Below are positions 1-64,000 of a stretch of 64,000 nt of DNA, in pieces. The stretch comes from Methyloversatilis sp. (lineage in GTDB: Bacteria; Pseudomonadota; Gammaproteobacteria; Burkholderiales; Rhodocyclaceae). Within the stretch, counting starts at the first letter, position 1. Every line of letters begins with the position of its first letter. Where the stretch lies: positions 1 to 64,000 of the forward strand of contig NZ_JAUYRO010000036.1 of assembly GCF_030696805.1 (NCBI RefSeq), in the 5' to 3' direction. Made by a program: the position numbers and the translations under genes. The notes below the pieces were generated by a model. That model was not told the origin of the DNA. It was given only the letters and a program-made list of their open reading frames with translations, and ran no database searches.

Positions 1-132
1 TCGCTGCGCTCACCCCAACCTACGGGGGAGTGGGAGAGTGGGAGAGTGGGGGCGGGGCGCGGGTGACGGGCCATGCCGGGGATTGGCGGGGTGCGCGCGT
101 TGCGCCGACGTAGGTTGGGGTGAGCGCAGCGA
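1..132. repeat. Inverted repeat downstream of cbbR
   Basis: A 24-base arm at 1-24 is repeated as a perfect reverse complement at 109-132. The loop contains short GTGGGAGA tandem units around 30-50. It lies just past the 3' end of cbbR and has no coding content of its own. Paired arms with the core TAGGTTGGGGTGAGCGCAGC are a common dispersed palindromic element in proteobacterial genomes. It may act as a terminator-like stem or a REP-type mobile relic. Only the structure is seen directly. Confidence 0.8.
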
Positions 133-156
133 TGCCCAACGCCACCCCCGCACCCG

Positions 157-1134
157 CTACGTCGTCACCCCGTTCCCCGCCGCGCACACCTTCATCGACA
201 GGGTCGTTTGCGGCGGCCGCAACAACTGGTCCTGGATGTGTTGCTGGCCGTGATCGATCAGGAAGCGTTCGAATTCCTCGCCGATACCGGTGAGCTGGCG
301 CGACGCCAGCCGGATCACGTACCACTCGCGCTCGATCGGGTTGTCGGCCACCGGCAGCAGTGTCAGTTCGCCCGATTCAAGCTCGTGACGACAGATGTGT
401 TGCGACATGAACGCAAGGCCGAAACCGGCGGCGCACATCTGTTTGATCGCCTCGTTGCTGGATAGCTCGGAACCGATGCGCAGGTTCAGGTCGGCCTCGC
501 GAAACAGCTGCTCCAGCGTGGTTCGCGTGCCGGAGCCGCGTTCGCGCACCAGCAGGTCCTCCTTCGCCAGGTCGCGTAACGCGAGCCGCTTGCGCGCCAT
601 CAACGGGTGGGTGGGCGCGGCAACGAAAGCCATGGTGTGGCGGGCGAACGGCGTGGCCACCGTCTTCAGGTCCTTCGGCGGCCGACCCATGATGACCAGC
701 TCGACCTCCTGCGTGGTCAGCAGGCGCACGATCTCGTCGCGGTTGCCCACCTTGAGCTTTACCTCGACATTCGGCTGTTCGCGTGCGAACACCACCAGCA
801 TGCGCGGCACCAGGTACTCGGCGGTGGTGACCACGCCGATGCGCAGCCGGCGCGACACCACGCCCCGATAGGCGGCCATTTCGTCGCCCACCTCGCGCCA
901 CAGGTCGAGAATGCGCGCCGCGTAGTCGGCCATCAACTCGCCAGCACCGGTCAGGCGGATGCCACGACCATCGCGCTCCAGCAGCGGCGTACCGGCCGAC
1001 TCTTCCAGCAGCTTGAGCTGTATCGACACCGCCGGCTGGGTCAGGTGGATTTCGCTGGCTGCGCGCGACACGCTGCCCAGACGGGCGACCGCGTGCAGCG
1101 CAGAGAGCTGGCGTAGCGTGGCGTTCTTGAGCAT
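157..1134 (-). CDS. cbbR: CbbR, LysR-type activator of the Calvin-cycle operon
   Basis: A LysR-family transcription factor of 325 residues. The N-terminal winged helix-turn-helix (about residues 1-60, with LTQPAVSIQLKLLE in the recognition region) is followed by a substrate-binding-protein-like effector domain (about 90-300). CbbR proteins activate the divergent cbb operon in response to cellular metabolites. The gene is divergent from cbbL with about 375 bases between them, the classical CbbR arrangement. I chose the ATG at 1134 because an AGGAGA ribosome site sits about 7 bases upstream. A TTG two codons earlier is possible but poorly placed. The family call is clear and the cbb role follows from context. 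Confidence 0.93.
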   Translation of the reverse strand: MLKNATLRQLSALHAVARLGSVSRAASEIHLTQPAVSIQLKLLEESAGTPLLERDGRGIRLTGAGELMADYAARILDLWREVGDEMAAYRGVVSRRLRIGVVTTAEYLVPRMLVVFAREQPNVEVKLKVGNRDEIVRLLTTQEVELVIMGRPPKDLKTVATPFARHTMAFVAAPTHPLMARKRLALRDLAKEDLLVRERGSGTRTTLEQLFREADLNLRIGSELSSNEAIKQMCAAGFGLAFMSQHICRHELESGELTLLPVADNPIEREWYVIRLASRQLTGIGEEFERFLIDHGQQHIQDQLLRPPQTTLSMKVCAAGNGVTT

Positions 1135-2977
<1,843 letters not shown>

Positions 2978-3000
2978 CGCCGCCTGCAGGAGCGACGCCC

Positions 3001-3115
3001 TTCTCCCCTCTCCCGCATCAGCGGGAGAGGGGCCGGGGGTGAGGGAACAAGCGCCGCAGCCCTCACCCGGCGCTACGCGCCACCCTCTCCCGCTGATGCG
3101 GGCGAGGGATTGAAG
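3001..3115. repeat. REPIN-type palindromic repeat, copy 1 (cbbL-cbbS gap)
   Basis: Two palindromic units with the core CTCTCCCGCATCAGCGGGAG and its reverse complement sit in opposite orientation about 75 bases apart, so the whole block can fold into one long or two short hairpins. It fills the cbbL-cbbS gap. Closely related copies occur at 7852-7946 and 8115-8209. Such hairpins may affect transcript stability or the ratio of the large to the small subunit, which is inference. This copy differs from the other two in the spacer and has GGGCGAGG where they have GGGAGAGG. Confidence 0.85.
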
Positions 3116-3138
3116 AAACCCTATCCAGGAGAACCACC

Positions 3139-3558
3139 ATGCGCATCACCCAGGGCACCTTTTCTTACCTGCCGGACCTCACCGATTCCCAGATCGCGGC
3201 GCAGATCGACTACTGCCTCGACCAGGGCTGGGCGGTCGGCATCGAGTACACCGATGACCCGCACCCGCGCAACACCTTCTGGGACATGTACGGCAACCCG
3301 ATGTTCGACATCCGCGACGCGACCGCCATCCTGATCGAGGTGAACGCCTGCCGCGCTACCTTTCCGCAGTACTACATCCGGGTGACCGCATTCGACTCGA
3401 CGCACGGCACCGAATCCGTCGTGCTGTCGTTCATCGTGAACCGGCCCGATGCCGAACCCGGCTTCCGCCTGATCCGTACCGAAGAGCCGGGCCGCACCGT
3501 GCGCTACAGCATCGAAAGCTATGCCGTGCAGGCGCGTCCGGAAGGCGCGCGTTACTGA
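3139..3558 (+). CDS. cbbS: RubisCO small subunit, red-type
   Basis: A 139-residue small subunit that caps the L8 core of RubisCO. It starts [16 protein letters not shown] and has the long C-terminal extension (about residues 105-139) typical of red-type small subunits, which form a beta-barrel in the central channel. An AGGAGA site lies seven to eight bases before the ATG. It follows cbbL after a REPIN repeat and precedes cbbX by 14 bases. A remnant of its 5' end recurs at 7967. Confidence 0.97.
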
Positions 3559-3572
3559 AGGAGGTTTGCCTC

Positions 3573-4463
3573 ATGGACGCCGCCACCGTACCGACGACCG
3601 GAATCGCATCACCGCGCTCGATGTTCGCATCGTCCGGCGTGCAGGCGCTGCTCGACCAGCTTGACGACGAGCTGATCGGGCTGGCGCCGGTCAAGGGCCG
3701 CATCCGCGACATCGCGGCGCTGCTGCTGATCGACCGGCTGCGCGCCGAACAGGGCCTGCAGTCGACGCCGCCATCGCTGCACATGTGCTTCACCGGCAAC
3801 CCGGGCACCGGCAAGACCACGGTAGCGCTGCGCATGGCCGAGGTGCTGAAGCAGCTCGGCTATGTGCGCAAGGGTCACATGGTGGCGGTGACGCGAGACG
3901 ATCTGGTCGGCCAGTTCATCGGCCACACCGCGCCCAAGACGAAGGAAATCATCAAGAAGGCAATGGGCGGCGTGTTGTTCATCGACGAGGCCTACTACCT
4001 GTACCGGCCGGAGAACGAACGCGACTACGGTCAGGAAGCGATCGAAATCCTGCTGCAGGCGATGGAGAACCACCGGGACGATCTGGTGGTGATCCTCGCC
4101 GGCTACCGCGACCGCATGGACACCTTCTTTTCCAGCAATCCCGGCATGGCGTCGCGCATCGCGCACCACATCGACTTCCCGGACTACGACCAGGACGAAT
4201 TGATGCACATCGCCCAGCTGATGCTGCGCAACCTGAACTACCGCTTCGACGACACCGCCGAAGCGGCGTTCGAGCGCTATCTCGGCCTGCGCCGCCAGCA
4301 GCCGCACTTCGCCAACGCACGCTCGGTGCGCAACGCGCTCGACCGTATCCGGCTGCGCCACGCCACCCGGCTGTTCGCCACCGACACCGCGCCGACGCGC
4401 GACGCGCTGTGCACCTTGTATGCCGAAGACGTGCTGGCCAGCCGCGTGTTCGCAAGCGATTGA
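3573..4463 (+). CDS. cbbX: CbbX, red-type RubisCO activase (AAA+)
   Basis: An AAA+ ATPase of 296 residues that remodels red-type RubisCO and releases inhibitory sugar phosphates by pulling on the large-subunit C-terminus. The Walker A motif GNPGTGKTT is at about residues 75-83 and the Walker B motif [12 protein letters not shown] at about 130-141. The N-terminal region (about 20-60) matches the CbbX/SpoVK-like helical segment. A GGAGG site precedes the ATG. The gene lies in the canonical cbbLSX order and is probably cotranscribed and translationally close to cbbS. Confidence 0.96.
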
Positions 4464-4476
4464 AAGGAAGACCGAC

Positions 4477-5274
4477 GTGCCCGCAATCCGCCCTGACGCA
4501 CTGATCTTCGACGTCGACGGCACACTCGCCGACACCGAAGAGGCTCACCGCACCGCCTTCAACCTCGCCTTCGAACAGCAAGGGCTGGGCTGGAATTGGT
4601 CGCGCGCCGACTACCGCCGCCTGCTGACGACCACTGGCGGCAAGGAACGCATCGCCCGCCACATCGGCGCGCTTGACCTGACGGACGCCGAACGCGCCGG
4701 GCTGCTCGACCGGCTGCCGCAGATCCACGCGGCGAAGACCCGCTTCTACAGCGCCGTGGTGCGCGACGGCGCTGTGCCGCTGCGCCCGGGCGTGGCCCGC
4801 CTGCTCGACGAGGCGGGCCACGCCGGCTGCCGGCTGGCCATCGCCAGCACCACCACGGCGATCAACGTGGATGCGCTGCTGCATGCCACGCTGGGCGCGC
4901 GCGCGCTCGAACGCTTCGCCGTCATCGCCTGCGGCGACCAGGTGGCCGCGAAGAAGCCGGCGCCCGACATCTACCTGCTCGCGCTCGAGCACCTCGGCGT
5001 GCGCGCCGATCAAGCCATCGCCTTCGAAGATTCGCTCAATGGCCTGCGCGCTGCGCGCGCCGCCGGCCTTTGGACGGTGATCACGCCAACCTTCTGGACC
5101 GAAGACAGCGATTTTTCCGACGCCGATCTGGTGCTGCCGCAATTGGGCGATGCCGCCTCGCCGCTGCCGGACGAACCGGGCACCCGCCTGCGCCACCTCG
5201 CATGGCTCGGCTTCGACGAACTGTGCCGGCTGGCCGGCGGCGAGGCGCATCCGGCGGATGCCGCACTGCGATGA
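4477..5274 (+). CDS. cbbY: CbbY, HAD-family sugar-phosphate phosphatase
   Basis: A haloacid-dehalogenase-fold protein of 265 residues. Family members hydrolyse xylulose-1,5-bisphosphate, a misfire product that inhibits RubisCO. The first HAD motif [11 protein letters not shown] is near residues 10-20, and the later HAD motifs [13 protein letters not shown] and AFEDSLNG carry the conserved lysine and acidic residues. I chose the GTG start at 4477, which has an AAGGAAG site six bases upstream. An ATG at 4420 would lie inside cbbX and is rejected. The stop overlaps the next start as ATGA. Confidence 0.93.
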
Positions 5275-5975
5275 ACAGACCCCTGCGCATCGCCCCCAGC
5301 CTGCTGTCGGCCGACTTCGCCCGCCTCGGCGCCGAAGTGGCGGCCGTCATCGACGCTGGCGCCGATCTGATCCATTTCGACGTGATGGATAACCACTACG
5401 TGCCCAACCTGACCGTCGGCCCGCTGGTGTGCCAGGCGATCAAGCCCTGGGCCACGGTGCCGATCGACGTGCATCTGATGGTCAAGCCGGTCGATGCGCT
5501 GATCCCGCTGTTCGCCAACGCCGGCGCGGCCATCATTTCCTTCCACCCGGAAGCGAGCGAACACGTCGACCGCACCCTCCAGCTGATCCGCAGCCACGGC
5601 GTGAAAGCCGGCCTGGTGCTGAACCCGGCGACGCCGCTCAACGTGCTCGACCACGTGCTCGACCAGCTCGATCTGGTGCTGTTGATGTCGGTGAACCCCG
5701 GCTTCGGCGGCCAGCGCTTCATCGAGTCGGTGCTGCCGAAGATCGAGGCGGCGCGCCGGCGCATCGACGCCAGCGGCCGCAACATCTGGCTCGAAGTCGA
5801 CGGCGGCGTCAATGCCGATAACGCGGCGCAGGTGGGCGCGGCCGGCGCCGACACCCTGGTCGCCGGCTCGGCCGTGTTCACCGGCGGCCGCTACGCCGAT
5901 TCCATTCGCACGCTGCGCGAACGCGCCCTCGTGGGCCGCGCGCAGGCACTTACCGCCGAGGCCATCCATGCTTGA
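5271..5975 (+). CDS. cbbE: Ribulose-phosphate 3-epimerase
   Basis: Interconverts ribulose-5-phosphate and xylulose-5-phosphate in the regenerative part of the Calvin cycle. The 234-residue TIM-barrel begins with [15 protein letters not shown] and contains [13 protein letters not shown] (metal-binding His and Asp), the DVHLM signature, the [11 protein letters not shown] loop and EVDGGVN. The ATG overlaps the cbbY stop (ATGA), so translation is probably coupled. The 3' end overlaps cbbZ by eight bases. Confidence 0.97.
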
Positions 5976-6684
5976 CCTGTGCCACAAACCAAGCCGCATC
6001 CACGCCATCGCCTTCGATCTCGACGGCACCCTGGTCGACAGTGCCGCCGACATCTGGCACGCGCTGAACTTCGGTCTGTCGCAGGCCGGCCTGCCCGCTG
6101 TCGATCTCGTCACCGTGCGTGGCTGGATCGGCGGCGGGCCGGATCGGCTGATCTCGCGCGCACTCGACCATCTCGGCCTCGCGCACAGCGACGGCACGCT
6201 GCACGCCCGGCTGCGCGCCGATTTCGACCACGCCACGCTGGAGGCGCCGCTCGATCACGGCATGGTCTATGACGGTATCGAAGAAATGGTCGAAGGCCTG
6301 TACGCCATCTGCCCGCTGGTGGTGGTGACCAACAAGCCGACGCCGCTGGCGCGTGCGGTACTCGGCGCCGCCGGCCTGCTGCCCTTCATGTCGTCGGTCT
6401 ACGGCGGCGACCGCAGCGAACTGCTCAAACCCTCGCCCGCGCTGCTTGAGGCCGCCGCTACCCGGCTCGCAGTGAATCCGGCGCAACTGCTGATGGTCGG
6501 CGACAGTTCAGCCGACCTGCTTGCTGCGCAGGCCGCCGGCTGCCCGGTCGCGCTGGTGGGCTGGGGATACGGGACAGCGGGGGGAGCGCACGCCAGCGCA
6601 CCCGGCGTCGACGCCTGGCCGGTCGGCTCGCCGTCGCAACTGCTCGCGGAAATGAGCGCGCGCTTCAAGGAAGAGACCGAATAG
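5968..6684 (+). CDS. cbbZ: Phosphoglycolate phosphatase
   Basis: A HAD hydrolase of 238 residues that removes 2-phosphoglycolate, the product of the RubisCO oxygenase reaction. HAD motif [15 protein letters not shown] is at about residues 15-28, motif II VVTNKPT is near 118, and the C-terminal acidic motif is [12 protein letters not shown]. The small helical cap lies between motifs I and II as in Gph proteins. The start overlaps the end of cbbE. The order E-Z-F-P-T differs from the E-F-P-T-Z order I recall for Cupriavidus. Confidence 0.95.
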
Positions 6685-6769
6685 CGCCCAACACACACGC
6701 GGCACACCCGCGCAGCGCCTCACAGACGGCGCACGCATCCAGGCATTCACATCAAGGGAGGAGAGACTC

Positions 6770-7843
6770 ATGCCCACAGGCGGACGCACCACGCTGGTCC
6801 AGTACCTGATCGAAGAACGCCGCCGTCACCCCGAGGCGACCGGCGACCTCAATGCGCTGATCACGGACGTCGCGCTCGCCTGCAAGGCGATTTCGCGCAA
6901 GGTGGCTTTCGGCGGCCTGGCCGGGGTACTTGGCTCGGCTGGCAGCGGCAATGTGCAGGGAGAGGAACAGAAGACGCTGGACCTGCTCAGCAACCAGATC
7001 TTCCTGCGCGCCAACGAATGGGGCGGCCACGTCGCCGCCATGGCGTCGGAAGAACTGGACGACATCGCGCTGCTGCCGGCGCAGTACCCGCGCGGCAAAT
7101 ACCTGCTCGCCTTCGACCCGCTCGACGGCTCGTCCAACATCGACGTGAACGTGTCGGTCGGCAGCATCTTTTCGATCACCCGCGCGCGCACGCCGGGTGA
7201 GGACGCGAAGACGGCCGACTTCCTGCAGGCAGGGCGCGAACAGGTGTGCGCCGGCTACGCCATCTACGGCCCGTCTACCATGCTGGTGCTGACGCTGGGC
7301 CGCGGCACGCACGCCTTCACGCTGGACCCGATGCTCGGCGAATGGGTGCTCAGCCACCCCGACCTGAAGGTACCGGCCGCGACGCGCGAATTCGCGATCA
7401 ATGCGTCGAACAGCCGCTTCTGGGAGCCGGCGGTGCGCCGCTACGTCGACGAGTGTCTGGCCGGGCGCACCGGCCCGCGCGGCGCCGACTTCAACATGCG
7501 CTGGATCGCCTCTCTGGTAGCCGAAACGCACCGCATCCTGATGCGCGGCGGCGTGTTCCTCTACCCGAAGGACAACAAGGATCCGGCCAAGCCCGGCCGC
7601 CTGCGCCTGCTCTACGAAGCCAGTCCGATCGCCTTCCTGATCGAACAGGCGGGCGGCATGGCCAGCACCGGACGCAGCCGGCTGATGGACGTGCAGCCCG
7701 AGTCGCTGCACCAGCGCATCGGCTTCGTGTTCGGCTCCAGCGAAGAAGTCTCGCGCATCGAGGCCTACCACCGCGAACCGCCGGCCGACACCTTCCAGTC
7801 ACCGCTGTTCGGCAAACGCGGCCTGTTCGCCGACGCCGTCTGA
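6770..7843 (+). CDS. cbbF: Fructose-1,6-bisphosphatase class I
   Basis: Hydrolyses fructose-1,6-bisphosphate, and in some proteobacteria related enzymes also act in sedoheptulose-bisphosphate hydrolysis. The protein has 357 residues. The metal-binding signature [17 protein letters not shown] is at about residues 113-130 and the sugar-phosphate contact region EQAGGMAST near 290. A strong GGGAGGAGAG site precedes the ATG. A degenerate copy of the [15 protein letters not shown] segment (about residues 212-226) recurs at 13363-13410. The gene is followed by a REPIN repeat. Confidence 0.97.
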
Positions 7844-7851
7844 CCCCGCTT

Positions 7852-7946
7852 TTCTCCCCTCTCCCGCATCAGCGGGAGAGGGGCCGGGGGTGAGGGCACG
7901 GCGTTGCGCCACCCTCTCCCGCTGATGCGGGAGAGGGATTGAAGAA
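7852..7946. repeat. REPIN-type palindromic repeat, copy 2
   Basis: Two inverted palindromic units with the core CTCTCCCGCATCAGCGGGAG flank a short spacer. Over about 93 bases it appears identical to copy 3 at 8116-8209, and it is closely related to copy 1 upstream of cbbS. Its right end continues into a sequence resembling the cbbS leader and cbbS 5' end, which suggests that the repeat and its flank were copied together. Confidence 0.88.
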
Positions 7947-7966
7947 CCGAACCACGGAGAAGCACA

Positions 7967-8004
7967 TGCGCATCACCCAAGACACCGCTTACTTCCTGGC
8001 CCCT
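7967..8004 (+). pseudogene. Remnant of the cbbS 5' end
   Basis: The reading frame opens MRITQDTAYF, compared with [10 protein letters not shown] in the intact cbbS at 3139. The match begins upstream: both follow a REPIN repeat ending in GATTGAAGAA and a short leader with a GGAGAA site. Similarity fades after about 12-14 codons. The frame then runs through a hairpin and the next REPIN to a stop near 8157, so a 63-residue nonsense peptide could still be made. I read this as a REPIN-linked partial duplication of the cbbS start between cbbF and cbbP. Confidence 0.75.
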
Positions 8005-8092
8005 GCAGGAGCGGGCCCTGCCCGCGATGCGGCCTCCATCCACGCGCCGGCGGTCATTCGAGGCCGCCATCGCGGGCAGGGCCCGCTCCTGC
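8005..8092. repeat. Long inverted repeat between cbbF and cbbP
   Basis: A GC-rich arm at 8005-8034 beginning GCAGGAGCGGGCCCTGCCCG is matched by its reverse complement at 8062-8092, with only small interruptions next to the loop. The element resembles the dispersed GCAGGAGCGGGC-type REP hairpins of beta- and gammaproteobacteria. A partial, degraded relative lies downstream of cbbA at about 13210-13235. It could attenuate readthrough into cbbP. Confidence 0.8.
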
Positions 8093-8114
8093 GAAAAACG
8101 TCGCGATCGACGCC

Positions 8115-8209
8115 CTTCTCCCCTCTCCCGCATCAGCGGGAGAGGGGCCGGGGGTGAGGGCACGGCGTTGCGCCACCCTCTCCCGCTGATGCGGGAGAGG
8201 GATTGAAGA
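8115..8209. repeat. REPIN-type palindromic repeat, copy 3 (upstream of cbbP)
   Basis: This appears to be the same sequence as copy 2 over about 93 bases. It ends just before the cbbP leader. The bases after it (GCCGAATCACG) still resemble those after copy 2 (ACCGAACCACG), so the duplication included a little flanking DNA. It makes the cbbF-cbbP gap about 395 bases, the longest gap inside the otherwise compact operon. Confidence 0.88.
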
Positions 8210-8238
8210 GCCGAATCACGATCAAAAGGATTGCTTTC

Positions 8239-9129
8239 ATGTCAGTGAAACACCCCATCGTTGCCATCACCGGCTCGTCCGGCGCCGGCACCACGTCGGT
8301 CACGCGCACCTTCGAGAACATTTTCCGCCGCGAGAACGTGGCCGCCGCCCTCATCGAAGGCGACAGCTATCACCGCTACGACCGCACCGAAATGAAGCGC
8401 ATGATGGCCGATGCGGAAGCCGGCGGCAGTGCGCAGTTCAGCCCGCACTTCAGCCACTTCGGCGAAGAGGCCAACCTGTTTGCCGAACTGGAACAGTTGT
8501 TCCGCGACTACTCGGAAAGCGGCGGCGGACGCAGCCGCAAGTACCTGCACAACGACGACGAAGCCGCGCCGTACAAACAGCCGGCCGGCACCTTCACGCC
8601 ATGGGAGCCGCTGCCGGCGAGCGACCTGCTGTTCTACGAAGGCCTGCACGGCGGCGTGAAGACAGAACATGTTGATGTATCCCGGTACGCCGATCTGCTG
8701 ATCGGCGTGGTGCCTGTCATCAACCTCGAGTGGATCCAGAAGATCCACCGGGACCGCAGCACCCGCGGCTATTCCACCGAAGCCGTGACCGACGTCATCC
8801 TGCGGCGCATGCACGACTACGTGCATTACATCTGCCCGCAATTCACGCGCACGCACATCAACTTCCAGCGCGTGCCGGTGGTGGACACCAGCGACCCGTT
8901 CATCGCCCGCACCATTCCGACTGCCGACGAAAGCCTGGTGGTGATCCGCTTTTCGAATCCGCGTGGCTTCGACTTTCCCTACCTGCTCAGCATGCTGCAC
9001 GACTCGTTCATGTCGCGCGCCAACACGCTGGTGGTGCCGGGCGGAAAGATGGAACTGGCTATGCAGCTCATCTTCACGCCGATGATCCTGCGCCTGCTGG
9101 AACGCCGTCGGCAGCAACTGGCCGCCTGA
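8239..9129 (+). CDS. cbbP: Phosphoribulokinase
   Basis: Phosphorylates ribulose-5-phosphate with ATP to make the RubisCO substrate, the committed step of the cycle. The protein has 296 residues and the proteobacterial (class I) architecture: the P-loop ITGSSGAGTTS at about residues 9-19, the substrate-binding stretch EGDSYHRYDR near 40, and FYEGLHGG near 130. I chose the ATG at 8239, preceded by AAAAGGA. An in-frame ATG 12 codons upstream lacks family similarity. A fossil of its first 19 codons lies at 13429. Confidence 0.97.
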   Translation: MSVKHPIVAITGSSGAGTTSVTRTFENIFRRENVAAALIEGDSYHRYDRTEMKRMMADAEAGGSAQFSPHFSHFGEEANLFAELEQLFRDYSESGGGRSRKYLHNDDEAAPYKQPAGTFTPWEPLPASDLLFYEGLHGGVKTEHVDVSRYADLLIGVVPVINLEWIQKIHRDRSTRGYSTEAVTDVILRRMHDYVHYICPQFTRTHINFQRVPVVDTSDPFIARTIPTADESLVVIRFSNPRGFDFPYLLSMLHDSFMSRANTLVVPGGKMELAMQLIFTPMILRLLERRRQQLAA

Positions 9130-9142
9130 AGGGATGACCGCC

Positions 9143-11212
9143 ATGAACGACGCAAACCGGATCCTGCGCAGGCAATGCGCCAATGCACTGCGCGTACTCG
9201 CGATGGACGCGGTGCAGGCCGCCAATTCCGGCCACCCCGGCATGCCGATGGGCATGGCCGACATCGCCGAGGCGCTGTGGCGCCACCACCTGAAGCATGA
9301 CCCGGCCGACCCGCACTGGCCCGACCGCGACCGCTTCGTGTTGTCCAACGGCCACGGCTCGATGCTGCTGTACGCGCTGCTTCACCTCTGCGGCTACGAC
9401 CTGCCGATGGACGAGCTGCGGCGCTTCCGCCAACTGCATTCGCGCACGCCCGGCCACCCCGAGGTCGACATCACGCCGGGCGTGGAAACGACCACCGGTC
9501 CGCTCGGCCAGGGCCTGGCCAACGCGGTCGGCATGGCGCTGGCGGAAAAGCTGCTCGCCGCGGAATTCAACCGCCCCGGCCACCCCGTGGTCGATCACCG
9601 CACCTGGGTATTCCTCGGCGACGGCTGCCTGATGGAAGGCATCAGCCACGAAGTGTGTTCGCTCGCCGGCACCTGGAAGCTGAACAAGCTGGTCGCCTTC
9701 TACGACGACAACGGCATTTCGATCGACGGCGACGTCGCCGGCTGGTTCACCGACGACACGCCGGCCCGCTTCGAAGCCTACGGCTGGACAGTGGTGCGCA
9801 ATGTCGACGGCCACGACGCGGCGGCGCTGGACGCGGCGATCGAAGCGGCGCTGCGCAGCGAACGCCCGGTGCTGGTGTGCTGCAAAACGAGTATCGGTTA
9901 CGGCTCGCCGAACCGCGCCGGCAGCGCCAAGGCGCACGGCGAGGCGCTGGGCGACGCAGAAATCGCGCTCACCCGCGAGGCGCTGGGCTGGACGGCACCG
10001 CCGTTCGAAATACCCGCCGCGCTGCAGTCCGCCTGGTCGGCGCGCGCCCGCGGCGCGCTCGCCCACCGCGACTGGCAACAACGCTTCGAGCACTACGCCG
10101 GGGCCTTCCCGGAACTGGCGGCCGAACTGCAGCGGCGGCTGCGCCGCGACGCGCCGCCGTCGTCGGAGGCGTTGCGCGCGCTCGAAGCCGCCTGCGACGC
10201 GGCCGAACTGCGCGCCGCAACGGTGGCCACGCGCAAGGCCTCGCAGGACGTGCTGCACATCGTGGCACCGGCGATGCCGGAACTGCTCGGCGGCTCGGCC
10301 GACCTGACCGGTTCCAACCTCACCGACTGGAAGGGCCACCGGCCGCTCAAGGGCGAAGGCACGGGCAACCACGTGCATTACGGCGTGCGCGAATTCGGCA
10401 TGTCGGCGCTGATGAACGGCGTCGCGCTGCACGGTGGCTACCGGCCCTACGGCGGCACCTTCCTCACCTTTTCCGACTATTCGCGCAACGCCATCCGCAT
10501 GTCGGCGCTGATGCACCTGCCGGTGGTGTACGTGTTCACGCACGACTCGATCGGGCTGGGCGAAGACGGCCCGACGCACCAGCCGGTGGAACACGCGTCC
10601 AGCCTGCGGCTGATTCCGGACGTCGACGTGTGGCGCCCGTGCGACGCCACCGAAACGGCGGTGGCATGGCGCGAAGCGCTGCGCCGCGGCGCCACCCCGC
10701 GACCCGGCCCCTCCTGCCTGCTGCTGACCCGCCAGGCGCTGCCGCACGCCGGCGACGGCACGGCGCGCGTCGACGACATCGCCCGCGGCGGCTATGTGCT
10801 GCGCCGGCCGCGCGGCGAACGGCTGTGCCTGATCGCCACCGGTTCCGAAGTCGGCCTGGCGCTGCGCGCCGCCGACCTGCTGGCCGCCGAAGGCCTGCCG
10901 GCGCGCGTGGTGTCGATGCCCTGCGTCGAAGCGTTCGAGCGGCAGGACGCGCGCTGGAAGCAGGACGTCATTCCGCGCCACCTGCCCCGCCTGGCGATCG
11001 AGGCCGGCAGCACCGGCCTGTGGTGGAAGTACGTCGGCGAGCCGGGCGTCAGCGGCGACGTGGTCGGGCTCGACCGCTTCGGCGAATCGGCGCCGGCGGG
11101 CGAACTGTTCGCGCTGTTCGGCCTCACCGCCGAAGCGCTGCACGAACGCGCCCGCGCGCTGATCGACGCGGTGCCTGCCGCCGGCCGCGACGCGCTGTCG
11201 CTGCACGGCTGA
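9143..11212 (+). CDS. cbbT: Transketolase
   Basis: A thiamine-diphosphate enzyme that moves two-carbon ketol units between Calvin-cycle sugar phosphates. It has 689 residues. The N-terminal ThDP domain has SGHPGMPMG near residue 28, the GDGCLMEGISHE cofactor motif near 157, and the substrate histidines. The pyrimidine-binding domain has GEDGPTHQPVEH near 470, and the C-terminal domain begins near 545. The ATG at 9143 is favoured because AAGGG lies about nine bases upstream. An ATG at 9134 has no room for a ribosome site. Its stop overlaps the next start (ATGATG region, one base shared). Confidence 0.96.
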   Translation: MNDANRILRRQCANALRVLAMDAVQAANSGHPGMPMGMADIAEALWRHHLKHDPADPHWPDRDRFVLSNGHGSMLLYALLHLCGYDLPMDELRRFRQLHSRTPGHPEVDITPGVETTTGPLGQGLANAVGMALAEKLLAAEFNRPGHPVVDHRTWVFLGDGCLMEGISHEVCSLAGTWKLNKLVAFYDDNGISIDGDVAGWFTDDTPARFEAYGWTVVRNVDGHDAAALDAAIEAALRSERPVLVCCKTSIGYGSPNRAGSAKAHGEALGDAEIALTREALGWTAPPFEIPAALQSAWSARARGALAHRDWQQRFEHYAGAFPELAAELQRRLRRDAPPSSEALRALEAACDAAELRAATVATRKASQDVLHIVAPAMPELLGGSADLTGSNLTDWKGHRPLKGEGTGNHVHYGVREFGMSALMNGVALHGGYRPYGGTFLTFSDYSRNAIRMSALMHLPVVYVFTHDSIGLGEDGPTHQPVEHASSLRLIPDVDVWRPCDATETAVAWREALRRGATPRPGPSCLLLTRQALPHAGDGTARVDDIARGGYVLRRPRGERLCLIATGSEVGLALRAADLLAAEGLPARVVSMPCVEAFERQDARWKQDVIPRHLPRLAIEAGSTGLWWKYVGEPGVSGDVVGLDRFGESAPAGELFALFGLTAEALHERARALIDAVPAAGRDALSLHG

Positions 11213-12105
11213 TGGTGCGCGCGCGCATCGCCATCGACGGCGGCGGCGGCCTCGCGCGCAGCGTGCTCGACGCGCTGCGCGGCGCCGCCGGGCTCGAACT
11301 CGTGATCATCAACGGGCACGACGACGGTGCGGATGCCGGGGCTGCCGGCGTTCCGACCAGCCGTGTGCGTGACGCCCGCCGCCTGCCGTGGAAACGGCAC
11401 GCCGTCGATATCGTGCTCGATTGTTGCGGGCGCGATGCGAGGGTGCATCTGGCGGCGGGCGCGCGCAAGGTGCTCAGTTGCGCCGCCGCCGGCACGGCGG
11501 CCGACGCCACCGTGGTCTATGGCGTCAACCACGGCGCGCTGCGCGACACGCATGCGAGCGTGCACAGCGCCTGCCGCGCCACCCACGCCATCGCGCCGGT
11601 GGCGCGCCTGCTGCATGACGCGCTGGGCATTTCCAACGCCATGCTGACCGCGGTGCACAGCCGCCCGCACGACGGCGCCATCGCGCTGCCCGGTGCCACC
11701 GGTGCTGCCGCGCACCTGCACCGCGTGCTACCCGAACTGAACCACTGCTTCGACGAAACCGAGCCGATGCGCATACCCGGCGCGCACGCGTCGCTGATCG
11801 GCATGGTGTTCGTGGCGCAGCGCGCAACGACGGTCGAAGAGGTCAACGCGCTGATGCAGACCGCCGCCTTCGGCGACTGGGCCGCACTGCTGCGCTACGC
11901 CGACACGCCCTTCACCACCGCGCTGTCGGCGCGCGACACGCGGTCGAGCGTGTTCGAAGCGGGCTGGACCCAGGTGTCGGGCCGCGTCGTGAAGGTGTGC
12001 GCCGGCTATCGCGGCGACCACGGCTTCGCGCACCGGCTGGTCGACACCGTGCGGGCGATGGCGCACCTCCCTGCCCACCTCCCTGCACACGTCCCGGCGC
12101 AATGA
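11212..12105 (+). CDS. Divergent GAPDH-like protein A with displaced catalytic Cys
   Basis: This 297-residue protein has a recognisable glyceraldehyde-3-phosphate dehydrogenase frame but is degenerate. [17 protein letters not shown] corresponds to the NAD Rossmann loop [18 protein letters not shown] to VDIVIECTG, and GVNH and [10 protein letters not shown] to the helix after the active site. The active-site motif SCTTNCLAP is replaced by [10 protein letters not shown], so Arg stands where catalytic Cys is expected and Cys sits one place earlier. About 35 residues of the N-domain and about 20 of the C-domain S-loop are missing. The NAD-contacting Asp after the second strand and the Asn in the C-terminal helix are also lost. 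The C-terminus ends in a short [11 protein letters not shown] repeat. The start overlaps the cbbT stop, so it is expressed with the operon. A normal GAPDH reaction is unlikely; a regulatory or scaffold role is inference. Confidence 0.8.
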
Positions 12106-12167
12106 CGGCAAACGGCGCCCGGACGACCCACATTTACTGGATACAGACCCACCCGGAGGAGTTTCAC

Positions 12168-13184
12168 ATGGCAATGATTTCACTGCGGCAACTGCTGGAC
12201 CACGCCGCCGAAAACGCCTATGGCGTACCGGCGTTCAACATCAACAACCTCGAACAGATCCAGGCCATCATGCAGGCGGCGCAGAAGGTGAATGCGCCGG
12301 TCATCCTGCAGGCCTCGGCCGGCGCCCGCAAATACGCCGGCGAACCCTTCCTGCGCCGGATGGTGGAGGCGGCCGCCGAAATGTACCCGGACATTCCCAT
12401 CGTCATGCACCAGGACCATGGCGCCAGCCCGGCCGTGTGCGTACAGTCGATCCGCTCCGGCTTCACCAGCGTCATGATGGACGGCTCGCTGATGGAAGAC
12501 GCGAAGACGCCCGCCAGCTACGACTACAACATCGAAGTGACGCGCCGCGTGGTCGACATCGCGCACGCCGTCGGCGTGTCGGTCGAGGGCGAACTGGGCT
12601 GCCTCGGCTCGCTCGAATCGGGTACCGCCGGCGAGGAAGACGGCGTCGGCGCGGCCGGCGTGCTGACGCACGAACAGATGCTGACCGACCCGGAACAGGC
12701 CGCCGACTTCGTCGCCGCCACCGGCGTGGACGCGCTGGCGATCGCCATCGGCACCAGCCACGGCGCCTACAAGTTCTCCCGCAAGCCAACCGGCGACATC
12801 CTCGCCATCGACCGCATCAAGGCCATCCACGCCCGCCTGCCTAACACCCACCTGGTGATGCACGGATCGAGCAGCGTGCCGCAGGACTGGCTGGCGGTGA
12901 TCCGCGAACACGGCGGCGACATCAGGCAAACCTACGGGGTGCCGGTCGAAGAGATCCAGGAAGGCATACGCCACGGCGTGCGCAAGGTGAACATCGACAC
13001 CGACATCCGCCTCGCGATGACCGGCGCCATGCGCCGCGCAATGGCCCGCGACCCGTCCGAATTCGACCCGCGCAAATTTCTCAAGGACGCCACCATCGCC
13101 GCCCGCGACCTGTGCATCGACCGCTTCGAAGCCTTCGGCTGCGCCGGCATGGCCGGACGCATCGTGTTGCGCGCAGCGGCCTGA
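12168..13184 (+). CDS. cbbA: Fructose/sedoheptulose-bisphosphate aldolase class II
   Basis: Condenses triose phosphates, and erythrose-4-phosphate with DHAP, in the Calvin cycle. It has 338 residues and the zinc-dependent class II fold. Visible motifs are [13 protein letters not shown] near residue 19, the zinc-ligand region VMHQDHG near 80, a second zinc ligand region GELGCLG near 140, and the HGSSSVPQ and [10 protein letters not shown] phosphate-binding motifs in the C-terminal half. I chose the ATG at 12168, which has a GGAGGAG site. Longer upstream frames read into GAPDH-like A and are rejected. It lies between the two GAPDH-like genes. Confidence 0.95.
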
Positions 13185-13252
13185 CCCCTGCTGCTATCCA
13201 GAAACGGGCCCGGCCCGCGATGCGGCGGTCGATCGGCCGCCCCCCGCACCGG

Positions 13253-13374
13253 ATCGTCCTCGATCCGCGGAAGGGCGTTTGCGCCGCATACGGCAAGAGC
13301 GGAGACTTCAGCCCCTTGCGACCGTGCGGGGTCATGAGCTTCACCGTGTCTCGGGATGGCTGAACAGCCGCTTC
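13253..13374 (-). pseudogene. Fragment of a UvrD-type helicase gene
   Basis: On the minus strand this translates as DTVKLMTPHGRKGLKSP followed by a decayed tail. It aligns with DTVKLMTMHSSKGLEFP in the intact helicase at 14421-16280 (its C-terminal motif V-VI region, about 14569-14690). DNA-level matches include a shared GGTCATGAGCTT core. Only about 120 bases are present, bounded by unrelated DNA, so it is a diverged partial copy in the same orientation about 1.3 kb from the source. Confidence 0.75.
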
Positions 13375-13410
13375 CGGGAACCGGCGTTCGCGCGCTATGT
13401 CGATGAGTAA
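13363..13410 (+). pseudogene. Fragment of cbbF (FBPase)
   Basis: The plus-strand frame reads NSRFREPAFARYVDE then stop, compared with [15 protein letters not shown] in the intact cbbF around 7411. Only about 15 codons are kept, ended by a TAA. It abuts the helicase fragment, sharing about 12 bases with its end, and is followed 18 bases later by a cbbP fragment, the same order as the intact cbbF-cbbP. Confidence 0.72.
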
Positions 13411-13428
13411 AGTCATCGCGAGGTTTTC

Positions 13429-13488
13429 ATGTCGGTCAGGCATCCCATCATTTCGATTACGGGCCCGTCCGGCGCGGGTACGACATGA
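13429..13488 (+). pseudogene. Fragment of the cbbP 5' end
   Basis: An open frame of 19 codons reads MSVRHPIISITGPSGAGTT and then stops. It matches the first 19 residues of the intact phosphoribulokinase (MSVKHPIVAITGSSGAGTT), including the P-loop. The substitutions are mostly conservative (K/R, V/I, A/S), and a GAGG ribosome site is kept. The stop overlaps the start of GAPDH-like B as ATGA, so the fragment could still be translated as a coupling leader. It may be a fossil of a second, now deleted cbbFP copy. Confidence 0.78.
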
Positions 13489-14321
13489 GGCGGATCGCCA
13501 TCGACGGCTGCGGGCGCACTGCGCGCGACGCGCGGGCGGCAATCTGCACGCACCCGGCCTTCTGCGCCAACGGCGGGCTGGAACTGGTCAGCGTGACGGC
13601 GCGCGGCGATGCCGCTGGCGAGGCCACGCCCGCCTGGGGCAAACACGGTGTCGACATCGTGCTCGATTGTTCGGGCGGCGACCCGCGACGGCACCTCGCA
13701 GCCGGCGCCACCAAGGTGCTGTGCGGCGCGCCGGCTAGCGGCTTCGCGTTCGACGGCATGGTGGTGTTCGGCGTGAACCACATGCGGATCGACGGCTCGC
13801 ATCGCCTGCTGCACGGCGCTTGCAGTGCCACCCACGGCATCGCGCCCGTGGCACGCCTGCTGCACTACGCAGTGGGCATCGAACACGCCGTCATCACGCC
13901 GATGCACGACGTGCAGCACTGTGCCGGCATCGCCTGTGGGTGCGCAGGCAGCGTGGCCGCGCAGCTGCAGCAGGTGCTGCCCCGCCTGCCGGGCACGCTG
14001 GACGAAACACCGCCGGTGCATGTGCCGGACTGCGATCTCGTGCTGCTCGGCATGGTGTTCGCCGCCGGGCGCGAAACCAGCGTGGAAGAAGTGAATGCGC
14101 TCATCCAGTGCGCCAGCTTCGGCGCCTACGACGACCTGCTGCGCTACTGCGACGGCCCGGTCGCCGGCAGATCCGGCGCGGCCGACCTGCACTCGTGCCT
14201 GTTCCAGGCGGCGCTGACCCAGGTGTCGGGCCGCATCGTCAAGGTGTGCGCCGGCTACCGCAGCGAACTGGGCTACGCGCGCCGGCTGGTCGATACACTG
14301 GAAGTGATGGCACGCGTCTGA
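13485..14321 (+). CDS. Divergent GAPDH-like protein B with displaced catalytic Cys
   Basis: A 278-residue paralogue of GAPDH-like protein A. IAIDGCGRTARDA replaces the Rossmann loop, VDIVLDCSGG and GVNH are kept, and the active-site region reads [16 protein letters not shown]. Ser therefore stands at the catalytic Cys position and Cys one place upstream, the same displacement as in A. The C-terminal [19 protein letters not shown] matches the GAPDH motif VKVVSWYDNEWGYSNRVVD but lacks the NAD-binding Asn. The usual S-loop is missing. The protein is Cys-rich for its size. The shared oddities of A and B imply a common altered ancestor. The ATG overlaps the stop of the cbbP fossil. The function is unknown. 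Confidence 0.78.
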   Translation: MRRIAIDGCGRTARDARAAICTHPAFCANGGLELVSVTARGDAAGEATPAWGKHGVDIVLDCSGGDPRRHLAAGATKVLCGAPASGFAFDGMVVFGVNHMRIDGSHRLLHGACSATHGIAPVARLLHYAVGIEHAVITPMHDVQHCAGIACGCAGSVAAQLQQVLPRLPGTLDETPPVHVPDCDLVLLGMVFAAGRETSVEEVNALIQCASFGAYDDLLRYCDGPVAGRSGAADLHSCLFQAALTQVSGRIVKVCAGYRSELGYARRLVDTLEVMARV

Positions 14322-14420
14322 CCTTCCGGTTCGCTGCCCGGCCCGCCGCCCGACGACCAAGCCGTGACCATGCGGATTGCGCCTGTCGCGACGAGGGAGA
14401 CCTCAACCTGCTGGCGGTTG

Positions 14421-16280
14421 CTACAGACCCGCACCGCCCTGCATGGCCTTCAGACGCGCAGCGAATCCCCGTTCGGCGGAGGCCGTCACCAGCAGGCGCT
14501 CGGTCGAACGCGTCATGGCGACATACAGCAGCTTGGCGTCGGCAGCCACCCTGTCCGCGTCGTCTTCCGCCCGCGGCAGGGTGTGGGCGCCGCACACGAC
14601 CACAAACGGAAATTCCAGCCCCTTGCTGCTGTGCATGGTCATGAGCTTAACCGTGTCCTCGGACGGGCTGAAACGACGCTTCGACTTCGAGTCGGACAGC
14701 CAGTGCACAGGGATCGATGACGCTCTCAGGTAGCGATGAAGGCGGTCACCGATGTACGTGTCGGGGCAGGCGATGCACATGTCGGCCCACGCCAGGCCGC
14801 GTTCCGCATGCATCTTCTTCAGCGTGCGCGTGATGAGCGCCATTTCATCGCCCTCCGACTCGAGGATGCGCAGCACCGGCGGCGGACCGCGGCGGCCACT
14901 CGACTGCGGCTCGATCAGCGGCACGTGGTCGTCGTCGGCATCGGCTGCGGTCAGGTAGGCACGCGCAAAGTCATAGGCGAAGCGGATCACGTCCTCGGTG
15001 TTGCGGTAGTTGAGCTTGAGCACCGTGCTGCGGCCGCGCGCCTGTATGCCCACGCTGGACAGACTGAAGTCGAGACCGCCGCGCTTGCCGTAGATGGACT
15101 GCGCATCGTCGTACAGCATCAGGAAGGCGTTGGTTTCCGGATCGACCATGCCGACGACGAGGCGCAACCATTCGGGCGCGAAGTCATGCCCCTCGTCGAT
15201 CATCACGGCGCCGTACTGACCGCGCGGAATGAAACCCTTGTCGACGGCGGCGATCACGGCGGACACGACACGATCGAAATAGTCCTGACCGGCCGCGGGG
15301 CGTTCGACGTGATAGGTCCGCAACTGTTCGCTGCACCAGTCGTGGAAGTGATACACGCTCACCTTGTCGGCCAGGCCGCGGGTGGCGATGAGATCGCGCA
15401 GGCGCGCCGCCAGCGCGATGTTGTAGCAGAGCACGAGAATGGGTCTGGCAAGCACGCGGGCCAGATGCAGGCAGCGGTAGCCGAGGATGAGCGTCTTTCC
15501 GGAACCGGCCACGCCATGGATGACGCGGTGCCCCTCACCCAGGCTGCGCGCCAGCAGCTCCTGCTGCATGTCCATCACCTTGACGAGATCCGGCAACACG
15601 CTGTCGTCCGCTGCGTCGTCGTCCGCAGCGGCAAAAAGATCGGCCTGCTGATGACCGATGCGCACCTCCGGAAACAGATGCCAGCGTATGCGGTCGATCT
15701 GCGGCAGCGTGAGGCTCTGCGGGAAGCTCACGTCGAACATGTTCCACAGCTGCTGCTGGAAGGCTTCGGCATCGCTCGCCTCGCGCATTTCGTCGGCGCA
15801 GATCACGCGATGGGGCGGCAGCACATCCGCGAGATCGGTGGCTTCGAACTGTTTGCGCGTCATGCCGCTGAGCACCACGCCATAGCCCCACGGCAGCACG
15901 AGCTTGCCCCGGTGCCGGCCGTCGTGCTGAACCAGCTGCGGATCGCGCTCCAGGTCGCCGATCAGCTGATAGGCGCACTGCCTGACCTGCTCCAGCGGAT
16001 TGCTCACCACCCTCGGGCCGGCCTCGGTCAGAAGCTGCACGGATACGCGGTCGATGGACTGTATGGTGGCCAGGCGCCAATCCTTCACCTCGAGCAGCAA
16101 CAGGCCGCGGCGGGGGTGCAGGACGATGAAGTCCGAGTAGCGTCGGCGGGCGCCGACCGGCATGTCGTACCAGCACAGGTAGTCGTCTTCGAGCTTGTCT
16201 TCGAGACGCTGCGCAAAACGTCGTTCGCCCGCCTGCATGCGGGATGCGCAGGCGGTGTATGAAGGAATGAGCGTGGCCAT
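14421..16280 (-). CDS. NERD-domain / UvrD-type helicase
   Basis: A superfamily 1 DNA helicase-like protein of 619 residues. The N-terminal part (about 15-110) resembles the NERD nuclease-related domain, with YSDFIVLHP and LLLLEVKDW carrying the Asp/Glu-x-Lys acidic core. The Walker A motif GVAGSGKT is near residue 260, the DEGH Walker B near 360, YDDAQSIYGKR near 390, and the C-terminal helicase motifs KLMTMHSSKGLEFP and YVAMTRSTERL near 540-600. Such proteins are linked to DNA repair or defence, but the function here is not known. It is convergent with GAPDH-like B, about 100 bases away. Confidence 0.88.
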   Translation of the reverse strand: MATLIPSYTACASRMQAGERRFAQRLEDKLEDDYLCWYDMPVGARRRYSDFIVLHPRRGLLLLEVKDWRLATIQSIDRVSVQLLTEAGPRVVSNPLEQVRQCAYQLIGDLERDPQLVQHDGRHRGKLVLPWGYGVVLSGMTRKQFEATDLADVLPPHRVICADEMREASDAEAFQQQLWNMFDVSFPQSLTLPQIDRIRWHLFPEVRIGHQQADLFAAADDDAADDSVLPDLVKVMDMQQELLARSLGEGHRVIHGVAGSGKTLILGYRCLHLARVLARPILVLCYNIALAARLRDLIATRGLADKVSVYHFHDWCSEQLRTYHVERPAAGQDYFDRVVSAVIAAVDKGFIPRGQYGAVMIDEGHDFAPEWLRLVVGMVDPETNAFLMLYDDAQSIYGKRGGLDFSLSSVGIQARGRSTVLKLNYRNTEDVIRFAYDFARAYLTAADADDDHVPLIEPQSSGRRGPPPVLRILESEGDEMALITRTLKKMHAERGLAWADMCIACPDTYIGDRLHRYLRASSIPVHWLSDSKSKRRFSPSEDTVKLMTMHSSKGLEFPFVVVCGAHTLPRAEDDADRVAADAKLLYVAMTRSTERLLVTASAERGFAARLKAMQGGAGL

Positions 16281-16358
16281 GCTTCAGGATGAAGGCACCA
16301 GACAACGTGCATGATAGTCGTGTATGCCTGCCGGGGTCGGGCGTGCAGGGCATGACCT

Positions 16359-17231
16359 TCAGCGACGACGGCACAGCAGCACGCCGCCCAGCGCCAGCGC
16401 GAAGCCCGCGATCTGCACCACAGTCAGTCGCGCGTCGAACAGCCACCACGCCTGCACGGCGGCCAGCGGTGGCGCCAGCAACAGCAGCACGGTCACCTTC
16501 GCCGCCGAACCGCGGCGCACCATCCACACCAGCAGCGTGGTCGCCACACCCGACAGCGCGAACACCGACCAGGCAAGCGCGCCCCACAGCGCCGCCCCCG
16601 GCCGCCACAGATAGCCCCCCTCCGATCCGCCAAGCAGCCAGGCAGCCAGCCCGACGACCGCGGCACCGCCCATGTACTGCACTGCGCTAGCGCTGATTAG
16701 ATCGGCACCGGCCAGCGACGTTTTCTGGATCAGCGTGCCGGCCGTGATCGCCGTGACCGACAGCAGCGCCACGACGATCACCAGTGCCGACAGTCCGTCG
16801 CCGTCGACGGCGGACAGTCGCGGCGACAGCACCAGCAGCACGCCCACCGCCCCGGTTGCAAGCCCGGCCCAGAAGCTGCGGCCGACCGGCTCGTCGAACA
16901 GCCGCTGCGCGATCAGCGCGGTCACCATGGGTTGCAGCGTGCCGAGCAGCGCCATCACCGCCGGCGACAGGCCGTGCGTCACCGCCCAGTAGCCGCCGCC
17001 GACATACACACCCTGCAGCAGAGCGCCCGCCAGCACATGCTTCGGCCACGTCGCCCGCGCCGGCCAGGTCACCCGCAGCGCCAGCGCCAGCCCGGCGAAC
17101 AGCAGCACCGACGCCAGAAAGCGCACCAGCAGAAACAGGTTGGGATCCGCCACGCCATCGATCGCTCGCGCGACGATGAAGCCGGTGGACCAGATCAGCA
17201 CGAACAGCACGGGCGCGAAGACGTTCAACAC
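16359..17231 (-). CDS. EamA/DMT-family transporter
   Basis: An inner-membrane protein of about 290 residues with roughly ten hydrophobic segments in two EamA repeats (about 5-140 and 150-285), as in drug/metabolite exporters. The substrate cannot be told from sequence. The open frame extends upstream to 17345, but that part is translated from palindromic repeat DNA. I prefer the GTG at 17231, which begins VLNVFAPVLFVLIWSTGF, the normal start of the first membrane helix. The upstream ribosome site is weak. Confidence 0.85.
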   Translation of the reverse strand: MLNVFAPVLFVLIWSTGFIVARAIDGVADPNLFLLVRFLASVLLFAGLALALRVTWPARATWPKHVLAGALLQGVYVGGGYWAVTHGLSPAVMALLGTLQPMVTALIAQRLFDEPVGRSFWAGLATGAVGVLLVLSPRLSAVDGDGLSALVIVVALLSVTAITAGTLIQKTSLAGADLISASAVQYMGGAAVVGLAAWLLGGSEGGYLWRPGAALWGALAWSVFALSGVATTLLVWMVRRGSAAKVTVLLLLAPPLAAVQAWWLFDARLTVVQIAGFALALGGVLLCRRR

Positions 17232-17289
17232 GAGGCCGCCGACAACGAAAAACGCGCAGTCTGGCCGAAGCCGGGCTGCGCGTGTTCGA

Positions 17290-17447
17290 AAAGCGTGTGG
17301 CTGCGGGGCCCCCATGTGGGAGGGGGACCCTTTGTGGGAGCCCACCCCTGTGGGAGGGGTCCCTGTGGGAGCGGCGTCCCCGCCGCGATCTGTGCAGCGA
17401 TGGCCGCTGAGCGAAGTGCGAATCGCGGCGGGGACGCCGCTCCCACA
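17290..17447. repeat. Palindromic repeat cluster with perfect 26-base arms
   Basis: A perfect inverted repeat has arms at 17364-17389 and 17422-17447, core GTGGGAGCGGCGTCCCCGCC. Three further partial GTGGGAG units lie in tandem just before the left arm (17316-17363). The element separates the EamA gene from the amidase gene, both on the minus strand. It looks like a REP or MITE-type element, with the tandem units as broken copies. It has probably extended the apparent N-terminus of the EamA open frame. Confidence 0.85.
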
Positions 17448-17520
17448 ACATCCTCACTGCTCGCCACCTGCAGGGCGGCAGTGGATCGCCGCTCCCTCAG
17501 GGGTCGCTCCCGCAGGGCGG

Positions 17521-19008
17521 CTACAGGCTGCCGCCGGAGAACAGCGCCTTCTTGATCACCGCATGCACGCCCCAGTTGCCATCCACCACCTGGGTCACGG
17601 CGAAGTCGACGCCAACTGACAGCAGCGAAATCGCCTCGTCTTCGGTGAGCTTCTGCGTGTCCATCAGGAAAGCGCGGCTCTTGCGGAAGGCATCCTTCAG
17701 CGCGAGGTCGACCGACGATTTGGCGTAGATGTCGCTCTGCGCCTTGTCGCCCAGTTCGGCCAGGTAATTGGCGAAGCTGAAGCCGTGTATCACCCACTCG
17801 TCAGGTGTTTCGAGCAGCGGGTAGGCGAGCTTTTCGAGTGCGGTGCCGGCGAGGTCGGCCTTCTTGTGCAGGATGAACTGGAAGGTGCCGGTCAGCGAAC
17901 ATTCGATGGCGGTGCCGCACAGTTCGGAGTCGCCCTGGCCCGCGTGCGGATCGCCGACCGAAAACAGCGCGCCCTTGACCGCGACCGGGTAGTACATCGT
18001 TGCGCCCTTGCCGATGCGCCAGTTGTCGATGTTGCCGCCGGTATAGCTGGGCGGGATGGAATCGACCATGTCGGCTTCCTTCGGCGCCACGCCGGTCACG
18101 CCGAAGTGCGGCCGGGTCGGCACGCGCACGTTCTTCAGCACGCCGTGGTTTTCCTTGATCGTCGAGTGGTCGACGATCACGCCCGGGTAGTCGATGGTCT
18201 TGTGCACCACGCCGAACGGGTCGGTCTGCGGCGTCCACTGGAAGTTGTACACCGCCTGCGCCCAGTTCTTCTCGCTGCTCGCGTCGATCTCGTAGATCGT
18301 GATGACTTCGCGTTCCTTCGGCTCGGTGATCAGCTCCTTGAAGTGGAAGCCCCACCAGGCCGCGGCGTTGACGCCGAAGCTCTTGCCCTTGTACTTCGGG
18401 TTGGCACTCGGCCGCGGCGTGACATCGACGATGCGCACCTCGAGCACGTCACCCTCTTCCGCTCCCTTCACGAACACCGGCCCGGTGCATATATGTACAC
18501 CGAGACCTTCACCGGCGCCGCGCCCGAACAGGCTGGCGTCCATCGGCCCGGCACCGCGGCGGATGACCCCCTTCTTCTTCTTGTCCCAGTAGAAAACGCT
18601 TTCCGCGCCCGGGTCACCCTTGATCATGCGATCGAAATCATCGCCCGCGTGGTGGGTCAGCGTTTCGATGGTGACGAAATCACCCGGCTCGACCGTCACC
18701 TGCGGCTTGAGCGACTTGCTGAAGTAACCCCAGTGCACCGTGTCGGCGCTGGCCGCGATGTAATAGTGATTGACCGCCTTCATCGCGCCGGTGGCCGCAT
18801 CCTTGGCCATTGCCGAGCCGACCCAGCCGGCGCTCAGCGTGCCGAAACCGGCCGCCAGCGAACCCTTCAGCAAGCCGCGCCGCGACGGATCCGGCGGCGC
18901 CGGCGCATCGAGCGCCGCCTCGCCATTGCCATCGACCTGTACCGTCAGGCGGCCTTTTGCATCACAGAAACTGCAGTGCTGATGTGCGGGATGAGTACAG
19001 CTCGACAT
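17521..19008 (-). CDS. Acetamidase/formamidase family protein, Tat-exported
   Basis: A 495-residue member of the FmdA/AmdA family, which hydrolyses formamide or short amides to ammonia and the acid. An N-terminal Tat signal is visible (SRRGLLKGSLAAGF near residue 42) after a short Cys/His-rich leader CTHPAHQHCSFC. This implies folding in the cytoplasm and export, which is unusual for the family. The core includes HWGYFSKSLKPQVTVEPGD near 93 and GDPHAGQGDSELCGTAIE near 355, the metal and substrate region. The ATG has an AGGAG site seven to eight bases upstream. The substrate is not certain. Confidence 0.87.
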   Translation of the reverse strand: MSSCTHPAHQHCSFCDAKGRLTVQVDGNGEAALDAPAPPDPSRRGLLKGSLAAGFGTLSAGWVGSAMAKDAATGAMKAVNHYYIAASADTVHWGYFSKSLKPQVTVEPGDFVTIETLTHHAGDDFDRMIKGDPGAESVFYWDKKKKGVIRRGAGPMDASLFGRGAGEGLGVHICTGPVFVKGAEEGDVLEVRIVDVTPRPSANPKYKGKSFGVNAAAWWGFHFKELITEPKEREVITIYEIDASSEKNWAQAVYNFQWTPQTDPFGVVHKTIDYPGVIVDHSTIKENHGVLKNVRVPTRPHFGVTGVAPKEADMVDSIPPSYTGGNIDNWRIGKGATMYYPVAVKGALFSVGDPHAGQGDSELCGTAIECSLTGTFQFILHKKADLAGTALEKLAYPLLETPDEWVIHGFSFANYLAELGDKAQSDIYAKSSVDLALKDAFRKSRAFLMDTQKLTEDEAISLLSVGVDFAVTQVVDGNWGVHAVIKKALFSGGSL

Positions 19009-19206
19009 GCGGACGCTCCTTCTGGTCAGTGGGGGATGTGCAGCACCGCGTCTTGCAGTGCATCAACCATGCCAGAGGGAAAACCCTTATGAATCAATGG
19101 CGGGATGTGTGAAATTTGCCCGCTTTGGGTGCGTTGCGCACTGCAACAGGGCTCGCTGCGGCGAGCATCGATCTGTACTACTCTGACTTGCGCCGAGCGG
19201 CGTCCA
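19009..19206. other. Gap between the amidase gene and the defence island
   Basis: About 200 bases with no recognisable gene. It holds the upstream region of the amidase gene, whose AGGAGCG ribosome site is at about 19015-19021, and the 3' flank of the GIY-YIG gene. No clear promoter boxes or terminator hairpin are seen. Confidence 0.5.
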
Positions 19207-20070
19207 TCAGGCGGACGCCTCTCCCGCCTGCAGCGCCTTCAGCGTTCGGCCCTGCGCATCCTTCCACTCAACCCGGCCGTTGGCGCTGCGTCCGAGCACC
19301 ACGGCTGCGGCGGTGGAGGGCGAAGTGAACACATAGTCCTGCGAGAAGCGGTATCCATCTCCGTCCCTCGCCATCACGCCATTGCCTATCAGCTGCTGCC
19401 GCAGGTCGTACATGCCGCGCACATGTTGTTGCATCGACGGCACCGTATCGCCCACCGCAAGCGACCCGGCCCGGACAACGAACCCCTGACTGGCTTCGAA
19501 GCCGGACGCAGTGATGCCCTTCCCCCTCAGCACCAGTGATGGCGTGACAGCGGCGGCGGGTTGCACACCCTTTTCGAAGGCATGTACCCCCATCACCGGC
19601 AACATGCCGAGCACGTTCTCCAGAAACACCAGCATGTCTGCCCGGTCGGCCTCGGATAGGCTGGGCTCCATGGGCTGGTTGCCGTTATCCAGCGGCACCC
19701 GCCTGGCAGCCTTCGCCATCCGGATCAGGTTGGCTTCGAGAAACTGCACATGTGCCTTGTTGAGCTGGCCCGGCGCGGCGATGAAGCAGAGCGCGTGGGT
19801 CCAGAAATCCTTGTGAGCGTAATGACACTCCAGTCGCGGGCGCACCGGGTCGCCCTCACCGATGTAGAGCAGATCGCCCTCGCCATCTTCGCGCGGGCCG
19901 ATCAGCAGATAGACGCCCGTCTGCTTCAACTCGTCGCGCTCCTTCACGCGCGGCAGCAACGCTCGCGGAAACATCAATGCCTTGCCGATCCAGTTCGAAC
20001 GCTCCACCACGCGCAGTCCGTCCGGGTCGCCGTCGGCGACGAAGATGCGCAGCGAGAATGGTTTGTTCAT
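19207..20070 (-). CDS. GIY-YIG nuclease-like protein with DUF4357
   Basis: A 287-residue protein. The N-terminal half (about residues 48-130) has a GIY-YIG-like pattern: TGVYLLIG, then LLYIGEGDPVRPRL and a later Glu in QFLEANLI, the usual order of catalytic elements. The C-terminal part (about 185-280) resembles DUF4357, with FVVRAGS and a tail GRTLKAL. Proteins of this kind are commonly found next to restriction-modification genes. The ATG overlaps the rhuM stop by four bases (ATGA) and has an AGGAAAA site, so the two genes are probably coupled. Its role in defence is inferred from position. Confidence 0.8.
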   Translation of the reverse strand: MNKPFSLRIFVADGDPDGLRVVERSNWIGKALMFPRALLPRVKERDELKQTGVYLLIGPREDGEGDLLYIGEGDPVRPRLECHYAHKDFWTHALCFIAAPGQLNKAHVQFLEANLIRMAKAARRVPLDNGNQPMEPSLSEADRADMLVFLENVLGMLPVMGVHAFEKGVQPAAAVTPSLVLRGKGITASGFEASQGFVVRAGSLAVGDTVPSMQQHVRGMYDLRQQLIGNGVMARDGDGYRFSQDYVFTSPSTAAAVVLGRSANGRVEWKDAQGRTLKALQAGEASA

Positions 20071-21119
20071 GTCTTTTTCCTCGACCGGGGGTACGGTGCA
20101 GGCAGTGCCTTGGCCGCCTCTTCCAGCATGTTCACGTTGTGCTCGGCGCCTTCGGCTTCGAGCAGTGCGCGGCGCTGCGCGGCGAAACGTTCGTACTCCA
20201 CTTGCGCGCGTGCGTCGGCCTGCTGTTTCGACACCTTGCCGGCATCCGGCAGGACATTGCGGTCGTTGAAACGCAGGAAGGCATCGAGCTTGTCTTCCCA
20301 GTCCTTCAGAAAGATGTCCTTGCGCCGCCGCGCCTGGTCGTCGGCGAAGTCCAGCCACATGACGACAATACGGTTCAGCTCGTCGATCTCGTTCTCGCGC
20401 AGGTAGTTCTTCGCCACCGTTACGTCGGACTTGCGGACCGTGCCTGATTTCGAACTGGTAAGGCCCATGTTCGGCAGGCTGCTGTCGGCGCGTTCGACTA
20501 TCAGCTGAGCCGCCGTCTTGCCGGTCACCGCGAAGTGCAGCTTGTTCTGGATGATCTGGAAGAACTTTGTCGTTTCCGCCAGTGACGGCGAGTAATCCGC
20601 CGCCATCGCGAAAATCTCCCGCACCCGCAGATACATGCGCCGCTCGCTGGCGCGGATGTCGCGGATGCGTTCGAGCAGTTCGTCGAAGCGGTCCGGTGCG
20701 CCCGAATCGGCGACGGGTGGATTCTTCAATCTCTCGTCATCGAGCGTGAAGCCCTTGACCAGATACTCGCTGAGCCGCTCGGTCGCCCAGCGACGGAACT
20801 GCGTGCCGCGTGCCGAACGCACCCGATAGCCGACGGCGAGAATGGCATCGAGGCTGTAGTGGTCGATGTTGCGGCTGACCTCACGACTGCCTTCGGATCG
20901 AACTATCCGGAACTTCCGGATAGTTGCCTCGGACACAAGCTCGCCCTCGTCGTAGATGTTCCGAAGATGCTCATTGATCGTGCGAACGTCCTTCTGGAAC
21001 AGTTCCGCCATCAGCGCCTGTGTCAGCCAGAGTGTGTCGGCCGTGAAGCGGCATTCCACGCGCGTCTTGCCATCGTCGCTCTCGAACAGCAGGAATTCGC
21101 CGCTGGGTTGATCAGTCAT
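20067..21119 (-). CDS. rhuM: RhuM family protein
   Basis: A 350-residue protein of the RhuM (virulence-related, DUF1016-neighbour type) family often found beside type I restriction systems and phage genes. The N-terminal DNA-binding-like region contains WLTQALMAELFQKDVRTINE (about 31-50). The central conserved blocks are SREVSRNIDHYSLDAILAVG and VRSARGTQFRRWA (about 85-120). The C-terminal half is charged and probably coiled (about 270-345). The biochemical function is unknown. It lies about 100 bases downstream of hsdR and overlaps the GIY-YIG gene. A truncated paralogue is at 36911-37480. Confidence 0.87.
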   Translation of the reverse strand: MTDQPSGEFLLFESDDGKTRVECRFTADTLWLTQALMAELFQKDVRTINEHLRNIYDEGELVSEATIRKFRIVRSEGSREVSRNIDHYSLDAILAVGYRVRSARGTQFRRWATERLSEYLVKGFTLDDERLKNPPVADSGAPDRFDELLERIRDIRASERRMYLRVREIFAMAADYSPSLAETTKFFQIIQNKLHFAVTGKTAAQLIVERADSSLPNMGLTSSKSGTVRKSDVTVAKNYLRENEIDELNRIVVMWLDFADDQARRRKDIFLKDWEDKLDAFLRFNDRNVLPDAGKVSKQQADARAQVEYERFAAQRRALLEAEGAEHNVNMLEEAAKALPAPYPRSRKKT

Positions 21120-21221
21120 GTCGCACACGTGGAAGGGGGCTAAGAAGCGATCGCGGGCAGTTGCAGCGCGGGCGCGCCAGACAAGGCGAAGGCAAGGCAG
21201 CAACAGACAAGGTCGCGCCAC

Positions 21222-24200
21222 TCACGCCGACCAGGCCTCGCCGAGCGCCTGGGCCTGCTGCAGCACCAGTTCCACCGCCTTTTCCTGTTCGTCGGGCGGG
21301 TAGCGGTACTTGCGCAGGATCCGCTTCACCATCAGGCGCAGCTTTGCGCGCACGCTTTCGCGTTCCGACCAGTCGACCGTCAGGTTCCGGCGCAGGCTGT
21401 CGGTCAGTTCCTGGGCGATCTTTTTCAGGATGTCGTCGCTGAGCTCGCGCACCGCCGATTCGTTGTCGGCCAGCGCGTCGTAGAAGCGCACTTCGTCCTC
21501 GCTCAGACCCAGTTCCTCGCCACGGCTGGCCGCCGCGCGGAATTTCTTCGCCATCGCGATCAGCTCTTCGATCACCTGGGCGGTTTCGATGGCGCGGTTC
21601 TGGTAGCGCGTGATGACGTTGGCGAGCAGTTCCGAGAACTTTTTCTCCTGCACCACGTTGCTGCCGAAGCGTGACTTGATTTCGCCCTGCAGCAGCCGGT
21701 CGAGCAGTTCGACCGCCAGATTGCGTTCCGGCAGGTTGCGCACATCGGCGAGAAAGTCGTCGTCAAGAATGCCGATGTTCGGCTTGTCCAGCCCGACGGC
21801 ATTGAATACATCGACCACGTCTTCGGACACGACCGCCGAGCTGATGATCTGGCGGATGGCCAGTTCGCGCGCATCGTCGGTGCGCTTCTGCTGGGTGATG
21901 TCGCGCTTGGTCAGGATGACCTTGACCGCCTGCAGGAACGCCACCTCCTCGCGCACGGCCTTCGCCTCATCCAGCGTGCAGCACAGCGAAAAAGCCTGGC
22001 TCATGGCCAGCGCATTGTCGGCGAAGCGCTTCTTGCCATCTTGCTGGCCGAGCACGTGGTTGGCTGCACCGGCGAGTCGTCGGTGGCTGGCGGTCAGGAA
22101 ATCGCTCCAGTCGTAGCCGTGCAGCAGCGCGCGCAGCAGGTCGAGCTTTTCCGCCAGCAGCGCATAGGCTTCGGCGGCATCGACCGTCGGCCGGCCGCGG
22201 CCATTGCTGGCGGTGTATTCCTTCAGCGCGCTTTTCAGTTCGTTGGCGATGCCGATGTAATCGACCACCAGCCCGCCCTGCTTGTCCTTGAATACCCGAT
22301 TGACGCGGGCGATCGCCTGCATCAGGTTGTGGCCCTTCATCGGCTTGTCGATGTAGAGCGTGTGCATGCACGGCGCGTCGAAGCCGGTGAGCCACATGTC
22401 GCGCACGATGACCAGACGCAGCGGATCACCCGGCGCCTTGAAACGCTTCTCCAGCCGCTTCTTCACCTGAGCGCTATATATATGCGGCTGCAGCAGCGCG
22501 CGGTCCGACGCCGAGCCGGTCATGACGATCTTGATCGCGCCCTTTTCCGCGTCGTCATCGTGCCAGTCGGGGCGCAGCGCCACGATGGCGTCGTACAGAT
22601 GCACGCAGATTTCGCGGCTCATCGCCACGACCATGGCCTTGCCGGACTGTGCCTTGCTGCGTTCCTCGAAGTGAGCGACCAGATCGGCCGCCACGCGGGC
22701 GATGCGCGGTTCGGCGCCGACCACCTTTTCGAGCGCGGCCCAGCGGCTCTTGAGTTTCGCCTGCTGGCTTTCTTCCTCGTCTTCGGCCAGTTCGTCGACC
22801 TCGTCGTCGAGCTGCGGCAGGTCCTCCTGCTTCAGGGACAGCCGGGCCAGGCGCGATTCGAAGTAGATCGCGACCGTTGCGCCGTCCTCGCGCGCCTGCT
22901 GCATGTCGTAGATGTGGATGTAGTCGCCGAACACGGCGCGCGTATCGCGGTCTTCGCTCGACACCGGCGTGCCGGTGAAGGCGACGAAGGTGGCGTTGGG
23001 CAGCGCATCGCGCAGATGCTGCGCATAGCCGACCTGATAGCGGGTGACGTATTCAGCCTCCGGCTGGGCCACCTTCAGCGCTGGCGCGTCGTCATTGGCG
23101 GCATCGGCAGAGCCGGCGCGCGCGGGGCGCACCGTTTTCAGTTTGGCCTCGAAGCCGTACTGCGTGCGGTGCGCCTCGTCGGCGATCACCACGATGTTGT
23201 GGCGGTCGGACAGCACCGGAAAGCTGTCTTCGTCTTCGCCCGGCATGAATTTCTGGATGGTCGCGAACACGATGCCGCCCGACGGGCGGTTGCCGAGCCG
23301 GGCGCGCAGATCCTGCCGGGTGGCCGCCTGCACCGGCTGTTCGCGCAGCAGGTCCTGCGCCAGCGAGAACACGCCGAACAGCTGGCCGTCGAGGTCGTTG
23401 CGGTCGGTGATGACGACGATGGTCGGGTTTTCCATCGCCACGTCCTGCATCACGCGGGCGGCGAAGCAGGTCATCGTGATGCTCTTGCCGCTGCCCTGGG
23501 TGTGCCACACCACGCCGCCCTTGCCGCGGGTGAGCGGCGCGCCGTCGGGTCGCGACGCGGCCACCACCTGGCGGATCGCCGCGCGCACCGCGTGAAACTG
23601 GTGGTAGCCGGCGATCTTCTTCACCAGCCCACCATCGTCTTCGAACAGCACGAAGAAGCGCAGATAGTCAAGCAGCATCGGCGGCGCGAGCACGCCGCGC
23701 ACCAGTGTTTCAAGTTCGTTGAACTGACCCAGCGGGTCGAGCACGTCCCCGTCGATGGTGCGCCACTGCATGAAACGCTCGGAATTGGCCGACAGCGAAC
23801 CCAGCCGCGCCTCGCTGCCGTCGGCAATCACCAGCAGTTCGTTGTACTGGAACACGTCCGGGATCTGCGCCTTGTAGGTCTGGATCTGATCGTAGGCCTT
23901 CCAGATGCTGGCGGTCTGGTCGGCCGGGTTCTTCAGTTCCAGCAGCACCAGCGGCAGGCCATTGACGAACAGGATCACGTCGGGCCGGCGCGTGTGTTTC
24001 GGCCCCTTGATCGTGAACTGCCGGATGGCCAGCCACTCGTTGCGCGCGGGGTCAGCCCAGTCGATCAACCGCACGAAGTCGCCGCGAGTGTCGCCCTCCT
24101 GCTGGTACTCGACCGGCACGCCGCCGATGAGCAGCCGGTGAAACAGCCGGTTCGCCGCCAGCAGCGCCGGCGTGCCCAGATCGAGCACCTGGCGCAGCGC

Positions 24201-24398
24201 GTCCTCGCGCGCCGGCGCGGGAATCGCCGGGTTCAGCCGCGCGATCGCGCTGCGCAGCCGCCCTTCCAGCACCACCTCCCGGTAGTGGCCGCGCTCCGGG
24301 CGGCTGCCGTCAGGCGCCAGATCCGGGCCGTCGAGCGGCGTGTAGCCGACGTCGGCCAGCCAGCCCAGCACTTCCTGTTCGAGGTGTTCTTCGGTCAC
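21222..24398 (-). CDS. hsdR: Type I restriction enzyme, R subunit
   Basis: The motor and nuclease subunit of a type I restriction system, 1058 residues. The N-terminal nuclease domain has the PD-(D/E)xK-like [19 protein letters not shown] (about 137-155). The SF2 translocase has the Walker A-like [11 protein letters not shown] near 300, DEAHR near 415 and FTGTP near 490, and later motifs include [12 protein letters not shown] near 670. The C-terminal helical region contacts HsdM. I chose the GTG at 24398 because its first bases overlap the stop of the upstream HEPN gene as GTGA. The open frame extends 16 codons further but lies inside that gene. It acts with HsdM2S. Confidence 0.95.
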
Positions 24399-24853
24399 GG
24401 TTGCGCCTTGCTCGCCAGCAACTCCGGGCGATTCCTGCGCAACCACGTCTGCGTATGTTCAAGAAGCAAAGCCGCCTGCCTGCAGCATTCAGTCACGGCA
24501 CTATCGCTGACCGGATCGCCCTCGTAGTCGTTCAGGTTGCGTTGCTTGCGCAGGGCGTCCAGCACGATCACGGCGTCCCGCTCCAGCCCCAGCGTCTTTG
24601 GCAATACCTGCAAGGCGGTCTGGTGATGGCCGGGCTGGCTGGTCGATGTACGGTAGCCATTGGCCCACAAGCCAATCATCGCGCACTGCATGACGGCCTT
24701 GTAGGCCGCATCAAACCGGTTTTCCGAACTGAGCGCCTCGATCCCGGCATCCGCCAGGTTACGGCTGGCCGCAGCCAGCAGGCGTTGCACGCCAGCCGCG
24801 CTCGCTTCAAAGCTTTGCAGCTTGTGAATCGCCAGCAAGTTTTCCAAGTTCAT
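24395..24853 (-). CDS. HEPN-domain protein, probable toxin of a HEPN-MNT pair
   Basis: A small, mainly helical protein of 152 residues. It resembles HEPN proteins: residues 37-75 include [20 protein letters not shown], and the late motif [12 protein letters not shown] is the place where HEPN RNases keep an R-x4-6-H-type motif. Here Asn/Asp/Tyr occupy the position of the usual His. It overlaps the upstream nucleotidyltransferase gene by 47 bases and the downstream hsdR by four bases. Known HEPN-MNT systems pair an RNase toxin with an antitoxin that modifies it. Assignment as a toxin is inference. Confidence 0.75.
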
Positions 24854-25415
24854 GCTCGGTTCCGATCACGAATAATTTGGGTTTGGCGAGAAGCTCGCGG
24901 ATGAAAGGCTCGCCCGCCGCAATGTGCCTGGCAACTTCCTGAGCGCTGTAGACCGCCGGATTGATTTCACGCTGCAAGGTTTCCTGCGCCGGGTACAAGA
25001 CCCTCACGACATCGGCGAAGGCCGGCGAGCCGATCAGCATCAGATCCACGTCGCTGCCGGGCTGCTCGTCGCCACGCGCCATCGAGCCGAAGACGAAAGC
25101 CAGCGCAATATCGCCAGCCAGGGGTTGCAAGGCGTCGGCCAGCACATCCACCAGGCCACTGGTCTTGCGAAACAGGCCGGCCAGCTCAGGGAAGACCGGA
25201 CACGCCCGGTTGGCCTGGTAACGCACCTGGTTACCCTGCTCCTGACGCAGCAGCAAACCGGCCTGAGCCAGGCGGGTCAATTCCTTGTGCAGGGTGCCGG
25301 CGCTGGTGCCGGTCAGGCGCGCCAGTTCCCGCACGTAATAACTTGAATCGGGATGCAACAACAACAGGCTCAACACCCGCTGGCGATAACTCCCGAACAA
25401 CAGCTCCATCAACAT
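24807..25415 (-). CDS. HTH-nucleotidyltransferase (MNT) protein, probable antitoxin
   Basis: A 202-residue two-domain protein. The N-terminal winged helix (about 10-80, YYVRELARLTGTSAGTLHKE) resembles ArsR-like regulators. The C-terminal minimal nucleotidyltransferase domain has FGSMARGDEQPGSDVDLMLI (about 110-129), with the GS and DxD motifs intact. In HEPN-MNT modules this domain AMPylates and silences the HEPN toxin, and the HTH suggests autoregulation. I chose the ATG at 25415, preceded by GGAG at eight bases. Two inverted repeats lie just upstream. Confidence 0.84.
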   Translation of the reverse strand: MLMELLFGSYRQRVLSLLLLHPDSSYYVRELARLTGTSAGTLHKELTRLAQAGLLLRQEQGNQVRYQANRACPVFPELAGLFRKTSGLVDVLADALQPLAGDIALAFVFGSMARGDEQPGSDVDLMLIGSPAFADVVRVLYPAQETLQREINPAVYSAQEVARHIAAGEPFIRELLAKPKLFVIGTEHELGKLAGDSQAAKL

Positions 25416-25440
25416 AGTCGTAGCTCCATTGGCTCCGACT

Positions 25441-25520
25441 GTAGCCTTATCGGCTACGTAATGCAAGATGGGTGACTGAAAGCTGGCCGCTGAGTGTATG
25501 GAAAACGGCATTTTCCATAC
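25441..25520. promoter_or_regulatory. Paired inverted repeats upstream of the MNT-HEPN genes
   Basis: Two palindromes lie 26-105 bases upstream of the MNT start. GTAGCC and GGCTAC are at 25441-25457 with a five-base spacer. A ten-base arm GTATGGAAAA at 25496-25505 is mirrored at 25511-25520. Their position before a gene with a helix-turn-helix domain suggests autoregulatory operators. The second could also act as a terminator for hsdS-oriented transcription, but it lacks a T-run. An internal promoter here would let the toxin pair and hsdR be controlled apart from hsdMS. Confidence 0.6.
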
Positions 25521-25610
25521 CTATCAGCCACTGCATGTACGCGAAGTTCGCAATCGTCGGCCCGACATGAGCCCCGACCGAACCAATGGGTACCAAGTGA
25601 AGGTTTGCAG

Positions 25611-26898
25611 TTACGCCGTTTCAGGCGCCATCGCTTCGGCGTCCGGCCGACGGAGCTGGCCGGATATCAGGCGGGGCAGCAGGGTGTCGCGGAGGGTGGC
25701 GAGGGTTTGGGCTTGCACATGGTTCGCGGCGATCTTCTGCTGGATGCTGCCGACAACCTGTCCGAACGCCTCGGCGACATCGGTTGATGGCACGACAACA
25801 GGATAACGGCCGAGCACGTCATTCTGAATGCGCTGGCGTCCGCTGGTACCGGACATGCTCTGAATCGCGAAATCGCGGAAGGCTGTGTGACGGCACAGAA
25901 GGTATGCGTAATACACGGGAAGCGGGGTCTTCGGACGGAGCACGACAAATTCAGTCGATCCCCAGCCTGTCTGACCTTCAGGCAGGCCGTCGACAAAGGC
26001 GGTCTTGCCGTTTTCAAGGCAGGGCGTGATGCGCGCCAGAAGCGTATCGCCGTTGATGAACTTCGTGCCGGAACCCATCTCCCGCTGCACGGTACCGCTG
26101 ACACTGTGACCTTGCGTACCGACGCTCGCCATGTCGAGGTAGGGCGCAAGTTCGCCCTTCTTCAACTTGCGCGTCGGGTTGATTTCGAAAGCGTCCGAAA
26201 GCGGAGCAAGCCTCCACCCCTGCGGCACCCAGCCCAGTTTCGATTCCTCGAAGCTGTCGGGAAAGAGGGCGGCGGTGGCGTCGTCCATGCCTTCCGGGGC
26301 GCGGCCTTCCATGCGGGCGCGGACGGGGTCGAAATCGACGAACCACGACTTGAACAGCGCCTGCGCGATGGCTTCGAGCGTGGCGTTGGTTTCGCGCAGG
26401 AGGGCGATGCGGTCGTCTAAAGGTCGCAGCGCCTCGACTATCCGATGCTGTTCGTTCAATGACGGACATTCAAAGAAAAGCCGACTAAACGCTGACTTGT
26501 TCAAAATGGGCTGGGCGGAGCCCCCCGCCATGCTACGAATCTCGGCCTTTCGAAGCGAAAGGTTGTAGTAAATAAACTCCGGGCAGAAACGCCCCTCATC
26601 GACAACAATCGCATTGATCTGTTGATTCGTAACAGATCGTGACGCAGCAATCGCCGCCTTGCCCATATCGGAGCCAATGCAGGTCACGAGGACGCTGCGC
26701 GCGGGAATGATGCAGCCCTTGACCGCTTGAGCACCGACTTCCGAAATCGCTCTAACGCTTCGGTTTATCCATTTGTCGCCGGAGAAGTCCAGCGGCGAGA
26801 TAAATGGGACATCGGTTCCCTCAAACGTCGAGACACCACTTTTCGGCGTTTTGCCTGTAACGATCCGTCCAACTTCTTCGAGCCTATACGACCGCCAC

Positions 26899-26909
<11 letters not shown>
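25611..26909 (-). CDS. hsdS: Type I restriction specificity subunit
   Basis: The DNA-recognition subunit, 432 residues, with two target-recognition domains (about 1-165 and 225-380). Each is followed by a conserved helical spacer: [21 protein letters not shown] and, at the end, [20 protein letters not shown]. The N-terminus [18 protein letters not shown] is typical. The recognition sequence cannot be predicted from these data. It overlaps hsdM by 11 bases, as is common in these operons. Confidence 0.94.
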
Positions 26910-28464
<1,555 letters not shown>

Positions 28465-28544
28465 GGGGTTCCAGGTCGTGGTCGGCGTGCGCCGACTGAC
28501 CTGCACACGCGCAGCCATCGGGCACCCGCGCGACTGTAACCACA

Positions 28545-28717
28545 AACGCGAAAGTCACAAACGGGAACGGTGCGGCACCGGGCGCGGCAGACAGACGTGG
28601 GATAGACGTCAGATAGACCTCGGGACGGGCCTGAGGACACACCTGAGGACGCACCTGAGGACGGCCTCGGGTCAGACGTGATATATTCACATATCTATTC
28701 ATTAATCCATTCAAAAC
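28545..28717 (+). promoter_or_regulatory. Intergenic region with tandem repeats upstream of the HipA-like gene
   Basis: Three close copies of the unit ACCTGAGGACGC (with variants) lie in tandem at about 28624-28665, preceded by two or three GATAGAC units at about 28600-28618. An AT-rich block at 28680-28717 has three ATTCA units spaced about one helical turn apart, directly before the start of the HipA-like gene. The helical spacing suggests an operator or promoter for this self-regulating family. The bases between 28465 and 28545 hold the hsdM leader and show nothing further. Confidence 0.55.
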
Positions 28718-30061
28718 ATGTCGCCGCACGCTGAAAGCATTCGCATGCGCCTGTACGGTGGGCCGCTGACTGCGCGCCAACTGTCTGAAAGCATGGGTAT
28801 CAGTCAGCCGACGATGTCGCGTGCGCTGACCGACCTGGGTGACGACATCGTGCGCATCGGCGCGGCACGATCCATTCGTTACGCGCTGAGGGATGCCGCC
28901 CGTGGCTTGCCGGACATCGCGATATACCGGGTCGATGCAGAAGGCCGGATCAAGCTGCTGGGCACGCTTGTACCGGTGCGTTCAGAAGGATTCGTGATGC
29001 GCCAGACCGACGGCGTCACGCTGTACAGCGAAGGTCTGCCCTGGTGGCTCTTCGATATGCGCCCGCAGGGCTATCCGGGTCGGGCCCACGCGGCGCGCCA
29101 TGGTGCTGAACTCGGGCTGCCGGCCCGACTGGCCGACTGGAGCGATACGCATGCCTTGCGGGCGCTGCTGGCGCATGGCCACGACCTGGTCGGCAATCTG
29201 CTCCCCGGCGATGTGGCGCGCGACCGGTTTCTGGCCATGCCGGTTCCGGCGCCCATCCCCGATGCGGAAAAGGCTGAAACCTATGCCCGACTGGCGTGCG
29301 AGGCGGCCCGGGGGGACACCCCGGGATCATCAGCGGGGGGGGAACAACCGAAATTCACCGCCTATGCCATGACACCCGGCGGGGCCCGGCATGTGATCGT
29401 GAAATTCAGCGAACCCGAGAACAGCCCGGTCAGCGAGCGCTGGCGTGACCTGCTGCTGGCTGAGCATGTCGCGCTTGAAACGCTGCGTGACGCGGGGGTT
29501 CCGGCTTCTTCCACGCAGTGGATCGACCACGGTGGTCAGCGCTTCCTGCAGATCGAACGCTTCGATCGCATCGGCAATCTGGGCCGGCGGGCGCTGTTCT
29601 CACTGACTGCGCTGGATGCAGAGTTCGTCGGCGAGGCATCGGTCGGCTGGCCCGACATTGCGGCCAGGCTCGCCGCCGCCGGCCATATCCGTCCGGCGGC
29701 GGCGGCCGGCGCCGGTCTGCTCTGGGCCTTCGGCACGCTGATCGGCAATTCGGACATGCATGCCGGCAATCTGTCCTTCGTTGCCGAGTATGGACGTCCG
29801 TACGACCTCGCACCCGCCTACGACATGACGCCGATGACCTTCGCACCGCGCAGTGGCGGTGGCCTGCCCGACACGGTTCCCGAAGCCGTCATTCACGCAG
29901 GTGTAGCAAACGAAACGTGGCGGCAGGCCGAGGCGCTGGCACGCGCCTACCTCGCCGGAATCACGGCGCAAAACGGATTCAGCGAGCGATTCCGACCCTG
30001 CATCGCCGCGCTGGAACGTCACATCAACAGCGCAAGCGCGCGGATAGAACGACTGGCGTGA
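28718..30061 (+). CDS. YjjJ-type HipA-family serine/threonine kinase with N-terminal HTH
   Basis: A 447-residue HipA-fold protein. Residues 1-60 form a winged HTH (LTARQLSESMGISQPTMSRA) fused to the kinase, the layout of E. coli YjjJ, so no separate HipB is needed. The kinase part has the P-loop-like GGEQPKF near 208, the catalytic GNSDMHAGN near 345 and the metal-binding AYDMTP near 367. HipA kinases phosphorylate translation targets and induce tolerance. The target here is unknown. The gene is divergent from hsdM. Confidence 0.9.
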   Translation: MSPHAESIRMRLYGGPLTARQLSESMGISQPTMSRALTDLGDDIVRIGAARSIRYALRDAARGLPDIAIYRVDAEGRIKLLGTLVPVRSEGFVMRQTDGVTLYSEGLPWWLFDMRPQGYPGRAHAARHGAELGLPARLADWSDTHALRALLAHGHDLVGNLLPGDVARDRFLAMPVPAPIPDAEKAETYARLACEAARGDTPGSSAGGEQPKFTAYAMTPGGARHVIVKFSEPENSPVSERWRDLLLAEHVALETLRDAGVPASSTQWIDHGGQRFLQIERFDRIGNLGRRALFSLTALDAEFVGEASVGWPDIAARLAAAGHIRPAAAAGAGLLWAFGTLIGNSDMHAGNLSFVAEYGRPYDLAPAYDMTPMTFAPRSGGGLPDTVPEAVIHAGVANETWRQAEALARAYLAGITAQNGFSERFRPCIAALERHINSASARIERLA

Positions 30062-30105
30062 GCGTGCTGACGAAGACCTCGGCACCGGCAAGGGGAAAGC
30101 AAGGC

Positions 30106-30142
30106 CTGAATAACGGCGGATTGGCGAGGATCAGGTCGGCGC
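30106..30142 (-). pseudogene. Fossil of a DNA methyltransferase NPPF region
   Basis: On the minus strand the frame reads ADLILANPPLF. It matches [10 protein letters not shown] in the intact hsdM (around 27580-27615), with DNA identity over most of about 37 bases. No other methylase sequence adjoins it. It lies between the HipA-like gene and phnA and is probably a leftover of a second hsdM or a templated insertion. Confidence 0.65.
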
Positions 30143-30162
30143 ACCGGCCGGAAAACGTCCGA

Positions 30163-30501
30163 TCAGGCCTTCCTGACGAATTCCGACTTCAGCTGCATCG
30201 AGCCGAAGCCGTCGATCTTGCAGTCGATGTCGTGATCGCCTTCGATCAGGCGGATGTTCTTGACCTTGGTGCCGACCTTCACGACCGACGAGGTGCCCTT
30301 GACCTTGAGGTCCTTGATGACGGTGACCGAATCGCCGTCCTGCAGCACGTTGCCGTGGGCGTCCTTCCACACGCGCTTGTCCTCGACGGCCGCCGCGTCG
30401 CCGCTGGCCCACTCATGGGCGCATTCGGGGCAGACGAGCATGGCGCCGTCTTCCCAGGTGTATCCGGAACTGCATTGCGGGCAGGGGGGCAGGCCGCTCA
30501 T
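30163..30501 (-). CDS. yjdM: PhnA/YjdM family zinc-ribbon protein
   Basis: A 112-residue cytoplasmic protein. The N-terminal zinc ribbon has [13 protein letters not shown] and CPEC (about residues 7-30), followed by a small beta-barrel with [18 protein letters not shown] near 58. The family was named for alkylphosphonate loci, but its role is unclear. I chose the ATG at 30501, which has AAGGA seven bases upstream. An ATG six codons earlier is less likely. A piece of its 3' half recurs at 36883-36910. Confidence 0.9.
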
Positions 30502-30666
30502 CGGGATTCCTTCAGTCATTACACGTGCTGCCGCGCGCTGCGGACGGCGATGAACCGTCCGGCGCCGCGCCAGCCGAAGTGCAGGCGGGCCGACATGGCG
30601 TGCCGCGCTTCGCTCGAAAGGCGCGCAGTGTACTGCGATGAACTTCATCCGCGCGGGCGGCAGCGC

Positions 30667-31701
30667 TCAGTCGTCGGCCACCCGTATGACCAGCTTGCCG
30701 AAATTCCTGCCTTCGAGCTGGCCGATGAACGCAGTGGGGGCGTTCTCCAGACCGACGACGATGTCTTCGCGCGCCTTGACCCGGCCCTCGTTCACCCACG
30801 CGCCCATCGCGTCCGCGAACTCGTTCCAGCGCGGACCGTAGTCGTCGAAGATGATGAATCCCTGCATGCGGATGCGCTTGCGCAGCACGGTGCCCATCAG
30901 CAGTCCGAGCCGGTCGGGGCCTGGCGGCAACCCGGTGGCGTTGTACGCCGAAATGAGCCCGCACACCGGGATGCGCGCCCTGGTGTTGAGCAGCGGCAGC
31001 ACGGCATCGAACACCGGCCCGCCCACGCTTTCGAAGTACACGTCGATGCCTTTCGGGCAGGCGGCGGCGAGACGACCGGGCAGGTCGTCGGCGCGGTGAT
31101 CGAGGCAGACGTCGAAGCCGAGTTCATCGACCACGTAGCGGCACTTGTCCTCGCCGCCTGCAATGCCCACCACGGTGCACCCCTTGATCTTCGCGATCTG
31201 TCCGACGACCGAGCCGACGGCCCCGCTTGCCGCGGCGACGACGACGGTTTCCCGGGGTACCGGGCGACCGATGTCGAGCAGCCCCATGTAGGCGGTGAAG
31301 CCCGGCATGCCGAGCACGCCCAGGGCGTGCGACGGATGCGTCTCGTCGGCAGGCAGCGGTGTCAGGCCCTGTCCATCCGAAATTGCATAGTCCTGCCAGC
31401 CGCTGGCGCCCAGCACCCATGCGCCCACCTTGAAGTCGTCGTGACGCGACGCCTCGACGCGCGAAACGGTGGCGCCGACCATCACGTCGCCGATCTCCAC
31501 CGGTGGCGCGTACGACGGCCCGTCACTCATCCGGCCACGCATATAGGGGTCGAGCGACAGGAACACGGTGCGCAACAGCAGCTGGCCGGCTTCGGGCGTC
31601 GGCAGCGGACCGCTTTCGAGGCGAAAGTCTTCGGCGGTCGGTGCGCCGCGCGGCCGGGCGTTCAGAACAATGCGGCGATTGACGGTCTTGCCTTGCGACA
31701 T
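30667..31701 (-). CDS. NADP-dependent MDR oxidoreductase, CurA-like
   Basis: A 344-residue zinc-free medium-chain reductase of the family that includes E. coli CurA and leukotriene B4 12-hydroxydehydrogenase. These reduce the double bond of alpha,beta-unsaturated ketones or aldehydes. SLDPYMRGRM (about 49-58) is the family signature, and the NADP-binding loop is VVVAAASGAVGSVVGQIAKI near 150. There are no zinc-binding Cys clusters. It follows oleate hydratase by 28 bases and is probably cotranscribed with it. Confidence 0.9.
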   Translation of the reverse strand: MSQGKTVNRRIVLNARPRGAPTAEDFRLESGPLPTPEAGQLLLRTVFLSLDPYMRGRMSDGPSYAPPVEIGDVMVGATVSRVEASRHDDFKVGAWVLGASGWQDYAISDGQGLTPLPADETHPSHALGVLGMPGFTAYMGLLDIGRPVPRETVVVAAASGAVGSVVGQIAKIKGCTVVGIAGGEDKCRYVVDELGFDVCLDHRADDLPGRLAAACPKGIDVYFESVGGPVFDAVLPLLNTRARIPVCGLISAYNATGLPPGPDRLGLLMGTVLRKRIRMQGFIIFDDYGPRWNEFADAMGAWVNEGRVKAREDIVVGLENAPTAFIGQLEGRNFGKLVIRVADD

Positions 31702-31729
31702 GGCGCGGGTCCTTTCGGGGTTGATCGGC

Positions 31730-33307
31730 TTACTTCAGCGCCTTGACCAGTGCGTTGAACTGCACGTGGAGCGATTTGTCATGCGGCGTCACCGGTGGAA
31801 TCGGCTGCGAAATGTCGAGCAACTGGTACACCGCCATCTGCGCCACCCGCACCGAGAACTCCACCGTGAACACGGTATCGAGCGGGATGTCGACGAACTG
31901 GCTGATGAAGGCGAAGTTTTTCGTGTCGGGCGGCACCGGCAGCGGGCGGTCGCCGGGCGCGCGCGGCATGAACATGCTGGTGATGTAGGGCATGCGGCAG
32001 GGGATGCAGTTGGCGGTGTCCATCGTTTCCAGGTCGAAGCGCAGGTGGCCGCACAGCTCCTGCAACAGCTCGGCGCCGGTGCAGTCGGCCATGGCCTTGG
32101 CGACGAAGTTGCCGATGCGGTCGGGGAACAGTCCGTAGCCCCAGAACACCTGCACGTCGGCCGGCTGGTTGGCGAAGTGCGGCTGGTGCGCCAGCACGAT
32201 GGACATCAGCCAGTTCGAATCCTTGAACGTCACCAGCCCGCCGGTGCCGGCTTCGTTGCCGCTGAAGCGCTGCATCAGGTCGAAAAAGGCCGGGTCTTTC
32301 AGCGTGACCGTGAACGACGCCCAGTCGGATTGCGCGACACAGCTGTTGAACGCCGCCGGGTTGCCGAACGACGGCCGCCCTTGGGCGAGCGTTTCCCACA
32401 AGGTCCAGCTGCCGTTGCGGGCCTTCTTCAGCTTGGCCGGTGCCGCACGCATCGAGCCCAGGCTGGAGGCATCGGTCATCGAACCGTTCTGCACGAAGGT
32501 CAGGTCGCCGTCGTCCAGCGAAAGGGTCTGCGCCTCTCCCTTCACGGTGCACTGAATTGCGCTGACTTCGAACGGGCCGTCGGCCGTCCGCTGGTCGAGC
32601 CCGGTGACGGTGCAGTCATTGATCAGGCGCACGCCCTGCGCTTCGAGCCAGCGCTGCAGCGGCACCACCAGCGAGTCGTACTGGTTCAGCACGGTGCGCT
32701 TGACGCCGGCCAGCGTTTCGATGCGCGAGAACTCCAGCATGAAGCGGTGCAGGTAGCGCCTGAACTCGACCGCGCTGTGCCAGGGCTGGAAGGCGAAGGT
32801 GGTAACCCACATGAACCAGAACTCGGTCTCGAAAAAAGCGGGTGACAGGTGGTCGGTGATGCGGCTCGAGCCGAGCGAGGCTTCGTCGGCATTGGCGAGC
32901 TTGAGCAGTTCCACCCGGTCGTGCATCGAAAAGCCCATGGAGGACACCGGCACCCGGGCGCGGCGGCTGTCGACCAGGCGCGCCATCGCGTTGGATACAT
33001 GCTTTTCGTTGAATTCCCGCGTCTCCTCGAACACGCTGAGGCCCGGTCGTGCGAGCGACGGGATGGACTTGAACAACGCCCAGGTGCACTCGTAATTGTC
33101 GGTGGTGAGCATGCGACCGCCGCGCATCGAATAGCCGCGATCTGCATCACCCGATCCATCGAGGCTGCCACCCATTACCGGGCCGGTCTCCAGGATGGAA
33201 ATCCGGCTGCCCGGCATGCCGCCGTCACGGATCAGGAAAGCGGCGGCGGCCAGCGAGCCGATGCCGCCACCAACGAAAAAGGCTTTGCGTGTCGACGTCG
33301 TGCTCAT
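31730..33307 (-). CDS. ohyA: Oleate hydratase
   Basis: An FAD-dependent fatty-acid double-bond hydratase (once called myosin-cross-reactive antigen) of 525 residues. It adds water to oleic or related unsaturated acids to make hydroxy fatty acids. The dinucleotide-binding motif VGGGIGSLAAAAFLI is at about residues 12-26, and RGGRMLTTDNYECTW follows near 62, including the conserved Glu. NCIPCRMPYITSMFMPR near 430 is also typical. With the neighbouring oxidoreductase, aldehyde dehydrogenase, SDR and alcohol dehydrogenase it suggests fatty-acid or aldehyde conversion or detoxification. Confidence 0.93.
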   Translation of the reverse strand: MSTTSTRKAFFVGGGIGSLAAAAFLIRDGGMPGSRISILETGPVMGGSLDGSGDADRGYSMRGGRMLTTDNYECTWALFKSIPSLARPGLSVFEETREFNEKHVSNAMARLVDSRRARVPVSSMGFSMHDRVELLKLANADEASLGSSRITDHLSPAFFETEFWFMWVTTFAFQPWHSAVEFRRYLHRFMLEFSRIETLAGVKRTVLNQYDSLVVPLQRWLEAQGVRLINDCTVTGLDQRTADGPFEVSAIQCTVKGEAQTLSLDDGDLTFVQNGSMTDASSLGSMRAAPAKLKKARNGSWTLWETLAQGRPSFGNPAAFNSCVAQSDWASFTVTLKDPAFFDLMQRFSGNEAGTGGLVTFKDSNWLMSIVLAHQPHFANQPADVQVFWGYGLFPDRIGNFVAKAMADCTGAELLQELCGHLRFDLETMDTANCIPCRMPYITSMFMPRAPGDRPLPVPPDTKNFAFISQFVDIPLDTVFTVEFSVRVAQMAVYQLLDISQPIPPVTPHDKSLHVQFNALVKALK

Positions 33308-33575
33308 GGTTTTTTCATGGACCGATCAGCTGGCGGAATAGCCGGGCTCCGACGCTATGCGACACGCCTATCGTGGTCTGTGCGCTGGGCAACACCTCGC
33401 GATCGACGGCCCCGGGCGGGCTGAAGCGCTGCGTGCGCCATCGAACAGACCCGACAAACCGCGCCGTTCAGCCTGCGTGGACCATCCCCCCAACCGGCTC
33501 CCGAGGCGTGTCGAGCGCAACACGACGGCCGCGCTCCGGCGTCCCGATCCACGAACCCGAAGGACACCCGTTCGC

Positions 33576-34958
33576 ATGGCCTATCAGAGCATCAACCCCA
33601 ATGACGGCAAGCTGCTCAAGAGCTTCGAGCACATGAGCAGCGGGCAACTCGACACCGCACTGGCGACGGCCGAGTCCTGCTTCCAAGTCTGGAAGCACAC
33701 CGGCTTTGCCGAACGGGCAGACATCGTGAACAAGGCGGCAACGTTGCTGCGCGCCCATGTCGATGACTTCGCGCGGCTGGCCACGCTGGAGATGGGCAAG
33801 CGCATCGATGAAGCGCGCGGCGAGGTCAGATTCAGTGCTGACATCCTGGCCTACTACGCGGCGCACGCGGAATCCTTTCTGGCGCCCGTTACGCTGCATC
33901 CGAAGAACGGTGAGGCGCACATGGAAAGCTCGCCCTTGGGTGTGCTGTTCTGCGTGGAGCCGTGGAATTTCCCGTTCTACCAGCTCGCCCGCGTGGCCGG
34001 TGCGCAGTTGATGGCCGGCAATGTGCTGGTCGTGAAACATGCCGGCAGCGTGCCGCAATGCGCCATCGCCTTCGAGAAGCTGCTGCTCGACGCCGGCGCA
34101 CCGGTCGGCGCCTACACGAATCTGCTCATTTCCTACGAACAGTCCGACCGCGTGATCGACGACCCGCGCATCAAGGGTGTGGCACTCACCGGCAGCGTGC
34201 CGGCAGGGCGCGTCGTGGCCGCCCGCGCCGGGCAGAACCTGAAGAAGTCGACCATGGAGCTGGGCGGCAGCGACGCCTTCATCGTGCTCGACGACGCCGA
34301 CCTGGACCAGACCCTTCCGTGGGCCGTGTGGGGCCGCATGTACAACACCGGCCAGACCTGCTGCGCGGCCAAGCGCTTCATCGTGCAGGATGCCGTCGCC
34401 GACCGCTTCCTGGCGGGATTCCGCACGGCGCTCGAAGCCCTCAGGCCGGGCGACCCGATGGACGAGAGCACGACGCTGGGCCCGCTGTCCTCCGAAGCGG
34501 CGCTGGTGCAACTGCTGGCGCAGGTCGATGCCGCCGTCAAGGACGGCGCCACGCTGCTGCTGGGCGGCGCGCGTCTGGATCGCCCGGGCTTCTTCATGCA
34601 ACCCACGATCCTGACCGACATCGCGCCCGGCAACCGCGCTTTCCGGGACGAGTTCTTCGGCCCGGTGGCGTCGTTCTACCGTGTGAAGACCGAAGACGAA
34701 GCCATCGCGCTGGCCAACGATTCCGACTTCGGCCTCGGCGGTTCGGTGTGGACGCGGGACGAAGCGCGCGGCAGGCGCGTGGCCAGCCGCGTCGACACCG
34801 GCATGATGTTCATCAACAACCTCGACTGGAGCGATGCCGAACTGCCGTTCGGCGGCATCAAGCACTCGGGCTATGGCCGCGAACTCGGCGACCTGGGCAT
34901 CCAGGAATTCGTCAACAAGAAGCTGGTCCGCAGCGGGCACACCGCCGCGCCCGTCTGA
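33576..34958 (+). CDS. Aldehyde dehydrogenase, succinate-semialdehyde type
   Basis: An NAD(P)-dependent aldehyde dehydrogenase of 460 residues. CVEPWNFPFYQLARV near 128 is the oxyanion and cofactor region, ELGGSDAFIV near 228 carries the catalytic Glu, and NTGQTCCAAKR near 258 carries the catalytic Cys. The SINPNDGKLLK start and overall length match the short succinate-semialdehyde dehydrogenase (GabD/Sad-like) group. The substrate may instead be an aldehyde from the local alcohol/lipid pathway. I chose the ATG at 33576. The open frame reaches 33357 but has no family similarity there. Confidence 0.9.
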   Translation: MAYQSINPNDGKLLKSFEHMSSGQLDTALATAESCFQVWKHTGFAERADIVNKAATLLRAHVDDFARLATLEMGKRIDEARGEVRFSADILAYYAAHAESFLAPVTLHPKNGEAHMESSPLGVLFCVEPWNFPFYQLARVAGAQLMAGNVLVVKHAGSVPQCAIAFEKLLLDAGAPVGAYTNLLISYEQSDRVIDDPRIKGVALTGSVPAGRVVAARAGQNLKKSTMELGGSDAFIVLDDADLDQTLPWAVWGRMYNTGQTCCAAKRFIVQDAVADRFLAGFRTALEALRPGDPMDESTTLGPLSSEAALVQLLAQVDAAVKDGATLLLGGARLDRPGFFMQPTILTDIAPGNRAFRDEFFGPVASFYRVKTEDEAIALANDSDFGLGGSVWTRDEARGRRVASRVDTGMMFINNLDWSDAELPFGGIKHSGYGRELGDLGIQEFVNKKLVRSGHTAAPV

Positions 34959-34983
34959 TCACGCACGCCAGAAAGTGACCACC

Positions 34984-35853
34984 ATGAACACGCCCGCCCC
35001 CCGCCTGCTGTCCGACGAATCACCCGTCTGGTTCATCACCGGCTGCTCCACCGGCTTCGGTCAGGAACTGGCCAGGCAGGCTATCGCGCTGGGCTACCGC
35101 ACGGTGGTGACCGCGCGCGACCCCGCCAAGCTGGACGACTTCGAAGAGAGCGACAAGGTGCTCGTGCTGACGCTCGACGTCACCCGGCCGGATCAGGTCG
35201 CGGCCGCCATCGAGGCGGCCGAGGCGTGCTTCGGCGGCATCGACGTGCTGGTGAACAATGCCGGCATCGGCTATTTCGCCGCGATCGAGGAGGGCGAGGC
35301 CGCGGAAGTGCTCAGGATGTTCGAGGTGAACGTGTTCGGTCTGACCGCCATGATTCAGGCGGCGCTGCCGGGCATGCGCAAGCGCCGCAGCGGCTGCATC
35401 GTCAATCTGTCGTCACTGGCGGGCCTGCGCGGCATGCCTGCCCTGGGGCAGTACAACGCCACCAAATTCGCCGTCGAAGGCTTGTCCGAAGCACTGCGCC
35501 GCGAGGTCGAGCCGCTGGGCATCCAGGTGATGGTGGTCGAACCCAGCGGGTTCCGCACCGACTGGGCCGGACGCTCGGCCAATGAGAGCGCACTGCAGAT
35601 CGATGACTATCAGGCCACCGCAGGCGCGGTGCGCGCTGCCGTGCGCGAGTCGTCCGGCAAGCAGCCGGGCGACCCGGTGCGGGCAGTCAAGGCCATCATC
35701 GAAGCGGTCAGTTCAGGTCAGCCGCCGCATCACCTGCTGCTCGGCAACGACGCCTTCGAGGGTGCGATGGCCAAGGTGGACGAACTGCGCAACGACTTCA
35801 TGGCCGGCGAGGCGGTCGCGCGCGGTGCCGATTTCCCGGAAACGGCGACATGA
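34984..35853 (+). CDS. Short-chain dehydrogenase/reductase
   Basis: An NAD(P)-dependent SDR of 289 residues. The cofactor loop is TGCSTGFGQELA (about 20-31), NNAGIGY lies near 94, and the catalytic Ser and YNATK lie near 142-162. The TGCSTGFG variant is typical of retinol/ketosteroid-like SDRs annotated as oxidoreductases of unknown substrate. It starts 25 bases after the aldehyde dehydrogenase and overlaps the alcohol dehydrogenase by four bases. Confidence 0.92.
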   Translation: MNTPAPRLLSDESPVWFITGCSTGFGQELARQAIALGYRTVVTARDPAKLDDFEESDKVLVLTLDVTRPDQVAAAIEAAEACFGGIDVLVNNAGIGYFAAIEEGEAAEVLRMFEVNVFGLTAMIQAALPGMRKRRSGCIVNLSSLAGLRGMPALGQYNATKFAVEGLSEALRREVEPLGIQVMVVEPSGFRTDWAGRSANESALQIDDYQATAGAVRAAVRESSGKQPGDPVRAVKAIIEAVSSGQPPHHLLLGNDAFEGAMAKVDELRNDFMAGEAVARGADFPETAT

Positions 35854-36884
35854 CGACGCGCACGATGCAGGCCGCGCAGGTGGAGCAGTTCGGCAAACCG
35901 CTGGTGCTGAAGGACATCGATATCCCCACACCCGGTGCGGGCCAGATCCTCGTCAAGACCGAAGCCTGCGGCGTCTGCCACACCGACCTGCACGCCGCCG
36001 CCGGCGACTGGCCACTGAAACCTGCGCCGCCGTTCACGCCCGGGCACGAGGGCATCGGCATCGTCACGGCGCTGGGTGCCGGCGTCACTGCCGTGAAGGA
36101 AGGCGACCGCGTTGGCGTGCCCTGGCTCTATTCGGCCTGCGGTCATTGCGAATTCTGTCTGGCGGCACAGGAACCGGTGTGTGCCGACGCGCAGTTCGGC
36201 GGGTACTCGAAGAACGGTGGCTTCGCCGAATACATCATCGCCGACCCGAACTACGTTGCCCACATCCCGGCGGGTCTTGCCGCTCACGATGCGGCGCCCT
36301 TGATCTGCGCCGGCATCACCTCATACAAGGGTCTGAAGGAAACGCAGGCCCGTCCGGGACAATGGGTGGTCGTGTCGGGCGTCGGCGGCCTGGGGCACCT
36401 GGCGGTGCAGTACGCCAAGGCCATGGGTCTGCACGTGTGCGCGGTCGATATCGATGACGGAAAACTCGACCACGCAAAACGCCTCGGCGCCGATGCCGTG
36501 ATCAACGTCCGGACGGGTGACCCGGCGCTGGCGGTCAGAGACATTACCGATGGAGGCGCGCACGGCGTGCTGATCACCGCACCGTCCCTGCCCGCGTTCC
36601 GGCAAGGCATCGGCATGACCCGCAAGCACGGCACCTGCGTGCTGGTGGGCATTCCACCAGGCGAATTTCCGACGCCGCTGTTCGAGGTGGTGGCCAACTG
36701 CATCACCATTCGCGGCTCCTTCGTCGGCAACCGGCAGGACATGGCCGAAGCACTGGCCTTCGCTGCTGACGGCAAGGTGAAGGCCGACATTGAATTGCAG
36801 CCCCTGTCGGCGATCAACGCCGTTTTTGAACGTCTGGCCAAAGGTGAAGTGCCATCGCGCGTGGTGCTGGACTTCACGGGCTGA
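35850..36884 (+). CDS. Zinc-dependent alcohol dehydrogenase, AdhP-like
   Basis: A 344-residue zinc MDR alcohol dehydrogenase that interconverts primary alcohols and aldehydes with NAD. The catalytic zinc ligands are in EACGVCHTDLHAA and GHEGIG (about 38-75). The four structural-zinc cysteines are in ACGHCEFCLAAQEPVC near 98-113. The NAD loop is VSGVGGLGHLAVQYAKAMG near 172. The ATG overlaps the SDR stop (ATGA). The three-gene operon aldehyde dehydrogenase-SDR-ADH has the logic of an alcohol-to-acid oxidation pathway. Confidence 0.94.
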   Translation: MTTRTMQAAQVEQFGKPLVLKDIDIPTPGAGQILVKTEACGVCHTDLHAAAGDWPLKPAPPFTPGHEGIGIVTALGAGVTAVKEGDRVGVPWLYSACGHCEFCLAAQEPVCADAQFGGYSKNGGFAEYIIADPNYVAHIPAGLAAHDAAPLICAGITSYKGLKETQARPGQWVVVSGVGGLGHLAVQYAKAMGLHVCAVDIDDGKLDHAKRLGADAVINVRTGDPALAVRDITDGGAHGVLITAPSLPAFRQGIGMTRKHGTCVLVGIPPGEFPTPLFEVVANCITIRGSFVGNRQDMAEALAFAADGKVKADIELQPLSAINAVFERLAKGEVPSRVVLDFTG

Positions 36885-36910
36885 AGCCGTCGATCCGGCA
36901 GTCGATGTCG
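36883..36910 (-). pseudogene. Short fragment of phnA/yjdM
   Basis: About 28 bases match the intact phnA (30205-30232) at all but two positions, in the same orientation, encoding part of IDCKIDGFG. The fragment begins at the ADH stop and ends at the point where similarity of the next gene to rhuM begins. It marks a rearrangement junction between copies of the two genes found together in the first island. Confidence 0.6.
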
Positions 36911-37480
36911 CGTGACGGCGTACAGCAACAGGTTCTGTACGGTGGCGAAGAAAATCTGCGTCGCCTGGTCGCTCTTGTCGTAGTCGCTGCTCAAGGCAAA
37001 CAGGTCGCGCACCTTCTGGTAGAAGCGCTTCTCCGAGGCACGGATGTCCCGGATGCGCGCCAGCATTTCATCGAAGTGGTCCGGGCGGCCATCCGGGTTC
37101 TTCAGACGCTCGTCGTCCAGCACGAAGCCCTTGAGCAGATACTCCTTGAGCACCGTGGTCGCCCAGCGGCGGAACTGCACCCCGCGCGGCGAGCGCACCC
37201 GGTAGCCCACGGTCAGGATGGCGTCGAGGTTGTAGAGCGTGACCGGACGCTTCACCTCGCGCGAACCTTCGATCTGAACTACCGAGGAATCCTCGGTAGT
37301 TGCCTCGCGACTCAACTCCCCATCTTCAAAGATGTTCTTCAGATGCAGGCCGACATTGTCAGTCGTCACATCGAACAGCTCGGCCATTTCCAGCTGTGTC
37401 AGCCATTCCGTCTGCTGATCGGCCCGCAGCCTGATCTGGCTGCGGCCGTCTTCGGTGGTATAGAGAATCAGTTCGCTCAT
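36911..37480 (-). pseudogene. Truncated RhuM family gene
   Basis: The N-terminal 185 or so residues are a good RhuM: WLTQLEMAELFDVTTDNVGL (about 26-45), SREVKRPVTLYNLDAILTVG and VRSPRGVQFRRWA. They parallel the intact paralogue at 20067-21119. After VQNLLLYAVT similarity stops, and the frame runs through a phnA fragment and then antisense to the ADH gene, to a stop at 36284. The C-terminal half is lost. It could yield a 398-residue chimera but is best treated as a 3'-truncated gene. Confidence 0.8.
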
Positions 37481-37507
37481 GATGTTTATAGAAAACCGGC
37501 TGTCAAT

Positions 37508-37996
37508 TTACCCGCGCCACTGCTTCAGTCGAGCCTGGCATTCGACATGTGGCAAACGCGCGTTCCTTCGCAACATGAGTTCAAGACAGTCGGCGGCGCG
37601 AGCCGGCGGGATCACCGCATGCTCGACCAGACGATCCAGAAGCCATAGCGCGCCATGCACTTCCAGGCCGTCCTTCTGTGCCTGCTTTCTCAGCCGGCCA
37701 TCACCGGTGAGCAGTGGTCGTGCGGTCTGCCGAGCCAGAAAGTAGCAGGAGACGTCGGGCAGGGAACTGTTGTTGTGTTCGATCATCATGCCGTGCAGCT
37801 CGGTGATTGCGGTGCCGTCCATCCCCTCGACAACCAGGCCTCGCGCGAGCAGGGCGGCATGGTCGAAGTCCTTCAGCTCGTCCAGTACGAAATCGGTACA
37901 GCAGAGCGCAAACGGCAGCCGGAACAACTCGTCGAGCAGGCCGGCGTTGTTGAAATCAATCCAGATATTGGTGTCGCTGATGTAGATCCGGCTCAT
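37508..37996 (-). CDS. PIN-domain protein, probable toxin partner of XRE/ImmA
   Basis: A 162-residue PIN-like nuclease. Acidic residues expected at the active site are visible: Asp in SDTNIWIDF near residue 8, Glu in DELKDF near 39, Asp in LPDVSCYFLA near 80 and Asp in LLTGDGRLR near 98. PIN toxins cut RNA. It begins 11 bases after the stop of an XRE/ImmA-type gene and is surely cotranscribed with it. The pair resembles reported modules of ImmA/IrrE-HTH proteins with PIN-like (DUF4411-type) partners. The toxin role is inference. Confidence 0.82.
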   Translation of the reverse strand: MSRIYISDTNIWIDFNNAGLLDELFRLPFALCCTDFVLDELKDFDHAALLARGLVVEGMDGTAITELHGMMIEHNNSSLPDVSCYFLARQTARPLLTGDGRLRKQAQKDGLEVHGALWLLDRLVEHAVIPPARAADCLELMLRRNARLPHVECQARLKQWRG

Positions 37997-38007
37997 GCGG
38001 AAACGGC

Positions 38008-39051
38008 CTACACCTCGATCGCGGGCTCAAGCTGATCGATCGGCCGCTGCAGGAATTCGGACGCGCGGGACCGGGTGAACAGATCCTCCGCCAGGCCCCA
38101 GAACACCAGAGATTCGAAGCGGCGGGGCTGCTCGGCAGGCAACGGTTCCGGCTCGGAAGAACGCCAGCCATTCACGTTGAACTGGATAGACGCGGACTTG
38201 TAACCGGGCTCGCTCAACAGATCCAGATCCTTCAGCCGACGCAGAGCCACCTGCATGGACACGCCGTAACGGCGCTTGGCGTTGAGCAGTTCCATCATGT
38301 GAACCCTGGAGCGCTGGTGGCTGCCGAAATCCAGAACGACCTGATCCCTGGAGTACAGGAAAGCGCCCGCGAAGCGATGGCAGCACGCCTCTTGCTCCCG
38401 TTCAGGCATCTCTTCCGGCAGGGCCATGATCCAGTGCCCGAGCTCGTGCGCAGCCGTGAAACGCATGCGCTCGCCGGGGCGGGTGCGATTCAGGGCGATC
38501 AGCACGTGCTGCTCGTCATGGGTGGCGGCGCATGCGCCGTCGAAGTCATCCGGCCCGTCGAGCAGCGCGACCTTGATTCCATGGTCTTCGAGCAGTTCGG
38601 TCAGGTTGGCGATCGCATCGCCACCGATGGCCCAGTCTTCCCTGAGCTTTCTGGCCGCGTCTTCGGCGGCGTCTACGGACGCGACGGGTATGGCGCGCGC
38701 AGGAACGGCGTCCAGCGCGACGTCCGCCGCGTCGAAGCATCGCTCCAGCGCGATGTAACGCTCCAGATGCTCGCGCATCTGCTCCTCGACCTGTTGCTGT
38801 CGATACTTCGGCATCTTTGCGAGCTTGCGGAATTCCAGCGGCGCCAGCGTCACGGCGTCCGGGCGAAAGAAGTACTCGGGCTTCACGTCCAGCGCGTGTG
38901 CCAGTTGCAGCAGGCGCGTCGAATTCGGCACCGCGGCGCCCTTCTCGAACTTGCTCAAGGCCTGCTTGCTGATATCGCCCAGCCTCTGCGCAAGATCTTC
39001 GAGGCTCAAACCCCGGAGCACGCGGGCACGGCGGATGCGGTCATGGATCAT
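38008..39051 (-). CDS. XRE-family HTH and ImmA/IrrE metallopeptidase fusion
   Basis: A 347-residue regulator-protease. The N-terminal Cro/C1 HTH (about 1-60) has LSLEDLAQRLGDISKQALSK. The central and C-terminal part holds the zinc-peptidase motif AAHELGHWIMAL near 220, with the HExxH core. ImmA/IrrE proteases cleave a cognate repressor, and those fused to HTH are often antitoxin-like regulators of stress or phage response. I chose the ATG at 39051. The open frame upstream runs into the operator and lacks similarity. Its probable partner is the downstream PIN gene. Confidence 0.9.
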   Translation of the reverse strand: MIHDRIRRARVLRGLSLEDLAQRLGDISKQALSKFEKGAAVPNSTRLLQLAHALDVKPEYFFRPDAVTLAPLEFRKLAKMPKYRQQQVEEQMREHLERYIALERCFDAADVALDAVPARAIPVASVDAAEDAARKLREDWAIGGDAIANLTELLEDHGIKVALLDGPDDFDGACAATHDEQHVLIALNRTRPGERMRFTAAHELGHWIMALPEEMPEREQEACCHRFAGAFLYSRDQVVLDFGSHQRSRVHMMELLNAKRRYGVSMQVALRRLKDLDLLSEPGYKSASIQFNVNGWRSSEPEPLPAEQPRRFESLVFWGLAEDLFTRSRASEFLQRPIDQLEPAIEV

Positions 39052-39061
39052 TGCGGCCTCC

Positions 39062-39103
39062 CAGGTTGACAACCATATACAAAATATAGGAATCGTCAAC
39101 CTG
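39062..39103. promoter_or_regulatory. Operator/promoter of the XRE-ImmA-PIN operon
   Basis: Nine-base arms CAGGTTGAC (39062-39070) and GTCAACCTG (39095-39103) form a perfect inverted repeat around the AT-rich centre CATATACAAAATATAGG. The centre resembles a -10 element in a GC-rich context. The site begins 11 bases upstream of the XRE/ImmA start, so self-repression by the encoded HTH domain is likely. It is based on sequence symmetry and location only. Confidence 0.7.
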
Positions 39104-39379
39104 ATTGCTGCGCTGACTGGTGAGCGCGTCATTTAACGCCGCTCGCCCTGCGAAATCGCCTTGGTCGTGTTCATCGAACGGGCGGTACATCCTGGCGAGA
39201 ATGCGCTCAACCACAGTGCGCAGAATGGGCAGCGGGCGATCCTACGGCACGCGTTGCGCCAGGCTCACGTTTCACCGAAACCTGTCGAGCGGATCGACAC
39301 ATCCGGAAATCGTGTTCAAAAACCAGGCGAAAATCGACACGTTTTACGGACATGTCGATCACGTCGACGCGTCTCGCGG
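39104..39379. other. Gap between the XRE-ImmA-PIN operon and fic
   Basis: Some 276 bases with open stretches on both strands but no ribosome site, no family resemblance and no strong hairpin. The base composition is less GC-biased than the neighbours. It may be a decayed gene, but I see nothing to support a specific identity. Confidence 0.5.
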
Positions 39380-40456
39380 TCAACCCGCCAGCTCGTTGAA
39401 CAAGGCTTCGTTGATGTAGTACTTCTCCCGGCCGTGCTTCTGTTCGCGCAGGATGCCAAGCCCGGCAAGGTTCTGCAGATAGGTTGAAGCGGTCTGCCGC
39501 TTGGCGATGCCCGCGTCGACGACGAACTGGATCTTCGTGTACGGGTGCCGGAAGATGACCTCGATCAGATCCTTGCTGTAGATCGCCGGCGCTTCGGTCT
39601 GCACCCGTGCGCGCACGCTTTCCATCAAGGCACGAATCCGCTGCACCTGGTCGTGGGTCTGCTGCGCCGTCGATTCGATGGCGCGCAACATGAACAGAAT
39701 CCAGTTCTCCCAGTCCTGAGACTCGGTGACGCGGCGCAAACCTTCGTAGTAGGCCGCACGGTTGGCGATGATGTAGCGCGAAAGGCACAGGACCGGTATG
39801 TCGAGCAGCCCCTTCTCGACCAGATACAGCAGATTCAGGATGCGCCCGGTACGGCCATTGCCATCCGGAAACGGATGGATCGCCTCGAACTGGTAATGCA
39901 TCACCGCCATCTTCACCAGCGGGTCGATGCCGTCGTCGGCATGGATGAACTGTTCGAGGTTTCCCAGCTTGTCGCGAATCACCGCTTCGCCGACCGGCGG
40001 CGTGTACACCACCTCGCCGGCCTCGTTCTTCAGCGCCGTACCCGGAATCGCCCGGATGTCGAGTTCGGTCTGCTTGATCAGGCGGACGATTTCGATGAAC
40101 AGGTTGGTCGTCAGCGGCCGAGCCTTCAGCGCCTGAAAGCCGTGATAGAGCGCTTCCCGGTAGCGCAGGACTTCCTTCGTGTGCGGATCGCTCTTGCCCT
40201 CGGGATCGGCGTCGGCCCGATACAGCTCATCGTTGGTGGTGACGATATTCTCGATCTCGGACGACAGACGGGCTTCCTGCAGCGCAATGCTGCTGATCAG
40301 CATGCCCTGGTTGGGTATCTGCGCCGCCAGACCCCGCAGGTTGGCCAGCACACGATTTGAGCTGATCGCCTGCTTGAGAACGGCCCGGGTTTCGAGTTCG
40401 ACCGGCGGCGGAAGCAGGGGCAGGTCGTTGTAGGGCTGCGCGCGATCGAACGGCAT
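39380..40456 (-). CDS. Fic family AMP-transferase with N-terminal inhibitory helix
   Basis: A 358-residue Fic protein that transfers AMP to hydroxyl side chains of target proteins. The active-site motif HPFPDGNGRTGR is near residue 195. An inhibitory motif SSEIEN lies near 65, N-terminal to the Fic core, so it is a class II, self-restrained enzyme whose Glu blocks ATP. The C-terminal third (about 290-355) looks like a winged helix (KRQTASTYLQNLAGLGIL), as in SoFic-type proteins. The target is unknown, and it may regulate its own promoter. Confidence 0.92.
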   Translation of the reverse strand: MPFDRAQPYNDLPLLPPPVELETRAVLKQAISSNRVLANLRGLAAQIPNQGMLISSIALQEARLSSEIENIVTTNDELYRADADPEGKSDPHTKEVLRYREALYHGFQALKARPLTTNLFIEIVRLIKQTELDIRAIPGTALKNEAGEVVYTPPVGEAVIRDKLGNLEQFIHADDGIDPLVKMAVMHYQFEAIHPFPDGNGRTGRILNLLYLVEKGLLDIPVLCLSRYIIANRAAYYEGLRRVTESQDWENWILFMLRAIESTAQQTHDQVQRIRALMESVRARVQTEAPAIYSKDLIEVIFRHPYTKIQFVVDAGIAKRQTASTYLQNLAGLGILREQKHGREKYYINEALFNELAG

Positions 40457-40831
40457 TCAGCGACCTTTGAATGAAGACGTGTCTAAAAATAGCTAACTTT
40501 TAGACATATGGCGAGCGATCTGTATAGATATCGGCGTTTTCTATATATATGCACAGAGGTCATTGACCTGCCAGGGCTTCTGCCGTCACAGCCAAACTTA
40601 ACCCGGCGAGCTGACCCACGCCGACCGAGGTGTGCTGAAGCACGTGCTGCACAACCCCATGGCAGGACGTAGGTGCAACGCGGGGAATTCGTTGGCATCG
40701 TGCGCGAAGAGCCCGCCCCCAAGGAATGGCGAACTCTTCCCTCTCGATAACCTCTGACCGGAAGCAGGACACGATATCCAGCCGGATATCATTGCTATAC
40801 TTTTCCGCCACTACGAGAGACCGACTTGACG
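40457..40831. promoter_or_regulatory. Divergent control region between fic and the TIGR04255-like cassette
   Basis: Close to the fic start there is a perfect inverted repeat (TGTCTAAAA at 40480-40488, TTTTAGACA at 40498-40506) and an imperfect AT-rich palindrome around 40518-40545, a probable operator and promoter for fic. At the other end GATATCC (40773-40779) and GGATATC (40784-40790) form a palindrome next to a -10-like TATACT (40796-40801), about 30 bases before the TIGR04255-like gene. The middle (about 40560-40770) shows no gene. Confidence 0.62.
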
Positions 40832-41665
40832 ATGAACATCTCGCCCCTGCACGACACGCACGCAATCGAGAGCGTTTCGTTCGGCGTCGAATGGCAGCAG
40901 CCGCTGCCGCCCGCCGTTATGGGCGCGCTCGAGTCGGTATATGAGGCCACTCTCAAGGACAAGCTTCCGAGCAAGAAGCCTGTTCAGCAATTCGCGGTCG
41001 AATTCAATCTCGAAAGCGGCGGTAAATCCATACAGCCGGCTCAAGCGGTGGGCTGGACGTTCGAACGGTTTGCACCGGATGGGCGCATCGAACGCAATCT
41101 GATGCTCACGCCCAACACGCTGGCCGTGACGCTTCACACCTACACCCGCTGGGAAGAGGAGTACGCCACTGCGGCGGACCTGATGCACCCCCTTTTGCCA
41201 CTCATTGCCGTCAGCTCGGGGGGCTTCACCGGTTTCGGCCTGCAGTACCAGGATGTCTTCAGAATCACCGGAGACAATGTCGCGCAGTTCCGCGCAGACA
41301 TGCTGCTGCGGCAGAACTCGGCCATGCTCCCGGCGTCAGTTTTCCAGCAAAAGAGTCTTTGGCATGCGCACCACGGGTACTTTACTGAGATGCCCGACGA
41401 GCCCGAATGCCGGAAGCTGACGGTGGTTAACACGGACCTGATCGACGAGAACGGAAACCGCCAAGTACGCATTTGGAGCGTGCACAAGACCGTCTTCAAC
41501 GCACCGCTCTCCGACGCCGAGCAGCTTTACGCGGGAAACAATCCTCTATTGCACACCACGATGCACGGCATGCACAGCGAGAACAAGGCTGTGCTGCGTG
41601 AGCTTCTCAACGATGAAATGCTCGCACGCATCCATTTGAATGCAGAGGATGGGACCGACTCATGA
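40832..41665 (+). CDS. TIGR04255-like protein, first gene of a three-gene cassette
   Basis: A soluble protein of 277 residues that resembles the TIGR04255 family of unknown function. It opens with a conserved-looking THAIESVSFGVEW strand (about 9-21), has alternating beta/alpha segments, and ends in a short helical domain (HSENKAVLRELLNDEML). There are no signal peptide, membrane helices or enzymatic motifs. I use the ATG at 40832; a TTG two codons earlier is possible. Its stop overlaps the next gene (ATGA). TIGR04255 genes are sporadic and often in variable islands; this assignment rests on recall and overall pattern. Confidence 0.65.
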   Translation: MNISPLHDTHAIESVSFGVEWQQPLPPAVMGALESVYEATLKDKLPSKKPVQQFAVEFNLESGGKSIQPAQAVGWTFERFAPDGRIERNLMLTPNTLAVTLHTYTRWEEEYATAADLMHPLLPLIAVSSGGFTGFGLQYQDVFRITGDNVAQFRADMLLRQNSAMLPASVFQQKSLWHAHHGYFTEMPDEPECRKLTVVNTDLIDENGNRQVRIWSVHKTVFNAPLSDAEQLYAGNNPLLHTTMHGMHSENKAVLRELLNDEMLARIHLNAEDGTDS

Positions 41666-42252
41666 CCGCCGCCACCTTCGAATTCGTCAGCTATCTGCCC
41701 CAGCCCGCGCCGAACCGATCCGTCGGTGCTGCCCGGACCGACCGCACCGCCACCCCTGTGCGCGGATGGTTCTCGCAAGACAACGTTTTGCGCAAGATAT
41801 CCACTGCGCTGCTCGGACTCGCTGAAGCCCCTGCCAATGCGGCGCCGATTCCAAGCGCCCACGAACTGGTCGTAACCGCCGCGCAGAACGGGCGTGTGGA
41901 ACAGATGATGGCGCTGCGGCGCACACTGATCGAATACAAGTTTCTGACCCACGACTGGGACGGCTACGACGGACAGCCGGCGAAGGCGACCGCGCTGCTC
42001 GACGTATTGGAGTTCCTGGTGCAGCTGCCGCACACCCTTCCTGTCCCGTCCCCGATGCTGTCCGGATCGGGCGCCATCGGCTTGTACTGGGATCGCGGCA
42101 CGCACTATGCGAGCCTGGAGTTCGAAGGCGATGGCACCTATACGTCGTTGACCGACGGCCCGGACGGCTATGGCGGCGCCGAGGGTATCGCAGCGCGCAC
42201 GCTGCCGGCCGCGCTGCAACACTACCTCGCGAGCCTACCCATTGCCGGATGA
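41662..42252 (+). CDS. Unknown protein, second gene of the TIGR04255-like cassette
   Basis: A 196-residue protein with no domain I can name. The first 65 residues are low-complexity (Ala, Pro, Thr) and likely disordered. The rest has a distinctive core: HDWDGYDGQPAKA near 96, FLVQLPHTLPVPSP near 118, then GAIGLYWDRGTHYASLEFE (about 137-155), which reads as a small beta-sheet. The core resembles short hypothetical proteins I recall near TIGR04255 genes. It overlaps both neighbours by four bases, so expression is coupled. Confidence 0.7.
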   Translation: MTAATFEFVSYLPQPAPNRSVGAARTDRTATPVRGWFSQDNVLRKISTALLGLAEAPANAAPIPSAHELVVTAAQNGRVEQMMALRRTLIEYKFLTHDWDGYDGQPAKATALLDVLEFLVQLPHTLPVPSPMLSGSGAIGLYWDRGTHYASLEFEGDGTYTSLTDGPDGYGGAEGIAARTLPAALQHYLASLPIAG

Positions 42253-42779
42253 GCTGCCAGGAACTGTTCGCAAGCGTCGCGAACGACCCGAAGAAGTCCG
42301 AGAAAATCGACGCACAGTCACCCAACTGCGCATGCGAGGCGCATTCGGTGTCGCCGCACTCCCCCGGTCCGGTGACGGACGACGAGACCCTGTGGCGCCT
42401 GATCCTTTCCCCGGTGCATTACGACCTCGCGACCGGAAAGGTAACGGAAGCCGCTTTCGACGATGCGTCGAACAAGGGCATGTCGGTACAGCGGCTGGTC
42501 GTCACCGGCAGTGAAGACGATATTCGCCAACACGGCCACGCCCGCGCCGCCGCCAAGCCCGGTCGATCCTTCGAATGCGCCATCGGCGCCACCGCCGCCG
42601 GCATTCGCGCCCTACGCGGCCCGGAGGACGGCGGCCGCTTCTGCATCTACGACACCGCCCACGCCGCCGATCCCGGCCATGCCGATGTATGCCAGACGCG
42701 ACACGGCAGCAGGCACACGCGCGCGCAGTTGCGGCGCGAGCTCCAGAAGCAGTTCTCGCTCCTGATCCACCCCGCCTGA
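42249..42779 (+). CDS. Unknown protein, third gene of the TIGR04255-like cassette
   Basis: A 176-residue protein of unknown function. After a polar N-terminal region with a Cys pair (NCACEAH), a conserved-looking segment DDETLWRLILSPVHYDLATG (about 44-63) leads to GMSVQRL. A second block (about 100-145) contains FECAIGATAAGIRAL and FCIYDTAHAADPGHADVCQT, rich in His, Asp and Cys and possibly metal-binding. The C-terminus is a charged helix. The start overlaps the previous stop (ATGA), and a hairpin terminator follows within about 40 bases, defining a three-gene operon. Confidence 0.7.
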   Translation: MSCQELFASVANDPKKSEKIDAQSPNCACEAHSVSPHSPGPVTDDETLWRLILSPVHYDLATGKVTEAAFDDASNKGMSVQRLVVTGSEDDIRQHGHARAAAKPGRSFECAIGATAAGIRALRGPEDGGRFCIYDTAHAADPGHADVCQTRHGSRHTRAQLRRELQKQFSLLIHPA

Positions 42780-42790
42780 TCTCCTTCAAC

Positions 42791-42818
42791 GCCCCTGAGC
42801 GGACTAGGGGAGTTTTCT
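42791..42818 (+). terminator. Rho-independent terminator of the three-gene cassette
   Basis: Arms CCCCT (42792-42796) and AGGGG (42806-42810) close a nine-base loop and are followed by AGTTTTCTT. It lies 12 bases after the third gene. The stem is short but well placed. Confidence 0.65.
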
Positions 42819-43066
42819 TATGTCATCGAATCGTAATCGCGCTACACGGTCGATGGCGGAGGCGGAATAAGGGCGCACCGGCAGGTTCGTTTTTCCGGGG
42901 GCATGGATTAGATGGGCTCGGCAGCTTCTCCAAAATGAAAGCCTCCGTTCAGGTCTGAGGCGCGCCCAGCAGCTACAGCCGGTCGGTCACTGGTACGTCA
43001 CTGACTGTTCCAGCCCAAGAGAGGCCAGCTGAGCAGCACAGTTCGAAAAGCACAGTGCAGAAACAA
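42819..43066. other. Non-coding gap between the cassette and the gyrB terminator
   Basis: About 250 bases with no supported gene. The longest open frames lack ribosome sites and similarity. Only the terminators at each end are recognised. Confidence 0.5.
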
Positions 43067-43090
43067 CAAAAGCTCCCTCGGGAGCTTTTG
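43067..43090. terminator. Bidirectional terminator downstream of gyrB
   Basis: A perfect 11-base inverted repeat (CAAAAGCTCCC at 43067-43077 and its complement at 43080-43090) with a two-base loop. The A- and T-rich ends let it act on both strands. It ends gyrB transcripts and also insulates the origin region from the accessory cassette. Confidence 0.88.
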
Positions 43091-43161
43091 TCACTATCTG
43101 TGTCAGCGATTTCGCACTAACGTGGCAGGAAATTCACTTTCCGTGTCATCCGACACCAGCT

Positions 43162-45705
<2,544 letters not shown>

Positions 45706-45759
45706 TCAAAAAACACGAAGCCCGGCGCGAAGGCCGGGCGGTGGTGCAGGCGGCGCGGC

Positions 45760-46860
45760 TTACACGCGCATCGGCATCACGACGTACTTGAAGCCGTCGG
45801 TGCCGGGCAGCGTGATCAGCGCGCTGCTGTTGCCGTCATTCAGGCGCAGGCTCAGGGTGTCGCCGGCCACGTTGCCGAGCACGTCGAGCAGGTAGCTCAC
45901 GTTGAATCCGATGTCGAGGGCGTCGCCGGTGTAATCGACTTCCAGCTCTTCCTGCGCCTCTTCCTGCTCGGCATTGCTCGAAATGAGCTTGAGCAGGCCG
46001 GACGACAGCACGACGCGCACACCCTTGAACTTTTCGTTGGTCAGGATGGCGGCACGCTGCAGCGCCGGCAGGAAGGACGCGCGCTGCAGCATGATTTCCT
46101 TCGGGTGGTCCTTCGGAATCACGCGTTCGTAGTCGGGAAACTTGCCATCGATCAGCTTCGAAATGAGCTCGACCGAGCCGAAGCGCAGGCGCGCCTGGTT
46201 GCCGCCCAGTTCGATGTCGACCGGGTCGTCGGTGTCGGCCAGCTGGCGCGACAGTTCGAGCACGGTCTTGCGCGGCAGGATCACGTCGAGCTTGTCGGTC
46301 ACGCCGGGCAGCGCTTCGGACACGTAGGCCAGACGGTGGCCGTCGGTCGCGACCAGCCGCAGTTCCTCGCTGCCGACGGCCAGCAGCAGGCCGTTCAGGT
46401 AGTAGCGGATGTCCTGCTGGGCCATCGAGTACTGCACCAGCGACAGCAGGCGTTTGAGCTTGCGCTGGGTCAGGCTGAGCTTGACGGTTTCGCCCTCGGC
46501 GACCTGCATGCGCGGGTAGTCCTGCGCCGGCAGCGTCTGCAGCGTGAAGCGGCTCTTGCCGCAGCGCACCGTGAGCTTGCGGTCGTCGGCGTCGAGGCTG
46601 ACCTCCTGCCCTTCCGGCAGGGCACGCAGGATGTCCTGCAGCTTGCGGGCGGCGACCGTCAGCGCAGCCGGCTGGGCGGCGCTGATGCTGCCGGTGGTCC
46701 GGGTACGGATCTGGATTTCGATGTCGGTGGCCAGCAGCGTGAGCGCATCGCCCTCGGTTTCGATCAGGACGTTGGACAGGATGGGCAGGGTGTGGCGCTT
46801 CTCGACGATGCCGCTGACCGACTGCAGCGGACGCAGCAGCTGTTCGCGTTCTATCTTCAT
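45760..46860 (-). CDS. dnaN: DNA polymerase III beta subunit (sliding clamp)
   Basis: A ring-forming clamp of 366 residues with three homologous domains. It opens MKIEREQLLRPLQSVSGIVE and ends FKYVVMPMRV, the typical clamp C-terminus that contacts polymerase. RHTLPILSNVLIE near 22 is conserved. A second in-frame ATG three codons upstream exists, and neither start has a strong ribosome site. It lies between gyrB (93 bases away) and the origin region. Confidence 0.98.
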   Translation of the reverse strand: MKIEREQLLRPLQSVSGIVEKRHTLPILSNVLIETEGDALTLLATDIEIQIRTRTTGSISAAQPAALTVAARKLQDILRALPEGQEVSLDADDRKLTVRCGKSRFTLQTLPAQDYPRMQVAEGETVKLSLTQRKLKRLLSLVQYSMAQQDIRYYLNGLLLAVGSEELRLVATDGHRLAYVSEALPGVTDKLDVILPRKTVLELSRQLADTDDPVDIELGGNQARLRFGSVELISKLIDGKFPDYERVIPKDHPKEIMLQRASFLPALQRAAILTNEKFKGVRVVLSSGLLKLISSNAEQEEAQEELEVDYTGDALDIGFNVSYLLDVLGNVAGDTLSLRLNDGNSSALITLPGTDGFKYVVMPMRV

Positions 46861-47122
46861 TAAGAGCATTTTATAAACCTCTGTAAACCGTTAACGTCGA
46901 CCATTTTCTGTGGAGAACACCTTAATTCTTATTATTTTCAGTTGCTTGCAGTATGTATCGTTGTCTGTACAACTGCCGGATCTGCGCTTGAACAAATGTG
47001 GATGAAACCGTGGCCCGCTGAAAACACCCTGCTTATCCACAGCTGCCATACACGTTTCAATGCCTGTTTATCCGTACAGCTTCAATACCGTTTCCTCCAC
47101 ATCTTTTTGCGGCAGTCTCCGG
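46861..47122. other. Probable chromosomal replication origin (oriC) between dnaN and dnaA
   Basis: This gap holds several DnaA-box-like nonamers: an exact TTATCCACA at 47033-47041, and near matches TGTGGATGA (46997-47005), TGTGGAGAA (46909-46917), TTATCCGTA (47068-47076) and TCCTCCACA (47093-47101). An AT-rich block ATTCTTATTATTTTCAGTT at about 46925-46943 could be the unwinding element. The location next to dnaA, the box density and the strand switch of genes support an origin. A GC-skew plot would be decisive but was not computed. Confidence 0.72.
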
Positions 47123-48592
47123 CTATTTGCGCAAGGTCTGCACGAGCACGTGCAGGTCATGATTGAGTACTTCATCCTTCAGCCTCAGGTCGGCAATGGT
47201 GCGGCAGGCATGCAGCACGGTCGTATGGTCGCGCCCGCCGAACGCTTCGCCGATCGCCGGATAGCTTTCGGGCGTCAGGTCCTTGGCCAGCCACATGGCG
47301 ACCTGGCGCGGCCGCGCGATGGCACGCGTGCGCTTCTTCGAATACATCTCCGACACCTTGATCTTGAAGTAATCGGCGACGGTCTTCTGGATGAATTCGA
47401 GTGTGATCTGCCGGTTGTGCGCGCCCAGCAGGTCCTTCAGCGCCTCGCGGGCCACTTCCAGCGTGATCGGGACTGTGTGGAAGTGGGCGAAGGCGATGAT
47501 CTTCTTCAGCGCGCCTTCGAGCTCGCGCACATTGCTGCGGATGTTCTTGGCGACCAGGAAGGCGACGTCGTCACCCACCTTCACGCGTTCCATCTCGGCC
47601 TTCTTCTTCAGGATGGCCACCCGCATTTCGAGTTCGGGCGGCTCGATCTGCACCGTGAGCCCCCAGCCAAAGCGCGTCGTCAGACGCTCTTCGACGCCCT
47701 GGATGTTCTTCGGATAGGTGTCACAGGTGATGACGATCTGTTTCTTGCCGTCGGTCAGCGCATTGAACGCGTAGAAAAACTCTTCCTGCGTGCGCGTCTT
47801 GTTGTTGAAGAACTGGATGTCGTCGATCAGCAGCACGTCGAGCGAGCGGTAATAGCGCTTGAAGGCGTCGAAGCTCTTCTGCTGGTAGGCGCGCACCACG
47901 TCGGCGTAGTAGTCGTCGGCATGCACGTAGCGGACGACCGCGTCCGGGTTGTGCCGCATCACCTCGTTGCCCAGCGCGTGCACCATGTGCGTCTTGCCCA
48001 GCCCGACACCACCGTAGATGAAGATGGGGTTGTAGGACATGCCCGGGTTCTGCGCGACCTGTATGGCTGCTGCGCGCGCCAGTTCGTTGGCACGGCCGGT
48101 CACCAGGTTGTCGAAGGTGAAACCCGGGTTCAGCCGCGAGCGGTCACGTTCATCAGGCCGGCCGCGGTTGCGTTCGTTGCGGTCGGACTGCGCGTCGCCA
48201 TTTGACTTGATGATGGCCGGCGGCGTGACGCGGGTGGTTTCTTCACCGTCGGCACGCAGATGCGTCTGGCGCACACGCGGCTCCGACGGCGAAGACGGCA
48301 CCAGAATGGGCGCGTCGGCAGCGTCACTCGCCTGACTGCCTGCCTGGGGCAGACTGAGGCGCACGGATACGGGTTGCGAAAAATATTCGAGACCCAGTGC
48401 TTCGATGCGTGACACGTAGCGTTCGCGCACCCATTGCAGGACGAAGCGGTTCGGGGCGACCAGCGCCAGTGATTCGGTTTCGGTATCTGCGCACGGATCG
48501 ATGCGCAAGCCTTTGATCCAGGTGTGAAATTGTTGCGCGGGAAGTTCCTGCTCGAAGCGGCTGAGGCAGACTGCCCAAAACTGTTGCATCAT
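47123..48592 (-). CDS. dnaA: Chromosomal replication initiator DnaA
   Basis: An AAA+ initiator of 489 residues. The N-terminal domain I has WIKGLRIDP near 25. A variable linker (about 90-150) is rich in Arg, Asn and Asp. The Walker A motif is [13 protein letters not shown] near 195, LLIDDIQFF near 255 is Walker B, and the C-terminal domain IV carries the DnaA-box-binding [11 protein letters not shown] near 460. I chose the first of two adjacent ATGs, at 48592. Upstream in-frame codons lack similarity. Confidence 0.97.
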
Positions 48593-48876
48593 GGTCTGCG
48601 AGGTCGCCGGGTCGATTTCTAGGGGGTATGGCACAGCTTTGTGACCTGACCCGGAACAGTCGATCCGTGATGAAGGATCGCCTCTCTGCGGTGTTCCGGG
48701 CACTGCGGTGACCGGTGGCCCGGGTCCGCTTTTGCCAGCTGTTTTGAGTGACGGATTCTAGCGCTTTCGGCCCTGCTTATCCACACCGGCCAAACCCGCG
48801 CCGCTGCGGGGCGATTGACAAGGCGCAGATGTTGCGCTGTAATCGCGGGCTTTTCCGTATACATAGTGAGCAGGCC
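48593..48876 (+). promoter_or_regulatory. dnaA-rpmH divergent region with DnaA box and sigma-70 promoter
   Basis: An exact DnaA box TTATCCACA lies at 48777-48785, suggesting autoregulation by DnaA. A strong sigma-70-like promoter for rpmH has TTGACA at 48815-48820, a 17-base spacer and TGTAAT at 48838-48843, about 33 bases before the rpmH start. The half near dnaA (48593-48770) shows no clear motif. Confidence 0.75.
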
Positions 48877-49011
48877 ATGAAACGCACATACCAGCCGTCA
48901 TCTGTCCGCCGTGCCCGCACCCACGGTTTCCTCGAACGCATGCGCACCCGCGGTGGTCGCGCCGTCATCCGCGCACGTCGCGCCAAGGGCCGCGTCCGGC
49001 TCGCGGTCTAA
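48877..49011 (+). CDS. rpmH: 50S ribosomal protein L34
   Basis: A 44-residue, very basic ribosomal protein ([19 protein letters not shown] start, Arg-rich). The length and sequence match the L34 family. It lies between the origin region and rnpA in the conserved order, behind a near-consensus promoter. Confidence 0.98.
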
Positions 49012-49103
49012 AGCGGTTCGATTTTTCAGCCGCCGCCCGCGCGCCATGGTTGTAATCGTCCGGTCGTTTGCCATCCGGCAGCAAGCCGGAAGGTAAATGC
49101 AAC

Positions 49104-49571
49104 GTGAGCGAAGCCGGCACGGCAGAACTACCCGAAAAGCCGCCGCGAGAAACGTTCAGTTTTCGCCCGGTATTCCGGCTCAGAAAAACGGATGAGTTTT
49201 CATCCGTTTTTGCTTTACGGCGCACACAGCGCAGTCGCCATTTCGTGATCCATTACGGTCCGGTGAACATCACCGGAGCGGATGTCGAGAACGGAGCGCG
49301 TCTGGGCGTCGTGGTCGCCAAGCGGCACCTGAAACGCGCGCATGATCGCAATCTGGTCAAGCGTCTGGCGCGCGAAGCATTCCGCCACGCGCGACCTGGA
49401 CTGCGGCCGCTCGATCTGGTGCTGCGCTTGAATTCACGGCCCGAAGGCCTTGACCGCAAGGCGCTGCGGGCAGAGCTTGACCAGCTTTTTGGCCGGATGC
49501 GTCCGCCGGCCGTAGTGCCCGATGCCGGGCCGTCCAGCGGGAAGCCGCCTGTTCCGGAGCCAGCCAGTTGA
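49104..49571 (+). CDS. rnpA: Ribonuclease P protein component
   Basis: The protein subunit of RNase P, which matures tRNA 5' ends. It has 155 residues. The signature [16 protein letters not shown] is near residue 78 and the N-terminal central-cleft part is [13 protein letters not shown] near 25. It has short N- and C-terminal extensions. I prefer the GTG at 49104, with GGAAGG about ten bases upstream. A TTG 12 codons earlier is also in frame. The stop overlaps yidD (TTGA). Confidence 0.95.
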
Positions 49572-49777
49572 AAAGTCTTCTGCTGTCCGTACTTGCCGTG
49601 TATCGCTACGCCATCAGTCCCATGCTGGGTGCGAATTGCCGTTTTCTGCCCAGCTGTTCCGAATACGCCACCGAAGCGATTCGCCACCACGGCACCCTGC
49701 GTGGTGGCTGGCTGTCGCTCAGGCGCATTGCGCGCTGCCATCCGTGGAACCCCGGGGGGCATGATCCGGTGCCTTGA
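49568..49777 (+). CDS. yidD: YidD, membrane protein insertion efficiency factor
   Basis: A 69-residue membrane-associated protein with the family core [19 protein letters not shown] (about 24-42) and conserved cysteines, plus [14 protein letters not shown] at the end. It helps YidC insert proteins. The start is a TTG that overlaps the rnpA stop by three bases, so translation is likely coupled. Confidence 0.95.
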
Positions 49778-49848
49778 GCATCGGGTCTTCCCGGCCGCTT
49801 CCACGATCGCTTTCCACTCAACGACGCATTTTTCCGACGATTCCCCAG

Positions 49849-51489
49849 ATGGATACCCAACGCTCCGCCCTGTTGATCGTTTTCCTGTTTTCGCTGTTCA
49901 TGCTGTGGGACGGCTGGCAGCGCCAGTCGCAGCCACCGGTCGCGGCAGCACCCACCGCCGACGCGGTTGCTCAGTCGCCGGGTGCCCAGGCACCGGTGCC
50001 CACCGTGAGCACGCCGGCTGGCGCAACCGATGTACCGGCCGTGCCGGTGGTGGCGCAGAAGACCGCGACCCGCGTGGTGACCGATCTGTTCATCGCCGAT
50101 GTGTCGGCCGAGGGCGGTTCGATCATCCGGCTCGAACTGCTGCAGCACAAGGCAGGCCCCGAGGCGACCGGCAACTTCGTGCTGCTCGACAATGGAGGTG
50201 CCCACCTTTATCACGCGCAGAGCGGCCTGATTGGTGAAGGGCTGCCGACCCACAAGACGGTTTTCCAGTTGCCGGAAGGTGAGCTGGCGCTGGCCGATGG
50301 CCAGGACAAAGTCGAGCTGCGCATGACGGCACCCGGTGGCGAAGGCGTCACCGTGGCCAAGGTGCTGACGTTCACCCGCGGCAGCTATCAGATCGTCACC
50401 CGCTACGAAGTGGCAAATGCGTCGCAGGCGCCGGTTAGCGCGCATGCTTACTTCCAGCTGCTGCGCGACGGCAAGCCGACCGCGGGCGGCAACGCAATGT
50501 TGAGCACCTTCACGGGCCCGGCCTTCTACACCGATCAGGGCAAGTACCAGAAGATCGACTTTTCGGACATCGCCGACAATTCGGCAAAGTTTGTCACCAA
50601 GGCGCCGGATGGCTGGGTGGCGCTGGTGCAGCACTATTTCGTCAGTGCCTTCGTGCCGCCGAAGGGCTCCGATCGCGAATTCTTTGCACGCAAGGTAGGC
50701 AATGACCTCTTTACAGCCGGTGTCGTCGTGCCTTTGGCGGCGGCTGCACCCGGCGGGTCGTCGTCGATCGAGGTGCCGCTTTACGCCGGCCCCCAGATCC
50801 AGGAGGATCTGGTTGCGTTGGCGCCCGGCCTCGATCTGGTGGTCGATTACGGTTTCCTGACCATCATCGCTTCGCCGATGCACTGGGTGCTGGAGAAGCT
50901 GCATGACATGGTCGGCAACTGGGGCTGGGCCATCATTCTGTTGACGATTCTGATCAAGGCCATCTTCTTCCCGCTGTCGGCCGCCAGTTATCGCTCGATG
51001 GCCAAGCTGCGCGTGGTCACGCCGCGCATGCAGCAGATCAAGGAACGCCATGGCGGCGACCGCATGCGCATGCAGCAGGAAATGATGGAGCTGTACAAGA
51101 CCGAGAAGATCAATCCGCTGGGCGGCTGCCTGCCCATCGTGGTGCAGATACCGGTGTTCATCGCGCTTTACTGGGTGCTGCTGGGCAGCGTCGAAATGCG
51201 CAACGCGCCGTGGATAGGCTGGATCACCGATCTGTCGATCAAGGATCCCTACTTCGTCCTGCCCATCATCATGGGCGTCACGATGTTCGTGCAGACCAAG
51301 CTGAATCCGACGCCGCCGGACCCGATCCAGGCCAAGGTGATGCTGTTCCTGCCGATCGTATTCACCGGCATGTTCCTCTTCTTCCCGTCCGGTCTTGTGC
51401 TGTACTGGGTAGTGAACAACGTGCTGTCGATCGCCCAGCAGTGGCAGATCACCCGCATGATCGAAAGCGGCAAGACGGCGAAGACCTGA
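49849..51489 (+). CDS. yidC: Membrane protein insertase YidC
   Basis: An inner-membrane insertase of 546 residues. An N-terminal helix (LLIVFLFSLFMLWDGW) is followed by a large periplasmic domain (about 50-335). The conserved five-helix core starts near WAIILLTILIKAIFFPLS (about 365) with the substrate-groove Arg after it. LGGCLPIVVQIPVFIALYWV is near 425. I chose the ATG at 49849. The open frame upstream to 49774 is not part of the protein. Confidence 0.97.
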   Translation: MDTQRSALLIVFLFSLFMLWDGWQRQSQPPVAAAPTADAVAQSPGAQAPVPTVSTPAGATDVPAVPVVAQKTATRVVTDLFIADVSAEGGSIIRLELLQHKAGPEATGNFVLLDNGGAHLYHAQSGLIGEGLPTHKTVFQLPEGELALADGQDKVELRMTAPGGEGVTVAKVLTFTRGSYQIVTRYEVANASQAPVSAHAYFQLLRDGKPTAGGNAMLSTFTGPAFYTDQGKYQKIDFSDIADNSAKFVTKAPDGWVALVQHYFVSAFVPPKGSDREFFARKVGNDLFTAGVVVPLAAAAPGGSSSIEVPLYAGPQIQEDLVALAPGLDLVVDYGFLTIIASPMHWVLEKLHDMVGNWGWAIILLTILIKAIFFPLSAASYRSMAKLRVVTPRMQQIKERHGGDRMRMQQEMMELYKTEKINPLGGCLPIVVQIPVFIALYWVLLGSVEMRNAPWIGWITDLSIKDPYFVLPIIMGVTMFVQTKLNPTPPDPIQAKVMLFLPIVFTGMFLFFPSGLVLYWVVNNVLSIAQQWQITRMIESGKTAKT

Positions 51490-51594
51490 TCCCGCAGACT
51501 TTCGTTCCGGCGCCCAGGGCGCCGCGACTGCAATCACCCACGGCGGGTTGTATTGTGGGCGCGGCGCCCTATTCGTTAACGGACCCCAGAGATC

Positions 51595-52959
51595 ATGCAT
51601 CCAGTCAGGCACCCCAGCGATACCATCGCCGCCATCGCCACCGCGTCCGGTCGTGGCGGCATCGGCGTTGTACGGGTGTCCGGCAGTGGGGCGGCCGATG
51701 TTGCACTTGGCGTGCTCGGCCGGCTGCCGCCTGCGCGTCAGGCTTCCTTCCTGAAGTTTCTGGCAGGCGACGGTGCGGTGCTGGATCACGGCATCGCGCT
51801 CTGGTTCGCGGCGCCGGCGTCCTACACCGGAGAGAATGTGCTCGAACTGCACGGCCATGGCGGCGGTGCGGTGTTGCAATCGGTGCTTGCACGCTGCTTC
51901 GAACTGGGTGCCCGCCCTGCCCGCCCGGGCGAATTCACCGAACGTGCTTTCCTCAACGACCGCATCGATCTGGCCCAGGCTGAAGCGGTGGCGGACCTGA
52001 TCGATGCGAGTACGTCATCGGCGGCCCGCTCGGCCATGCGCTCGCTGGACGGGGAGTTCTCGCGCCACGTTCATCAGCTGGAAGACGCACTGGTCAATCT
52101 GCGACTGTTCGTCGAGGCGACGCTGGACTTTCCCGAAGAAGACGTCGAATTCATCGAACAGTCGGGCGCACGGCGCAAGCTCGACGAGGTGATGCGGGCG
52201 GTCGGCGCGTTGCGCGAAAGAGCGCGCTGCGGCGCGGTGCTGCGCGATGGACTGACGGTTGTGCTGGCCGGCGCGCCGAACGTCGGCAAATCGAGCCTGC
52301 TCAATGCGCTGTCCGGTGAGGATCGCGCCATCGTGACCGATATCGCCGGCACCACTCGCGACACCTTGCGCGAGCTGATTTCCATCGACGGTGTTCCGCT
52401 TCACATCATCGACACTGCCGGCCTGCGCGACACGACCGATCCGGTCGAACAGGCCGGCATCGCGCGTACGCGGCGCGAGCTCGATCGTGCGCATGCAGTG
52501 GTGCACCTGATCGACGCGACGACCGGGCTGGATGCGGCTGCACGCCTGATAGAGGATGGTCTGCCAGCTGGATTGAAGCGCATACGTGTATTCAACAAGA
52601 TCGATCTCACCGGAGCCGCGCCAAGCACGGAAATCTCGGGCGATGTCGTGTCGATCTGGCTGTCAGCCCGCGAAGGTGCCGGGCTGAATCTGCTTCGCAC
52701 AGCCTTGCTTGATTGCATCGGCTGGCACGGCGGCGCGGAAGATGCGTTGTCTGCCCGTGCCCGGCACTTGCATGCGCTCGATAGGGCGATAGACAGGCTG
52801 GACGTTGCGCGTACCTGTATCGCTGGCAAGGTGTTGCAGCTGGATCTGTTCGCTGAAGAATTGCGGCTCGCCCACCGTGCCCTGGGTGACATCACCGGCG
52901 AATTCACACCGGATGATCTTCTGGGCGAAATCTTCTCCCGCTTCTGCATCGGCAAGTGA
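51595..52959 (+). CDS. mnmE: tRNA modification GTPase MnmE
   Basis: A potassium-dependent GTPase of 454 residues that with MnmG makes the 5-carboxymethylaminomethyl group on wobble uridine. The N-terminal formyl-THF-binding domain begins DTIAAIATASGRGGIGVVRV. The G domain has GAPNVGKSSL near 224, TTRDTLRE near 255 and DTAGLR near 270. The C-terminus is CIGK, with the catalytic Cys. Its partner mnmG is about 1.3 kb downstream. A parS site starts at the base after its stop. Confidence 0.97.
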   Translation: MHPVRHPSDTIAAIATASGRGGIGVVRVSGSGAADVALGVLGRLPPARQASFLKFLAGDGAVLDHGIALWFAAPASYTGENVLELHGHGGGAVLQSVLARCFELGARPARPGEFTERAFLNDRIDLAQAEAVADLIDASTSSAARSAMRSLDGEFSRHVHQLEDALVNLRLFVEATLDFPEEDVEFIEQSGARRKLDEVMRAVGALRERARCGAVLRDGLTVVLAGAPNVGKSSLLNALSGEDRAIVTDIAGTTRDTLRELISIDGVPLHIIDTAGLRDTTDPVEQAGIARTRRELDRAHAVVHLIDATTGLDAAARLIEDGLPAGLKRIRVFNKIDLTGAAPSTEISGDVVSIWLSAREGAGLNLLRTALLDCIGWHGGAEDALSARARHLHALDRAIDRLDVARTCIAGKVLQLDLFAEELRLAHRALGDITGEFTPDDLLGEIFSRFCIGK

Positions 52960-52975
52960 TGTTCCACGTGAAACA
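52960..52975. other. parS centromere site 1
   Basis: TGTTCCACGTGAAACA, which differs by one base from the TGTTTCACGTGAAACA consensus ParB site. It lies directly after the mnmE stop, about 4.7 kb upstream of parB. It is the nucleation point for ParB spreading in chromosome segregation. Confidence 0.93.
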
Positions 52976-52989
52976 ACCGGAACTTCGTT

Positions 52990-53751
52990 TTGTTCGCTGA
53001 CTTCACCCTGTTGTTCGTCGGCGCATTCTTTGCGGGACTTGTCGATGCCATGGTCGGCGGCGGCGGCTTGGTGCAGATACCGCTGCTGTTCAACGTTTTC
53101 CCGGGCGTCGCGCCGGCGACCCTGTTCGGCACCAACAAGGCAGTAAGCATTGTCGGGACGGCCTTCGCGGCGCGCCGCTATCTTGGCAAGGTCGACATGG
53201 ATTGGCGCGTGCTCTGGCGTGCTGCCCTGGCTGCGTTCGTCGCGTCATTTGCCGGTGCCGCAGCGGTCGGTCTGTTCCCGCCGCAAATGTTGCGACCGTT
53301 GGTCATCGTGCTTTTGGTCGCCGTGCTTGGCTACACGCTGAAGAAGAAGGACTTCGGCGCTTCGTCGCGCAGCGTCGAACGCAAGGCGCACCCGATGCTT
53401 GCACTTGTATTGGGCGCGGCGATCGGCTTCTACGACGGTTTCTTCGGGCCCGGTACGGGCAGCTTCCTGATCTTTCTGTTCATCCGCTGCTATGCGTGGG
53501 ATTTCCTGCGTGCGTCGGCCGCCGCCAAGGTCGTCAACGTCAGCACCAATCTGGCGGCGCTGTGCTGGTTCGTGCCGGTGGGAGCGATCATGATCAAGGT
53601 GGCGGCCGTGATGGCGCTGGCCAATCTTGCTGGCGCATGGGTCGGAGCCCACCTTGCAATGAAAAACGGCGCACTGTTCGTGCGCCGCGTTTTCATTGTT
53701 GTGGTCAGTGTGCTGATCGCGCGTTTGACCTGGGATGTGTTGTCCACCTGA
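52990..53751 (+). CDS. TSUP-family permease (TauE/SafE)
   Basis: An inner-membrane protein of 253 residues with about eight hydrophobic segments. The family hallmarks are GLVDAMVGGGGLVQIPLL (about 15-32) and GFYDGFFGPGTGSFLIF (about 143-159). TauE/SafE proteins export sulfite or sulfonates, but the substrate here is unknown. The start is a TTG. The gene sits between two parS sites, inside the origin-proximal segregation region, where it is an unusual passenger. Confidence 0.88.
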   Translation: MFADFTLLFVGAFFAGLVDAMVGGGGLVQIPLLFNVFPGVAPATLFGTNKAVSIVGTAFAARRYLGKVDMDWRVLWRAALAAFVASFAGAAAVGLFPPQMLRPLVIVLLVAVLGYTLKKKDFGASSRSVERKAHPMLALVLGAAIGFYDGFFGPGTGSFLIFLFIRCYAWDFLRASAAAKVVNVSTNLAALCWFVPVGAIMIKVAAVMALANLAGAWVGAHLAMKNGALFVRRVFIVVVSVLIARLTWDVLST

Positions 53752-53777
53752 ACGATGTTTCACGTGAAACATCGTTC
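53750..53777. other. parS centromere site 2 inside a 28-base perfect palindrome
   Basis: A consensus parS, TGTTTCACGTGAAACA, at 53756-53771. It is embedded in a longer perfect palindrome that extends six more bases on each side (GAACGA outwards). It overlaps the last two bases of the TSUP gene. The extended symmetry could let it double as a termination hairpin for the gene or raise ParB affinity. Confidence 0.95.
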
Positions 53778-53796
53778 AGATGTAGCCGATAAACAA

Positions 53797-54126
53797 TCAA
53801 TGACCGAAGCGGATTGGCGGCAGCACGATGGTCACCCCACTACCACCGCGATAGCCGTGATGACCGTAACCGCCATAGCCGTAGTAGCGCGGCGGTGGTG
53901 CGACGTAGTAGGCAGGCCCACCATAGTAGTGGTTGCTCACCCGTGGACCGTAATGACGATGGCCGTGGCCACGGTGATGGCGGCCGAAGTCATGATGCCC
54001 ACGGTAGTCTTTCTGGTAGCCGTGGTGGCGGTCGCCGCGGTGGCCACGCCAGTCATCGCGGTCAGCCATGGCAACGCCGCTGAAAGTCAATGTGAGCGCA
54101 GCAAGTACCGAACTGAGGGTTTTCAT
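53797..54126 (-). CDS. Secreted His/Gly/Tyr-rich protein
   Basis: A 109-residue protein with a clear signal peptide (VLAALTLTFSGVAMA, cut near residue 21). The mature part is very rich in His, Gly, Arg and Tyr: RGHRGDRHHGYQKDY, GRHHRGHGHRHYG and a run of Tyr-Gly-His repeats, ending VTIVLPPIRFGH. Such composition suggests metal binding or envelope binding, but no known domain is seen. It is convergent with the TSUP gene. A ribosome site upstream of the ATG is not obvious. Confidence 0.75.
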   Translation of the reverse strand: MKTLSSVLAALTLTFSGVAMADRDDWRGHRGDRHHGYQKDYRGHHDFGRHHRGHGHRHYGPRVSNHYYGGPAYYVAPPPRYYGYGGYGHHGYRGGSGVTIVLPPIRFGH

Positions 54127-54290
54127 GGTTCTCACTCTTGGTGAACACGTCACAAGCGTAGTGAGCGCGGACGCTTTGCGCCGTAAGCAACTGTAAGAAC
54201 TTGCAAGGCTACAAGGGCGTGCGACCTTGGTGATCGTTGCCTTCGGTCGTATCATTCAGCCCCTTCGTCTTATTTTGCATTGCAGCGAAA

Positions 54291-56180
54291 ATGGATTTCC
54301 CGACCCGTTACGACGTGATCGTCATTGGCGGCGGCCATGCCGGTACCGAAGCCGCGCTGGCGGCTGCGCGGTCGGGCGTGCGCACGCTGCTGCTGACGCA
54401 CAACATCGAAACGCTGGGCCAGATGTCGTGCAATCCGTCGATCGGCGGCATCGGCAAAGGTCATCTGGTGAAGGAAGTCGATGCGCTCGGCGGTGCGATG
54501 GCGCTGGCTACCGACGAGTCTGGCATACAGTTCCGCACACTCAATGCCAGCAAGGGCCCGGCGGTGCGCGCCACGCGCGCCCAGGCCGACCGCGTTCTGT
54601 ACAAGGCGGCCATCCGCAGCCGGCTTGAAAATCAGCCGAACCTCGATCTGTTCCAGCAGGCTGCCGCCGATCTGATCATGGACGGCGACCGTGTCGCCGG
54701 CGTCGTGACCGAAGTCGGTATCCGCTTCCGTGCGCGGTCGGTTGTGCTGACTGCCGGCACCTTCCTGAATGGCCGGGTACATGTCGGTCTGGAGAACCAT
54801 TCCGCCGGTCGCGCAGGCGATCCACCCGCGATCCGCCTGGCCGAAAAGCTGAAGGAACTTGCGCTGCCGCAAGGTCGCCTGAAGACCGGCACGCCACCGC
54901 GCATAGACGGTCGCAGCATCGATTATTCGTTGATGGAAGCGCAGCCGGGCGATGACCCGGTGCCGGTGTTCAGCTTCATCGGCAAGCGCGCCATGCATCC
55001 GCGCCAGTTGCCATGCTGGATCACGCACACCACGACGCGCACGCACGACATCATCCGCGGCGGTCTTGATCGCTCGCCGATGTACACCGGCGTGATCGAA
55101 GGCGTCGGTCCGCGCTACTGCCCGAGCATCGAGGACAAGATCCACCGCTTCGCCGATCGCGACAGCCACAACATCTTCCTGGAACCGGAAGGCCTGACGA
55201 CGCACGAGGTGTATCCGAACGGCATTTCGACATCGCTTCCGTTTGACGTTCAGATCGATCTGGTGCGCAGCATTCCAGGTCTTGAGAACGCCCACATCCT
55301 GCGGCCCGGCTACGCCATCGAGTACGACTACTACGATCCGCGCGGTCTGAAGTCCTCGCTTGAAACCCGGGCGATCAACGGCCTGTTCTTTGCCGGTCAG
55401 ATCAATGGCACGACCGGCTACGAAGAGGCGGCTGCGCAGGGCCTGCTGGCCGGTCTGAACGCGGCGCGTCAGGTGCGCGACCTCGATGCATGGTGCCCGG
55501 CGCGCAGCGAGGCCTACCTGGGCGTGCTGGTCGATGACCTGATCACGCGCGGCGTGTCCGAGCCCTACCGCATGTTCACGTCGCGCGCCGAGTACCGGCT
55601 CAGTCTGCGTGAAGACAACGCCGACCTGCGGCTGACCGACGTCGCGCGCGACATGGGCTTGATCGACGACGCGCGCTGGGATGCCTACAACCGCAAGCGC
55701 GACGCGATCGCCGGTGAAACGCAGCGCCTGCGCGCGACCTGGGTACGCCCGGACACCGTTCCGGCGAGCGACGCCATCCGTGTGCTCGGCAAGCCGATCG
55801 AGCACGAGTATTCGCTGTTCGATCTGTTGCGCCGGCCGGACGTGAGCTATGCCGCGCTGATGACGCTGCCGGGCGCGCCCGAGCCGATCACTGACATCGA
55901 CGCAATCGAACAGCTGGACATCCTGGCCAAGTACCAGGGTTACATCGATCGCCAGCAGGACGAAGTCGAGCGCTTGCGCGCCACAGAAGACACGCGCCTG
56001 CCTGATGACATGGATTACGCCGCCGTGACCGGCCTGTCGCGCGAGGTGCGCCAGAAGCTGGTGCAGCACCGCCCGGAAACGCTGGGCCAGGCCTCGCGCA
56101 TCCAGGGCATCACGCCGGCCGCGATATCGCTGCTGCTGGTACACCTGAAGAAGCGTCAGGCCGTGCGCAGCGCGGCCTGA
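54291..56180 (+). CDS. mnmG: tRNA uridine 5-carboxymethylaminomethyl modification enzyme MnmG
   Basis: An FAD-dependent partner of MnmE, 629 residues. The dinucleotide-binding motif [17 protein letters not shown] is at about residues 9-25, [20 protein letters not shown] near 47 holds a conserved Cys, and the [17 protein letters not shown] motif is near 370. The C-terminal helical domain binds tRNA. I chose the ATG at 54291 by family alignment. Confidence 0.97.
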
Positions 56181-56226
56181 GCCGCTGAGCCGACCCCAAA
56201 ATGAAGTTGCCCCAAGCGATCTGCCC

Positions 56227-56865
56227 ATGACCTTGCAAACCGAACTGGCCGCCGGCCTCAACGTCCTCGACCTGTCGATTCCCGCTGCCGCGCAAACGCG
56301 ACTGCTGCGTTTCATCGCGCTGATGGCCAAGTGGAACGCGGTGTACAACCTCACCGCGATCCGCGAAGAGTCGCGCATGCTGACGCATCACCTGCTCGAT
56401 GCGCTGTCGATTGCCCGCTTCATTCCGGACGGTTCGACGCTGATCGACATCGGTTCCGGTGGCGGCGTGCCGGGCATTCCGCTGGCCATCGCGCGGCCCG
56501 ACCTCGATGTGCTGTCAGTCGAGCCGAATTCGAAGAAGGCGTCGTTCCAGCAGCAGGTACGCATCGACCTCGGCCTGGAGAACTTCGACGTGCAGATTGC
56601 GCGCGCCGAAGCGGTCGAGCTGTCGCAGAGCCGTGACTTCATCGTGTCGCGCGCCTTTGGCGATCTGGCCGATTTCATCAAGGTGGCCGGACATCTGCTG
56701 AAGCCCGACGGCCAGATGCTGGCGATGAAGGGCGTTTACCCGGATGAGGAAGTGCGCGCCATTCCCGCCGGCTGGGCCTTGCGCCGGGCCGAGGAACTGC
56801 AGGTGCCGGGCGTCGAGGGCGCGCGTCATCTGCTGTGGCTTGCCCGCGTGCCCGCTGCAGGCTGA
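56227..56865 (+). CDS. rsmG: 16S rRNA (guanine-N7) methyltransferase RsmG
   Basis: A SAM-dependent methyltransferase of 212 residues that makes m7G527 in 16S rRNA. The SAM-binding motif is LIDIGSGGGVPGIPLAIARP near 75, preceded by KWNAVYNLTAIRE near 37. It follows mnmG by 47 bases and precedes parA by seven, the usual order. Confidence 0.97.
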   Translation: MTLQTELAAGLNVLDLSIPAAAQTRLLRFIALMAKWNAVYNLTAIREESRMLTHHLLDALSIARFIPDGSTLIDIGSGGGVPGIPLAIARPDLDVLSVEPNSKKASFQQQVRIDLGLENFDVQIARAEAVELSQSRDFIVSRAFGDLADFIKVAGHLLKPDGQMLAMKGVYPDEEVRAIPAGWALRRAEELQVPGVEGARHLLWLARVPAAG

Positions 56866-56872
56866 CCGGCCG

Positions 56873-57643
56873 ATGCCGCGCATTTTTGCGATCGCCAACC
56901 AGAAAGGCGGGGTCGGCAAGACGACGACCAGCGTCAACCTCGCCGCCGCGCTGGGTCAAGCTGGCCAGCGCACGCTGCTGGTCGACCTCGATCCCCAGGG
57001 CAACGCCACGATGGGTGCCGGCGTCGACAAGCGCGCGCTCAAGTCCAGCGTCTACCCGGTGCTGCTTGGCCTTGCCTCGCTCGCCGAAGCGCGCGTCGCC
57101 AGCCCGCATGCCGGTCTGGACGTGCTGCCGGCCAACCGCGATCTGGCGGGTGCAGAAGTCGAGCTGGTCCAGATTGAAAATCGGGAAAACCGATTGAAGA
57201 ATGCCATTTCGGAGTGCGCAGACGATTACGACTTCGTGCTGATCGATTGCCCGCCCAGCCTGAGCCTGCTGACGCTGAATGGTCTGTGCGCGGCGCACGG
57301 CGTCATCATTCCGATGCAGTGCGAGTACTACGCGCTCGAAGGCCTGTCCGATCTGGTGAATACCATCAAGAAGGTGCATGCCAACCTGAACCGCGACCTG
57401 AAGGTGATCGGCCTGCTGCGCGTCATGTTCGACCCGCGCAGCACGCTGTCGCAACAGGTATCAGCCCAGCTCGAATCGCACTTCGGCGACAAGGTGTTCA
57501 AAACGGTCGTCCCGCGCAACGTCCGCCTGGCCGAGGCGCCCAGCTACGGCGTGCCGGGGGTGTTGTTCGACAAGAGCGCCAAGGGGGCACAGGCCTACAC
57601 CGCGTTCGCGCAGGAAATGATCGAGCGGGTGAAAACCCTCTAG
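56873..57643 (+). CDS. parA: Chromosome partitioning ATPase ParA
   Basis: A ParA/Soj-type Walker ATPase of 256 residues. The deviant Walker A KGGVGKTTTSVNLAAAL is at about residues 11-27 and the LIDCPPSLSLLT Walker B near 122. It pulls ParB-parS complexes during segregation. The ATG starts seven bases after the rsmG stop. The first methionine is confirmed by MPRIFAIANQKGG at the N-terminus. Confidence 0.97.
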   Translation: MPRIFAIANQKGGVGKTTTSVNLAAALGQAGQRTLLVDLDPQGNATMGAGVDKRALKSSVYPVLLGLASLAEARVASPHAGLDVLPANRDLAGAEVELVQIENRENRLKNAISECADDYDFVLIDCPPSLSLLTLNGLCAAHGVIIPMQCEYYALEGLSDLVNTIKKVHANLNRDLKVIGLLRVMFDPRSTLSQQVSAQLESHFGDKVFKTVVPRNVRLAEAPSYGVPGVLFDKSAKGAQAYTAFAQEMIERVKTL

Positions 57644-57678
57644 CGGCGTACATCCGCCATAAAAGAAGAAGGCAAACA

Positions 57679-58536
57679 ATGACCCCACCCAAACAGAAAG
57701 GTCTCGGCCGCGGGCTGGACGCACTGCTGGCCGGCAATTCCGGCGAGTCGGGCAACGCCGGCGAGCTGCGAACATTGGCAGTCGGCGCCCTGCAGCCGGG
57801 CAAGTACCAGCCACGCACGCGAATGGATCCCGGCTCGCTCGAAGAGCTGGCCGAGTCGATCCGCGCGCAGGGCATCATGCAGCCCATCCTGGTGCGCGAG
57901 GTCGCGCGCGAGCGCTTCGAAATCATCGCCGGCGAACGCCGCTGGCGTGCCGCACAGCTGGCCGGGCTGACCGAAGTGCCGGCGCTGGTGCGCGAGATCG
58001 CCGACGAAGCCGCGCTGGCGATGAGCCTGATCGAGAACATCCAGCGCGAGAACCTGAATCCGCTCGAGGAGGCGGCCGGCGTGCAGCGGCTGATCGACGA
58101 ATTCGGCATGACGCATGAGCAGGCGGCCACAGCAATCGGCCGCTCGCGATCGGCCACCACCAATCTGCTGCGACTGCTGCAGCTGGCCGAGCCGGTACAG
58201 GAACAGCTGATCACCGGCGACCTCGACATGGGCCATGCGCGCGCGCTCTTGACGCTGCCGCGCGCCGACCAGATTGCGCTGGCCAATCGCGTCGTGGCGC
58301 AGGGCCTGACCGTGCGCGACACCGAAAAGCTGGTGGCGCAGGGCGGTGTGGCCGAACAGGGCGGCAAGCGCGCGGCCAGCGTGCCGCGCGATCTGGCGCG
58401 GCTGGAAGAGGAACTGTCCGACCTGCTGGGCGCCGTGGTCAGTGTGCAGGCCAACGCGCGTGGTGCCGGCAAGGTGGCCATCCGCTTCAACGACCTCGAC
58501 CAGCTCGACGGCCTGATCGCGCGCCTGCGCGGCTGA
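57679..58536 (+). CDS. parB: Chromosome partitioning protein ParB
   Basis: A parS-binding CTP-switch protein of 285 residues. The N-terminal ParA-stimulating start KQKGLGRGLDALLAG is followed by the ParB/Srx domain with the GERRWRAAQLAGL motif near 88, and the HTH domain (MTHEQAATAIGRSRSATTN near 148). The C-terminal dimerization region is QANARGAGKVAIRFNDLDQL. An AAGAAGG ribosome site precedes the ATG. Its likely binding sites are the two parS palindromes upstream of mnmG. Confidence 0.97.
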   Translation: MTPPKQKGLGRGLDALLAGNSGESGNAGELRTLAVGALQPGKYQPRTRMDPGSLEELAESIRAQGIMQPILVREVARERFEIIAGERRWRAAQLAGLTEVPALVREIADEAALAMSLIENIQRENLNPLEEAAGVQRLIDEFGMTHEQAATAIGRSRSATTNLLRLLQLAEPVQEQLITGDLDMGHARALLTLPRADQIALANRVVAQGLTVRDTEKLVAQGGVAEQGGKRAASVPRDLARLEEELSDLLGAVVSVQANARGAGKVAIRFNDLDQLDGLIARLRG

Positions 58537-58575
58537 GCGCGGTCTACCCGGCGTTCTGCCGCCGCCCGCACGCCC

Positions 58576-59448
58576 ATGCGTTCAGCCATCGAGTTCATGC
58601 TGCTGGGTCTCGTCTGGGGGGCGTCGTTCGCGCTGTACCGCGTGGCGATACCGGAATTCGGCCTCGCGGCGACTGTCAGCCTGCGCCTGCTGCTGGCGGC
58701 GACGGCGCTTTGCCTCGTGTTCGGTTCGCCGCTGCGCAGCGTCGCGCCCCTCGACAGGCGGCGCACGCTCGGCTGGCTAGCGCTGATCGGCGCCGGCACC
58801 ACCGCGCTGCCCTTTACGCTGTTTGCTGAAACCGTCATGCGTTCCAGCGCCGGTTTTGCCGCCGTGCTCAACGCCAGTTCGCCGCTCTTTTCCGCTCTGC
58901 TCGCGGTGTGCGTGTGGCACGAGGCGCTGTCGCGCAGCAAGGCGGTCGGCCTGATGCTGGGCTTTGCCGGCGTCGCATTGCTGGCCAGCTTGCGCGAGCT
59001 CGGTCCGTTGCGCATCGGTATCGACGCTGTGTTGCTCGGCCTTGCCGGCGCCGCCTGCTACGGGCTGGGCGTGCAGCTGGCGCGGCGCAAGCTCGGCGAG
59101 CTGAATGCATCCTCGGTCGCAACCGGGTTTTCGGTCGCTGGCGCGCTGCTGCTGCTGCCCTGGGCGCTTGCATCGCTGCCCGTTGCGCTGCCGTCGTGGC
59201 CGGCCATCGCTGCGATACTGGTACTCGGCCTGGTGTCGACCGCGCTGGGCAACGTCATGTACTTCCGGCTGCTTGGCCGCATCGGCGCGACGCCGGCGCT
59301 GAGCGTCACTTTCGTGATTCCGCCCTTCGCCATGCTGTGGGGTCATCTGCTGTTCGAAGAGGTGCCGACACCCGCCATGCTTGCCAGCACTGCGGTCATT
59401 CTGGTCGGCACCGCGCTGACCCTGGGATGGCGGCGAACGTCCGGGTAA
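58576..59448 (+). CDS. EamA/DMT-family transporter
   Basis: An inner-membrane exporter of 290 residues with ten predicted hydrophobic segments in two EamA halves. It begins IEFMLLGLVWGASFALYRVA. The family exports amino acids, drugs or metabolites, and the substrate is unknown. It follows parB by about 40 bases and may be cotranscribed with it. It is a distant relative of the EamA gene at 16359. Confidence 0.88.
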   Translation: MRSAIEFMLLGLVWGASFALYRVAIPEFGLAATVSLRLLLAATALCLVFGSPLRSVAPLDRRRTLGWLALIGAGTTALPFTLFAETVMRSSAGFAAVLNASSPLFSALLAVCVWHEALSRSKAVGLMLGFAGVALLASLRELGPLRIGIDAVLLGLAGAACYGLGVQLARRKLGELNASSVATGFSVAGALLLLPWALASLPVALPSWPAIAAILVLGLVSTALGNVMYFRLLGRIGATPALSVTFVIPPFAMLWGHLLFEEVPTPAMLASTAVILVGTALTLGWRRTSG

Positions 59449-59621
59449 TATTCCCGGTCAACGGACTGCCGGGGACTGCCGTTATGCGCAAGGGCCGTTG
59501 CGCTTCGCATGACTTGTTCACCTTCTGCGGCTGGACTAGACTTGCGACCCGCGCCGCCGAGTTGATTCCGGAGAGCCCGGCCCCGCGATAATCATTGGTT
59601 AAACTACTGTCGAGGAACGTC

Positions 59622-59951
59622 ATGAGAACGATCATTTCCGCCGCCGTCTGTGCCATCGCGCTCGTGAGCGCGCCGGCTTTCGCCAGCAAGGATCTGGCTA
59701 CCGCCAAGGGCTGTCTGGGTTGTCACGCCATCGAAAAGGCTGGCGTTCTCGGCCCGGGCTATCAGGCTGTGGCGAAGAAGTATGAAGGCCAGAAGGACGC
59801 CGAAGGCAAGCTGGCAGCTTTCATTCGCGCCGGCACGCCGGCCGGCTCGAAGCTGATGTGGGGCGGTGCGGCGCCGATGCCGGCCAACCCTGCCCTCAGT
59901 GAAGCCGACGCCAAGAAGCTCGCTTCCTGGATTCTCGCGGGCGCCAAGTAA
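59622..59951 (+). CDS. Small class I cytochrome c
   Basis: A 109-residue periplasmic c-type cytochrome. A signal peptide (about residues 1-21, ending APAFA) precedes the heme site CLGCH near 31-35. The likely distal Met ligand is in LMWGGAAPMPANP near 82-90. The size and motif order resemble c-551/c-552 electron carriers. The ATG has a GAGGAACG site. A strong terminator follows. Confidence 0.92.
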   Translation: MRTIISAAVCAIALVSAPAFASKDLATAKGCLGCHAIEKAGVLGPGYQAVAKKYEGQKDAEGKLAAFIRAGTPAGSKLMWGGAAPMPANPALSEADAKKLASWILAGAK

Positions 59952-59976
59952 GGCTGCAAAGTACGCTGCGCAACAG

Positions 59977-60006
59977 AAAGCCGGCTGGCGACAGCCGGCT
60001 TTTTTC
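59977..60006 (+). terminator. Rho-independent terminator of the cytochrome c gene
   Basis: The arms AAAGCCGGCTG and CAGCCGGCTTT close a four-base loop and run into a TTTTTT tract, 26 bases after the stop. Confidence 0.92.
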
Positions 60007-60115
60007 GTTTGTTCAGCTGGAATAGGAGCCCTTACACCCCCTTTCATCGGGCCAAAGGGTGACGCCGACCTTGCTAAGCTCGCATCGGACATGTGTCTGT
60101 CAGGAGAATTCGAGC

Positions 60116-61048
60116 ATGAGTGAAACGGCCCCGCCGCGCGTTCGTTACGGCAAGCAGGTCACCGAATCGATCAATCAGACCCGGGTGCGCTACGTCATCC
60201 TGCTCGGCTGCGCGTTTGCCACCCCCTTCCTCTTTCCGCCGACCTGGCCGCTCGTGCTGCTCGCAGTCGCCAGCTACGCGCTGCGCATGTTCGGCGTCGA
60301 AGCCATCTACCACCGCTACTTTTCGCACCGCGCCTTCAAGTGCTCGCGCCCGGTGCAGTTCGTGCTCGCGGTGATTGCGTCGCAGTGCGGCCAGCACGGG
60401 CCACTGTGGTGGGCGTCGGTGCATCGCGTCCATCACCAGAACGTCGAACAGCCGGATGATCCGATCTCGCCGCGCCAGCACGGGCTGATGCAGTCGCATG
60501 TCGGCTGGGTGTGGTGCGAGCGCTACAAGGACACCGATCTCGACGTGGTGCCCGACTTCGCCCGCTTTCCGGAAATCCAGTGGGTGAACAAGCACTACAC
60601 GCTGCTCATGCTGTCCGGCGCATTCTTCATCTGGCTATTGGCGACGGCGGGTGCCTTCGGCCCGACCGTGACCGGCGGCGCAGCGCTGATGTGGGGCTTC
60701 TTCCTGCCGACCGCGCTCGGCGTGCAGACAGTGTCACTGGTCAATTCGATCGGTCATTTCGGCCAACTGCCGGGCGGCTACCGCCGCTTCGATACCGACG
60801 ACGATTCGGTCAACCGCCCGCTGCTGGCGCTGCTGACGATGGGTGGCGGCTGGCACAACAATCACCACCGCTACGGCGCCAGCGCACGTGCCGGCTTCGC
60901 CTGGTACGAAATCGACCTGACGTACTACCTCCTCAAGCTGCTGGCCGCGCTGGGTATCATCCGCGACCTGCGCGACCAGCTTCCGGATGATGTGCGCGAA
61001 GAAGGCGGACTGGCGCCGGCTGCCTCGAAGGTCGGTGACCTCCGCTGA
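60116..61048 (+). CDS. Acyl-CoA / fatty-acid desaturase
   Basis: A membrane-bound di-iron desaturase of 310 residues, likely introducing a delta-9 double bond. The three histidine boxes are visible: HRYFSHR near 65, HRVHHQN near 103 and HNNHHRY near 244, with hydrophobic segments between. The ATG at 60116 has AGGAG about nine bases upstream. The product may feed the oleate hydratase at 31730, but this link is inference. Confidence 0.93.
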   Translation: MSETAPPRVRYGKQVTESINQTRVRYVILLGCAFATPFLFPPTWPLVLLAVASYALRMFGVEAIYHRYFSHRAFKCSRPVQFVLAVIASQCGQHGPLWWASVHRVHHQNVEQPDDPISPRQHGLMQSHVGWVWCERYKDTDLDVVPDFARFPEIQWVNKHYTLLMLSGAFFIWLLATAGAFGPTVTGGAALMWGFFLPTALGVQTVSLVNSIGHFGQLPGGYRRFDTDDDSVNRPLLALLTMGGGWHNNHHRYGASARAGFAWYEIDLTYYLLKLLAALGIIRDLRDQLPDDVREEGGLAPAASKVGDLR

Positions 61049-61192
61049 TGGCGTGTCGCACTTTTTTACAGAGCGGATGGCAGTGCTGCAACGCATGACC
61101 GGAGTGCCTTGTTCCCGTACATCATTTTTATGACGTGACTGTGATGGAACGATAGTTGCTGAACGCCAGCATCGCGTTCAAGGAGCTCCACC

Positions 61193-62446
61193 ATAGTTTT
61201 TCGTCGTCTTGCCCTGCCCCTGCTGCTCGCCTCATTCGTCGGTTCGGCGCAGGCCATTCCGCTGCTTGATTTCGGCGTCGGCGAAGAAGGCTTCGGCACC
61301 GAGTTCCTGCCCGCGAATGACGACGGCTCGACCAACCTGCTGGACCTGCCGTTCGACATCAACTTCTTCGGCAGCACGTACAGCAGCTTTTTCGCCAACA
61401 ACAACGGCAACATCACCTTCGAGTCTGCACTCGGCACCTTCACGCCGGATCCCTTCCCCGTCGCCAGTCAGCCAATGATTGCGCCGTACTGGGCTGACGT
61501 CGACACGCGTGTGGCGGGCAATCTGTGGATCCACTCGCCGAATGCCGACACCCTCGCGGTGACCTGGTCGGCCGTCGGCTACTTCGGTGACCAGATTCCC
61601 GGTGGCGGTGAAGAAGGCGGCGAAGGCAGCGGTGAAACGCTGCTCGCCGCGGCCGTCGGTCCGAAGACGAACAGCTTCCAGCTGGTGCTGCGCAATCGGG
61701 CCGACACGGGCACTGGCAACTTCGATGTGGATTTCCGCTACGCGCGCCTCGAATGGACCACCGGAGACGCCAGTGAAGGCACGGCTGGCCTGGGTGGAAT
61801 CCCTGCACAGGCCGGCTATGACGCCGGTGATGGCGTCAATTTCCTGACGCTGCCCGGATCGCGCTCCGATGACGTGCTCGATCTGCAGCACAGCAGCAAT
61901 GTGTCGTCCGAGACTCCGGGTCTGTGGACGTTCGCAATCCGCAACGGCGCACCGCCCGGATCGTCGCCGTCGAACCCGCTGCTGCCGGTGGCCACCGACG
62001 AAGGCTGGTCGTTTACCTTCAACGTACGGCCGGGCGAAATCTTCTTCATCGATCCCGACATCGCCATCGGCTACGACTACTTCCTCGAAAGCGGCCCGCT
62101 GTTCGCCAGCGTGCTGCTGCCGGAACTGGGCGACGACGCCTACGAAGTCTGGCTGTGGAACGGCGCCGAGTGGGTGTTCGCCGACAATGTGCTGGCCGGC
62201 GAGGAGTATCTGCTGAGCGAGGGCGTCGACCGCTTCCGCGTGCTCGGCATCGAAGAAAGCCTGGCACTCGATCCGCTGAACCCGACCGCCTTCGTGACCG
62301 GACTGACCTTCGCCGGAGCCGGTGCGGTCCAGCTGTCGCAGAACCCGATCGTGCTGTCGTTGCCGGTGCCCGAGCCGGAAACGTATGCGATGTTCCTCGC
62401 CGGTCTGGGCCTGATCGCGGCGGCGCGCCGCCGCGTGCGCAGCTGA
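61193..62446 (+). CDS. PEP-CTERM sorted exported protein with apparent ATA start
   Basis: An exported protein of about 417 residues with the PEP-CTERM anchor at its end: LPVPEPETYAMFLAGLGLIA then an Arg-rich tail. It is recognised and cut by exosortase. An N-terminal signal (FRRLALPLLLASFVGSAQA) leads into a beta-rich body with FGSTYSSFFANNNGNITFES near 60 and WADVDTRVAGNLW near 100. The frame is open from 61163, but no ATG, GTG or TTG precedes the signal peptide. The only codon in a normal position is ATA at 61193, seven bases after AAGGAG. Either ATA initiates or the original ATG was lost by a G-to-A change. Confidence 0.82.
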   Translation: MVFRRLALPLLLASFVGSAQAIPLLDFGVGEEGFGTEFLPANDDGSTNLLDLPFDINFFGSTYSSFFANNNGNITFESALGTFTPDPFPVASQPMIAPYWADVDTRVAGNLWIHSPNADTLAVTWSAVGYFGDQIPGGGEEGGEGSGETLLAAAVGPKTNSFQLVLRNRADTGTGNFDVDFRYARLEWTTGDASEGTAGLGGIPAQAGYDAGDGVNFLTLPGSRSDDVLDLQHSSNVSSETPGLWTFAIRNGAPPGSSPSNPLLPVATDEGWSFTFNVRPGEIFFIDPDIAIGYDYFLESGPLFASVLLPELGDDAYEVWLWNGAEWVFADNVLAGEEYLLSEGVDRFRVLGIEESLALDPLNPTAFVTGLTFAGAGAVQLSQNPIVLSLPVPEPETYAMFLAGLGLIAAARRRVRS

Positions 62447-62470
62447 CGGAGACGCGGTTCCGGGGTGCCG

Positions 62471-62514
62471 AAAAGCCGGCGTGCGAGCCGACGTAATCGC
62501 ACGCCGGCTTTTTT
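62471..62514 (+). terminator. Rho-independent terminator after the PEP-CTERM gene
   Basis: Long complementary arms (AAAAGCCGGCGTGCGA and its complement) close a loop of about ten bases and end in TTTTTT. It lies about 25 bases after the stop codon. Confidence 0.92.
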
Positions 62515-62621
62515 GTCGCCCGTCCCTCCGGCGCAATCGCGCGCAAACAAAATTGACGCTGCCCGCAGCCGCCCGCAAAATCCGGCGCTGACCTTCTTTC
62601 CAGCCTTGCGGAGACTTTTCC

Positions 62622-63833
62622 ATGACCCAGCCCTTCCCGTCGCGTCCCCTGCCTGCGCTTCTCATTCTGTCGGCCTGCCTGCTCGCGGCGTGCGGCGAAC
62701 AGACCGATACGGCGCCGTCGGCGGCACCCGTGGCCGGAGCACCGTCGATGGAAGCGCCGCTCGTCGTGCGGCTGGGTCATGTGGCGCCGCTGACCGGGCC
62801 GCAGGCGCATCTGGGCAAGGACAACGAGAACGGGGCCCGGCTGGCGATCGACGACCTGAATGCCGAAGGCTTCAAGATCGGTGACAAGCTGGCGCGTTTC
62901 GAACTGCTCGGCGAAGACGATCAGGCCGACCCGCGCCAGGGCACGACCGTGGCGCAGAAGCTCGCCGATTCGCGCGTCAATGCGGTCATCGGTCACCTGA
63001 ACAGCGGCACCACCATTCCCGCATCACGTATCTATCACGACGCCGGCATCGTGCAGGTGTCGCCGTCAGCGACCAACCCGCAGTACACCCGGCAGGGTTA
63101 CGCCGGCGCCTTCCGCGTGTTCGCCGATGACGTGCAGCAGGGCGGCGCACTCGGTACCTTCGCGATGAAGAACCTGAATGCGCGGCGCATCGCAATCATC
63201 GATGACCGCACCGCCTACGGCCAGGGCCTGGCCGACGAATTCGAGAAGGCCGCCAGGGCAGCCGGCGCAGAAATCGTCACCCGCGAGTACACGACCGACA
63301 AGGCGACCGACTTCGCTTCCATCCTGACCAAGGTGAAATCGACTTCGGCCGACCTGCTGTTCTACGGCGGCATGGACACCCAGGCGGGGCCGATGGCGCG
63401 CCAGCTGAAGACGCTCAATCTGGGCATCCCGATGCTGTTCGGCGACGGCGGCTGCACGGTCGAATTCCACAAGCTGGCCGGCGAGGGCGCTGAAGGTCAC
63501 TACTGCTCGCTGCCCGGTGTGCCGCTGGACAAGATGGCCGGCGGCACCGCCTTCCGCGAGCGCTACAAGGCGAAGTTCAACACCAACATCCAGCTCTACG
63601 CGCCGTATGCGTACGACGCGGTGCGCGTGGTGGCCGAGGCGATGAAGAAAGCCGGCTCGACCGACCGCATGAAATTCCTGCCCGAGCTCGAACAGATCAA
63701 CTACCCGGGCCTGACCGCGCAGATCACCTTCGACGAAAAGGGCGACATCAAGAACGGCGCAGTGACGTTGTACCAGGCAAAGTCCGGTGCGTGGTCTCCG
63801 CTGGAGACAGTGGGCGGCGACGCGACGCCGTAA
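62622..63833 (+). CDS. Branched-chain amino-acid type ABC transporter, substrate-binding lipoprotein
   Basis: A periplasmic binding protein of 403 residues of the LivJ/LivK family. The lipobox LLAAC near residues 19-23 marks it as a lipoprotein. The mature part starts with a Thr/Ala/Pro linker and then VVRLGHVAPLTGPQAHLGKD, the hallmark of the family. The ligand might be Leu/Ile/Val, an amide or another small molecule. It is directly followed by the permease gene, so it starts an ABC operon. Confidence 0.93.
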   Translation: MTQPFPSRPLPALLILSACLLAACGEQTDTAPSAAPVAGAPSMEAPLVVRLGHVAPLTGPQAHLGKDNENGARLAIDDLNAEGFKIGDKLARFELLGEDDQADPRQGTTVAQKLADSRVNAVIGHLNSGTTIPASRIYHDAGIVQVSPSATNPQYTRQGYAGAFRVFADDVQQGGALGTFAMKNLNARRIAIIDDRTAYGQGLADEFEKAARAAGAEIVTREYTTDKATDFASILTKVKSTSADLLFYGGMDTQAGPMARQLKTLNLGIPMLFGDGGCTVEFHKLAGEGAEGHYCSLPGVPLDKMAGGTAFRERYKAKFNTNIQLYAPYAYDAVRVVAEAMKKAGSTDRMKFLPELEQINYPGLTAQITFDEKGDIKNGAVTLYQAKSGAWSPLETVGGDATP

Positions 63834-63840
63834 GCGCCGC

Positions 63841-64000
63841 GTGGACATTTTCATCCAGCAGATCATCAATGGTCTGGTGCTCGGCAGCATCTACGCGCTG
63901 GTGGCACTGGGCTACACGATGGTCTATGGCATTCTCGGGCTGATCAACTTCGCGCACGGCGAGGTGGTGATGATCGGCGCACTGACCGCGCTGACCGCCA
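63841..64000 (+). CDS. LivH-type ABC permease, partial at window edge
   Basis: The first 53 or so residues of an inner-membrane permease. GLVLGSIYALVALGYTMVYG is the typical LivH opening (about 11-30), followed by LGLINFAHGEVVMIGA. The start is GTG at 63841, eight bases after the binding-protein stop. The gene is cut by the end of the window. Confidence 0.9.
   Translation, partial: MDIFIQQIINGLVLGSIYALVALGYTMVYGILGLINFAHGEVVMIGALTALTA

Follow-up and report, generated by a model that had tools for sequence, protein, structure and literature searches.

Putative pseudoenzymes derived from CbbG in the Calvin operons of Methyloversatilis

The Calvin-operon GAPDH and the locus in the window

Few enzymes are as conserved as GAPDH. 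The cbbG genes of Calvin operons are usually named from homology and position. In some phototrophs, a GAPDH-CP12-PRK complex occurs (PRK, phosphoribulokinase). An intact operon from another family (genome G740, locus L216) shows the order cbbP-cbbT-cbbG-cbbK-cbbA, and its cbbG (L216:9786-10781) has the SCTTN motif. For M. universalis FAM5, the gene table in PMC5023235 lists METUNv1_750054 as CbbG/GAPDH in an operon given as CbbR L S X Y E Pgp F P T G A. Since it has the same position in the same gene order, METUNv1_750054 is very probably an orthologue of GL1, one of the two genes described below, as judged from that table's operon position. Among the papers listed by searches of the open-access literature, none dealt with a catalytically dead bacterial GAPDH encoded in a Calvin operon, an absence that carries little weight.

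The window, i.e. the whole stretch of 64,000 nucleotides of Methyloversatilis DNA analysed here, harbors a Calvin operon with two GAPDH-like genes, denoted GL1 and GL2 (Table 1). The GL1 ATG and the cbbT TGA overlap by one A. Neither the window nor the ten genus loci L034-L043 yielded a pgk. GL and CbbG are alike in the slot after cbbT, the C-terminal domain and shared sequence blocks (19 protein letters); compared with CbbG, GL lacks the catalytic Cys, the Thr150/Asn152 equivalents, most NAD contacts, the S-loop and a good part of its NAD domain, and no cbbK follows. Erythrose-4-phosphate dehydrogenase (Epd, E4PDH) gives the top NCBIfam match, but the scores lie below the cut-off and GL has no active-site Cys. 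A predicted GAPDH-fold protein whose gene lies next to or close to that of PRK in a Calvin operon recalls the GAPDH-CP12-PRK complex at the level of gene neighbourhood; unlike that complex, the GL side has no catalytic GAPDH and no CP12 (0 of 15 genomes, by a search positive in Synechococcus only among 14 control genomes).

Table 1. Features of the Calvin operon and its surroundings, with positions in the window.
Feature	Position	Strand	Remark
Presumed cbbR	157..1140	-	Label by position; homologues beside cbbL in loci L040-L043, L196 and L216
cbbL, RuBisCO large subunit	1526..2977	+	Start approximate
cbbX, AAA protein	3573..4463	+	Short-form segment ends here
cbbY-like HAD hydrolase	4420..5274	+	Long-form segment begins here
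cbbE, ribulose-phosphate 3-epimerase	5271..5975	+	Start codon assumed
cbbZ-like HAD hydrolase	5968..6684	+	Start codon assumed; named by position, as Pgp in the gene list of PMC5023235
cbbF, fructose-1,6-bisphosphatase	6770..7843	+	
cbbP, phosphoribulokinase (PRK)	8239..9129	+	
cbbT, transketolase	9134..11212	+	
GL1, GAPDH-like protein, 297 aa	11212..12105	+	Catalytic Cys replaced by Arg; cbbG slot, cbbT/cbbA on either side
cbbA, class II fructose-bisphosphate aldolase	12168..13184	+	
UvrD-like helicase gene fragment	13232..13407	-	Two overlapping pieces
cbbP 5'-end relic	13429..13488	+	Stop after 19 codons; TGA overlapping the GL2 ATG
GL2, GAPDH-like protein, 278 aa	13485..14321	+	Ser at the catalytic Cys position; short-form allele

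Homology, active site and descent of the GL proteins

By profile comparison, GL1 and GL2 (49% identical to each other) are shortened GAPDH homologues. The homology is beyond chance, since both score above the cut-off for Gp_dh_C (PF02800, the C-terminal GAPDH domain; 61.9 and 42.7 bits, cut-off 24.4) and a GL-family profile recovers solved GAPDHs (best E 2e-62). The N-terminal NAD-binding domain PF00044 stays below its cut-off (25 and 15.2 bits, cut-off 31.7). The best NCBIfam match by E-value is an E4PDH model for either protein, with scores far from equivalog level: 96-132 bits against cut-offs of 531-539 for the E4PDH models (PRK13535, TIGR01532), and at most 126.4 against 546 for a GAPDH model. 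The original prediction of twin GAPDH-like frames near cbbA, with GL1 where cbbG is expected, is borne out, both frames being open.

Their GAPDH active site is lost, as read from the alignment. At the position of the catalytic Cys (C155 in the genome's own GAPDH), seven of the 13 GL genes encode Arg, five Ser and one Gly, and none has SCTTN; all 42 canonical rows have C there. Because most of these rows came from a set preselected for SCTTN, unfiltered matches were counted separately: 166 of 204 have the motif, and the remaining 38 are copies of GL genes (166/166 among non-GL matches). A Cys displaced by one residue, as originally described, stands for GL1 and GL2, where it directly precedes the catalytic position; one GL gene, that of G009, reads Asn-Gly at the site and lacks the shifted Cys. 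That the shift could be an alignment artefact, a doubt raised with the prediction itself, was checked: the stretch from GVNH to IAPVA is equally long in GL and canonical GAPDH, and the active-site alignment contains no local gap. A catalytic Cys restored by a gap was rejected, as it would require one insertion and one deletion between these two blocks.

The predicted absence of the S-loop and the NAD contacts was likewise found, the former being deleted in 13/13 GL genes and the latter mostly replaced. The equivalents of Thr150, Asn152 and Asn313 are lost as well. The old catalytic His is present in 11/13 genes (Tyr in G004, Leu in G011), and the phosphate-site residues T213, G214 and R236 are retained in 7/7 GL1 and changed in GL2 (G, S, H) and in G009 (N, G, V). 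At nine columns that are at least 95% conserved among the 42 canonical rows, all 13 GL rows share a single new residue; several of these changes (G14A, T156A, N158H, W315G, D317R) we take to lie at the old active site and the cofactor loops. Variation now affects 81 of 150 otherwise conserved columns, and the N-terminal part differs in length.

A GL gene is present in 11 of 13 genus genomes, exactly the 11 having RuBisCO, and in a 297-genome family sample those 11 alone matched GL at E 1e-60, a threshold at which weaker GL genes would escape the two family searches. With scoring confined to the top 6, 8 or 16 first-look candidates of each genome, nothing GL-like was found in the rest of the 297 family genomes, in 399 order genomes or in 150 genomes of the family of G321; a widely shared GL family was therefore rejected. 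A genome scan with a two-row alignment, whose patterns are those common to the GL pair and ordinary GAPDHs, returned at least 80 loci, each at most 40% identical, which served as canonical rows. None of the 214 records from a plasmid search reached 60% identity (the best 25 of 214 at 32-41%).

Among the matches listed, the G740 cbbG, 42% identical to GL1, has the top non-genus score for the GL profile (244.7 bits; next 229.6). In the tree, all 13 GL rows fall into a single clade (SH-aLRT 100) next to this cbbG, split from the 72 other canonical rows with a support of 94; the GL stem measures 2.1 changes per column under midpoint rooting, and the tree program warned of long branches and odd composition in the GL rows. 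Since an intact cbbT-cbbG-cbbK-cbbA order exists in another family's operon and GL1 occupies the cbbG slot, the GL genes look like remodelled CbbG. A related operon in G321 has a cbbT-cbbA gap of ~55 bp and no GL.

Operon forms, selection and rival explanations

The genus shows two operon forms, a long one (cbbT-GL1-cbbA) and a short one (cbbP-GL2). The latter is devoid of cbbY, cbbE, cbbT and cbbA and retains GL as its last cbb gene in 4/4 genomes. GL1-GL2 dS is 0.55-0.67 (three pairs); for cbbP and cbbF, comparisons of long with short forms involving G012 give 0.52-0.66. GL1 and GL2 look like alleles of the two forms that diverged at the same time as the cbbP and cbbF copies, and the window probably contains a hybrid operon, in which long and short forms merged and the two GL copies were thereby joined. 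GL2 is preceded there by the PRK relic and the helicase-gene fragment, whose pieces match residues 528-581 of a NERD/UvrD protein at 14421-16280 at 57% and 50%. Tandem duplication as source of the pair is rejected by synteny and dS; the earlier claim that the displacement predates a duplication of twins is not supported, the copies probably not being duplicates.

Each of the 13 GL genes has an open frame free of internal stops. Within types, dN/dS is 0.12-0.41 (seven GL1 pairs) and 0.13-0.24 (six GL2 pairs), and the neutral proportion is rejected in 8/8 pairs tested (p 2e-2 to 3e-14), in agreement with the prediction that the genes are retained and not simply decaying. Between GL1 and GL2, dN/dS reaches 0.64-0.78; GL values lie mostly above those of cbbP, cbbT and cbbA and within the span seen for cbbZ and EamA at these loci. 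The pattern points to rapid divergence between the forms, followed by purifying selection within each; the between-form ratios and the excess over cbbP, cbbT and cbbA are compatible with relaxed selection too. Loss of catalytic residues combined with purifying selection, the mark of a pseudoenzyme, is found in the GL genes, and a protein conserved despite lost catalytic and cofactor sites suggests retention for a job other than catalysis. On balance, GL1 and GL2 are rather probably pseudoenzymes that arose from the Calvin-operon cbbG and are kept as a non-catalytic GAPDH-fold component of the operon.

Possible, albeit considerably less probable, is that a cbbG in slow decay is observed, following cbbK loss and takeover by a second GAPDH, under weak selection with disruption slightly harmful (e.g. 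to cbbA translation behind GL1). The long stem branch, the elevated dN/dS both between forms and relative to cbbP, cbbT and cbbA, the lack of GL in the related G321 operon, the variable N-termini and the many columns set free would fit such a course. However, every frame is open, neutrality fails in each pair tested, the ratios do not exceed those of cbbZ and EamA, and newly fixed residues have appeared; constraint extends even to GL2, the remnant left downstream of the hybrid operon (dN/dS 0.19, p 2e-8). Polarity on cbbA, moreover, cannot explain retention in the short form, as GL is the last cbb gene there.

Two readings would leave the proteins catalytic. A new enzyme with a rebuilt cleft and another reaction or substrate is improbable: newly fixed residues, some of which we place in the former active site and the cofactor loops, offer candidates (His158, Arg317, Glu232-Thr233, and Cys154 in most copies), and GL1 keeps its phosphate-site residues together with an Arg gained at the Cys position, but the cofactor site is gone, and neither Cys154 nor the former catalytic His nor the phosphate-site residues are constant across forms, unlike an active site. 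That GL still functions as GAPDH or E4PDH with a shifted Cys is disfavoured as a very remote prospect, because the top-ranking E4PDH and GAPDH models are matched far under their curated cut-offs (best 132 vs 539 bits), GL has lost the S-loop along with the counterparts of the Cys, Thr150, Asn152 and Asn313, and in G009 the site is devoid of Cys altogether.

Proposed role and implications

The preferred reading, a pseudoenzyme retained in the operon, would start from cbbG in a Calvin operon of the cbbRLSXYEZFPTGKA type. Toward this genus, the operon would have been deprived of cbbK, and the NAD site, the S-loop and the catalytic Cys would have disappeared from cbbG, with GAPDH activity then supplied by gap of the tkt-gap-pgk-pyk-fba cluster and the GAPDH-fold remnant staying behind as a non-catalytic protein. 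Rapid change at the split into long and short operons would have given way to the present purifying selection within each form. The GL protein would be made and act by binding, via the emptied cofactor/active-site cleft or the former subunit interface, most likely to another Calvin-cycle protein of the same operon. The analysis supports descent from cbbG, active-site loss, co-occurrence with RuBisCO, current constraint and the hybrid origin of the two copies. In the FAM5 RNA-seq data reported in PMC5023235, most operon genes are below 50 RPKM on methanol and methylamine, and the 'CbbG' gene in the GL slot is barely transcribed on C1 substrates; this low transcription counts against the preferred reading.

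PRK is the first candidate because it adjoins GL in the short form and occurs in every form; as a partner, it is a tentative guess. Long-short dN is 0.09 for PRK vs 0.41-0.46 for GL, so that there is no sign of tight co-evolution. Transketolase, also proposed originally, is unlikely as a partner in a general role, since short operons carry GL and no cbbT, and the operon transketolase was rejected as a necessary partner. A more specific and rather doubtful variant sees CbbG turned regulator, a cofactor-free GAPDH fold whose rebuilt cleft would sense a sugar phosphate and control PRK or the RuBisCO supply without CP12. This sensor reading draws on the Arg at the old Cys position and the phosphate-site residues kept in GL1.

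The genus uses methanol, and nearly all sampled members bearing RuBisCO carry a 'CbbG' that, by its sequence, is unable to function as GAPDH; annotations or models counting GL as GAPDH are probably wrong in any case. All stages are visible, from the intact cbbG operon and an operon without cbbG to two remodelled forms and a hybrid. If its partner were PRK or a different Calvin enzyme, GL would be a regulator independent of CP12 and built from GAPDH itself and, should the regulator reading be true, an independent bacterial answer to GAPDH-PRK regulation.

Residues lost and retained

The two shortened GAPDH-like genes flanking cbbA in the Calvin (cbb) operon, GL1 and GL2, share 49% identity. Both reach the Pfam cut-off for the GAPDH C-terminal domain, neither reaches that for the N-terminal domain, and both score far under the cut-offs of all GAPDH and E4PDH models among the NCBIfam matches listed. 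Operon gene families were assigned by a family scan, with cbbZ, cbbY and cbbR named by position; the labels cbbS and cbbR lie outside the scan and are presumed.

Coordinates of features in the window
Feature	Position	Remark
GL1	11212-12105	start inside the cbbT stop codon
UvrD-like helicase fragment	13232-13407	minus strand
GL2	13485-14321	300 bp past cbbA
HsdR	21222-24446	type I restriction-modification set
HsdS	25611-26909	type I restriction-modification set
HsdM	26899-28545	type I restriction-modification set

All 13 genes of this family (GL) were aligned with 42 canonical sequences: the genome's own GAPDH on contig C69, the CbbG of G740, a genome beyond the genus, plus 40 of the 72 others in a thinned set, taken in order from the top. 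These rows had been pre-filtered to carry SCTTN, to align over more than 300 columns and to be free of stops; residues are given in Bacillus numbering with their usual roles in GAPDH. The catalytic Cys is missing throughout (Arg in seven genes, Ser in five, Gly in one), the equivalents of Thr150 and Asn152 are Ala and His in all 13, and that of Asn313 is always Gly or Ser; the catalytic His is retained in 11. The loss of the catalytic Cys originally noted in both copies is confirmed; the preceding Cys is found in 12 of 13 genes, the one in genus genome G009 having Asn. The alignment also shows deletion of the S-loop and of much of the NAD domain beyond the second strand, and the old cofactor site is partly left (in the glycine loop, Gly at the first position in 13/13 and at the second in 12/13). 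GL retains 38 of the 150 columns that canonical GAPDHs conserve; a further 9 are fixed to a new residue, 81 have become variable and 22 are missing. Since the canonical rows had been selected for SCTTN, the contrast rests instead on 204 GAPDH-like matches from 200 loci not filtered for the motif: 166 carry SCTTN and the remaining 38 all represent one or other of the 13 GL genes. These figures count matches rather than genes, as many of the loci contain the same gene again.

Distribution and relationship to cbbG

In the orthologue search, GL was found in exactly the 11 of 13 genus genomes that encode RuBisCO; G002 and G007 showed neither. GL1 orthologues occur in seven genomes and GL2 orthologues in five, two genomes holding both types, and G009 has a third, divergent gene. 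In a family sample (n=297), matches at E 1e-60 were limited to the same 11 genomes, and in an order sample (n=399) the top match beyond the genus reached 229.6 bits vs 470-508 for the window's GL genes. Canonical GAPDH was found in 12 of the 13 genus genomes; in G006 (91% complete) GL2 is the sole GAPDH-like gene seen, possibly owing to an assembly gap.

In a quick-search tree of 86 rows (73 canonical, thinned from 149 by shared 4-mers, and 13 GL), GL forms one clade (support 100) adjoining the CbbG of G740 and split from the 72 other canonical rows (support 94), the GL rows being flagged by the program for long branches and odd composition. The G740 operon reads cbbR-L-X-Y-E-Z-F-P-T-G-K-A, with a canonical cbbG; this gene, holding SCTTN, was the one match at E 1e-60 among 150 genomes of the family of G321, another genome beyond the genus. 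G321 (locus L196) shows the same gene series except that cbbG and cbbK were not found, and its cbbA, 87% identical to that of the window, adjoins cbbT. In the same tree a very long branch (2.81) leads to L198:7705-8691 (G031), an additional GAPDH paralogue that adjoins a canonical gap gene.

Two operon forms and a probable mosaic

A long form, cbbL..X-Y-E-Z-F-P-T-GL1-A, is found in G001, G004, G005 and G010, and G003, whose short contig displays P-T-GL1-A, is counted with it that far. The short form, cbbL..X-Z-F-P-GL (G006, G011, G012, G009), is without cbbY, cbbE, cbbT and cbbA, the weak cbbY matches there being the cbbZ gene. No pgk was found in the loci of either form, the window or G008. 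In the window and in G008, the long form is present and a UvrD-gene fragment, 19 cbbP codons and GL2 come after it.

Identity to both forms was scanned across the window in 400-bp steps. From cbbL to cbbX (1601-4400) it is 93-97% to short-form G011 and G012 vs 73-93% to long-form G001, G005 and G010. Over the cbbY-cbbA stretch the long form usually matches best, and around GL2 the short form does so again. The operon (1601-14400) looks like a mosaic of both genus forms, with an older short-form remnant (PRK start, GL2) beyond cbbA, as in G008. We read this identity pattern as a long-form cbbY-cbbA segment that appears to have recombined into a short-form operon, leaving the old end behind. The tract 8801-9200 (cbbP 3' end) differs from its surroundings, being 91-93% identical to short-form vs 88-89% to long-form genomes, possibly through gene conversion. 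The source of the PRK relic is less sure because it aligns with cbbP of both forms (short: 83% over 48-54 bases, 32-36 bits; long, G005: 84% over 32 bases, 24 bits). The UvrD-like fragment is just 50-57% identical to the intact gene at 14421-16280 and so is no recent copy of it. Further along (19207-30061) lies a type I restriction-modification set with RhuM-like, DUF4357 and HipA-like genes.

The supposed duplication of GL1 and GL2 within the operon is unlikely: between-form dS is similar for GL, cbbP, cbbF and cbbZ, so GL1 and GL2 probably split together with the operons. For cbbL and cbbX dS is lower (0.35-0.38 vs G012), and GL values with G009 are saturated (above 1).

Constraint and a candidate role

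Nei-Gojobori dN/dS, reported for pairs chosen beforehand from those computed, is 0.12-0.41 within GL1 (7 pairs) and 0.13-0.24 within GL2 (6 pairs), not near 1, in line with the predicted retention. Values are 0.02-0.18 for cbbP (10 pairs), 0.05-0.18 for cbbT (7) and 0.02-0.20 for cbbA (7); cbbZ (0.09-0.45, 10 pairs) and EamA (0.03-0.36, 10 pairs) are as loose as GL. None of the eight GL pairs tested fits the neutral proportion (p between 3e-14 and 2e-2; weakest for GL1 of the window vs G008, with 15 and 13 changes), in a test whose pairs share branches and which ignores codon bias. Between forms, GL1-GL2 dN/dS is 0.64-0.78 (3 pairs) vs 0.13-0.17 for cbbP (3 long-short pairs). GC3 is 0.86-0.91 in 12 of 13 GL genes and 0.74 in G009.

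A published expression study (PMC5023235) gives CbbG of the FAM5 operon 17.5 and 19.6 RPKM, below the expressed-gene limit of 50, and the housekeeping Gapdh about 1,500 RPKM; most FAM5 operon genes are likewise below 50, with CbbR (about 190), CbbL (about 130) and CbbA (about 70) above it. The same study (PMC5023235) assigns M. thermotolerans the serine cycle only, with which the two RuBisCO-less genus genomes found here agree.

CP12 was found in none of 15 genomes. Any role has to account for the lost catalysis, the constant association with RuBisCO, occurrence in operons that lack cbbT and cbbA, and constraint today. A binding role for GL in that half of the pathway which includes RuBisCO and PRK would fit these facts, with PRK as a candidate partner because it is the short-form neighbour of GL.
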